38,276 nucleotides of DNA, taken from NCBI GenBank assembly GCA_903894755.1, contig CAITRH010000720.1:1-38276 (forward strand). The letters are read 5' to 3'. The notes under the pieces were generated by a model that saw nothing but the letters and a program-made list of their open reading frames with translations, did not search any database and was not told where the DNA came from. The stretch is from an uncultured delta proteobacterium (lineage in GTDB: Bacteria; Myxococcota_A; Polyangia; Polyangiales; Polyangiaceae). Below are positions 1 through 38,276 of this stretch, piece after piece. The number at the start of each line of letters is the position of its first letter. Positions within the stretch are counted from its first letter, which is position 1. The position numbers were made by a program, and so were the translations under genes.

Positions 1-299
1 CGCTCGAAGACGATTTTACTTGCCCGCATGGGCAAGGAAGATGTCGAGGGAGAGGGGGGCTGGGGGGGTGAGGTCTGCGCGAGCGGAAACCTGCGGTTTT
101 CAAGATGGGTTTGGTTTAGTAGCTCGCGGCCGAAGTCCTTAGACACTCACGACCCGCGACCCAGGGTTACCCACCCTGTTGCGCCAGGAAAGCTTGGAAG
201 AGGAGGATGAACATAACTGAAACCTTTTGATGCGCTTTGGACCCGGTTTGGACCTGCAGTTCTCAAAATGGGTTTGGTTTAACAGCTAGTGAATTGCAA
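1..299. other. Gene-free left edge
   Basis: I see no supportable gene in this stretch. The short open frames here have no recognisable domain, no convincing ribosome-binding site and biased composition. It lies downstream of thiL, which reads leftward and stops at 300. It does contain a diverged direct repeat, listed separately. No clear rho-independent terminator for the thiL operon could be found. Confidence 0.5.
91..287 (+). repeat. Diverged 34-bp direct repeat, two copies
   Basis: Positions 91-124 and 254-287 align over 34 bases with five mismatches and share the core GGGTTTGGTTTA (107-118 and 270-281). A shorter related core occurs on the opposite strand at 3451-3464, just upstream of the minus-strand GTPase gene. 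The copies therefore flank the GTPase-kinase-thiL operon. Function is unknown; it could be a dispersed element or a duplicated control site. Confidence 0.45.
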
Positions 300-1241
300 T
301 CAGAGCTTGCGAAAGTGGTCGAATCCGAGAACCTCGACACGACGCTCTCCGGCTGTCTCGCGCAGAAAAACCCCTTCCCCTTCCACCACCTCGCCAATCC
401 TGACAAAGCCATCGAGCGGAGAGGACGACCCCGCAACAATCGCGTAGTCTTCTCCCCCCTCCAGGATCAGGTCCAAGGGATCGGCACCGATCGCTGCCGC
501 CGCCTGTGCAAGACAGTCTCCACCGTGCTCCAGTAACCGGGCCACGTCCAACATGGCGCGCACCCCACTTGCACGCACCAAGTGCCCAAGATCCTGCACC
601 AACCCATCGGAAATATCCATAGCCGCACTGGCCCGTGCTGCCATCGTCAGCCCTGCATCGATCCGTGCGACGGGACGACGCCAGGCTCGCAGGGCCGCAT
701 CGAGTCTGCTATCCACAACACCACCCAGGAGACCTCGCAGTCCAGCGGCTGCCAGTCCTAAGTCCCCCGCAAGCCACAACAGCTCGCCTGCAGCCGCGCA
801 GTCGCGACGGACCGGAGTCCGCGCATGTCCCAACAACGTGGTGGCGACAGAGACCGCCGAACCCCTGGCAAGATTGCCTCCTACAAGGGGCGCACCGATC
901 GCCTCCGATGCCTCCTGTTGCCCAGCGGCCAACGCAAACAGCGCCTCATCTGGGAAATCCGCAGGGAGCACCAACGCCGCAAGGGCGCACCATGGACGAG
1001 CCCCCATGGCCGCAAGATCACTGGCAGCCGCCATGAACGACCTCCAGCCCACGTCGTGCCAGTCCACTAGATCGGACCTAAAATGAACCCACTCCACCTG
1101 CTCATCGATTGTCCACACCAAGCGCTCCCCGGACTGAGGAGCCAGTACCGCCGCATCATCGCCAATTCCAAGCTCGACGCCATGCGCGCGGGTTGCCCCA
1201 AACAGCCGGGCCAGCGACGCAATGCGCGCAAACTCGGTCAC
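300..1241 (-). CDS. thiL: Thiamine-monophosphate kinase
   Basis: ThiL phosphorylates thiamine monophosphate to thiamine diphosphate with ATP in the cytoplasm, the last step of cofactor synthesis. The 313-residue length fits the family (E. coli ThiL is about 325). Recognisable PurM-like motifs appear in order: GIGDDAAVL near residue 26, the SDLAAMGARP segment near residue 73, VGGNLARG near 120, DISDGLVQDL near 210, and LEGGEDYAIV near 260. The start is GTG at 1241, overlapping the stop of the upstream histidine kinase by four bases (GTGA), which implies translational coupling. It is the last gene of a three-gene minus-strand operon with an MglA-like GTPase and a sensor kinase. The functional link to those signalling genes is not obvious, and co-transcription may simply tie thiamine diphosphate supply to that transcript. 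Confidence 0.93.
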   Translation of the reverse strand: MTEFARIASLARLFGATRAHGVELGIGDDAAVLAPQSGERLVWTIDEQVEWVHFRSDLVDWHDVGWRSFMAAASDLAAMGARPWCALAALVLPADFPDEALFALAAGQQEASEAIGAPLVGGNLARGSAVSVATTLLGHARTPVRRDCAAAGELLWLAGDLGLAAAGLRGLLGGVVDSRLDAALRAWRRPVARIDAGLTMAARASAAMDISDGLVQDLGHLVRASGVRAMLDVARLLEHGGDCLAQAAAAIGADPLDLILEGGEDYAIVAGSSSPLDGFVRIGEVVEGEGVFLRETAGERRVEVLGFDHFRKL

Positions 1242-2662
1242 AGGCCTGGGGTCCTCTGTGCAACCTCGGGGGACGAGCCAATGGGAAACCTCACCACGAA
1301 GACACTCCCCTCGGGCTCGTTCCCTTCGATGCCAATGTTGCCTCCGTGTGCCTCCACAAGACGTTTGACAATGGCTAGACCAAGACCGGTCCCTCCGTAT
1401 TCGCGGGTAGATGACGAGTCCACCTGATAGAATGCGTCGAATACCCGGCTCCGCTCCCGAGACGGAATGCCGATCCCAGTATCGATCACACGCACTTCAA
1501 GCTCCATTTGGGTGGGCGCGAGCAGTGCGAAGCCGTCATCGTCCTCTTGGCCTCCGGTGTCTTGCACCATACGGGCTTGCAAGGTCACGGTCCCTTCCGA
1601 TGGCGTAAATTTGATGGCGTTTTCTGTCAGATTGAGAAAGACCTGGCAAAGTCGCTCTGGATCTCCACGCAGGTCGTGCAGGTCGTCGGCCATGTCGAGG
1701 TCGAGCATCACCCCCTTCTTGCGCGCGGTTGGTGCCAATGTGGACATCACCTCGCTCAGCACCGAACCGATAGCCAGCTCTTTTCGGCGCATCGACATGG
1801 TGCCGCTTTCGAGCTTCGACAGATCGAGAAGCCCCATGATGAGCTGGAGAAGCTGCTCGCCCTTTTCATAAATGGTCCCGACGAACTCCTTCTGCTCGGT
1901 CGTGAGCTCGCCGGCAATCCCCTCGGCTAGCATCTCGCTGTACCCAATGATGGAGGTCAGAGGTGTTCGCAGCTCGTGGCTGACAGTGGCCAGGAAGTTC
2001 GACTTGAGCCTATCGAGCTCCTTCAACTTGTCGTAGGCCTGTTGGAGCTTTGCATTCTTTTCCTGCAGCTCGCGGAAGCTCTCGCGGACACTTGCCAGGT
2101 GCATCTGGCTTGTAAGCAGCGTCTTGTGCCCGCTAAACAGGATAAGGTCGAGAGCTCCCTTGAGGTGCAATGCAATGCGAGAAATGGTTTCTGTCTTGGC
2201 CCGTGGCATGCGGAGCAAGAGCGTGCGGGCCTGGTCGAACTGGATCGCTCGGTCGACCAGCAGCGACTTGGGCGGCTCCTTCAGCGACGACGGCAAGTAG
2301 GGGCCTAGAATGAGCCTTCCTATGGGACGTCCATCGTATTCGATGACCAGGATTCGGTAGGCCGCCCCAGTGAAACAGGGATGCACCAGGTCCTTGGTGG
2401 GGCCGGGATCGTGGGCTTTGACAGCACTGACAGTGGCTCCACAGGCGCGTCGGCCCTCTGTCGTGGTGTTGACATACGCGCAGACTTCGTGCTCCCCGAC
2501 GGCGTCGGCGAGAAGCAGTCCTTCGCTCGAGTAGACCCGGACTGGGATTCCAAAAAGCGTGTGAAAACTCTTGCAAAGCTCGCCGAGTCCTGCTCGGTCG
2601 ACGAGCTCCTCGAGGCGTAGACGCGCATCGAGGAGATCCGCAGGGGTTTCGACCTCGTTCAT
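1238..2662 (-). CDS. PocR-domain sensor histidine kinase
   Basis: This 474-residue protein is a cytoplasmic histidine kinase. Residues about 15-165 match the PocR ligand-binding domain, with conserved cysteines in the EVCAYVN, RRACG and HPCF segments and the GRPIGRLILGPY strand. PocR domains are thought to sense small hydrocarbon derivatives. A coiled coil (about 190-225) leads to a HisKA domain with phospho-acceptor His in SHELRTPLTSIIGY. The HATPase domain has N box NLTENAIKF and G boxes DTGIGIP and GGTGLGLAI, so it should be active. No membrane segment is seen. I chose ATG at 2662 over the longer frame because it overlaps the stop of the upstream GTPase gene by four bases (ATGA) and starts at the family-like MNEVETP. 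No response regulator lies nearby. Its end overlaps thiL by four bases. Confidence 0.9.
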   Translation of the reverse strand: MNEVETPADLLDARLRLEELVDRAGLGELCKSFHTLFGIPVRVYSSEGLLLADAVGEHEVCAYVNTTTEGRRACGATVSAVKAHDPGPTKDLVHPCFTGAAYRILVIEYDGRPIGRLILGPYLPSSLKEPPKSLLVDRAIQFDQARTLLLRMPRAKTETISRIALHLKGALDLILFSGHKTLLTSQMHLASVRESFRELQEKNAKLQQAYDKLKELDRLKSNFLATVSHELRTPLTSIIGYSEMLAEGIAGELTTEQKEFVGTIYEKGEQLLQLIMGLLDLSKLESGTMSMRRKELAIGSVLSEVMSTLAPTARKKGVMLDLDMADDLHDLRGDPERLCQVFLNLTENAIKFTPSEGTVTLQARMVQDTGGQEDDDGFALLAPTQMELEVRVIDTGIGIPSRERSRVFDAFYQVDSSSTREYGGTGLGLAIVKRLVEAHGGNIGIEGNEPEGSVFVVRFPIGSSPEVAQRTPGL

Positions 2663-3423
2663 TTGGCCCCCTTCGAGTGACGATCGAGGGAGCCCCCGAC
2701 ACATGCGGCGAGAAGCGAGGGAATATCCACTTGAAGTCCCAGTTGCTTGGCGATCATAGGCAAGAGTCCGTCACTCGTGATCCCGATCATACGCCCCAGA
2801 TTGTGTTCCGCATCGAGCTTGGTCCAAGTCAGGTGGAAAAGGCCAAAGAACGACTCGAGCACGCCCATGCCCGACACTGCGCTCGCAGTGAATACGGGCT
2901 CCCGTCCCCGGCTCGCCAGGGCCAAAATATCGGCTTCCGGCCGCACATTGGGAAGATCGCGCTTGTTGAACTGGATCACAATGGGCAGCTCCTTCGTTTT
3001 GATCCCGAGCTCCGTCAGGTTCTGGCGAAGGTCGAGAAAGGATGCGGCGTTGTGCTGCGTCTCCGAGAGCTGGGAATCCGCGATAAACGCCACGCCGTCG
3101 GCCCCCTGGAGCACGAGCCGCCTGGTGGCCGAATGGAGCACCTGTCCAGGAACGGTAAAAATCTTGACACGCAGGCTCATGCCGCTAGCGGGCGACACGC
3201 GGCCATCTTTGTGGCTCTGGGGCTCCTCGGCGCGGAACACCAAGGGGAGCATGTCGAAGAAGAGGGTCCGGTCGTCCCGCGTCTCCAGCGTCATCAGCCG
3301 TCCACGGCTCGCGTCGGTCGACATCTGATGCAGCGCCTTGAGATTGGTCGTTTTTCCGCTGAGGGCTGGCCCGTAATAAACGAGCTTGATTGTCACCTCT
3401 CGGGCACCGAAGTTGATCTGCAC
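2659..3423 (-). CDS. MglA-like small GTPase
   Basis: This 254-residue Ras-like GTPase resembles MglA, the myxobacterial polarity and motility switch. The P-loop is GPALSGKTTN (about residue 18). Switch I is DDRTLFFD, with the conserved Arg. G3 is TVPGQ, where Thr replaces the usual Asp of DxxG, a hallmark of MglA. G4 is NKRD and a SAVSG-type G5 follows. It is longer than MglA (about 195 residues): a C-terminal extension of about 60 residues has no recognisable domain. The start is GTG at 3423 with only a weak ribosome-binding site. It is the first gene of an operon with a PocR histidine kinase (4-base overlap) and thiL. No MglB-type roadblock GAP gene is adjacent, so its GAP partner is unknown. 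I infer a signalling rather than a metabolic role. Confidence 0.85.
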   Translation of the reverse strand: MQINFGAREVTIKLVYYGPALSGKTTNLKALHQMSTDASRGRLMTLETRDDRTLFFDMLPLVFRAEEPQSHKDGRVSPASGMSLRVKIFTVPGQVLHSATRRLVLQGADGVAFIADSQLSETQHNAASFLDLRQNLTELGIKTKELPIVIQFNKRDLPNVRPEADILALASRGREPVFTASAVSGMGVLESFFGLFHLTWTKLDAEHNLGRMIGITSDGLLPMIAKQLGLQVDIPSLLAACVGGSLDRHSKGAK

Positions 3424-3664
3424 AGCTCGTTTTCGCCTTTCGGGGCGAGTCTAAACCAAACTTGGACTCACAAGCAGCAACTTTGGGTAGAGTCGACCGC
3501 CGCACCGAATGCCACGACGGGTCAAAATGCGGTAAGTAAGGCATGACCATGCACATTTCCCCTAGGCCAGGTGATCGCGAAGGCTCCCTTCTGGAGCGTA
3601 GCCGCGGCTTGGGCGCGGCGTGCCGCCGTCGCGCCTCGGCCTTCGTCAACCAAGGTGCAGTCCT

Positions 3665-5743
3665 ATGAACGAGGAACAGCTGCTCGAAGTGCAGTACCGA
3701 ATGCTGGTAGAACAGGCTCCCGACGGGTTCGTCACCACGGATGCAGACGGGCGATTTCTGACCGGCAACCCATCTTTCCTCAAGATGGCGGGCTATTGCA
3801 TCGAGGAGTTGCTGAAGCTCCGCATTCACGACCTGCTTGAAGAAGACCAGCGGACACAACTTTCAGCGCATCTCGCCAGCGAGGCAGCAGGGAAGACGTT
3901 TGCACCGACTGAATGGCAACTCCTGCGCAAGGATGGCTCGATATGTCTGGTTGAAGTGAGCTCCAAAGTGCTGGCGGACGGTCGACGGCTGGCCATTGTT
4001 CGCGACGTGACGGACCGCAAGAGGGCAGAGGCGTATGAGACGTTCCGCGCGTCCTACAGTCACATCGATAAGCAAAAGAAACAGCTGGAGGAACTGGTGG
4101 AGGATCGGACCCGAGAGCTACGTTGGAGCACAGCCAGCCTAAGCACGGCACAGGCCATCGCCCACTTGGGGAGCTGGGAGTGGGACATTCTCACAGACTC
4201 TGTTACCGCCTCGGAGGAAGCGCATCGCATCATGGGAGTGCGCAAGGGGAGAATGTCGATGTTGGAGTTTGCCGCAGCGGTGCACCCAGAGGACCGAGAT
4301 CTGGTCTTGGACAGGATGCGGGCGGCGGTCGAGAGGCTCGTGCCACTGGACATGGAGTACCGGATCCAGATCCCTGGGCTAGGCAAGACATGTGTGGTCC
4401 ATTCGCGGGCGACCGTGGAGCGCACCCGATTTGGGGAAGCGCGGCGCATGGTGGGGACACTGCAGGACATCACAGTGCGCAAGGAGTCGGAGTTAGCCCT
4501 AGAGCGCGCCAACCAACGGCTTGGTGTGCTGGTTGCGGAGCTGGAGGACAAGAACAAGCGTGTTTTGCTGCTAAGCGTGCTGAGTGGACGCCTACAGGCG
4601 GCCCAGAGCACCACCGAGCTCATTGACGTCGCCACAGAGTTCTTGCCTCAGATCTTCTCGAACTTTGATGGGGGCTTGACCCTTCGGGACGAAGGGGAGC
4701 TGGTGCTGGAGGGGCCTACTGGAGGCGCCATGACGCAGGGACTGGTGGCGGCAGTGAACACGACGTTGGGCTTGGCGTTGGCAAACGTACGCCTTAGACA
4801 GCGTCTCGAGATGGAAAGGGACCATGCGCAGGCTATTGCGAGGACCGATGCGCTCACCAAGCTCGCAAATCGGAGAACGTTCGATGAGATGCTGCACAAG
4901 GAGTTTGACCGGTTGAAGCGCGACGGGGCGGCGTTGTCGCTTATCATGCTGGACGTTGACCATTTCAAGAAGTTCAATGACACCTACGGGCATGTGGCTG
5001 GCGACAACTGTTTGAGACACCTAGCGGCTGCGCTCACGGGTGCAGTGCGCCGTCCCGCGGACATTGCGGCTCGGTACGGTGGCGAGGAGTTTGCGGTGAT
5101 CCTGCCTGAGACCGACACTCACGGAGCAGCGCACGTGGCGGAAGGTGTCCGCAGGGGGGTGGAGGCACTGGGGATTCTGCACGCGACCTCCGATGTTGCA
5201 GGACATGTGACGGTCAGCCTTGGGGTTGTCACGGTCTTTCCGTCCCGATTGGTAGCGCCCGATAGGATCGTGGCGCTGGCCGATCTTGCTCTGTACGAGG
5301 CGAAGCGCGCAGGGCGAAACCGGATTCACGTGACCCCTGATGGCGCAGCGGTCGCCGACGATTGCGGAGATGCGACCATAGATGGAGAGCATCGAAAGCT
5401 CATCGAGACCTCCGACACGCTGTTGTCTGCAGTGGCCGGCGGCCGCCCGAAGGACGAGATCCTGTTGATGATGGAGAGCTTTGCAGCGGACATGGCCGTT
5501 TATTTCCGTTATGAAGAAGAGCTGTTCAAAGCCGTGGCTTACCCATTTGCGGACGCCCATGCTCGTGACCATCGGGCACTGGTCGCAAAGGCAGCCACGC
5601 TGCTGGAGAAGCACCGGCGCGACGTGCTGACGTTCGGCGAGCTCTTGGATTTCCTTGCAAACGATTTAGTAGCCAGACACCTGTTGGTCCAAGACAAGGA
5701 GTTTTTCCCGTATGTCGGCACTAAGGGTGTGGCGCTGCCTTAG
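3665..5743 (+). CDS. PAS-PAS-GGDEF-hemerythrin diguanylate cyclase
   Basis: This 692-residue cytoplasmic protein joins two PAS domains (about 8-125 and 155-285), a coiled coil, a degenerate GAF-like stretch (about 305-385), a GGDEF domain and a C-terminal hemerythrin domain (about 570-690). The GGEEF signature is at 472-476, with an RPAD inhibitory site five residues upstream, so it should make cyclic di-GMP with product inhibition. The hemerythrin ligands visible are H576, E617, H632, H636, H672 and D677. The position expected to be His in the HFxxEE motif is Tyr613. Hemerythrin domains bind O2 at a di-iron site, so this is plausibly an oxygen- or redox-tuned cyclase. The ATG at 3665 is chosen because it begins directly before the first PAS domain; the ribosome-binding site is weak. 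It is divergent from the GTPase operon, with a 241-base intergenic region. Confidence 0.88.
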   Translation: MNEEQLLEVQYRMLVEQAPDGFVTTDADGRFLTGNPSFLKMAGYCIEELLKLRIHDLLEEDQRTQLSAHLASEAAGKTFAPTEWQLLRKDGSICLVEVSSKVLADGRRLAIVRDVTDRKRAEAYETFRASYSHIDKQKKQLEELVEDRTRELRWSTASLSTAQAIAHLGSWEWDILTDSVTASEEAHRIMGVRKGRMSMLEFAAAVHPEDRDLVLDRMRAAVERLVPLDMEYRIQIPGLGKTCVVHSRATVERTRFGEARRMVGTLQDITVRKESELALERANQRLGVLVAELEDKNKRVLLLSVLSGRLQAAQSTTELIDVATEFLPQIFSNFDGGLTLRDEGELVLEGPTGGAMTQGLVAAVNTTLGLALANVRLRQRLEMERDHAQAIARTDALTKLANRRTFDEMLHKEFDRLKRDGAALSLIMLDVDHFKKFNDTYGHVAGDNCLRHLAAALTGAVRRPADIAARYGGEEFAVILPETDTHGAAHVAEGVRRGVEALGILHATSDVAGHVTVSLGVVTVFPSRLVAPDRIVALADLALYEAKRAGRNRIHVTPDGAAVADDCGDATIDGEHRKLIETSDTLLSAVAGGRPKDEILLMMESFAADMAVYFRYEEELFKAVAYPFADAHARDHRALVAKAATLLEKHRRDVLTFGELLDFLANDLVARHLLVQDKEFFPYVGTKGVALP

Positions 5744-5801
5744 GCTAGGCGACCGAGCGGCACAAGAGGGGTGGGGGTGAGTGGAGGGGTGAGGAGCCCG
5801 G

Positions 5802-7256
5802 ATGGTGGCAGCCAGAGGCAACCACGTAGGGCTCTGCAACGGCATCGACAGCACCATCAACGTCCAGGGGACCGGTTTCCGCCCAGAGGACGGCGAGGGG
5901 GTGCAACTGCTCGACGCCAATGGAAACGTGGTCCTCGAAGGGGCCGCGAAGGACATCCGAGTCCTAACCGCGACCTCGCTCACCTTGCTCGTGCACGGCG
6001 CATCTTCTACGGGTGCCCTGGCGCCGGGAACCTATACAATCCGCGTCTTTGGCAAGGAAGGACCGCCGGCGTGCAGCGTCCAACCGGCCGCGACCTGTAC
6101 AGAGGTCAGCCTCGAGGTCGTGCTGCGTGGCACCGGATTCCGGCAGGGGGCGACCGTGCAGATCGGTACATCCTCGGCAAAGACCGTCACCGTGGTCTCG
6201 GTGACCGAGATTCACGCGACTTTCGACCCGAGGACCTTGCCCGCGGGTCAGTGGCCCGTCACGGTCACCAACCCCGAGCTAGGCGACGGCGCAACGCATT
6301 GCAGCGGCAACTCGTCGTCGACATTCACGGTCTATGCCCCTCCGACGCTGCGGTCCGTCTCTCCCACAACTGCGTGCAGTGGAGGAGGACAGACCATCAC
6401 GGCGTCTGGCACGGGCTTCCACGGCGCCATGCAAGTCGCTCTCGCGCTCACCTCGAGCTCCACTGTTTCAAGTACCCCTGCAACAGGGGTCCAGGTCCCT
6501 TCCGATACGTCGCTCACCTTTGTCATGCCGCCGCTCTTGCAGGGGACCTACGACGTCTCCGTGCGCATCCCGGAGGCGTGCGTATCGAACGCGCTCACCA
6601 GTACGATAACGGTGATCAAGGGGCCGCGCATCGACGCCATCGACGCGCCCCGCGGCTGGACGGGCATCGACAACCCCGTGGAGATCTTCGGCGACGGCTT
6701 CGAGGCGGGACAGACCATTGCGCTGCAGGGGGCCAAGGCGGGGGGCAGCGACCTCCTGCTGGCGGATCTGACTGTGGTGAACGCGAACGTCATTCGCGCC
6801 ACAGTTCCAGCGGGTGCGGTTGCAGGCGGCCCCTACGCTCTCGTGCTGATCGCCCCGTCCGGTTGTGGCGCGACCCTCGCCGCGGCCTATACAGTGGACG
6901 CAACCGCGCAGTTGACTGTGAGCAAGATCGTCCCCCCCTTCGGCTGGCAGGGGGACAAGACGCCGGTTTCCGTGTTTGGCGATGGCTTCGCAGCCGTCCC
7001 CCGCGTGTTCCTTGACGTGCCGAGCTCGACTCCGCGGCTCGTGCCCACGCGGTCCACCGGCTTCGTGACCGCCCAGAGCCTCACTGGGATCGTGCCCGCC
7101 GGGCTCCTGGTGGGAGGTCCCTACCAGGTTGTGGTCATCAACCCAGACGGCGGCGGAGGCAAGCTCGCAAGCGGCTTCCGGGTCGTCACGCTGCCCATCC
7201 CCACCATCGACAACGTGTCTCCGTCCGCAGGGATCACCTCCAACGCAGCGGCGTGA
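5802..7256 (+). CDS. IPT/TIG-repeat surface protein, N-terminal part of a broken gene
   Basis: This 484-residue protein is built of about five immunoglobulin-like IPT/TIG domains. Each shows the GxGF-type turn (QGTGFRPED, RGTGFRQGA, SGTGFHGAM, FGDGFEAGQ, FGDGFAAVP) followed by a GPYxVxVxNP strand. Such repeats usually lie outside the cell, but there is no signal peptide or lipobox. The frame opens inside what looks like a first IPT domain, and an in-frame stop at 5790 rules out a longer start. A GAGGAG ribosome-binding site at 5791-5796 precedes the ATG. The 3' end stops just after the opening strand of another IPT domain, whose closing strand continues in a different frame from 7253. I therefore read this as a formerly larger secreted protein that has lost its start and been split. 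Confidence 0.65.
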   Translation: MVAARGNHVGLCNGIDSTINVQGTGFRPEDGEGVQLLDANGNVVLEGAAKDIRVLTATSLTLLVHGASSTGALAPGTYTIRVFGKEGPPACSVQPAATCTEVSLEVVLRGTGFRQGATVQIGTSSAKTVTVVSVTEIHATFDPRTLPAGQWPVTVTNPELGDGATHCSGNSSSTFTVYAPPTLRSVSPTTACSGGGQTITASGTGFHGAMQVALALTSSSTVSSTPATGVQVPSDTSLTFVMPPLLQGTYDVSVRIPEACVSNALTSTITVIKGPRIDAIDAPRGWTGIDNPVEIFGDGFEAGQTIALQGAKAGGSDLLLADLTVVNANVIRATVPAGAVAGGPYALVLIAPSGCGATLAAAYTVDATAQLTVSKIVPPFGWQGDKTPVSVFGDGFAAVPRVFLDVPSSTPRLVPTRSTGFVTAQSLTGIVPAGLLVGGPYQVVVINPDGGGGKLASGFRVVTLPIPTIDNVSPSAGITSNAAA

Positions 7257-8797
7257 TCGCGTCAACGGGCGCGTATCTGGTGCGGGTCACGAGCCCCGAC
7301 GAAAGCACCTTTGGGGACTTCTCCTCCTTTGTGGTCACCAACCCCTCCGCCAAGCTGGATCAGTTCCAGAGCGCGCTGCCCCTGAACACGGCCCGGCGCT
7401 CGCTGCAGTCGGCGGCTGGACGGATCGACAGCGCTTCGAGGTTTCTGTACGCCGTCGGGGGGGAGACCGCGCAGGGAGTCCCTCTGCGGACAGTCGAGGC
7501 GTCGCCGCTCGATCTCTATGGCAACGTTGGAGCCTGGTTCGTCAGCAACAACACGATGACGTCGGGTCGGTCGGGTCTCGCCCTCGTGCGCGTGGACGGC
7601 ACCGTGAGCAACCGGCCTATCAGCTACCTGTACGCCCTCGGTGGCACGAGCAGCACTGCAGGCACCACAGGTACGGCCAGCGGAACGCCGCTCGACACTG
7701 TAGAGCGCGCAAAGATCCTAGACCGCTTCGATCAGCCGCAGGTCGAGGCGCCGGCCATCGCCTACCCGGGCGGTCTCGGCAGGGGAGTCTGGACCTACCA
7801 GATCGTTGCCGTGAAAGACCCCACTGTCGACACGGACAATCCGGGCGGCGAGACGCTGCCGAGCGACGAGATCTTCGCAAAGCTCGGCATGGCCGGCAAT
7901 GTGACGCTCACCTGGTCGTCTGTCCCAGGCATCTCAGGTTATCGCGTCTACCGCACGGCGGCAGCAAACGGCAGGTCGCTGTCAGAGGTGTTTCTGGCCG
8001 ACGTGACCCGCACCTCTACGACCTACACGGACAATGGGACAGCGACGCCGGTTCTCTCGCGCACGGACCTTCGTCCAGGATCGCCGGGCGTTTGGGTCGA
8101 TTTGGCGACGACGGCCTCCTCGACCCGACTGCGTCATGCTCGCGTGAACGCAGCGGCCACGCTGGCTAAGGACCCTTCGGGCAGCCGGTTTCTCTATGTG
8201 GTTGGAGGCAAGGGGAGTTGCACGGCGACCTCATCGCCGTCCCTCATGGACTGCTACGAATACGCGCCCATTGGAAACGACGCAAGGACTGGCGCCTTCG
8301 TTGCGGGGGCCTCCCCGCTCGCCTCTCCACGTCAGCGCTTCGGCCTTGCGACGCTCGACAACACAACAGGGCCGCCTGGGTATTCGTCCAGCCAGGCGTT
8401 TGTGCTGGCAAGCGGCGGCGACGGGGTGACCAAGCCGCAGACCATCGAATACGCGTCGGTCACCGCAGGAGGGTTGCTCCAATGGCAGCCGTCCCCGAAC
8501 GGCTCGGGCTATTCAGCGACGCGGGATGGCAGCCGTTCTGGCGTAGCGGGCGGGCACGGCTTCGCCTTCTTCGGCGGCAGCGGCGGCACCTACTTGAACA
8601 GCACCAACGTCAGCGGGCCTGTTGTCATCAGCGGCGCGACGGCGACTTGGCCCTCGTGGTCATCCGGGTCGACGTCCCTCAGCGTTCCTGGCCTGGGACT
8701 TTTCGGGTTCACTGTCGAGAGCGGCTACTTTTACTTTGTGGGCGGAGCGTCTACCGACAGCGATGCCGTCGGGGACGTGTACCAGATCATTTACTAG
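7253..8797 (+). CDS. Kelch-like/FnIII surface protein, C-terminal part of a broken gene
   Basis: This 514-residue frame opens with the last strands of an IPT/TIG domain (TGAYLVRVTSP, FSSFVVTNP). It continues with kelch-like blades (RFLYAVGGE, YLYALGG, RFLYVVGGK, GFAFFGGSGG, YFYFVGGAS) interrupted by a fibronectin-III-like module around residues 160-270 (VTLTWSSVPGISGYRVYRT). It starts at GTG 7253, overlapping the previous frame's stop by four bases, but it has no signal peptide. Its first residues make sense only as the continuation of the upstream protein. About 35-45 residues of the shared IPT domain are missing between the two frames, so the break looks like a non-triplet deletion. Independent translation by coupling is possible, but export would then be unexplained. 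The outer-membrane protein gene follows after 15 bases. Confidence 0.65.
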   Translation: MIASTGAYLVRVTSPDESTFGDFSSFVVTNPSAKLDQFQSALPLNTARRSLQSAAGRIDSASRFLYAVGGETAQGVPLRTVEASPLDLYGNVGAWFVSNNTMTSGRSGLALVRVDGTVSNRPISYLYALGGTSSTAGTTGTASGTPLDTVERAKILDRFDQPQVEAPAIAYPGGLGRGVWTYQIVAVKDPTVDTDNPGGETLPSDEIFAKLGMAGNVTLTWSSVPGISGYRVYRTAAANGRSLSEVFLADVTRTSTTYTDNGTATPVLSRTDLRPGSPGVWVDLATTASSTRLRHARVNAAATLAKDPSGSRFLYVVGGKGSCTATSSPSLMDCYEYAPIGNDARTGAFVAGASPLASPRQRFGLATLDNTTGPPGYSSSQAFVLASGGDGVTKPQTIEYASVTAGGLLQWQPSPNGSGYSATRDGSRSGVAGGHGFAFFGGSGGTYLNSTNVSGPVVISGATATWPSWSSGSTSLSVPGLGLFGFTVESGYFYFVGGASTDSDAVGDVYQIIY

Positions 8798-8812
8798 GAG
8801 GAGGCACGAGCG

Positions 8813-9475
8813 ATGCGAGCGACGATATTGGCGAGCGCGGCAGTCTTCCTCAGTGTGGGCCTCCTGTCGGCTCATGTGGCGGCTGGGGACCAACACGAAA
8901 CCAAGGGCGTGGAACCCCGCAATGTGTATTTCGAGGTAGGGCCTGCGTTTGGGTTGGGTCTCAGCACTTCCGGCCTCGGGGCGGGGCCTGCGCTGGGCCT
9001 CGATGTGGGCACGCGATTGCGTCTGGGGAGTGGAGGTCTGGCAGTCCACCTGCGGACCCAGTACCAGCGCTACGGAAAGAGCGGCAGCGTGAACGCCCCC
9101 TGCGCAGTCCCCACGGCTACGGGACCTTGCATACAAGAGGGCAAGCTAGACTACGACCTAAGCGAGCAGTCCCTCGATTTCGGACTGCGACTGGCCTACC
9201 AGTTTCTTCCGGTGGGGGATCGCTTCTTTCCGTACGCGGGGGTTGCCCCGAAGCTGTTTCTGCTGAAGTCCACGGTGACCTCCCTTGGCCAGGACAACAA
9301 GGACGTGAGCACCTCTGTAGGGTTTGCCGCCTTCGGAGGCGCTGCAATGACACTAGGGCCTGGTCATGTATTCGGCGAGCTCGAGTACCAGTGGGGCGGT
9401 CTTTCGCACCCGATCACGGGCGACGCCCATCTGGCCGGGTTTGCATTGGTCTTGGGGTATCGCCTCTCGCTTTGA
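8813..9475 (+). CDS. Outer-membrane beta-barrel-like protein
   Basis: This 220-residue protein has a clear N-terminal signal peptide: Arg near the start, a hydrophobic core and an alanine-rich cleavage region around residues 21-25 (HVAAGD). The rest alternates polar and hydrophobic residues in amphipathic strands (NVYFEVGPAFGLGLS, LDFGLRLAYQFLP, HVFGELEYQWGG) and ends in a short strand of the beta-barrel type, GFALVLGYRLSL. This is the pattern of a small outer-membrane barrel. A purine-rich AGGAGGAGG stretch at 8797-8805 serves as ribosome-binding site. Its closeness to the surface-protein frames suggests they were once co-expressed. I do not recognise a specific family. Confidence 0.75.
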   Translation: MRATILASAAVFLSVGLLSAHVAAGDQHETKGVEPRNVYFEVGPAFGLGLSTSGLGAGPALGLDVGTRLRLGSGGLAVHLRTQYQRYGKSGSVNAPCAVPTATGPCIQEGKLDYDLSEQSLDFGLRLAYQFLPVGDRFFPYAGVAPKLFLLKSTVTSLGQDNKDVSTSVGFAAFGGAAMTLGPGHVFGELEYQWGGLSHPITGDAHLAGFALVLGYRLSL

Positions 9476-9544
9476 AGCAGCGGCCCTCGACGTCCCGCTT
9501 GCCCTGGTGATCCCAGTGGGTTGTTGCATGTCTCGTCAAGAACC

Positions 9545-9811
9545 ATGAAGCCTCCTACGGAATACCCACCGGTCATTGTCAACGACAGCACTCTACGTGA
9601 CGGCGAGCAGGCGCCAGGCGTTGCCTTTGACAGGCACGAGAAAGTTGCCATTGCACGGGCGCTGGACCAGGCGGGCGTCGACGAAATCGAAGCGGGGATT
9701 GCCGCCATGGGAGCTGGGGAGATGGACGCCATGCGAGCGGTCTGCGAGGTCCTGCAGCACGCCCGGGCGATAGCGTGGTGCCGTATGAGCGAGGCCGCTG
9801 CCATCCTGTGA
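9545..9811 (+). pseudogene. Truncated homocitrate synthase/NifV-like fragment
   Basis: The 88-residue product matches only the N-terminus of the DRE-TIM metallolyase family, closest by eye to NifV-type homocitrate synthase. It has NDSTLRDGEQAPGVAF, which carries the metal- and substrate-binding RDxxQ motif, then KVAIARALDQAGVDEIEAGI and AMGAGEMDAMRAV. A full enzyme is about 370-400 residues. Homology runs to IAWCRMSEA and then stops at 9811, just before a tandem repeat array. The truncated protein lacks most of the TIM barrel and cannot be a working synthase. No other nif or lysine-pathway genes are nearby. Confidence 0.75.
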
Positions 9812-9867
9812 AGCCGTAAGTACTCGTAACTACCGGTAGGATCGCGAGTTATGAGCGCCAAGTGCCC

Positions 9868-10078
9868 TTCCCACGCGGTGGGGAAGCGAGGTGACGCGTC
9901 CAACGACTCTTCCCACGCGGTGGGGAAGCGAGGTGACGCGTTCAACGCCCCTTCCCACGCGGTAGTCACGGGAGCTTGCACGGCCAACGCCCCTTCCCAC
10001 GCGGGAGTCACGAGAGCTCGCACGTCCAACACCCCTTCCCACGCGGGAGGGAAGCGAGATGACGCGTTCGACCCCCTT
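9868..10078. repeat. 42-bp hairpin-bearing tandem repeat, five copies plus a degenerate sixth
   Basis: Units begin at 9868, 9910, 9952, 9994 and 10036, exactly 42 bases apart, with a decayed sixth near 10077. In the best copies each unit contains the near-palindrome CTTCCC-ACGCGGTG-GGGAAG, so RNA or single-stranded DNA could form a stem-loop in each unit. Copies three and four differ most in the right arm. Because 42 is a multiple of three, every frame gives a 14-residue periodic peptide on both strands, which makes spurious open frames. It sits between a truncated NifV-like gene and a kinase relic. Confidence 0.85.
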
Positions 10079-10123
10079 CACGAAGGCAAATGCAGCTATG
10101 CTGGTGCGCGAGACCGCCAATCC

Positions 10124-10241
10124 ATGCACGTTCCCATCACCGATTTCACCGGTACCGAGGGCTTCGAACTTCTCCGTCGTTTGGGCGAAGGGGGGCATGG
10201 GCGTCGTCTACGAGGCCGTGGACCACCCACAAGCCGCATAG
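10124..10241 (+). pseudogene. Relic of a Ser/Thr protein kinase N-terminus
   Basis: In one frame the translation runs GFELLRRLGEGG, the start of a Hanks-type kinase glycine-rich loop. In the next frame it continues GGMGVVYEAVDHPQAA and stops at 10241. Joined across one extra base in the run at about 10190-10196, this restores a textbook kinase loop, LGEGGMGVVYEAVD. No lysine, HRD or DFG regions follow. It is a short frameshifted remnant, probably left by recombination among the many kinase genes of such genomes. Confidence 0.65.
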
Positions 10242-10286
10242 AGTCGCTACCACCACGTTGTTCGAAGTCGTAAGTAGGATTGGACC

Positions 10287-10733
10287 ATGTCGCAGCGAAA
10301 GAACACCGAGGTCGGCCGGTTTGCCAAGCCCGATGAAATTGTCGGTTTCTGGGAAATGGTCCCGTTCGCTCACCCCGAAGCCATCAATTCGACCAACCCG
10401 TGGAGCCTGCCGCATCAATCCTTCGCCTTCTACGCAGATGGCATTGCCGCATCCGTACACTCGACTGCGTACAGGCCGCGTTCCGCACAGTCGCTGAAGA
10501 CTGTCCTTGACCCGATCAAAGATAGGTCGCCTCGTTATGGGTGGAAAAATGGATTCCTGGTGATCACGAGCCGCGAGGAAGGGGTCGCAGACGAAATCTG
10601 GGCTGTCAACATTTTTCTCCAGCAGAGCGTCGTGCGGGACGACACCTTTTTCCCCGGCGACCTGCTGATGTCGCTCGAGGACGGCGTATCAAGTAAGCCG
10701 GTTTATTACCGCCATCTGCGACGCTTACCGTGA
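10287..10733 (+). CDS. Hypothetical protein, 148 residues
   Basis: I do not recognise a named family. The protein is soluble, with no signal peptide or membrane segment. It contains the stretch EIVGFWEMVPFAHPEA followed by a strand-rich segment (HQSFAFYADG) and a conserved-looking end (GDLLMSLEDG, PVYYRHLRRL). The strand pattern and the GFWEM opening would suit a small lipocalin-like or calycin-like barrel, but that is only an impression. The ATG at 10287 is preceded by AGGA with reasonable spacing. It lies alone after a scar of pseudogenes and converges on the argJ-argB gene across a 199-base gap in which I see no clear terminator. Confidence 0.65.
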   Translation: MSQRKNTEVGRFAKPDEIVGFWEMVPFAHPEAINSTNPWSLPHQSFAFYADGIAASVHSTAYRPRSAQSLKTVLDPIKDRSPRYGWKNGFLVITSREEGVADEIWAVNIFLQQSVVRDDTFFPGDLLMSLEDGVSSKPVYYRHLRRLP

Positions 10734-10932
10734 TGGCTCGAGTCCTTTTGACTTGCAAAGCCCGACGGATGCAGTACCGAAGGCGTGTTCAAGTTATTTT
10801 TGCGCAGCTCTTTATCGTTGGCTGGCAGGAACGGCTCAATCACCTTAGGTACCGCGACCGTGAGGGCGCAGGGAGGACGGTTTTGTGATCTTTACCGCTT
10901 CCTTACGGTTGCGGTGCCGATGCCAGTGCAAG

Positions 10933-12954
10933 TCAAGCCTCGAGGCGAACAAGGGTGCCGACGCCGCGGTCGGTAAAAAGCTCCGCGATCAGCGAGTGAG
11001 GACTGCGACCGTCGAGAATGTGTACCCGTCCCACCCCCCCCTCGAGGGCCCGAAGCGCTCCCCGGGCTGTATTCTCCATGGTCTCGTCAAGAGCCCCGCT
11101 GGTCAGCTTGTGCGCAAGTTGGGACGCCGACAGCTCGCTCACCAGCTCGCCTCTGTCGAGGATCCCCGCAACGTTGGTCAGGTAAATCAGCTTGTCGGCT
11201 CCAATGCCCACCGCAATTTCCGCCGCTGCAATGTCTGCATCGAGAGACAGACTCTCGCCGTCGTCGCCTAGCCCGACCGGCGACACGATGGGCACATACT
11301 TTTTGTCAAGTAGGACATCCAGATAATCGCGGTTGACATGGGTCACCTCTCCGGTAACCGCCCCTGCACCGAGCCGCTTGCGAGCGCGAAGCAGGCCCGC
11401 GTCTTTCCCCGAGACCCCCACCGCATGCGCGCTTCGAGCGTTCAAAAGCGACACAAGCTCCGTGTTGAGCCGCCCCGTCTCCACCCAGGTCCCCTCGGTG
11501 ACGTTGCTGGGGGCAAGCTCCGAACCGGCCCCGTGGACAATGACGGGAAGTAGCCCTGCGGTGCGCAGCAGGTTGATGTCCGCTGCAAAACTCGCCTTGA
11601 GGGACTCCTTTCGCATCGCGTCGCCGCCGTAGCGAATGACCGCCCGCTTGTTCGAGAAGCGCGCGATGTAGGACAGCGCTTCGACCAGCAAAGCGTGCTT
11701 GAACGCAGGCGTGTAATTGGTCAGCCGATCGTCGCGACGCACGGTCCCGTCCGCCGTCGAGGTCGTGAGGCTCATGTAGTCGGCGTTGATCTTCACGTAG
11801 TCGTAAGAGAGGTCGCATCCCCACGCGACCGCGGACTCATGGCCTTCGACGAACGCAAGGTCGATGGTCACCTCGGGGGCTCGGAGCTTGCCACGCAAGG
11901 CCACGAGGTCAGCATTGACCGGTGCGCCATTGCGGAAGACGCACATTCCTTGGAGCGACACGGTCGCGGCGAGCGGGTCGAGGCAAAACCCTTGGGATCC
12001 TGCGCGTGCGCCTGCCACCGCGAGGATACGTCCCCAGTTCGGGTCGGCTCCGAAGAGCGCGGTCTTGACCAAGATGGATCCCGCTACGGCTCGAGCGATG
12101 TCGCGAGCGGTGGCCACGTCGATGGCTCCGGCGACGCGTACTTCGATGAGCTTGGTGGCCCCCTCGCCGTCCTCGGCCACGGCACGAGCGAGCTCGACGC
12201 AGAGGGACTGGACGGCGTCGGCAAAGTCGGCGTACTCGGCGGAACCCTCGGTGATCCTGGGGTTTTGCGCGAGGCCGTTGGCGAAGGCGATGACGGCGTC
12301 GTTGGTGCTCATGTCGCCATCGATGGTCAAGCTGTGGAAGCTAGCGCCCATGGCGCGGACGAGGGCGGACTGGAGCGCTTCGGGAGCGATGGCCGCGTCC
12401 GTCGTGATGAAGACGAGGACCGTGGCGAGCTCGGGGGCGATCATGCCGGAGCCTTTTGCAAACGCGGAGATGCGGATGTCCTTGTCGCTCGATCGGAGGC
12501 TTCGGGTGGCGAGCTTGATGCGCGTGTCGGTGGTGAGGATCGCTTCGGCGGCAAGCTCGCAGCCTCGGGCGCGGGACGATGCAAGTCTTGGAAGCGCTTG
12601 GATTATTTTGGCGACGGGGAGGCGGACACCGATGATGCCGGTAGAGGCGGTGAGCACGGCGCGGCTGGGGATCTGGAGGGCATCGGCGGCGGCTTCGCAC
12701 ACGGTGACGACGTCGCGCAGTCCATCGGGACCGGCGAGGGCGTTGGCGTTACCGCTGTTGATGACGATGGCTTGGAGGCCGTCGGCGGGAAGACGCATTG
12801 CGGCATCGACGACAGGAGCGGCGCGGGAGCGGTTACGGGTGAAACAGCCAGCGGCCGCGCACGGGACCTCGCTAAAGACGAGGGCGAGGTCGCTGCGGAC
12901 GGCTTTGATGCCCGAGTGGATCCCGGCGTAGGTGAAGCCGCGGGGGGTGAACAT
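10933..12954 (-). CDS. argJB: ArgJ-ArgB fusion: ornithine acetyltransferase plus acetylglutamate kinase-like domain
   Basis: This 673-residue protein fuses two arginine-pathway enzymes. Residues 1 to about 400 are ArgJ, which moves acetyl from acetylornithine to glutamate. The self-cleavage and nucleophile motif is GMIAPELATVL with Thr178, and the substrate motif EGATKLIEV follows near 265. The remainder is an amino-acid kinase domain of the ArgB type: VIRYGGDAM near 441, VIVHGAGSELA, SGKDAGL, LTNVAGIL, RVHILDGR and VGTLVRL. ArgB phosphorylates N-acetylglutamate. Two lysines that contact ATP phosphates in E. coli ArgB (K8 and K217) align with Arg441 and Thr629, and the NxNAD motif is SLDAD. 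The kinase half may therefore be altered. Self-cleavage at residue 177/178 would separate the ArgJ alpha chain from a beta-ArgB chain. The gene is divergent from the acyl-CoA dehydrogenase. Confidence 0.9.
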   Translation of the reverse strand: MFTPRGFTYAGIHSGIKAVRSDLALVFSEVPCAAAGCFTRNRSRAAPVVDAAMRLPADGLQAIVINSGNANALAGPDGLRDVVTVCEAAADALQIPSRAVLTASTGIIGVRLPVAKIIQALPRLASSRARGCELAAEAILTTDTRIKLATRSLRSSDKDIRISAFAKGSGMIAPELATVLVFITTDAAIAPEALQSALVRAMGASFHSLTIDGDMSTNDAVIAFANGLAQNPRITEGSAEYADFADAVQSLCVELARAVAEDGEGATKLIEVRVAGAIDVATARDIARAVAGSILVKTALFGADPNWGRILAVAGARAGSQGFCLDPLAATVSLQGMCVFRNGAPVNADLVALRGKLRAPEVTIDLAFVEGHESAVAWGCDLSYDYVKINADYMSLTTSTADGTVRRDDRLTNYTPAFKHALLVEALSYIARFSNKRAVIRYGGDAMRKESLKASFAADINLLRTAGLLPVIVHGAGSELAPSNVTEGTWVETGRLNTELVSLLNARSAHAVGVSGKDAGLLRARKRLGAGAVTGEVTHVNRDYLDVLLDKKYVPIVSPVGLGDDGESLSLDADIAAAEIAVGIGADKLIYLTNVAGILDRGELVSELSASQLAHKLTSGALDETMENTARGALRALEGGVGRVHILDGRSPHSLIAELFTDRGVGTLVRLEA

Positions 12955-13148
12955 GGGCGGTGCTTACCAGGGGAAGCCGATTTGCAGAACTACGCCGGCA
13001 AGAGCCGGGAAGAGTCCGTCAATGCTGCGGTGTCCCACGTGTGACGCTTTGCGTAATATGCCAGTGCCACCTGTGTCACGTCTTGCTCGATCATTTTTTT
13101 ACGCGTTACCTCTTGCGCAGCGAGGGCCATTTGCATTCTATTGCGCTC

Positions 13149-14828
13149 ATGTCTTCAGGAATTGACAAAGAACAGCTCGATGCGGTTCTCGGCTCGCTCC
13201 GAGAATTTGCCCACCACGAACTCACCGATGAGAAACTGCGCCAGTGGGACAAAGAGGACATCATCCCCATCGATGTGGTCCGCCAGATGTGCGACCAGAA
13301 CGCGCTAGGCATACAGATGCTCTTTGTCGCCAGCGAATTCGGCGGCATGGGCGGATCCACCTTCGACGTTTACCGGACGTGCGAGGCGATGGCGCGCATC
13401 GACCTTGGTCTTGCCACGGCGGTACTGGCGACCTTTTTGGGAAGCGATCCCATTGTGGTGGGGGGGACACCGGAGCAGAAGATGCGCTGGTTGTCTCGCA
13501 TTGCCAACGACGGGGCGCTGGTTGCTTACGGCGCGACGGAACCGTCCGCGGGGAGCGATCTTGGCGCGATGAAGAGCACGGCAACGCGGGTTGAGGAGAA
13601 CGGGCAGGTCGTTGGCTACAAGCTCAATGGCAGCAAGCAGTGGATCAGCAACGGCGGAGTGGCCGACTTCACGACGATCCTAGCGATGGCACCAGGGGGG
13701 CCCACGTGGTTTGTGGTTGAAAAGGACACGCCCGGCTTTGCCGCGGGCAAGCCCGAGGAGAAGCACGGGATTCGTCTCAGCAACACGTCGGCGTTGACTC
13801 TAGATGACGTGTACGTTGAAAAAGAGCGGCTTATTGGCGGAGTAGAGGGACAGGGGCTGATCCAGGCGCAGGCGGTGTTTGGCTACACCCGAGTGATGGT
13901 TGCGTCCTTTGGCCTTGGGGTGGGATGGGCGGCATTGGATCGCGCCATTCCGTATTCAGTCGAGCGAATCCAGGGGGGCGGGCCGCTTTCGGAGAAGCAG
14001 GGCTACACGCACAAGTTGATCATTCCCTGGATTACCCGGCTAGAGGCAGGCAGGGCGTACATCGAGCACGCCGCCGAGCTGATCGACGCGGCACAGGGAC
14101 TACACGGCCAATACAACACCGAGGGAGCCATTGCCAAGTACCTGTCGACCGAGGCAGGAAACAGTGCGTGCGAGGCCGCCATTCAGGCGTTGGGCGGGTA
14201 CGGCTACACGCACGAGTACATGGTGGAGAAGTACAAGCGCGACGTACGCATCACGACGATCTACGAGGGGACCTCAGAGATCATGGAGATGACGATCAGC
14301 CGAGACCGCTGGCAGCTTCACATGAAGACGCGAGGCCAGCACTATGTCGAGATGGGCAAGAAGCTCGATCGTCTCCATGTGGAGAGTCCCAAGGTTGGGG
14401 CCAACATCGTGGCGCTTGCGTTCCGCGCACTTGCGGAGATTCTCGAGCGCGTTCGGGTCCATCGTTTGACTCGCAACCAGCACGTGCTTTTCCGACTGGG
14501 CGAGCTGATTGCGCATGCCGAGGGGGCGTGGGCACTCTCGCAGCGCGCGTCCAATGCGGAAGCTGGGCGGCTCAACGAGAAGGCGGATCAGCGTTTCAAG
14601 CCAGAGACGCTGGCGCGCATTGCACGGGTTTATGCACGCGAAGCAGCGCTGAAGGTTGGCACGGACGGACTTCGGTGGGTAGCGGGATCTGGGGGAGTCC
14701 AGCCTGGTGAGATGGCGGCCTTTGAGAAAGCGATGGGGCTGCAGGCGATCTTCGAGGCACAGGCGGGGGCGCTCGAGGACATGGATCGAATCGCTGACGC
14801 GGTCTACAGTCGCGTACCATCGACCTGA
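13149..14828 (+). CDS. Acyl-CoA dehydrogenase with C-terminal extension
   Basis: This 559-residue flavoenzyme would oxidise an acyl-CoA at C2-C3. The core is standard: the TEPSAGSD flavin/substrate motif near 138, GSKQWISN near 162, the QALGGYGY motif near 350, and the catalytic Glu in IYEGTSEIME near 378. After the core there are about 160 further helical residues, making it longer than the usual 380-400 residue enzymes and closer in size to long- and very-long-chain types. I prefer ATG 13149 to an upstream start at 12960 because the extra 63 residues are Cys/Arg-rich and unlike the family. It precedes the megasynthase by 81 bases on the same strand, so it may be part of the same transcript. 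It could desaturate or degrade the product, but a housekeeping role is equally possible. Confidence 0.88.
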   Translation: MSSGIDKEQLDAVLGSLREFAHHELTDEKLRQWDKEDIIPIDVVRQMCDQNALGIQMLFVASEFGGMGGSTFDVYRTCEAMARIDLGLATAVLATFLGSDPIVVGGTPEQKMRWLSRIANDGALVAYGATEPSAGSDLGAMKSTATRVEENGQVVGYKLNGSKQWISNGGVADFTTILAMAPGGPTWFVVEKDTPGFAAGKPEEKHGIRLSNTSALTLDDVYVEKERLIGGVEGQGLIQAQAVFGYTRVMVASFGLGVGWAALDRAIPYSVERIQGGGPLSEKQGYTHKLIIPWITRLEAGRAYIEHAAELIDAAQGLHGQYNTEGAIAKYLSTEAGNSACEAAIQALGGYGYTHEYMVEKYKRDVRITTIYEGTSEIMEMTISRDRWQLHMKTRGQHYVEMGKKLDRLHVESPKVGANIVALAFRALAEILERVRVHRLTRNQHVLFRLGELIAHAEGAWALSQRASNAEAGRLNEKADQRFKPETLARIARVYAREAALKVGTDGLRWVAGSGGVQPGEMAAFEKAMGLQAIFEAQAGALEDMDRIADAVYSRVPST

Positions 14829-14909
14829 CGTTGGGCGTGTTGGAAGAGATCAAGCCGCGGGCCCAGGGCGCTGCGGATCACGGATGACGAGGACTTGCAA
14901 GAGGAAACC

Positions 14910-17900
14910 ATGGACGACACTTCATTTCGCGCGATTGCCGTTGTCGGGATTGGCGCCATCATGCCCGATGCGCCGACCGCACCGACCTTTTGGGAAAACA
15001 TCAAGGGCAGTCGCTACTCGATCAGTGAGGTGTTGCCCGACCGCTGGGACCCTGCACTTTACTACGACGCTGACAAGAAAGCGCCGGACAAGACCTACTC
15101 AAAAATAGGGGGCTGGGTCCGCGACTATGAGTGGGAACCGATCAAGTGGAAACTTGCGATCCCTCCTCGTGTACAGGACGCGATGGACGCTTCCCAGAAG
15201 TGGGCGATTGGCTGCACGCGCCAGGCGCTCATCGACTACGGCCATCCCAATCGTCCTCTCGACTTCGAGCGCACCGCGGTCATTTTGGGAAACGCGATGG
15301 GGGGCGAGCGGCATTATCAAACGGCACTCCGCATCTCATACCCCGAATACGCGCGCTTTCTTTCCGACACGGAGGCCTTCCGCGCTCTTCCCGAGTCAGT
15401 CCGCACAACTCTATTGAGGGAGTTCTACGAACGCACAGCCAAGGGGCTTCCCCCCATCACGGAAGACACGATGCCTGGCGAGCTTGGCAACTGTCTTGCG
15501 GGACGTGTTGCGAACACGTTCAATTTCCATGGTCCCAACTATATTTGCGATGCCGCTTGTGCGTCAGCGATGGCAGCAATTTCGTCTGCGATGGACGGGC
15601 TCCTCGGGGGCGACTTCGACGCGGTCGTGGCAGGCGGGATCGACCGGAACATGGGGGCTCCGAGTTTCGTAAAGTTTTGCAAGATTGGCGCTCTGTCAGC
15701 AACCGGGACCCGTCCCTATGACGAGGGCTCAGACGGCTTCGTGATGGGGGAGGGGAGTGCAGTCTTTATCCTCAAGCGCCTTAGCGATGCGGAGAAGGCT
15801 GGCGACAAGATCTACGCAGTGATCCGGGGTATTGGGGGTGCGAGCGACGGCAAGGGCAAGGGGATGACGGCTCCCAATCCCATCGGCCAGCGTCTTGCTA
15901 TCCAGCGCGCCTGGAAAAACGCCGGGATTGCGCCATCCGAGGGGATGCTGATGGAGGGACATGGGACTTCCACTGCGGTTGGGGATGCTGTGGAGCTTGC
16001 GGCTGCGGCGGAGGTCTTTGGGAATGCGGTGACTCGACCTGGTTCCATTGCTCTCGGATCGGTCAAGTCGAACATTGGACATCTAAAGGCTGCTGCGGGG
16101 GCTGCAGGACTTTTCAAGGTGACAATGGCGCTGCACGATAAGGTGCTTCCCCCGAGCCTCAACTACCGGAGGCCGAACTCCAACGTTGATTGGTCCAAGG
16201 TCCCCTTTGCAGTGAATACGGAACTGCGCGCCTGGGACAAGCCTCCGAGCGGAGTTCGGACGGCGACGGTGAGCGCATTTGGGTTTGGAGGGACCAATTT
16301 CCACATGGTGATGGAAGAGTACATACCGGGACGTCTCCGGGTGGGGGAGGGGAAGCGAGTGTTTTCGGCGGTGCCGTCTACTCCGGGCGCATCTGGCGGT
16401 TCCTTCAAGGCACCGCTGCGTGGTGCTGCGGTGATTGGGGCTTCAGATGTCAAGGGGCTTGCGGTCAAGCTCGCAGAGCTCCTGAAAGCTGCGGAAGCGG
16501 GAAAGATGCCTGCAATCGCTGCTCCGGCGGAAGCGGATCTAGGAGCTGCGGAGCGCATAGCTATTGACTGGGTGGATGCTGCTGATCTAGCGGCCAAGGC
16601 CACAAAGGCATTGAAGGCGTTGGCAGCGAGCAATCCAGGCATGTGGAAAGCGCTGCGTGCGCAGGGGATCTTCAAGGGATCGGGGCCTGCGCCGAAGGTA
16701 GCGTTCCTCTATACGGGTCAGGGGTCGCAGTACGTAAACATGTTGCGCGAGCTACGGGCCACGGAGCCCATTGTTGCGAAGCTGTTTGACGACGCCGATC
16801 GGGTGATGACTCCGAAGCTTGGCAAGTCACTTAGCTCCATTATTTTCGTGGATGGCGGCAACAAAGCAGCGGTGGCTCAAGCCGAAGAAGAGCTTCGGCA
16901 GACGGCGGTGACGCAGCCTGCGGTGCTTGCGGTGGATGCTGCCTTGACGGAGCTGATGGCGGCCTATGGGATCTTGCCGGACATGGTGATGGGCCACAGT
17001 CTTGGCGAATACGGTGCGTTGGTGGCAGCGGGCGGGATTCCCTTTGACGATGCGGTTGAAGCGGTGAGTGCTCGCGGCGCTGAGATGACCAAGGTATCGG
17101 TTGCAGACAACGGCAAGATGGCCGCTGTGTTCGCGCCGATCCCGGAGATCGAGCGAATCCTTGCGGGCGTTAACGGGTACGTGGTCATTGCCAACATCAA
17201 CAGTCACACCCAAGCGGTGATTGGCGGATCGACCACGGGGGTGGAGAAGGCTGGCGCAGCGTTGTTGCAGGCCGGACACAACGTGGTGCCGCTCCCGGTG
17301 AGTCATGCGTTCCACACGACGATTGTGGCGCCAGCGAGTGAGCCGCTTCGGCGGACGCTGGCGAAGCTTCGTCTTGCGCCAGTGAGGATTCCACTTGTTG
17401 CGAACGTGGACGGTGAGTTTTATCCAACTGGGCCCGACGCGGTGGAAGGGATGCTCGACATACTGGCCAAGCAAGTGGCGGCGCCGGTACAATTTGTCAA
17501 GGGGCTGACCAAGCTGTACGAGGCTGGGGTTCGGGTGTTTGTTGAGGTGGGTCCAAAGAAGGCGCTTCAGGGATTTGCGGAAGATGTCCTAGGTTCCAAG
17601 GACGATGTCCTGACGCTGTTTACGAACCACCCCAAGGTTGGCGACATTGTTTCCTTCAACCAGGCGCTATGTGGTCTGTACGCAAGCGGGCTTGGCGCAC
17701 CGAAGGCGACGCAAGCGGTCGTTCAGGCGCCAGCGATTGTGATGGCTGCCGTGCAGCCCGTCGCGGTGCCTGCGGTTGCGTCTCCGGCTGCGCCACCGCC
17801 GGCCCTTGGGCAAGATCGTTACCTAGAGCTGGGGAAGCTGTTTGCAGAGTTTCTCGACCGCGGGCAGCGCATTTACGGGGGTGCTGGTGAGGCACCGGCT

Positions 17901-20900
17901 GCCACACGGACTCGGGTGGTGGTGACTGGAGCGGCGTTTGGTCTTCCAGGAACGGAGAAGGTATTTGACGATCACAACCTTGCGCGTTTCCTAGCAGGGG
18001 AACAGCTTATCGACCTGGTCCCAATGAAGCTGCGCAGGGCGATGGTCGACAAGCACATCACGCGTCTCGTGAAGTCCGAGTCTGGCGATGCGAAGTTCGA
18101 ACCGATCAACAGTCCTGCCGAGGTGATCAGGCTTGCCGGCCGAGCGGGTACATTTGATCTCCAGAGCGAGTACAACATTGCGGCGGAGCGGATTCCGGCG
18201 CTCGACACTGTGACGAAGCTAGCGATTGCTGTGGGTCTCGACGCGTTGCGAGACGCGGGGATTCCGCTGGTGATGCGCTACAAGACAACGAGTAAGGGGA
18301 CGCAACTTCCCGATGGCTGGGCGCTTCCCGAGCCTTTGCGTGACGACACGGGGGTCATTTTTGCATCAGCGTTTCCAGGGTGCGACGCATTTGTGGAGCA
18401 GGTGACCGAGTACCAGGAGGATCGCGCTCGACGTGGGCGTCTTGAGGAGTTGGAGCGGGTGCGGGGACGGATTGCAGCGTCACCCGAGCTTGATCGGCGC
18501 ATTGACGAGCTGCGGGCGGAAGTTGCAAAGAAGGCATTTGCTTTCGACCGTCGCTTTCTGTTCCGGGTGCTCTCGATGGGGCACTCGCAATTTGCCGAGC
18601 TGATTCGAGCAAGGGGCCCGAATACGTCGGTCAACGCGGCTTGTGCCAGCACGACGCAGGCTGTCTCGCTAGCTGAGGACTGGATTCAGGCAGGGCGCTG
18701 CCGGCGGGTCATTGTCATCGCGGCTGACAACATCACGTCGGACAATCTGATGGAGTGGGCCGGTTCAGGGTTTTTGGCGACAGGAGCTGCGGCGACCGAT
18801 GAGATTGTGGAGGACGCTGCGACGCCGTTCGATCGGAGGCGTCATGGAATGATCATTGGGATGGGAGCGGCGTCACTGGTTGTGGAGAGTGCGGAGTCGG
18901 CACGCGAGCGAGGGCTAGTTCCGATCGCGGAGGTTCTGAGCTCGGTGACCGCCAACAGTGCGTTTCACGGGACGCGGCTGGACATTGAGCACATCGCGCA
19001 GGTGATGGAGAAGCTGGTGAGCCAGGCGGAGCAGCGTTGGGGCGTGTCACGAGGAGACATGTCAACACGAATGGTGTTTGTGTCGCACGAGACCTACACG
19101 CCGGCACGGGGAGGGAGTGCTGCAGCCGAGGTGCATGCACTTCGGAAAGTATTTGGTGCAAGTGCTGACCAAATAGTGGTGGCAAACACCAAGGGGTATA
19201 CGGGCCACGCCATGGGGGCGGGCATTGAGGATGTGGTCGCGGTCAAGAGTCTGGAGACAGGGCTCATTCCGCCCATTCCCAATTACAAAGAGGTCGATCC
19301 CGATCTTGGGGTACTGAATCTGTCCAAGGGGGGCGCCTATCCGATCGACTTCGCGCTGCGTCTTGGCGCCGGGTTTGGCTCGCAAATCAGCATGACCTTG
19401 TACCGTCGTGCGACTGCAGCGCCTCGTCCAACGCCAGACGATCTCGGGTTTGCAACACGAACTGCGGACCCGCAGGTTTTTGCGTCGTGGCTGTCTTCGA
19501 TGAGCGGGTACGCGTCTGCGTCCCTCGAGGTAGACCATCGAACGCTACGCATCAAGGACCAGGGGCCGTCCAGTCGGACGACGCCCGCGAAGCCTGCGGC
19601 TGCTGTTTCTGCTGCGCCGAAGGTTGTGGCTCTCCCTTCTCGAGCTGCAACGGTGGCAAAGCCACTAGCAGCAGCGGTGGCAAAGCCAGTAGCCGTCGAG
19701 GCGCCAAAGCCCGCACCGGTGGCGGCTCCGGCGGTGGACGCCATTGCGGAGCGGGTACTTGGGCTGGTTGCTGAGAAGACAGGGTATCCGCGCGACATGT
19801 TGGCGCTCGACCTGGATCTCGAGGCGGACCTTGGGGTGGACACGGTCAAGCAGGCCGAGGTCTTTGCAAGCATTCGCTCGACCTACGACATTCCGCGCGA
19901 TGACGCGATCAAACTGCGGGACTACCCGACGCTGAAGCACGTCATTGGGTTTGTGAAGGCAAGGCGTCCCGATCTCGTGGGGGTTGCACCTGCGGCAGCT
20001 CCCGTAGCTGCACCCGCGCCCGCTGCGGTCCCTGTAGCAGTTCCCGTAGTGGGTGGTGTGGACGCGATAGCGGAGCGTGTGCTTGGCCTAGTGGCCGAGA
20101 AGACAGGCTATCCGCGAGAAATGCTAGCCCTCGACTTAGACCTGGAAGCTGACCTGGGGGTGGACACGGTCAAGCAGGCCGAGGTCTTTGCAAGCATTCG
20201 GTCAACCTACGACATCCCTCGCGACGACGCGATCAAGCTTCGCGACTACCCGACGTTGCAACATGTCATTGGCTTCGTAAAGGCGAGGCGTCCCGACCTG
20301 GTCAGCGCTGCGGCTCCTGCTCCCGCACCTGTACTGGCTGCAGTTCCTGTGGTTTCTCCGGTGGCGCCGGCAGCGGCGGGGGATGCCGTGGCAGAACGCG
20401 TGCTGTCGCTGGTAGCTGAGAAGACTGGCTATCCGCGCGAGATGCTGGCGCTCGACCTGGATCTCGAGGCGGACCTTGGGGTGGACACGGTCAAACAGGC
20501 GGAGGTGTTCGCTACGATCCGGAGCGAATACGGAATCACGCGGGACGACACTATCAAGCTTCGCGATTATCCAACGCTAGGCCACGTCATTGGTTTCGTA
20601 AGAGCCAACCGTCCTGACCTCGCAGTGCAGGTTGTCGCACCAGCGCCCGTGGCGGTTCCTTCTGCTGCACCTGTGGTGGCTTCCGGTATCGATGCGGTGA
20701 CTGAGCGTGTGCTTACGCTCGTGTCGGAGAAGACTGGGTATCCGCGCGAGATGCTGGCCCTTGACCTGGACCTCGAAGCGGATCTTGGCGTGGATACTGT
20801 CAAGCAGGCAGAAGTGTTCGCGACAATCCGCAGCGAGTACGGCATTGCTCGCGACGACAGCATCAAGCTTCGGGACTACCCCACGTTGAACCATGTCATC

Positions 20901-23900
20901 GGGTTCGTGCGTGCGGGCCGTCCTGACCTTGCGGCTCCTGCTGCTGCACCGGTTGTTGCGCAGGTTGCTGTACCGTCGCCTGTTGCCGTGGCAGCTACGG
21001 CTCCTTCGGGGACCGACAGCGTTGCGGAGCGCGTACTGGCAGTGGTGGCGGACAAGACGGGTTATCCGCGCGAGATGCTGGCGCTCGACCTGGACCTCGA
21101 GGCCGACCTGGGAGTGGACACGGTCAAGCAGGCCGAGGTGTTTGCAACGATCCGGAGCGAGTACGGGATCGCCCGTGACGACAGTATCAAGCTTCGGGAT
21201 TACCCGACCTTGAACCATGTGATCGGGTTCGTGAAGTCGCGTCGTCCCGACCTTGGGGCGGCTCCTGCAGTTTCTGCTCCCGTTGTTGCACCGGCGGCAA
21301 GCGCGGGCGGGGCAGGGGAGGACGATGGGGTTGAAGAGCGCGTGCTGGCGCTCGTTGCGGAGAAGACTGGGTATCCGCGCGAGATGCTGGCGCTTGACTT
21401 GGACCTTGAGGCCGACCTCGGGGTCGACACAGTCAAACAAGCCGAAGTGTTCGCGACGATCCGCAATGAGTACGGGATCCCTCGCGAGGACAGCCTCAAA
21501 CTTCGCGACTATCCAACATTGAACCATGTCATTGCCTTTGCGCGTTCGCGACGTGGTGCGGGGGGGACTTCAGGTACCCCTGTAGTCATCGCACCGCAGG
21601 CTGCTGTGGCCCCGGGGGTCAAGCTGATGTCGTTCGACGCGATCGGGACATTCCCTCGGCGTGTTCCTGTTCCTGTCCTGCGGCCGGCTCTTGAATTGTG
21701 CAAGGCGACTGGGGTCAAGCTGGAAGCTGGCCGGCGCGTGGTGCTCATGATGGACCAAGCAGGGGTCGGTCATGCCCTTGCGTGGTCGCTTGGCGAACGG
21801 GGAGTCGAGGTGCTCAAGGTAGAAGACGCGCCGTCGCTCGCGGAGCTTACGGCTCGTATAGACACTTGGCTGGCTGCTGGGCCAATCCATGGTGTGTACT
21901 GGCTTCCCGCACTGGACCACGAAGGGGATATTGCGTCTTTGGATCTGGCTTCGTGGAAAGCTGCGACGCACAAGCGCGTGAAGTTGCTCTACGCAACGAT
22001 GCGAGCACTGTACAAGCAGATCGACGGTGCCGACACATTCCTTGTGTCAGCGACAAAGAACGGCGGACAGCACGGCTACGATCCGGCTGGCGCGTTGTCC
22101 CCAGTCGGTGGTGCAGTAGCGGGCTTTACCAAGGCGTTCAAACGTGAGAAGGCGTCGGCGCTTGTAAAGTGTGTCGACTTCGAGGCATCGGCAGTAGCCA
22201 GCGATGTCGCATCGGCGCTGCTGGATGAAGCCGTGCGTGACCCTGGCGCAGTGGAAATTGGTCGCAAGAGCGGGCTTCGTTGGGCCGTGGGACTGAGCGA
22301 GCAGTCGGCTACTGACGGGGCTCCTGGGATGGTGCTTTCTAAGGAGTCTGTGTTCCTGATCACGGGCGCTGCGGGGAGCATCGTGTCCGCCATTACGCAG
22401 GATCTTGCGGCGGCTTCAGGCGGTACCTTCTATCTGTTCGATTTAGTGCCAGCACCGGACGCGTCCAGTTCCGATCTGCAGCGTTTTTCAACGGACAAGG
22501 ACGGGCTGAAGCGCGAGCTCTTCGAGCGTATCAAGGCGCGCGGCGAGCGGGCGACTCCAGCGTTGGTTGAGCGGGAGCTGGCGGGCATCGAGCGCAGGGT
22601 TGCTGCACTCAAGGCCATCCAGGCGGTGGAGGCTGCAGGCGGAACGGCGCATTACGTGAGTGCCGATCTTCGCGACGAGGCAGCTATCTCCCGAGCGGTT
22701 GCCGACCTTCGTAGTCGTTCAGGCAAGGTCGACGTGCTGTTGCATGCAGGAGGGTTGGAGATCAGTCGGTTCCTTCCAGACAAGAAGGCGGAGGAATACG
22801 ACCTGGTCTTCGACGTCAAGAGCGACGGTTGGTTCAATCTGCTGCACGCCATTGGGGACATGCCGCTCGGTGCCGTTGTGACCTTTAGCTCGATCGCGGG
22901 ACGGTTTGGCAACGGCGGCCAGACGGACTACAGCGCTGCCAACGATCTGCTTTGCAAGAGCATGTCGTCGTTCCGCAACAGCCGTCCGTCGACCCGAGGC
23001 ATCTCCATTGACTGGACTGCGTGGGGCGGCATTGGCATGGCGGTGCGAGGGTCCATTCCGAAGATGATGGAAATGGCTGGCATCGAGATGCTGACTCCGG
23101 AGGCTGGCATTCCGGCCATTCGACGGGAGCTTACGGCGGGTGGGTTCCGCGGTGAGGTGGTTATTGCGGGCAAGCTGGGGCTCCTGATGAAGGAGTTCGA
23201 CGAAGCTGGGGGACTCGATGGGAGTGCAGTACAGCCGCTGCTGCATGGCCCGATGCAGGGACGTGTCCTCGGGATGGGGCTCTACTCGGGGCTGACAGTC
23301 GAGGTCGCACCGGAGCCAAAGAAGCAAGGGTTCCTCAATGACCATCGCATCGAGGGGACGCCGGTGTTGCCTGGGGTTATGGGAGTCGAGGCTTTTGCCG
23401 AAGCTGCCACGCTGCTTCTTCCTGGTTGGAGTGTTGCGGCTGTCGAAGAGGTGGACTACCTGGCGCCGTTCAAGTTCTACCGGGATGAGCCAAGGACAAT
23501 CACGGTACATGCCATGCTGGAGGCAAGTGGCGAGGGGGTTCTAGCGCGTTGCCGTCTGACTGGCAGTCGCAGTTTGCCTGGGCAGTCTGAGCCCCTGGTG
23601 ACGACGCACTTTACTGCAAATGTGCGGCTTGAACGCGGGGCACGCGCTACGGCATCGGCTGCGGTACCGAGTGCGGACAGTCGGGCCTTGGTGCACTCGG
23701 GAGAAATCTACCGCGTGTATTTCCACGGTCCGGCGTATCAGGTGCTTGAGCAGGCGTGGAGACACGAAGGAGGGGCTGCTGCGCTTATTGCAGATGGCTT
23801 GGCTCCCAATCATGACCCGTCCAATCTGCCCGTGGTCATGGCACCGCGTCTTATCGAGTCGTGTTTCCAGGTGGCGGGGATTTGGGAGATGGGCAGCACG

Positions 23901-24134
23901 GGCAAGATGGGGCTTCCGCTTCACATCGACCGTGTTACGACATTGCGGGATCCTGAGTCAGCAGGGGGACGGCGGCTTTTCGCAGTGGCTCGTCCCGCCG
24001 GGGGTGGGTTCGATGCGGAAGTTGTAGATGCCGACGGTGCGGTATATGTGCGGCTTTCTGGGTACAAGACCGTGGCGCTGCCGACAGCGGTTGATGACGA
24101 GCGGCTGCGACCGCTGCGTGATGCAATGCGCTGA
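14910..24134 (+). CDS. Pfa-like iterative lipid/polyketide megasynthase, KS-AT-KS-ACP6-KR-DH
   Basis: This single chain of 3074 residues looks like a fused PUFA-synthase-like enzyme. KS1 (about 8-470) has C217, H351 (EGHGTST) and H391 (SNIGHLKA). The AT (about 600-910) has GHSLG with S697 and HAFH at 799-802, the malonyl-type signature. A second ketosynthase (about 990-1500) keeps C1245, H1393 and H1433 and has a charged helical insert at about 1164-1215. Six carrier domains follow (about 1608-2216), joined by Ala/Pro/Val linkers. Each reads LGVDTVK, with Thr at 1645, 1753, 1860, 1963, 2071 and 2174 where Ser is normal. The KR (about 2235-2750) has S2661 and Y2674. The DH has H2812 in HxxxGxxxxP. 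No enoyl reductase, thioesterase or acyltransferase is present. The ATG at 14910 (GAGGA upstream) is preferred to TTG 14895. The neighbours supply a carboxylase and a phosphopantetheinyl transferase. Confidence 0.92.
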   Translation: MDDTSFRAIAVVGIGAIMPDAPTAPTFWENIKGSRYSISEVLPDRWDPALYYDADKKAPDKTYSKIGGWVRDYEWEPIKWKLAIPPRVQDAMDASQKWAIGCTRQALIDYGHPNRPLDFERTAVILGNAMGGERHYQTALRISYPEYARFLSDTEAFRALPESVRTTLLREFYERTAKGLPPITEDTMPGELGNCLAGRVANTFNFHGPNYICDAACASAMAAISSAMDGLLGGDFDAVVAGGIDRNMGAPSFVKFCKIGALSATGTRPYDEGSDGFVMGEGSAVFILKRLSDAEKAGDKIYAVIRGIGGASDGKGKGMTAPNPIGQRLAIQRAWKNAGIAPSEGMLMEGHGTSTAVGDAVELAAAAEVFGNAVTRPGSIALGSVKSNIGHLKAAAGAAGLFKVTMALHDKVLPPSLNYRRPNSNVDWSKVPFAVNTELRAWDKPPSGVRTATVSAFGFGGTNFHMVMEEYIPGRLRVGEGKRVFSAVPSTPGASGGSFKAPLRGAAVIGASDVKGLAVKLAELLKAAEAGKMPAIAAPAEADLGAAERIAIDWVDAADLAAKATKALKALAASNPGMWKALRAQGIFKGSGPAPKVAFLYTGQGSQYVNMLRELRATEPIVAKLFDDADRVMTPKLGKSLSSIIFVDGGNKAAVAQAEEELRQTAVTQPAVLAVDAALTELMAAYGILPDMVMGHSLGEYGALVAAGGIPFDDAVEAVSARGAEMTKVSVADNGKMAAVFAPIPEIERILAGVNGYVVIANINSHTQAVIGGSTTGVEKAGAALLQAGHNVVPLPVSHAFHTTIVAPASEPLRRTLAKLRLAPVRIPLVANVDGEFYPTGPDAVEGMLDILAKQVAAPVQFVKGLTKLYEAGVRVFVEVGPKKALQGFAEDVLGSKDDVLTLFTNHPKVGDIVSFNQALCGLYASGLGAPKATQAVVQAPAIVMAAVQPVAVPAVASPAAPPPALGQDRYLELGKLFAEFLDRGQRIYGGAGEAPAATRTRVVVTGAAFGLPGTEKVFDDHNLARFLAGEQLIDLVPMKLRRAMVDKHITRLVKSESGDAKFEPINSPAEVIRLAGRAGTFDLQSEYNIAAERIPALDTVTKLAIAVGLDALRDAGIPLVMRYKTTSKGTQLPDGWALPEPLRDDTGVIFASAFPGCDAFVEQVTEYQEDRARRGRLEELERVRGRIAASPELDRRIDELRAEVAKKAFAFDRRFLFRVLSMGHSQFAELIRARGPNTSVNAACASTTQAVSLAEDWIQAGRCRRVIVIAADNITSDNLMEWAGSGFLATGAAATDEIVEDAATPFDRRRHGMIIGMGAASLVVESAESARERGLVPIAEVLSSVTANSAFHGTRLDIEHIAQVMEKLVSQAEQRWGVSRGDMSTRMVFVSHETYTPARGGSAAAEVHALRKVFGASADQIVVANTKGYTGHAMGAGIEDVVAVKSLETGLIPPIPNYKEVDPDLGVLNLSKGGAYPIDFALRLGAGFGSQISMTLYRRATAAPRPTPDDLGFATRTADPQVFASWLSSMSGYASASLEVDHRTLRIKDQGPSSRTTPAKPAAAVSAAPKVVALPSRAATVAKPLAAAVAKPVAVEAPKPAPVAAPAVDAIAERVLGLVAEKTGYPRDMLALDLDLEADLGVDTVKQAEVFASIRSTYDIPRDDAIKLRDYPTLKHVIGFVKARRPDLVGVAPAAAPVAAPAPAAVPVAVPVVGGVDAIAERVLGLVAEKTGYPREMLALDLDLEADLGVDTVKQAEVFASIRSTYDIPRDDAIKLRDYPTLQHVIGFVKARRPDLVSAAAPAPAPVLAAVPVVSPVAPAAAGDAVAERVLSLVAEKTGYPREMLALDLDLEADLGVDTVKQAEVFATIRSEYGITRDDTIKLRDYPTLGHVIGFVRANRPDLAVQVVAPAPVAVPSAAPVVASGIDAVTERVLTLVSEKTGYPREMLALDLDLEADLGVDTVKQAEVFATIRSEYGIARDDSIKLRDYPTLNHVIGFVRAGRPDLAAPAAAPVVAQVAVPSPVAVAATAPSGTDSVAERVLAVVADKTGYPREMLALDLDLEADLGVDTVKQAEVFATIRSEYGIARDDSIKLRDYPTLNHVIGFVKSRRPDLGAAPAVSAPVVAPAASAGGAGEDDGVEERVLALVAEKTGYPREMLALDLDLEADLGVDTVKQAEVFATIRNEYGIPREDSLKLRDYPTLNHVIAFARSRRGAGGTSGTPVVIAPQAAVAPGVKLMSFDAIGTFPRRVPVPVLRPALELCKATGVKLEAGRRVVLMMDQAGVGHALAWSLGERGVEVLKVEDAPSLAELTARIDTWLAAGPIHGVYWLPALDHEGDIASLDLASWKAATHKRVKLLYATMRALYKQIDGADTFLVSATKNGGQHGYDPAGALSPVGGAVAGFTKAFKREKASALVKCVDFEASAVASDVASALLDEAVRDPGAVEIGRKSGLRWAVGLSEQSATDGAPGMVLSKESVFLITGAAGSIVSAITQDLAAASGGTFYLFDLVPAPDASSSDLQRFSTDKDGLKRELFERIKARGERATPALVERELAGIERRVAALKAIQAVEAAGGTAHYVSADLRDEAAISRAVADLRSRSGKVDVLLHAGGLEISRFLPDKKAEEYDLVFDVKSDGWFNLLHAIGDMPLGAVVTFSSIAGRFGNGGQTDYSAANDLLCKSMSSFRNSRPSTRGISIDWTAWGGIGMAVRGSIPKMMEMAGIEMLTPEAGIPAIRRELTAGGFRGEVVIAGKLGLLMKEFDEAGGLDGSAVQPLLHGPMQGRVLGMGLYSGLTVEVAPEPKKQGFLNDHRIEGTPVLPGVMGVEAFAEAATLLLPGWSVAAVEEVDYLAPFKFYRDEPRTITVHAMLEASGEGVLARCRLTGSRSLPGQSEPLVTTHFTANVRLERGARATASAAVPSADSRALVHSGEIYRVYFHGPAYQVLEQAWRHEGGAAALIADGLAPNHDPSNLPVVMAPRLIESCFQVAGIWEMGSTGKMGLPLHIDRVTTLRDPESAGGRRLFAVARPAGGGFDAEVVDADGAVYVRLSGYKTVALPTAVDDERLRPLRDAMR
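19734..21555 (+). repeat. Six tandem carrier-domain repeats inside the megasynthase
   Basis: Six copies of a roughly 310-325-base coding repeat encode carrier domains spaced 103-108 residues apart. The core between the AEKTGYPR and DYPTL segments is almost invariant at protein level, while synonymous positions differ. For example, the motif threonine is encoded by acg four times, act once and aca once. The linkers diverge in length and sequence but stay Ala/Pro/Val-rich. This points to old duplication under strong protein-level selection rather than a recent expansion. Confidence 0.9.
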
Positions 24135-24151
24135 CGTTCTGGGTCTTTCCT

Positions 24152-24176
24152 CCGCGACGTTGGGCGCGCGTCGCGG
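24152..24176 (+). promoter_or_regulatory. Intercistronic hairpin between megasynthase and carboxylase
   Basis: A perfect 8-bp inverted repeat, CCGCGACG (24152-24159) and CGTCGCGG (24169-24176), encloses a nine-base loop. It lies 18 bases after the megasynthase stop and about 40 bases before the carboxylase ribosome-binding site. No T-run follows, so it is not a classic terminator. It may stabilise or process the message, or attenuate read-through. Confidence 0.5.
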
Positions 24177-24234
24177 GGGGATTGTGCGATTCCTGGCGCC
24201 CACTCCAACGGTATACGAGGAAGGACTAGACTGA

Positions 24235-27200
24235 ATGCGGCGCGATTTTAGGCGTGTGGCCATTGCAAATCGTGGCCAAGCGGCTCTCCGTTTGATCCAA
24301 GGCGTGCGTGAGTTCAACTCGGAGCGGGGGACTGCCATTCGGACCCTTGCGCTCTATACGGACCTGGACCGCGAGGCGCGGTTTGTTCGGGAGGCCGATG
24401 AGGCGGTGTATCTGGGGCCGTCCTCCTTTGTGGACGAGCGAGATGGGCGACGCAAAAGCGGCTACTTCGATTTCGATCGCATGGGCAGGGTCTTGGCGAA
24501 AGCCGAGGTGGATGCAGCATGGGTTGGCTGGGGCTATGTGGTTCCTCATGTGGAGTTTGCTGAGCTCTGCGCGACCATGGGGATCCTCTTCATTGGCCCG
24601 TCGCCAAGCGTGGTGCGGCTCTTCGATGACAAGATCGCGGTTAGAAAGCTAGCAGAGGAGCGCGGGATCGCTGTTTTGCCTTGGAGTGGTGGCGCGGTTG
24701 AGAGGTTGCACGACGCACAGAAACAAGCCGAGGCCATCGGATATCCTCTTGTGATCAAGGCAGCCAATGGGGGAGGGGGCAGGGGTCTGCGGGTAGTACA
24801 GAACGCGTCGGAGCTTGCAACGGCATTTGAGCGTACGAGGGTGGATGCCAGGACGATCTTTGGGAATCCATCGGTGCTGATGGAACGTCACCTGGCGTGC
24901 GCCTGTCAGGTTGATGTACAGGTAGCTGGGGATTCCAGTGGCACGGTGTGGGCGCTCGGGGTTAGGGACGCTTCCGTGCAGCGTCGGCAGAGGCGGACAG
25001 TGGACGAGTCCCCGTCGCCGCTGCTTTCAGTCGAGGAAGACCGATTGCTGCGGCAAGTGGCTGTGTCTCTGCTCTCGGGGCAGGGGTACGAGGGGGTGGG
25101 GACTGTCGAATTCTTGATGGATCGCAAGACTCGGGCGTTCACGTTGCTCGAGGTCAATCCGCGCCTGCTTATCGAGCACGGGGTGATAGAGGCGACAACG
25201 GGCTTCGACATTGTGAAGTTGCAGCTTCTTCTTGCAAGGGGCGGTTGTCTCGAGGGGGACGCGCCCCTGGCCAGTGGGCATGCCATTGAGGTAAGGCTTC
25301 GCGCCGAGGACCCGCACCAAGCGTTTGCGCCATCCCCGGGCGCTGTAGAGGCGTTTCGAGCGCCGACCGGTCCAGGCATTCGAGTTGACGTTGCGGTTGG
25401 CGAAGGGGAGTTGGTTCACACCGACTTCGATACGTTGGTGGCAAAGGTTATTGCGTCGGGCCGTTCCAGAGGAGAGGCCTTGGCGCGTCTCGAGGGGGCT
25501 CTTCGCGACACAACACTGGTTTTGGCCGGGGGCGCGAGCAACAAGTCGTTTCTGTTGTCCCTCGTGCAACGTGCGGAGCTTCGTTCCGGTGAGGCCCATG
25601 TCGATTGGGTGGACGGGCTCGAAGCTGCGGATCAAGTGGTACCCGACGCCCATGCGGACATCGCACTTGCTGCGGCTGCCATTGAGCTTCACGACGAGCA
25701 GCTTGCCGCAGAAGAACGTGACTTTTTCGTGGCAGCTTCCAGGGGAAGGCCCCGGGTGCGAAGTGAGCTTGGACGTAGTGTAGAGGTGCACAACCATGGG
25801 CATACCTACCGTCTTCTTGTTGCCCAACGTGGGGCGGATCGGTACCGCATCGAAGCGGAGGGGCGGATCCTAGATACCTCTGTGCTGCGTCATGGACGGT
25901 TTGAGCGTCGGCTGCAGACGCCTCATCATGGCTACCGCGCCGTGGTGGTTCATCAGGGGTCGAGCCACTTAGTTGAGGTGGATGGGATCGCGCACCGGTT
26001 TTTCTTTGGAGTGGGGGCGTCCGTGTTGGCGCCATCACCAGCCGTGGTGCAGAGCATTGCGGTCAAGGAAGGGGATTCGGTCGAACGTGGGCAGAGGCTG
26101 ATGGTGCTCGAGGCCATGAAGATGGCCATTGAAATTGTTGCGCCTTTTGCTGGGCGGATTCGCGAAGTCAGTGTGGTCAGCAATGTCCCCGTGCCGTCAG
26201 GCGCTACATTGGTGATCATCGATGGCAAGACGCATCATCCCGATGAGCACAGTGCAGCGCGCATTACTTTCGAGTCCTGGGCCAGTAGCGGAGATGCGGC
26301 TCCTGGCGAGACTGCAAGGGAGAGGTGGCGTCGCACGGTCACCGAGCTTCGATCGCTGATGTTGGGCTTCGAGGTGAGCATGGCAGATGCGCGTCGTCTT
26401 GTCGGCGAGGTGGCGAAGCTGCAGAAGGAACTGCCTGCGGACGATGACGAAGTGCGGCGCTCTGAAGACGAGCTCCTGGGGCTCTTTGTAGATATCTGCT
26501 CGCTGTTCCGACGTCGTCCGGGCGCGGAGGATCCAGAGGAGGAGGAGGACTTCAGTGCCGAGGAGTTTCTTCTGACGTACTTGCGTACCTGCGACCCAAG
26601 AGCCGCTGGACTTCCCGGTTCTTTTCTCGAGGAGCTCCGTCGCGCGGTGGCCCACTATGGAGTTTCAGGGTTCGAGCGGACTGCGAAACTCGAGGATGCG
26701 CTGTTTTGGATCTACAAGTCGCATCAACAGATCGAGGACCAGGTGCCTGCCATCGTGCAGATCCTCGAGCACCGGCTGGCGCAGGTGGATCGACTGTTGC
26801 CCCATGTGACTGAAGACTTCTCTGCTCTGCTGGATCGCCTTGCAAGAGCAACTGGGAGTCGCTACCCGCTGGTCCATGACCTGGCCCGTGAGGTGGGATA
26901 CCGCTATTTCGATCGACCCATGTTCGAGCGGGCGAGGGCAAAGATTTACGAAGAGGCCCATGGGCGTCTCGACAAGCTTGCTCGGGATCCGGACGCTGCG
27001 GACCGCAGAGAGCATATGCAATGGCTACTCGAGTGCCCCCAGCCGCTCGTGGACCTCTTGGCCGATCGGTTTGAATCGGCCCGTCTCGCAAAGCGCCAGT
27101 TGATGCTCGAAGTGCTCTCGGCGCGTCACTACCGCATTCGAGACATTCGCCACTTCTTGCCCATGACCCTTGGCCATCGTGCGGTCGTTGCGGCGGAGTA

Positions 27201-29820
27201 CACCCTAGATGGAAGGCGCGTTCAGCTCCTTTCCACCTACACCACCTATGCCGATGTGGGACACACGGGACAGCTTCTCTGCCAGCGAATTGCCGAGCTT
27301 TCCGACGACGTTGACATTGTGGTCGACCTGTTTGTTTGGCGGGTCGAGGCTCCAGTGTCAGCCGACGAGCTCCAGTCCGCCCTTGCAAAGACCTTTGGAA
27401 ACGTGGGGTTTCCCCGTCCGCTTCGCCGGATTTGCACCATGGTTTCCGGTCCTGGTGGCGGGCATACACAGCACTTCACGTTCCGTCCTACCCCGGATGG
27501 CGGGTATGCAGAGGAGCGTGCTTATCGCGGCCTCCATCCGATGATGGGCAAGCGGCTGCAGCTTTGGCAGCTTGGAAACTTCAATATCGAGCGCCTTCCC
27601 TCCGCCGAGGATGTCTACCTATTTCGAGCGGTGGCAAAGAGCAATCCTAAGGACGAGCGCCTTGTGGCCTTCGGAGAGGTCCGCGACTTGACCGCAGTGA
27701 GGGACAAGACCGGCAAGCTCGTGCAACTTCCCCACTTCGAGCGTCTGTTCCAAGAGGCCATTGCGAGCATGCGCATGTTTCAGTCGCACAGGCCACCGGG
27801 CAAGCGGTTGTATTGGAACCGCATCGACTTGTACGTCTGGCCAAGCTTGTCGCTGCGACGTGACGAGATCCACGAGGTAGCGCGCAAGCTTGCCCCTGCA
27901 ACCGAGGGGCTAGGTCTCGACAAGGCGGTTCTGCGGGTGCGTGTCGTGGACCCAGCCAACGGCCTCGAGCCCAAAGACACCGAGATCCAGATTGCAAAGC
28001 GCAGTGGTCTCGGACTCAGTTTGACCTACCACACGCCGTCAGGGGAGCTCATCGAGCCGCTGTCCGAATACGACCAAAAGGTCGTGCGTATGCGCCAGCG
28101 GGGACTGACCTATCCGTACGAAATCGTGCGGATGCTCACCCCGTCCCGAAGCGGAACGGACGCTGAGTACCCACCGGGTGAGTTTGTCGAATACGATCTG
28201 GCAAGTCCGAAGGACATTGCGCTGGTCCCAGTGCAACGACCGTACGGAAACAATACCGCCAACATCGTGGTCGGCGTGCTCCGCAATTACACGGAAAAGG
28301 TGCCCGAGGGCATCGCACGCGTCGTGCTCGCAGGCGATCCTAGCAAGAGCCTTGGGTCATTGGCCGAACCCGAGTGCCGTCGTATTCTGGGTGCCCTCGC
28401 TCTCGCTGCAACCATGCAGATTCCGATCGAGTGGTTCGCACTGTCGTCGGGAGCCCGCATCTCCATGCAGAGCGGAACCGAGAACATGGACTGGATTGCA
28501 GATGTCCTCCGTGGCCTCATCGAGTTCACCCAGAAGGGCGGGGAGATCAACATTGTGGTGATGGGCATCAACGTTGGCGGACAGCCTTATTGGAACGCTG
28601 AGGCGACCATGTTGATGCACACCCGCGGCATTCTGATCATGATGCCAGGTGGTGCTATGGTGCTCACTGGCAAACGCGCTCTCGACTACTCGGGGGGCGT
28701 GTCGGCCGAAGACGACGTTGGTATCGGTGGCTACGAGCGCATCATGGGGGTCAACGGTCAGGCGCAGTACCTTGCTCGTGACGCTGCCGATGCTTGCCAT
28801 ATCCTACTGCGCCACTACGAGCATACCTACGTGGTACCCGGTGAGCGGTTTCCCAGGCGCGCGCCAACGCAGGACCGGCCGGAACGAGACGTGGGGGAAC
28901 ATCCGCACGGCGAGGGATTTGCCAAAGTTGGGGACATCTTCAGCGACGTGACGAACCCAGGTCGCAAGAAGCCTTTCAATATCCGCAAGGTGATGGGGGC
29001 TACCATCGATCAGGACCATGAGCCCCTAGAACGCTGGGTCGACATGCGGGACGCCGAAAACGCAGTGGTTTGGGATGCACACTTAGGAGGATATCCCGTC
29101 ATGGTCCTGGGCATCGAGTCCCAGCCCGTGGAGCGCAAGGGGGTTGCGCCCGCCGATGGTCCAGAGCATTGGACCGGGGGAACGTTGTTCCCGAAGGCTT
29201 CGAAGAAGGTAGCAAGGGCTATCAATACGGCTAGCGGGAACCGTCCCATTGTCATTCTTGCAAACCTATCTGGGTTCGATGGATCTCCGGAGTCGCTGCG
29301 GGAGTGCCAGCTCGAGTTCGGTGCAGAAATAGGGCGAGCCGTGGTGAACTTCCGCGGGCCTATTGTGTTTTGCGTGATCTCACGGTTCCATGGTGGGGCC
29401 TACGTGGTGTTTTCAAGGACCCTCAACGACAACATCGAGGTTGCGGCACTGGAGGGGACCTTCGCATCGGTGATCGGAGGGGCTCCTGCGGCGGGGGTTG
29501 TGTTTGCCGGTGAGGTCGAGGCTAGGGCGCGTGGGGATGCTCGAATCAAGGGCCTCGAGGCGGAGATTGCCCAGGCACCGGACCTGGAAAAACGTCGCAT
29601 TCGCGCTAAGCTCGAGACCACATTGAAGGTGGTGCGGGCCGAGAAGGTTGGCGAACTGGCTGACGAGTTCGACAAAGAGCACAGTGTCCATAGGGCACTG
29701 CGCGTTGGATCGCTCCATCGAATCATTCCTCCCTCCACACTACGTCCCTACTTGATCGATGCGGTCGAACGAGGGATGGCGCGCGAGCTCGAACGGGTTC
29801 GTACAGCAGCGCAGACATGA
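24235..29820 (+). CDS. Single-chain acyl-CoA (probably acetyl-CoA) carboxylase, BC-BCCP-central-CT
   Basis: One 1861-residue chain carries all parts of a biotin-dependent carboxylase. The biotin carboxylase domain is at about 1-450 (ANRGQAALR, KAANGGGGRG, GTVEFL, EVNPR, GHAIEVRLRAEDP). The biotin carrier is at about 590-665, with K629 in EAMKM. A long central linker (about 670-1240) precedes the carboxyltransferase domain (about 1300-1840; ALSSGARI, MGINVGGQPYW, GGAMVLTGKRALDYSGG). This order is that of eukaryotic cytosolic ACC, whereas most bacteria use separate subunits. The expected reaction is ATP-dependent carboxylation of acetyl-CoA to malonyl-CoA; propionyl-CoA cannot be excluded. In the bicarbonate site, residues matching E. 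coli BC H236, K238 and Q294 are Gln252, Arg254 and Leu312, although Arg310 is kept. GAGGAAGGA at 24217-24225 is the ribosome-binding site. The stop overlaps the next gene by four bases. Confidence 0.9.
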   Translation: MRRDFRRVAIANRGQAALRLIQGVREFNSERGTAIRTLALYTDLDREARFVREADEAVYLGPSSFVDERDGRRKSGYFDFDRMGRVLAKAEVDAAWVGWGYVVPHVEFAELCATMGILFIGPSPSVVRLFDDKIAVRKLAEERGIAVLPWSGGAVERLHDAQKQAEAIGYPLVIKAANGGGGRGLRVVQNASELATAFERTRVDARTIFGNPSVLMERHLACACQVDVQVAGDSSGTVWALGVRDASVQRRQRRTVDESPSPLLSVEEDRLLRQVAVSLLSGQGYEGVGTVEFLMDRKTRAFTLLEVNPRLLIEHGVIEATTGFDIVKLQLLLARGGCLEGDAPLASGHAIEVRLRAEDPHQAFAPSPGAVEAFRAPTGPGIRVDVAVGEGELVHTDFDTLVAKVIASGRSRGEALARLEGALRDTTLVLAGGASNKSFLLSLVQRAELRSGEAHVDWVDGLEAADQVVPDAHADIALAAAAIELHDEQLAAEERDFFVAASRGRPRVRSELGRSVEVHNHGHTYRLLVAQRGADRYRIEAEGRILDTSVLRHGRFERRLQTPHHGYRAVVVHQGSSHLVEVDGIAHRFFFGVGASVLAPSPAVVQSIAVKEGDSVERGQRLMVLEAMKMAIEIVAPFAGRIREVSVVSNVPVPSGATLVIIDGKTHHPDEHSAARITFESWASSGDAAPGETARERWRRTVTELRSLMLGFEVSMADARRLVGEVAKLQKELPADDDEVRRSEDELLGLFVDICSLFRRRPGAEDPEEEEDFSAEEFLLTYLRTCDPRAAGLPGSFLEELRRAVAHYGVSGFERTAKLEDALFWIYKSHQQIEDQVPAIVQILEHRLAQVDRLLPHVTEDFSALLDRLARATGSRYPLVHDLAREVGYRYFDRPMFERARAKIYEEAHGRLDKLARDPDAADRREHMQWLLECPQPLVDLLADRFESARLAKRQLMLEVLSARHYRIRDIRHFLPMTLGHRAVVAAEYTLDGRRVQLLSTYTTYADVGHTGQLLCQRIAELSDDVDIVVDLFVWRVEAPVSADELQSALAKTFGNVGFPRPLRRICTMVSGPGGGHTQHFTFRPTPDGGYAEERAYRGLHPMMGKRLQLWQLGNFNIERLPSAEDVYLFRAVAKSNPKDERLVAFGEVRDLTAVRDKTGKLVQLPHFERLFQEAIASMRMFQSHRPPGKRLYWNRIDLYVWPSLSLRRDEIHEVARKLAPATEGLGLDKAVLRVRVVDPANGLEPKDTEIQIAKRSGLGLSLTYHTPSGELIEPLSEYDQKVVRMRQRGLTYPYEIVRMLTPSRSGTDAEYPPGEFVEYDLASPKDIALVPVQRPYGNNTANIVVGVLRNYTEKVPEGIARVVLAGDPSKSLGSLAEPECRRILGALALAATMQIPIEWFALSSGARISMQSGTENMDWIADVLRGLIEFTQKGGEINIVVMGINVGGQPYWNAEATMLMHTRGILIMMPGGAMVLTGKRALDYSGGVSAEDDVGIGGYERIMGVNGQAQYLARDAADACHILLRHYEHTYVVPGERFPRRAPTQDRPERDVGEHPHGEGFAKVGDIFSDVTNPGRKKPFNIRKVMGATIDQDHEPLERWVDMRDAENAVVWDAHLGGYPVMVLGIESQPVERKGVAPADGPEHWTGGTLFPKASKKVARAINTASGNRPIVILANLSGFDGSPESLRECQLEFGAEIGRAVVNFRGPIVFCVISRFHGGAYVVFSRTLNDNIEVAALEGTFASVIGGAPAAGVVFAGEVEARARGDARIKGLEAEIAQAPDLEKRRIRAKLETTLKVVRAEKVGELADEFDKEHSVHRALRVGSLHRIIPPSTLRPYLIDAVERGMARELERVRTAAQT

Positions 29821-30479
29821 CGGTGCTCGTCGCCTTGCAGGAACTGGGGGATGTTCCTGCGGGCGACGACTGGTTGACGCCGCGTGAGAAGCAGGATCTT
29901 GCGCGGCTTCGCCTGCCGAAACGCCGTGCCGATTGGAGGCTTGGGCGCTGGACAGGGAAACGAGCGCTGGAGTCCTTTGGTGGCAAGGCTTCTTGGGAGG
30001 TGCGCGCTGCGGCGGATGGTGCGCCGGAGGTGTTTGTGGAGGGCAAGCCAGCGCCGCTGGTGATGTCGCTGTCGCACACGTCGGGTTGTGCGGTGTGCGC
30101 AGTGGCGTCAGCGGGGGTTCGGCTCGGAGTCGACTTGGAGGTTCTCGAGCCGCGCTCGCAGGAGTTTATCGCGGACTTCTTTAGTGGTGAGGAGCAGGAC
30201 TGCTTGGGGGAGACATGGGATGCGACAACGTTGGTGAACTTGTTTTGGAGTGCGAAGGAGAGTGCATTGAAGGCCCTGCGCACCGGGCTTCGGGAGGACA
30301 CACGTGGGGTTCGGGTTGTTCAATGGGAGGACAAGCGGCTGGCCGTGTACGTGATGGAGCGAGGGGAGACGCTGCGCGGTGTGTGGCGGACTTTCCAGGG
30401 GCTCGTGCTGACTTTGTTGGTCGCGCCTTCGGAGGGAGTCGACGTGCGCTGGGTGGGGTGCTCGCGGTCGTTGCGGTAG
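29817..30479 (+). CDS. Sfp-type 4'-phosphopantetheinyl transferase
   Basis: This 220-residue enzyme would transfer phosphopantetheine from coenzyme A to carrier domains. It has the Sfp-family signatures MSLSHTSG, GVDLEVLE (metal-binding Asp/Glu) and WSAKESALKAL (Trp/Lys/Glu). Its size is normal for the family. Its ATG overlaps the carboxylase stop (ATGA, 29817-29820), so it is almost certainly translated with the carboxylase and belongs to the megasynthase pathway. The natural targets are the six carrier domains of the upstream megasynthase, which carry Thr at the attachment position. That makes its substrate specificity the key question. A small GC hairpin lies between its stop and the following kinase. 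Confidence 0.9.
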   Translation: MTVLVALQELGDVPAGDDWLTPREKQDLARLRLPKRRADWRLGRWTGKRALESFGGKASWEVRAAADGAPEVFVEGKPAPLVMSLSHTSGCAVCAVASAGVRLGVDLEVLEPRSQEFIADFFSGEEQDCLGETWDATTLVNLFWSAKESALKALRTGLREDTRGVRVVQWEDKRLAVYVMERGETLRGVWRTFQGLVLTLLVAPSEGVDVRWVGCSRSLR

Positions 30480-30507
30480 TTGGCGAAGCGGGGGTACGTT
30501 CCCGCCG

Positions 30508-31986
30508 ATGCTGACCCGTGGCTCGCGCATCTCCGTGTACGAGATCTGGGGACGCCTTGGCGAAGGCGGCATGAGCGAGGTTTGGCTTGCCAAGCACACG
30601 GTCCTTTCCGTGCCCGTCGTCATCAAGACCTTGCGTCGCGCGGTCGCCGAGGCTGTGGGAGTCTCGGGGGCACAACGGATGTTCAACGAGGCGCGGCTGA
30701 TGGCTCGCGTCACCGATCCTCGGGTAGTTCGGGCTCTCGACGCGGGAGTGATGGAGGATGTCCCTTACCTCGTGCAGGAGTACGTCGACGGCATCGACCT
30801 CGCGGAGCTCAATCGCGAACGTCGTCGCGCGCTCGGTGTGGGGCTCCCTCTTTGGCTGGTCTGTCAGGTCATGATGGAGACCTGTCAGGGCCTTCATGCG
30901 GCGCATCAGGCGGGGGTGATCCATCGCGACGTAAAGCCCTCGAACCTCTTCGTGGCGCCCGAAACGGGGGTGCGTCTTGGCGACTTCGGCATTGCGGTAG
31001 CGCGCGCCGATGGGCCTTGCGACGAGGTAAGTGGGACGTTGAAGTTCATGGCGCCCGAGCAGCTTCGTGGCGGACCGGTGGACCGCACGACCGATGTCTA
31101 CGGAGCGGGGGCGACGGCGTACGATCTTCGTTATGGGCGCGCGCCGTTTGTCGAGACGCAGCACATTTTCGATCCCGATCGGGATCCTGTTTTTCCGCCC
31201 CCAAAGAACCCTGGAGAAGCCTATTTCCAGCATCTTCTACGGGGCATGATGGCGACCGATCGACGGCTTCGTCCTCAGGATCTGGCGGAGCCTGGCAAGC
31301 ACTTTGCGACACTTGCGCAAGCGCTTCGTCCCGTGTCTCGAGACCAGCTTGCGGTGATCGGCAAGGCGTCGTTTCGACTACGCGACGTCGCGGTTATCTT
31401 TTGCGTGGGCGACCTGGCGCTTCAGGACGTGGACCTGATCGTGATGTCGGCGAACTACGAGATGCGGATGCGCAGTGGGTGTGGCGAGTCGCTTCGTGTG
31501 GCGGGGGGCGATGGCATCGAAGAAGAGGCGATGCGAGGAGGAGAGCGTGCGCTTGGCACCTGTGTGGTGACGGGAGGGGGCAAGCTCAAGGCGCGTCGTG
31601 TGGTGCATGCGGTGAGTGCATGGAGCGAGACGTCGTGTGTCGGGCGGTCGATGTTTCGGGCGTTGCTGCTTGCGGACCAACTGGGGGCGCGTTCGGTGGC
31701 GGTACCGGCGCTCGGGACCGGAGCGGCGCGTGTGAGCATGGAGACGTGTGCGAACGCGATGATGACGGCGTTGAGGCTTCATGTGTCGCTGGGGGGGACG
31801 AGGCTACGGAGTTTGGTGGTGGTGCTTTCGAGCGAGGAGGCGCTGAAGACGTATGCGGACGTAGCCGAGGAGGCGCTTCGCGAGCGGGACGAGGCGCCGA
31901 GGGTGTCCGACTTGGGACTTCCCGCCGACGAATTCGAGTTTAGCGAAGACGGCTCGACGCAGCTCGACACGGCGGCGCCCAGCTAG
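30508..31986 (+). CDS. Ser/Thr protein kinase fused to a macro domain
   Basis: Residues about 8-275 form a Hanks-type kinase: glycine loop LGEGGMSEVW, catalytic K40 (VVIK), HRDVKPSN at 139, DFG at 159 and the MAPEQL segment. All key residues are present, so it should be active. Residues about 285-480 resemble a macro domain: DVDLIVMSAN with N316, a Gly-rich stretch ESLRVAGGDGIEEEA, GTCVVTGGGKLKARRVVHAV, and SVAVPALGTGAARVSM, which matches the macro phosphate loop (usually a STG or GTG segment before a helix). Macro domains bind ADP-ribose and related nucleotides and some remove ADP-ribose. No membrane segment is visible. It follows the phosphopantetheinyl transferase by 28 bases, so it might share that transcript, though a functional link is unproven. 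Confidence 0.83.
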   Translation: MLTRGSRISVYEIWGRLGEGGMSEVWLAKHTVLSVPVVIKTLRRAVAEAVGVSGAQRMFNEARLMARVTDPRVVRALDAGVMEDVPYLVQEYVDGIDLAELNRERRRALGVGLPLWLVCQVMMETCQGLHAAHQAGVIHRDVKPSNLFVAPETGVRLGDFGIAVARADGPCDEVSGTLKFMAPEQLRGGPVDRTTDVYGAGATAYDLRYGRAPFVETQHIFDPDRDPVFPPPKNPGEAYFQHLLRGMMATDRRLRPQDLAEPGKHFATLAQALRPVSRDQLAVIGKASFRLRDVAVIFCVGDLALQDVDLIVMSANYEMRMRSGCGESLRVAGGDGIEEEAMRGGERALGTCVVTGGGKLKARRVVHAVSAWSETSCVGRSMFRALLLADQLGARSVAVPALGTGAARVSMETCANAMMTALRLHVSLGGTRLRSLVVVLSSEEALKTYADVAEEALRERDEAPRVSDLGLPADEFEFSEDGSTQLDTAAPS

Positions 31987-32036
31987 AAACAAGCGCCTCT
32001 GGACGGGTTGTGGGCATAAGTGTAGTTAGCCTATCG

Positions 32037-32071
32037 AGGCGGGGACTCGGAGCCGTCCGCCGCCTAAGGAG
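32037..32071 (+). promoter_or_regulatory. 5'-leader hairpin abutting the citrate synthase ribosome-binding site
   Basis: AGGCGG-GGAC (32037-32046) can pair with GTCC and CCGCCT (32055-32058 and 32060-32065), giving a ten-pair stem with one bulged G and an eight-base loop. The stem ends directly against the AAGGAG ribosome-binding site (32066-32071), six bases before the ATG at 32078. A fold this close could limit or tune ribosome access. No known riboswitch class is recognised. Confidence 0.5.
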
Positions 32072-32077
32072 CCTGCC

Positions 32078-33361
32078 ATGCCGACAGACACGTTGACGGT
32101 TACGGACAACCGAACGGGCAAGACGTACGAAATCAAAATTAGCGATGGAACCATTAGCGCCACCGACCTGAGGCAAATCCGAAGTTCTCCGGAGGACTTC
32201 GGGCTCATGTCCTACGACCCAGCTTTCCTCAACACGGCTTCGTGCCGAAGTGCCATCACCTTCATCGATGGAGACAAGGGGATCCTTCGGTACCGAGGAT
32301 TTCCAATCGAAGAGCTGGCCGAGCACTCGAGTTTCCTCGAGATTGCCTATCTCCTGTGCGAGGGGGAGCTTCCTACGCGTTCGCAACTCGAGGTGTGGGA
32401 GCGCGACATCTCGGGGCATACCTACGTACACACGAGCATCTCCAAATTTCTGGACGGGTTTCGCTACAACGCGCACCCCATGGGGATGCTTCTCGGCGCG
32501 GTCAGCGCGCTGTCGACGTTCTATCCCGATGCGGCCCACGTGCTCGATCGCAAGCAGCGTTATGTCCAGCGCATTCGGCTCCTAGCCAAGATGCCCACCA
32601 TCGCGGCGTTCGCGTTCCGCCACTCGCGAGGGCTCCCGTACGAGTACCCGCGCAACGACCTCGGCTACGTGGCGAACTTCGCCAACATGACCTTCAACAT
32701 TGGAGGTCGCTTCGAACCCAATCGCGTGCTCATTCGGGCTCTCGAGGTCCTTCTCATTCTTCACGCCGACCACGAGCAAAACTGCTCCACAGCCGCCATG
32801 CGCGCTGTCGGCTCCTCCCAGGTCGACCCGTTCTCCGCCATCTCCGCCGCCATTGCCGCCCTTTATGGCCCACTCCACGGCGGCGCCAACGAGGCCGTGC
32901 TTCACATGCTCGAAGAGATCGGTGACATCAAAAATGTCCCCTCCTTCGTCGAAAAGCTGAAGAAGGGGCATGGAAAGCTCATGGGATTTGGCCATCGCGT
33001 CTACAAATCCTACGACCCGCGCGCTCGCCTCATCAAGCGCGTGGCCGACGAAGTCTTCGAACAGACCGGGCTCAATCCCAAGCTCGACATCGCTCTCGAA
33101 CTCGAACGCATCGCGCTCCAAGACGAGTACTTCATCTCGCGCAAACTCTATCCCAACGTCGACTTCTACACCGGACTGATCTACCAGGCCATGGGATATC
33201 CCACGGAGTTTTTCACCGTGCTGTTTGCTCTCGGGCGAACTCCTGGATGGCTTGCGCAGTGGGAAGAGATGCTGCTCGACCCCGAAACGAAGATCTCTCG
33301 TCCTCGTCAGGTCTACATCGGCCACCCAACCCGTCCCTTCGTTCCGATTCACCGCCGCTAG
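32078..33361 (+). CDS. gltA: Citrate synthase
   Basis: Citrate synthase condenses acetyl-CoA and oxaloacetate to citrate at the entry of the TCA cycle. The 427-residue length and the N-terminal beta-rich extension (KTYEIKISDG) are typical of Gram-negative type II, often hexameric and NADH-regulated enzymes. The catalytic residues are visible: His in GPLHGGANEAV, His in GFGHRVYK and Asp in VDFYTG. The substrate-binding Arg-containing segments are also present. It has a good ribosome-binding site (AAGGAG at 32066) and a strong leader hairpin. It is flanked by two Ser/Thr kinase genes on the same strand, but with separate 91- and 101-base gaps, so it may have its own promoter. Confidence 0.96.
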   Translation: MPTDTLTVTDNRTGKTYEIKISDGTISATDLRQIRSSPEDFGLMSYDPAFLNTASCRSAITFIDGDKGILRYRGFPIEELAEHSSFLEIAYLLCEGELPTRSQLEVWERDISGHTYVHTSISKFLDGFRYNAHPMGMLLGAVSALSTFYPDAAHVLDRKQRYVQRIRLLAKMPTIAAFAFRHSRGLPYEYPRNDLGYVANFANMTFNIGGRFEPNRVLIRALEVLLILHADHEQNCSTAAMRAVGSSQVDPFSAISAAIAALYGPLHGGANEAVLHMLEEIGDIKNVPSFVEKLKKGHGKLMGFGHRVYKSYDPRARLIKRVADEVFEQTGLNPKLDIALELERIALQDEYFISRKLYPNVDFYTGLIYQAMGYPTEFFTVLFALGRTPGWLAQWEEMLLDPETKISRPRQVYIGHPTRPFVPIHRR

Positions 33362-33462
33362 AGCCTCGCCGCAAAGCTGCTGCGCGACGCAAATCGTCGG
33401 TCGGGGTCGCTCAAAATACAGGAGTATTCCTCGCCTGCTTCCGTTAGGCTCGGGCGCCGTGG

Positions 33463-34725
33463 ATGGAAGCTGAACGCAACGCGATCGACCCGCTGATCGG
33501 AAGGACCCTCGGGGGCAAGTTCCGTCTCGACGCTCTCGTGGGTCGAGGCGCGATGGGGGCGGTGTACCGAGCAAGTCAGATCGCTCTCAAAAAAACCGTG
33601 GCGATCAAAGTGATGCACGGGGACCGTCCCGCCGGCAGCACCTTTGCCGCTCGCTTCAAACGCGAGGCCAAAGCCGCCGCTCGCATGGACCATCCCAACT
33701 CGATCCGCATCATCGACGTGGGCGACGACGACGGGCTCCTTTACATTGCGATGGAGTTTCTCGAAGGGCGAAACCTCCTCGAGGTGCTTCGCGCCGAGTT
33801 TCCGCTCACCAAGGACCGCATCATTCACGTCCTCTCGCAGACCTTGGCGGCTCTTGCCGTCGGCCACGAGCTCGGCGTGGTCCATCGCGACATGAAACCC
33901 GAAAACATCATGTTGGTGGCGACCAAGGACGACGAGGGGAACGCCACGGAAATCGTCAAGGTGTGCGACTTTGGCGTGGCCAAGCTTCTCGAACCGGCCG
34001 ATCCCGTGGATCCGGCGCTACGAGGGACCCAGACGCATACGGGGAACTTGACGGCGCACGGGATGCTGATCGGGACTCCCGAGTACATGTCGCCCGAGCA
34101 GGCGCGAGGGGAACCGGCCGATCCGAGGAGCGATTTGTATTCGTTGGGAGTGATCCTGTTTCAGCTCTTGACCGGCAGGCTCCCCTTCGTCGCGACCAGC
34201 AAGATCAGGCTGGTCATCAAGCATGTCGAGGAGCCTCCGCCGCTTCCTACCGAGTTTGACTCGAAGATCGACCTTCGGCTCGAGGCGATCTGCATGAAGG
34301 CGTTGGCGAAGCGTCCGAGCGACCGGTTCGCGTCGGCGCGCGAAATGAGAGCGGCGCTTCGCGAGGTCCTCGACGATCGCCCCGAGAGTCTGCGGTTGCT
34401 CGCTGCGGCACGTCTCGAGTCCGCACGTCCGCAGCCCGCGGCGGCTCCACGCGAATCGAACAGTGGTGCCGCCGCGATGTCGCCTAGCGTGGGACAAACG
34501 GCGGTGGCCGAGCCGCTGCAGGTCACAGAGCCCGTGCCCACGCACAATCCGGTGGAGATGACGCAAGCCTTACGAGAGGTCCGTGAGCGCCTTAGTGGCC
34601 GTCCTCTGATCGCCGAGGGACCGGGGCTCGCGCGGGTCGTGCCCCTGTGGGGGGTAGTTGTCTTGGTGTTGGGGGTGGCTGTACTGACCGCCCTGATTGT
34701 GCTGTTCATGCTTCGAAAACCATGA
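33463..34725 (+). CDS. Membrane-anchored Ser/Thr protein kinase
   Basis: This 420-residue Hanks-type kinase has a canonical domain (about 15-280): VGRGAMGAVYRA, K49 (VAIK), HRDMKPEN at 141, DFG at 169, GTPEYMSPEQARG and the SDLYSLGVILFQLLTG segment. A Pro/Ala-rich, probably disordered linker (about 315-385) leads to one transmembrane helix at the extreme C-terminus (about 388-415), followed by only RKP. The kinase is thus tethered to the inner face of the membrane with no external sensor domain. It would have to receive its signal from the linker, partner proteins or membrane state. The gene is 16 bases before a multi-pass membrane protein, so they probably form an operon, and the membrane protein's tail could be a partner. 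Confidence 0.92.
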   Translation: MEAERNAIDPLIGRTLGGKFRLDALVGRGAMGAVYRASQIALKKTVAIKVMHGDRPAGSTFAARFKREAKAAARMDHPNSIRIIDVGDDDGLLYIAMEFLEGRNLLEVLRAEFPLTKDRIIHVLSQTLAALAVGHELGVVHRDMKPENIMLVATKDDEGNATEIVKVCDFGVAKLLEPADPVDPALRGTQTHTGNLTAHGMLIGTPEYMSPEQARGEPADPRSDLYSLGVILFQLLTGRLPFVATSKIRLVIKHVEEPPPLPTEFDSKIDLRLEAICMKALAKRPSDRFASAREMRAALREVLDDRPESLRLLAAARLESARPQPAAAPRESNSGAAAMSPSVGQTAVAEPLQVTEPVPTHNPVEMTQALREVRERLSGRPLIAEGPGLARVVPLWGVVVLVLGVAVLTALIVLFMLRKP

Positions 34726-34741
34726 AACCGAGGAGGTCACG

Positions 34742-35659
34742 GTGAATTACAATCCTTATGCGGCGCCGCAGGCACAAGTTCCGGGACCGTATCCGCCTGC
34801 TGCGGGTGGAGCGGGTCCTTTGCCTTGGGACATTGGAGAGGTGATCGGGCGCGCCTGGGAGGCGTTCAAGGTGCACTGGGTCACGCTGGTCTTCACCTAT
34901 TTCGTGGCGGCGTTGATCGGGGGCCTTCCAGGCCAGATCCCAGGGATCCTGGTTCAGACGAAGGCCATGGACTTGGGCTCGCTCGAATACTGGCTGGTCT
35001 ACGGCGTGTGCATGCTGTTTGCCCAGGTGGCGTCGGCGTTTTTTCAGCCGGGGCTCATGAAGATTTGGGTGGGGGTGGCGAGGGGGCAGACGCCGAACTT
35101 TGGCGACGTGTTCAGTGGAGGCTCGCGGTTTCTCCCGATGTTGGGACTGACCTTTCTCATGGGGCTCGTCGTGGGCGGTGGCATGTTGCTGTTGATCGTT
35201 CCCGGTGTGATCCTGGCGCTTGGGTTGCTTCTTGCGCAGTTCTACGTGGCCGATCAGAACATGGGACCTATCGAGGCGATGAAGGCGAGTTGGAGCGCCA
35301 CGATGGGGCACAAGGCCAATCTGTTCTTGTTCACGCTCGTGGGGGGCCTGCTGGCCGCAAGTGGAGTTCTTGCCTGCTGCATCGGGATTTTCGTGACCGT
35401 CCCCATCTACTTCGTGGCGTTGGCCATCGTGTACACACGTCTTTCTGGAACAGCATCGGCAGTACCTGAATTTGGTGGCTACGGTGGTCCGCCAGGTGGT
35501 GGTTACGGTGGCCCGCCTGGTCCAGGTGGTTACGGCCCGCCAGGTGGCTACGGTCCGCCAGGTGGCTACGGTCCGCCAGGTGGCTACGGCGCGCCTCCTG
35601 GAGGTGGCTTCGGTCCTCCTCCTGGTGGTGGCTACGGTGGGCCTCCTCCGCGGTATTGA
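34742..35659 (+). CDS. Multi-pass membrane protein with Gly/Tyr/Pro-rich tail
   Basis: This 305-residue protein has a proline-rich N-terminus (NYNPYAAPQAQVPGPYPP), then about five hydrophobic segments (roughly residues 45-65, 80-100, 130-165, 195-225 and neighbouring stretches). A low-complexity C-terminal tail of repeated GGYGPP units covers about the last 50 residues. The middle part (LIVPGVILALGLLLAQFYVADQNMGPIEAMKASW) resembles uncharacterised integral membrane families of the DUF975/YciC kind; I do not know a function. The start is GTG at 34742 after a strong AGGAGG (34731-34736). An earlier ATG at 34697 lies inside the kinase gene. Both ends are likely disordered and cytoplasmic. It sits between a membrane-tethered kinase and a rhomboid-like protein, suggesting a membrane-linked operon. 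Confidence 0.78.
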   Translation: MNYNPYAAPQAQVPGPYPPAAGGAGPLPWDIGEVIGRAWEAFKVHWVTLVFTYFVAALIGGLPGQIPGILVQTKAMDLGSLEYWLVYGVCMLFAQVASAFFQPGLMKIWVGVARGQTPNFGDVFSGGSRFLPMLGLTFLMGLVVGGGMLLLIVPGVILALGLLLAQFYVADQNMGPIEAMKASWSATMGHKANLFLFTLVGGLLAASGVLACCIGIFVTVPIYFVALAIVYTRLSGTASAVPEFGGYGGPPGGGYGGPPGPGGYGPPGGYGPPGGYGPPGGYGAPPGGGFGPPPGGGYGGPPPRY

Positions 35660-35668
35660 GGCAACCCC

Positions 35669-36436
35669 ATGGACCGTCTTCTTGCGCGCCTGGAACGTCG
35701 TTACGGACGTTATGCTGTCGAGCACCTGTCATGGGTGATCGTGGGCGGCATGGCGGCGGTCTTTGTCCTCTCGCTGGCGTCTCCAGGGTTCTTGCGTTTG
35801 CTGACCTTGGATCTGGGGCATGTCTTGCGTGGGCAGGTGTGGCGTCTCGTGACCTACCTGTTCATTCCGCAGACGATATCCCTGTGGTGGATTGTCTTTA
35901 GTCTCTACTGGGTATGGATGCTCGGAAACCAACTCGAGCAGACCTGGGGGGCGTTTCGGTTCAACGTGTTTTACCTGCTTGGCATGTTTGGGACCACCCT
36001 CGCCGCTGCGGTCAGTGGTGCTGCGTCAGGGAACGAATACTTGAACATGTCGATGCTCTTTGCCTTTGCGACGTTGTATCCGGACTACGAGATCTTGCTC
36101 CTGGTACTGCCGCTTCGGATCAAGTACCTGGCATGGATCACCGCCGCGCTTGTGGGGTATGCGTTCCTGAGCGGCGACTGGGCGACCAAGGGGGCCATCG
36201 CCGCGTCCTTTGGCAACTATTTCTTGTTCTTCGGGGGGCACCTGCTGGCGTTGGCCAAACAACGTCGTCGCGGGCGCTCAGCCCCTGCGGAGCGCAGTGG
36301 AGCCGTGTCCCTTGGGCAACGGAGCTGCGCGTTGTGCGGGGCTCGCGAGGCCGAGGGGGCAGACATTCGGGTTTGCTCTTGTGAAAAGTGCGGAGGGCCG
36401 CGATCCCTCTGTTTGCAACACGCTCGCAATCACTGA
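35669..36436 (+). CDS. Rhomboid-like membrane protein lacking catalytic residues, with Cys-rich tail
   Basis: This 255-residue protein has five or six membrane segments and rhomboid-like sequence: VWRLVTYLFIP, the NQLEQTWGAFRFNVFYLLG motif equivalent to the rhomboid L1/TM region, and LPLRIKYLAWI. The catalytic GxSG motif is absent (the region reads GNEYLNMSML) and no partner His in an HxxG context is seen, so it is likely a pseudoprotease of the derlin or iRhom kind. The soluble C-terminus has a zinc-ribbon-like set of cysteines (CALCG, CSCEKCGG, CLQH). It starts nine bases after the upstream membrane-protein gene and is probably translated with it. It could act in membrane-protein quality control or as a scaffold. 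The rhomboid assignment is by motif only. Confidence 0.75.
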   Translation: MDRLLARLERRYGRYAVEHLSWVIVGGMAAVFVLSLASPGFLRLLTLDLGHVLRGQVWRLVTYLFIPQTISLWWIVFSLYWVWMLGNQLEQTWGAFRFNVFYLLGMFGTTLAAAVSGAASGNEYLNMSMLFAFATLYPDYEILLLVLPLRIKYLAWITAALVGYAFLSGDWATKGAIAASFGNYFLFFGGHLLALAKQRRRGRSAPAERSGAVSLGQRSCALCGAREAEGADIRVCSCEKCGGPRSLCLQHARNH

Positions 36437-36441
36437 CGCAA

Positions 36442-37644
36442 ATGCAAACCGGCTTGGACCGTCTCGTTGCCACCCGAAACCTTTGTCGCTCGCTGCTAGG
36501 CGCGCGCGTGGGACTGCTGGCGCATCCCGCTTCCGTGACGCGCGACTTGAGTCCCATCACCTCCGTGTTGCGCTCCCTGGGTATTCGCCTCGAGGTCCTG
36601 TTTGGGCCGGAGCACGGCTACGGTGGGGAAGCGCAAGACATGGTGGGGGTCTCCGACCAGCGTGGGGCTTGCGGGACCCTGGTGCGAAGCCTCTACGGCG
36701 ACCGCTTTGAAGACCTGTCGCCTGCAGCCGACGACCTCGCGGGGCTCGATGTCCTCCTGATCGATCTTCAGGACGTGGGGGCGCGCTATTACACGTTTGT
36801 GTGGACCGCAGTGCTGGCGCTCCGGGCGGCGTCGCGAGCTGGGGTGCGTGTTGTCGTGCTTGACCGGCCCAATCCGCTTGGGCGGGACGAAACCCACAAC
36901 GAGGGGCGCTGTCAGCAGCCTGCGTACAGGTCGTTTGTTGGTCTCGAGCCGGTTCCGATTCGACACGCGCTCACGCTCGGCGAGATTGTGGCGTGGCGTG
37001 CCCATGTGGAGGGGGTTTCACCCGAGGGACTCCGCGTCGTGGCCGTGCAAGGTCTTGCGCGTAACGATCATGCAACGTCCTGGGATCGTCCATTTGTCCC
37101 CCCGTCGCCCAACATGCCGACCTACCGTACGGCGCTGGTCTATCCCGGGGCGTGTTTGCTGGAGGGGACCAATGTGTCCGAGGGGCGTGGGACCACCTGT
37201 CCTTTCGAGGTACTGGGAGCGCCGTGGCTCGATGGGGTGAGGCTTGCTGCGGAGGTTGCAAGGCTTAGGTTGACCGGCCTGACGGGATTCAGGCTGCGTC
37301 CCATGACCTTTCGCCCCATGTTCCACAAGTACGCGGCAACGGTATGTGGAGGCGTGCAGGTCCATCCAGTGGATGGGGAGGTATTTCGTCCAGTTGCGAC
37401 CTATCTTGCAATCGTGGCGGCGGTGCGGGGGCTTTATCCGGAGCGGTTTCGATTCCGGACCGAGCGGTACGAGTTCGTCGACACGATCCCAGCGTTCGAC
37501 CTACTGACAGGAAGTGGCGAGGCACGCGAACGGATCGAGGCGGGGGCCAGCGTGCAGGAGCTTCTTGAGGTGGTGCGTACGGGGGAGGAAGAGCGCCAGA
37601 TGGTGGCTGCGGCTCGGCGAGCGGGAGCGGACCGAAGCATGTGA
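36442..37644 (+). CDS. DUF1343 / NamZ-like exo-N-acetylmuramidase family protein
   Basis: This 400-residue protein matches DUF1343, the family of Bacillus NamZ (YbbC), an exo-acting beta-N-acetylmuramidase of cell-wall turnover. The family motifs are present: GLLAHPASV, LFGPEHGYGG (with the conserved Glu-His), LIDLQDVGARYYTF, VVVLDRPNPLG, PNMPTYRTALVYPGACLLEGTNVSEGRGT and the RPMTFRPMFHKYAA segment. Many relatives are exported, but no signal peptide is seen here. I placed the start at ATG 36442, five bases after the rhomboid-like gene's stop. The longer start at 36388 would overlap that gene and still gives no signal peptide. A cytoplasmic muropeptide-recycling role is my inference. Confidence 0.88.
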   Translation: MQTGLDRLVATRNLCRSLLGARVGLLAHPASVTRDLSPITSVLRSLGIRLEVLFGPEHGYGGEAQDMVGVSDQRGACGTLVRSLYGDRFEDLSPAADDLAGLDVLLIDLQDVGARYYTFVWTAVLALRAASRAGVRVVVLDRPNPLGRDETHNEGRCQQPAYRSFVGLEPVPIRHALTLGEIVAWRAHVEGVSPEGLRVVAVQGLARNDHATSWDRPFVPPSPNMPTYRTALVYPGACLLEGTNVSEGRGTTCPFEVLGAPWLDGVRLAAEVARLRLTGLTGFRLRPMTFRPMFHKYAATVCGGVQVHPVDGEVFRPVATYLAIVAAVRGLYPERFRFRTERYEFVDTIPAFDLLTGSGEARERIEAGASVQELLEVVRTGEEERQMVAAARRAGADRSM

Positions 37645-37689
37645 TGGCTGGCAAGCGACCAACAACCGTGGAATGCGCCTTGCTAGCCA
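37645..37689 (+). terminator. Stem-loop after the DUF1343 gene
   Basis: TGGCTGGCAAG (37645-37655) pairs fully with CTTGCTAGCCA (37679-37689), counting one G-U pair, around a 23-base loop. It begins right after the stop codon. No T-run follows, so a rho-independent terminator is doubtful. It might instead slow decay of the upstream message or serve as an operator for the next gene, whose ribosome-binding site starts at 37711. Confidence 0.4.
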
Positions 37690-37723
37690 GAAACGACGGC
37701 AATGCCGCAAAAGGAGATCGGTT

Positions 37724-38065
37724 ATGCAGTATGACATCCATCTCAAACGCATCGAATCCGCCCACGTACCCGACCTGCGAGACGCCGTGGCGCACGTCGA
37801 GGAGCTCGTCTCCCGCTTTTTGCACCACACGCCCAGGATCGTACTGTGCCCTATCAAAGGAGTTGCCTATACGGTGCACGAAGGCTCCTACGAAACGCTC
37901 GGGGAGGCTTACCGCGCTCTCTTCACCTGGGTGAACACCGAAGGATACGAGGCTGCCGGCGCCCCTCGGGAGCTTTATCTCGTGGGTCCGGCGGTCACGG
38001 AAGACTCCTCGGCCTACCGCACGGAGGTTTCCGTCCCGGTCCGAAAGAGCGGCCCCGCCAGCTAG
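37724..38065 (+). CDS. GyrI-like/effector-binding-type small protein
   Basis: This 113-residue protein begins QYDIHLKRIESAHVPDLRD. Its order of strands (VAYTVHEGSYETLGEAYRALFTWV, then GAPRELYLVGPAV) matches the second half of GyrI-like or BacT-effector-binding (AraC_E_bind) domains. The HEGSYETLGEAY segment is the family's usual ligand-side helix and loop, and the C-terminal TEVSVPVRK strand closes the fold. Such free-standing domains bind small hydrophobic or cationic molecules. No DNA-binding domain is attached. The ATG at 37724 is chosen because AAGGAGA (37711-37717) lies at the right distance; longer starts run back into the upstream gene. Confidence 0.8.
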   Translation: MQYDIHLKRIESAHVPDLRDAVAHVEELVSRFLHHTPRIVLCPIKGVAYTVHEGSYETLGEAYRALFTWVNTEGYEAAGAPRELYLVGPAVTEDSSAYRTEVSVPVRKSGPAS

Positions 38066-38112
38066 TAGCTTGCGGCGTAGGTCAGGGCCTACAGCCAACA
38101 CAAACCCAATAC

Positions 38113-38276
38113 AAACCGTAGCGATGCCCTCTCGGGAGCGGTTCACGCCCCACCCAAACCGTAGCGATGCCCTCTCGGGAGCGGTTCACGCCCCACCCAA
38201 ACCGTAGCGATGCCCTCTCGGGAGCGGTTCACGCCCCACCCAAACCGTAGCGATGCCCTCTCGGGAGCGGTTTACG
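38113..38276. repeat. 43-bp tandem repeat array, at least four copies, open at the right edge
   Basis: Units start at 38113, 38156, 38199 and 38242, exactly 43 bases apart, and the first three are identical. The fourth differs near the edge (TTTACG for TTCACG) and is cut off by the window. In each unit AACCG and CGGTT can pair, and on the minus strand the centre reads CCC-GAGA-GGG, a small hairpin with a GNRA-type loop. There are no unique spacers, so it is not a CRISPR array. Confidence 0.88.

Follow-up and report, generated by a model that had tools for sequence, protein, structure and literature searches.

A Hanks-type Ser/Thr kinase with a C-terminal macro domain in myxobacteria

Results

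The kinase–macro gene and its surroundings

The window, that is, the whole stretch of 38,276 nucleotides analysed here, carries at positions 30508–31986 a gene in which a Ser/Thr kinase domain is followed by a macro domain. Immediately upstream lies a lipid synthase locus. Its 3079-amino-acid synthase (14895–24134), for which the first in-frame start is TTG, contains two ketosynthases, an acyltransferase, six acyl-carrier domains, a ketoreductase and a dehydratase. The 1861-amino-acid single-chain, biotin-dependent carboxylase of the same locus (24235–29820) comprises biotin carboxylase, biotin carrier, acetyl-CoA carboxylase (ACC) central region and carboxyltransferase, an architecture resembling that of eukaryotic acetyl-CoA carboxylase. 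A 4'-phosphopantetheinyl transferase gene (29817–30479) ends 28 bases before the kinase–macro gene. On the other side, a citrate synthase gene (32078–33361) lies just upstream of a second Ser/Thr kinase (33463–34725), which has a C-terminal hydrophobic segment. The window also encodes a PAS-GGDEF diguanylate cyclase with a C-terminal hemerythrin domain (3620–5743; NCBIfam matches) and a protein matching the 'choice-of-anchor Z' PGGG repeat domain (5802–7256; NCBIfam NF058597). The features of the kinase–macro gene are as follows.

30508..31986, + strand: kinase–macro fusion gene, 492 amino acids, ATG start
30538..31275, + strand: Hanks-type Ser/Thr kinase domain, residues 11–256 (Pfam PF00069, E 4.5e-37; invariant residues), with K40, E61, H139-R140-D141, K143, N146, D159-F160-G161 and E184
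30982..31059, + strand: activation segment from DFG to APE, residues 159–184 (ortholog alignment)
31363..31881, + strand: MacroH2A-like macro domain, residues 286–458 (Pfam PF01661, predicted model, Foldseek, VIA-align)
31411..31413, + strand: D302, predicted adenine-binding Asp (invariant in the alignment)
31444..31497, + strand: loop 1, residues 313–330, MSANYEMRMRSGCGESLR (alignment, entropy)
31699..31740, + strand: loop 2, residues 398–411, AVPALGTGAARVSM, predicted pyrophosphate loop (ALGTG invariant)
31882..31983, + strand: probably disordered tail, residues 459–492 (pLDDT about 30; entropy)

The earlier note had read kinase motifs and macro-like strands in this one open frame, the latter including DVDLIVMSAN (residues 307–316) and PALGTGAARVSM (residues 400–411), and the profile scores of both halves bear this out. 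The Pfam Pkinase match (residues 11–256) reaches 128 bits against a curated cut-off of 31.7 bits, and the Pfam Macro match (residues 313–418, E 2.5e-14) reaches 53.7 bits against a cut-off of 22 bits. In addition, the two halves occur together in 20 other loci, at 39–61% identity. With both halves far over their cut-offs and kept jointly in these loci, a chance match is excluded; the fusion joins a complete Hanks-type kinase and a true macro fold in a single protein.

The kinase half

The N-terminal half is assigned to the Hanks-type Ser/Thr kinases by its Pkinase profile match and its catalytic residues. Among 21 aligned orthologs there is no variation at K40, at E61, in the H139-R140-D141 motif with K143 and N146, or in D159-F160-G161, in agreement with the earlier view of an active-looking kinase. 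Among more distant homologs, HRD is replaced by HCD and HQD in L077 and L084, and DFG by DLG in L083; the catalytic Asp is retained in all three.

The best sequence match of this half in the PDB is PknB (E 1.5e-32). PknB carries a TxT in its activation loop before the GT motif; in the DFG-to-APE segment of the aligned orthologs there is, by contrast, no conserved Ser or Thr upstream of the corresponding GT motif (residues 176–177). Since a conserved phosphorylatable residue is missing from this part of the loop, another switch, for instance the macro domain, is plausible, and the activation loop would leave room for macro-domain control of the kinase.

Two narrower assignments of the protein were considered and rejected. 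The NCBIfam equivalog for PASTA-type PknB/Stk1 kinases gives 174 bits against a cut-off of 450, with a match confined to residues 11–215. Matches to defence systems in PADLOC (PD-T4-6 and mad6) rest on the kinase domain and are silent on the macro half.

The macro half and its predicted binding pocket

An AlphaFold2 model of the macro half alone, built from a 7-sequence alignment, has a pLDDT of 86.3. Its top Foldseek match is macroH2A1.1 (E 3.3e-13), and VIA-align superimposes it on the macroH2A1.1 domain with a Z score of about 25 and 1.8 Å across about 172 residues. A profile comparison with solved structures puts PARP14 macro 1/2, TTHA0132 and PARP14 macro 3 nearest. The macro fold that had been expected for residues 280–492 is thus predicted for about residues 286–458, and the remainder (459–492) is a low-confidence tail. 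With a score over the Pfam cut-off and a predicted macro fold, the domain belongs to the Pfam Macro family (PF01661). The model of the full-length protein has a mean pLDDT of 69, too weak for reading contacts between kinase and macro domain.

Conservation is similar in macro domain and kinase (mean entropy 1.22 and 1.14 bits, respectively), and the two loops of the macro domain fall below the domain mean, at 0.94 bits for loop 1 and 0.82 bits for loop 2. D302, which we take from established knowledge of the fold to be the adenine-contacting Asp of macro domains, is invariant among the 21 aligned orthologs, as are G324 and the ALGTG of the predicted pyrophosphate loop. Two further invariant residues, R380 and R384, are specific to this family. 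Loop 1 is altered: MRSG replaces the GGGG stretch of YmdB, and N316, the counterpart of the Asn through which MacroD-type domains contact the distal ribose, is Asn in most orthologs and His, Arg or Thr in some, a variation within the family that makes an unusual ligand possible. In an alignment with E. coli YmdB (GGGVDGAI), G326 occupies the position of the catalytic Asp of MacroD-type hydrolases, and this position is Gly, Ala or Ser in 21 of 21 aligned orthologs. Membership in the MacroD-type ADP-ribosyl hydrolases was rejected on the absence of the catalytic Asp of GGGVDG.

Members of the MacroH2A-like family, among them PARP14 and macroH2A1.1, bind ADP-ribose metabolites and ADP-ribosylated proteins without catalysis (PMC11204291). 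The nearest fold of the kinase-fused domain lies in this class and the MacroD Asp is absent, which places the domain among the MacroH2A-like ones, with binding itself predicted. We read the whole protein as a soluble Ser/Thr kinase of the Hanks type with a MacroH2A-like macro domain on its C-terminal side.

Two other readings of the pocket were weighed. The domain could be an ADP-ribosyl hydrolase or an O-acetyl-ADP-ribose deacetylase with an activity coupled to the kinase or under its control, as a macro fold with a conserved adenine Asp and pyrophosphate loop might suggest. Moreover, the Asp is not an absolute requirement in some macro domains: in OiMacroD, Asp D40 and Asn N30 are tied to the distal ribose and to turnover, and the D40A variant keeps part of the activity (kcat 0.11 versus 0.48 per second; PMC5413906). 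Against hydrolysis, however, stand the Gly, Ala or Ser at the catalytic position throughout the aligned orthologs, the replaced GGGG stretch, the variable N316 and a nearest structural relative, macroH2A1.1, that is non-catalytic; we regard this reading as unlikely. The lack of the hydrolase Asp throughout the alignment makes a binder or sensor likelier, and a reader or sensor rather than a hydrolase is the role favoured by the pocket residues. Alternatively, the domain may have lost binding of ADP-ribose species and serve as a protein-interaction module or as a reader of another nucleotide. The atypical loop 1 and the variable N316 would fit such a loss, but neither D302 nor ALGTG varies, conservation in the two loops exceeds that of the remaining domain, and PARP14 macro 3 and TTHA0132 likewise lack the Asp in the profile alignment; the Asp-less PARP14 macro 3 was even crystallised with ADP-ribose. 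Loss of binding seems to us slighter still in probability than hydrolysis. In sum, the conserved pocket seems suited to binding and not to hydrolysis, in keeping with gating or targeting by ADP-ribose species.

The C-terminal tail

The tail is variable (mean entropy 2.35 bits), with low entropy only at D468, G470, L471 and T484. These positions form two motifs, D468-x-G470-L471 (DxGL) and T484 in TxLD; with few exceptions, the proteins of the main clade have the latter or a similar pattern (Thr, any residue, hydrophobic residue). A phosphorylated Thr in pTxxD is a recognised FHA-binding pattern. From this likeness one may reasonably guess that the kinase phosphorylates itself in the tail and so docks an FHA partner, with T484 as the candidate site.

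Distribution of the fusion

Within the 59 related genomes, the window genome included, 16 encode a kinase–macro protein. A search of 377 Myxococcota genomes with a profile of the macro half (A4) gave 27 best-scoring fetched loci (L058–L084), and in all of them a single reading frame covers both macro domain and kinase, which makes 27 of the 377 sampled genomes; they fall mostly in the order of the window genome, with a few in other families of Myxococcota. A contig scan across all species, which detects close relatives only and so leaves occurrence beyond Myxococcota possible, returned 11 loci, of which six are strong, full-length kinase–macro matches (L031–L036), all labelled myxobacterial; the weaker matches, some of them in Planctomycetes, cover the kinase half only. 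The search for the same fusion elsewhere, which the earlier note had proposed, thus yields a family: judged by these comparisons, the fusion is conserved and orthologous across many myxobacteria. Both parts are of known kinds; as far as we have seen, their combination is undescribed, and we found no description of a kinase–macro fusion in the open-access literature searched.

Adjacency to the lipid synthase locus

The short distance to the transferase gene had been taken to hint at a link with the lipid locus. On the strongest form of this reading, the kinase would belong to the polyunsaturated-fatty-acid-type synthase locus and regulate it. In this genome, co-transcription of transferase and kinase is plausible, given the 28-bp gap, the shared strand and the space between the two genes, in which no promoter- or terminator-like site was seen. 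Comparison across genomes speaks against the link. None of the ortholog loci examined has synthase genes beside the kinase–macro gene, and none of ten related synthase/carboxylase loci continues into such a gene (two of these ten stretches stop at contig ends). Of the 59 relatives, 15 have the single-chain carboxylase that belongs to the lipid locus; 3 have both this enzyme and the kinase–macro protein, against a chance expectation of about 4. In both of the other co-occurrence genomes the two genes lie on different contigs. A role in the synthase locus is hence highly improbable, and the adjacency is, by all these comparisons, accidental.

Adjacency to glycine cleavage genes

Ten kinase–macro orthologs, the nearest relative among them, adjoin genes of the glycine cleavage system. 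The order is gcvT-gcvH-kinase in L033, L034, L042 and L089, gcvT-gcvH-PDZ protein-kinase in L031 and L032, gcvT-gcvH-gcvP-like-kinase in L043 and gcvP-kinase in L044. L088 has gcvP, then a second, different kinase and then the kinase–macro gene, all on a single strand (2267–4692); in L045, gcvT-gcvH adjoin the kinase–macro gene and gcvP lies on the opposite strand. The gcv genes are mostly on the same strand as the kinase–macro gene, and in several loci the gaps measure about 10–40 bp.

The window protein is sister to that of L042 (support 97/91), and the clade in which the two lie includes all gcv-linked orthologs; gcvTH of the window genome are on a separate contig from the kinase–macro gene. 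Judged by this placement, the gene has most likely moved away from the gcv genes in the lineage leading to the window copy. We note that the gcv-linked loci also share a wider block (SAM synthetase, a methyltransferase, EamA and a MutS-like protein), so the functional link with gcv is suggestive only. In other clades the kinase–macro gene adjoins pnp or methylmalonyl-CoA mutase; as neighbours differ between clades, targets cannot be read with confidence from gene context.

A kinase specific to glycine cleavage, in which the macro domain would recognise ADP-ribosylated GcvH or the NAD state and the kinase would adjust the system, is a reading for which these loci offer some ground, with gcvT-gcvH, gcvP or both closely upstream in ten loci and the window copy sister to a gcv-linked ortholog. 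There is also a precedent, the SirTM/Zn-macro operon, in which a lipoylated GcvH-like protein is ADP-ribosylated and binds a macro domain (PMC11490716). Yet plain synteny may suffice, since the wider block is shared too; the window genome keeps gcvTH on another contig, other clades have other neighbours, and the Zn-macro class of the precedent differs from the kinase-fused macro domain. We hold such a dedicated role to be rather doubtful.

Proposed function

The genome encodes two sirtuins, each of which has the catalytic His motif and lies on another contig, and two ADP-ribosylglycohydrolase-family proteins, which means that sources of ADP-ribose species exist; no Pfam Macro match besides the kinase–macro protein was found in it. 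From anatomy and conservation we infer ligand binding, gating or targeting, tail phosphorylation and substrates as follows. The MacroH2A-like domain would bind ADP-ribose species without cutting them, and binding would switch the kinase on or off or bring it to its substrate. The ligands are likely to arise in soluble form when NAD is broken down, as ADP-ribose or as O-acetyl-ADP-ribose made by the cell's own sirtuins; an ADP-ribosylated protein follows closely in likelihood. The kinase would probably phosphorylate T484 in the TxLD of its own tail, docking an FHA-type partner. The ancestral gene of the subfamily probably lay by glycine cleavage genes, which makes central one-carbon or NAD(H)-linked metabolism a better guess for the target than the lipid synthase.

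That a non-cutting, ADP-ribose-binding macro domain gates or aims the kinase is the reading we think probable. More tentatively, the kinase may be gated directly by ADP-ribose or O-acetyl-ADP-ribose. Sirtuin activity or the breakdown of NAD would then be converted into Ser/Thr phosphorylation, and the target would be central metabolism, in the ancestor glycine cleavage. Myxobacteria have very many Ser/Thr kinases, and the inputs are known for only a minority of them. In this conserved kinase family the fused domain is of a class for which the possible ligands are few and can be tested; should the protein respond to ADP-ribose species, it would bring NAD/ADP-ribose signalling together with protein phosphorylation in one bacterial polypeptide.

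Comparison with known systems

Hanks-type kinases of the PknB/StkP type are alike in kinase fold and in all catalytic motifs. They bear PASTA or other sensors, whereas the protein described here has a macro domain instead, and it differs from PknB in the activation loop, where no conserved Thr takes the place of the TxT.

The macro domains of macroH2A1.1 and PARP14 (macro 2/3) are alike in fold (Z about 21–25), likewise lack the MacroD Asp, and bind without hydrolysis, as is predicted for the kinase-fused domain; here, by contrast, the domain is part of a bacterial kinase fusion, with about 20% identity and an altered loop 1. TTHA0132, a stand-alone macro protein, ranks second among solved structures by profile (E 1.2e-26) and has the highest identity (28–29%) among the structural matches listed. 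It has GxGV without the Asp, as in the kinase–macro protein, but TTHA0132-like proteins are single domains without a kinase.

In SirTM/Zn-macro/GcvH-L operons a macro domain is encoded beside a GcvH gene, as in some of the kinase–macro genomes. The macro protein of those operons is a zinc-dependent hydrolase and has SirTM as its partner, whereas the macro domain here is fused to a kinase and its neighbours are ordinary gcvT, gcvH and gcvP; we do not claim membership of the family in that class. Nor do we claim membership in Thoeris, where the TM-macro protein ThsA has membrane helices in place of a kinase. ThsA is, however, a precedent for a bacterial macro domain that switches an effector (PMC11204291), and in this one respect the arrangement proposed here would be similar, with the macro domain as the ligand switch of the effector attached to it.
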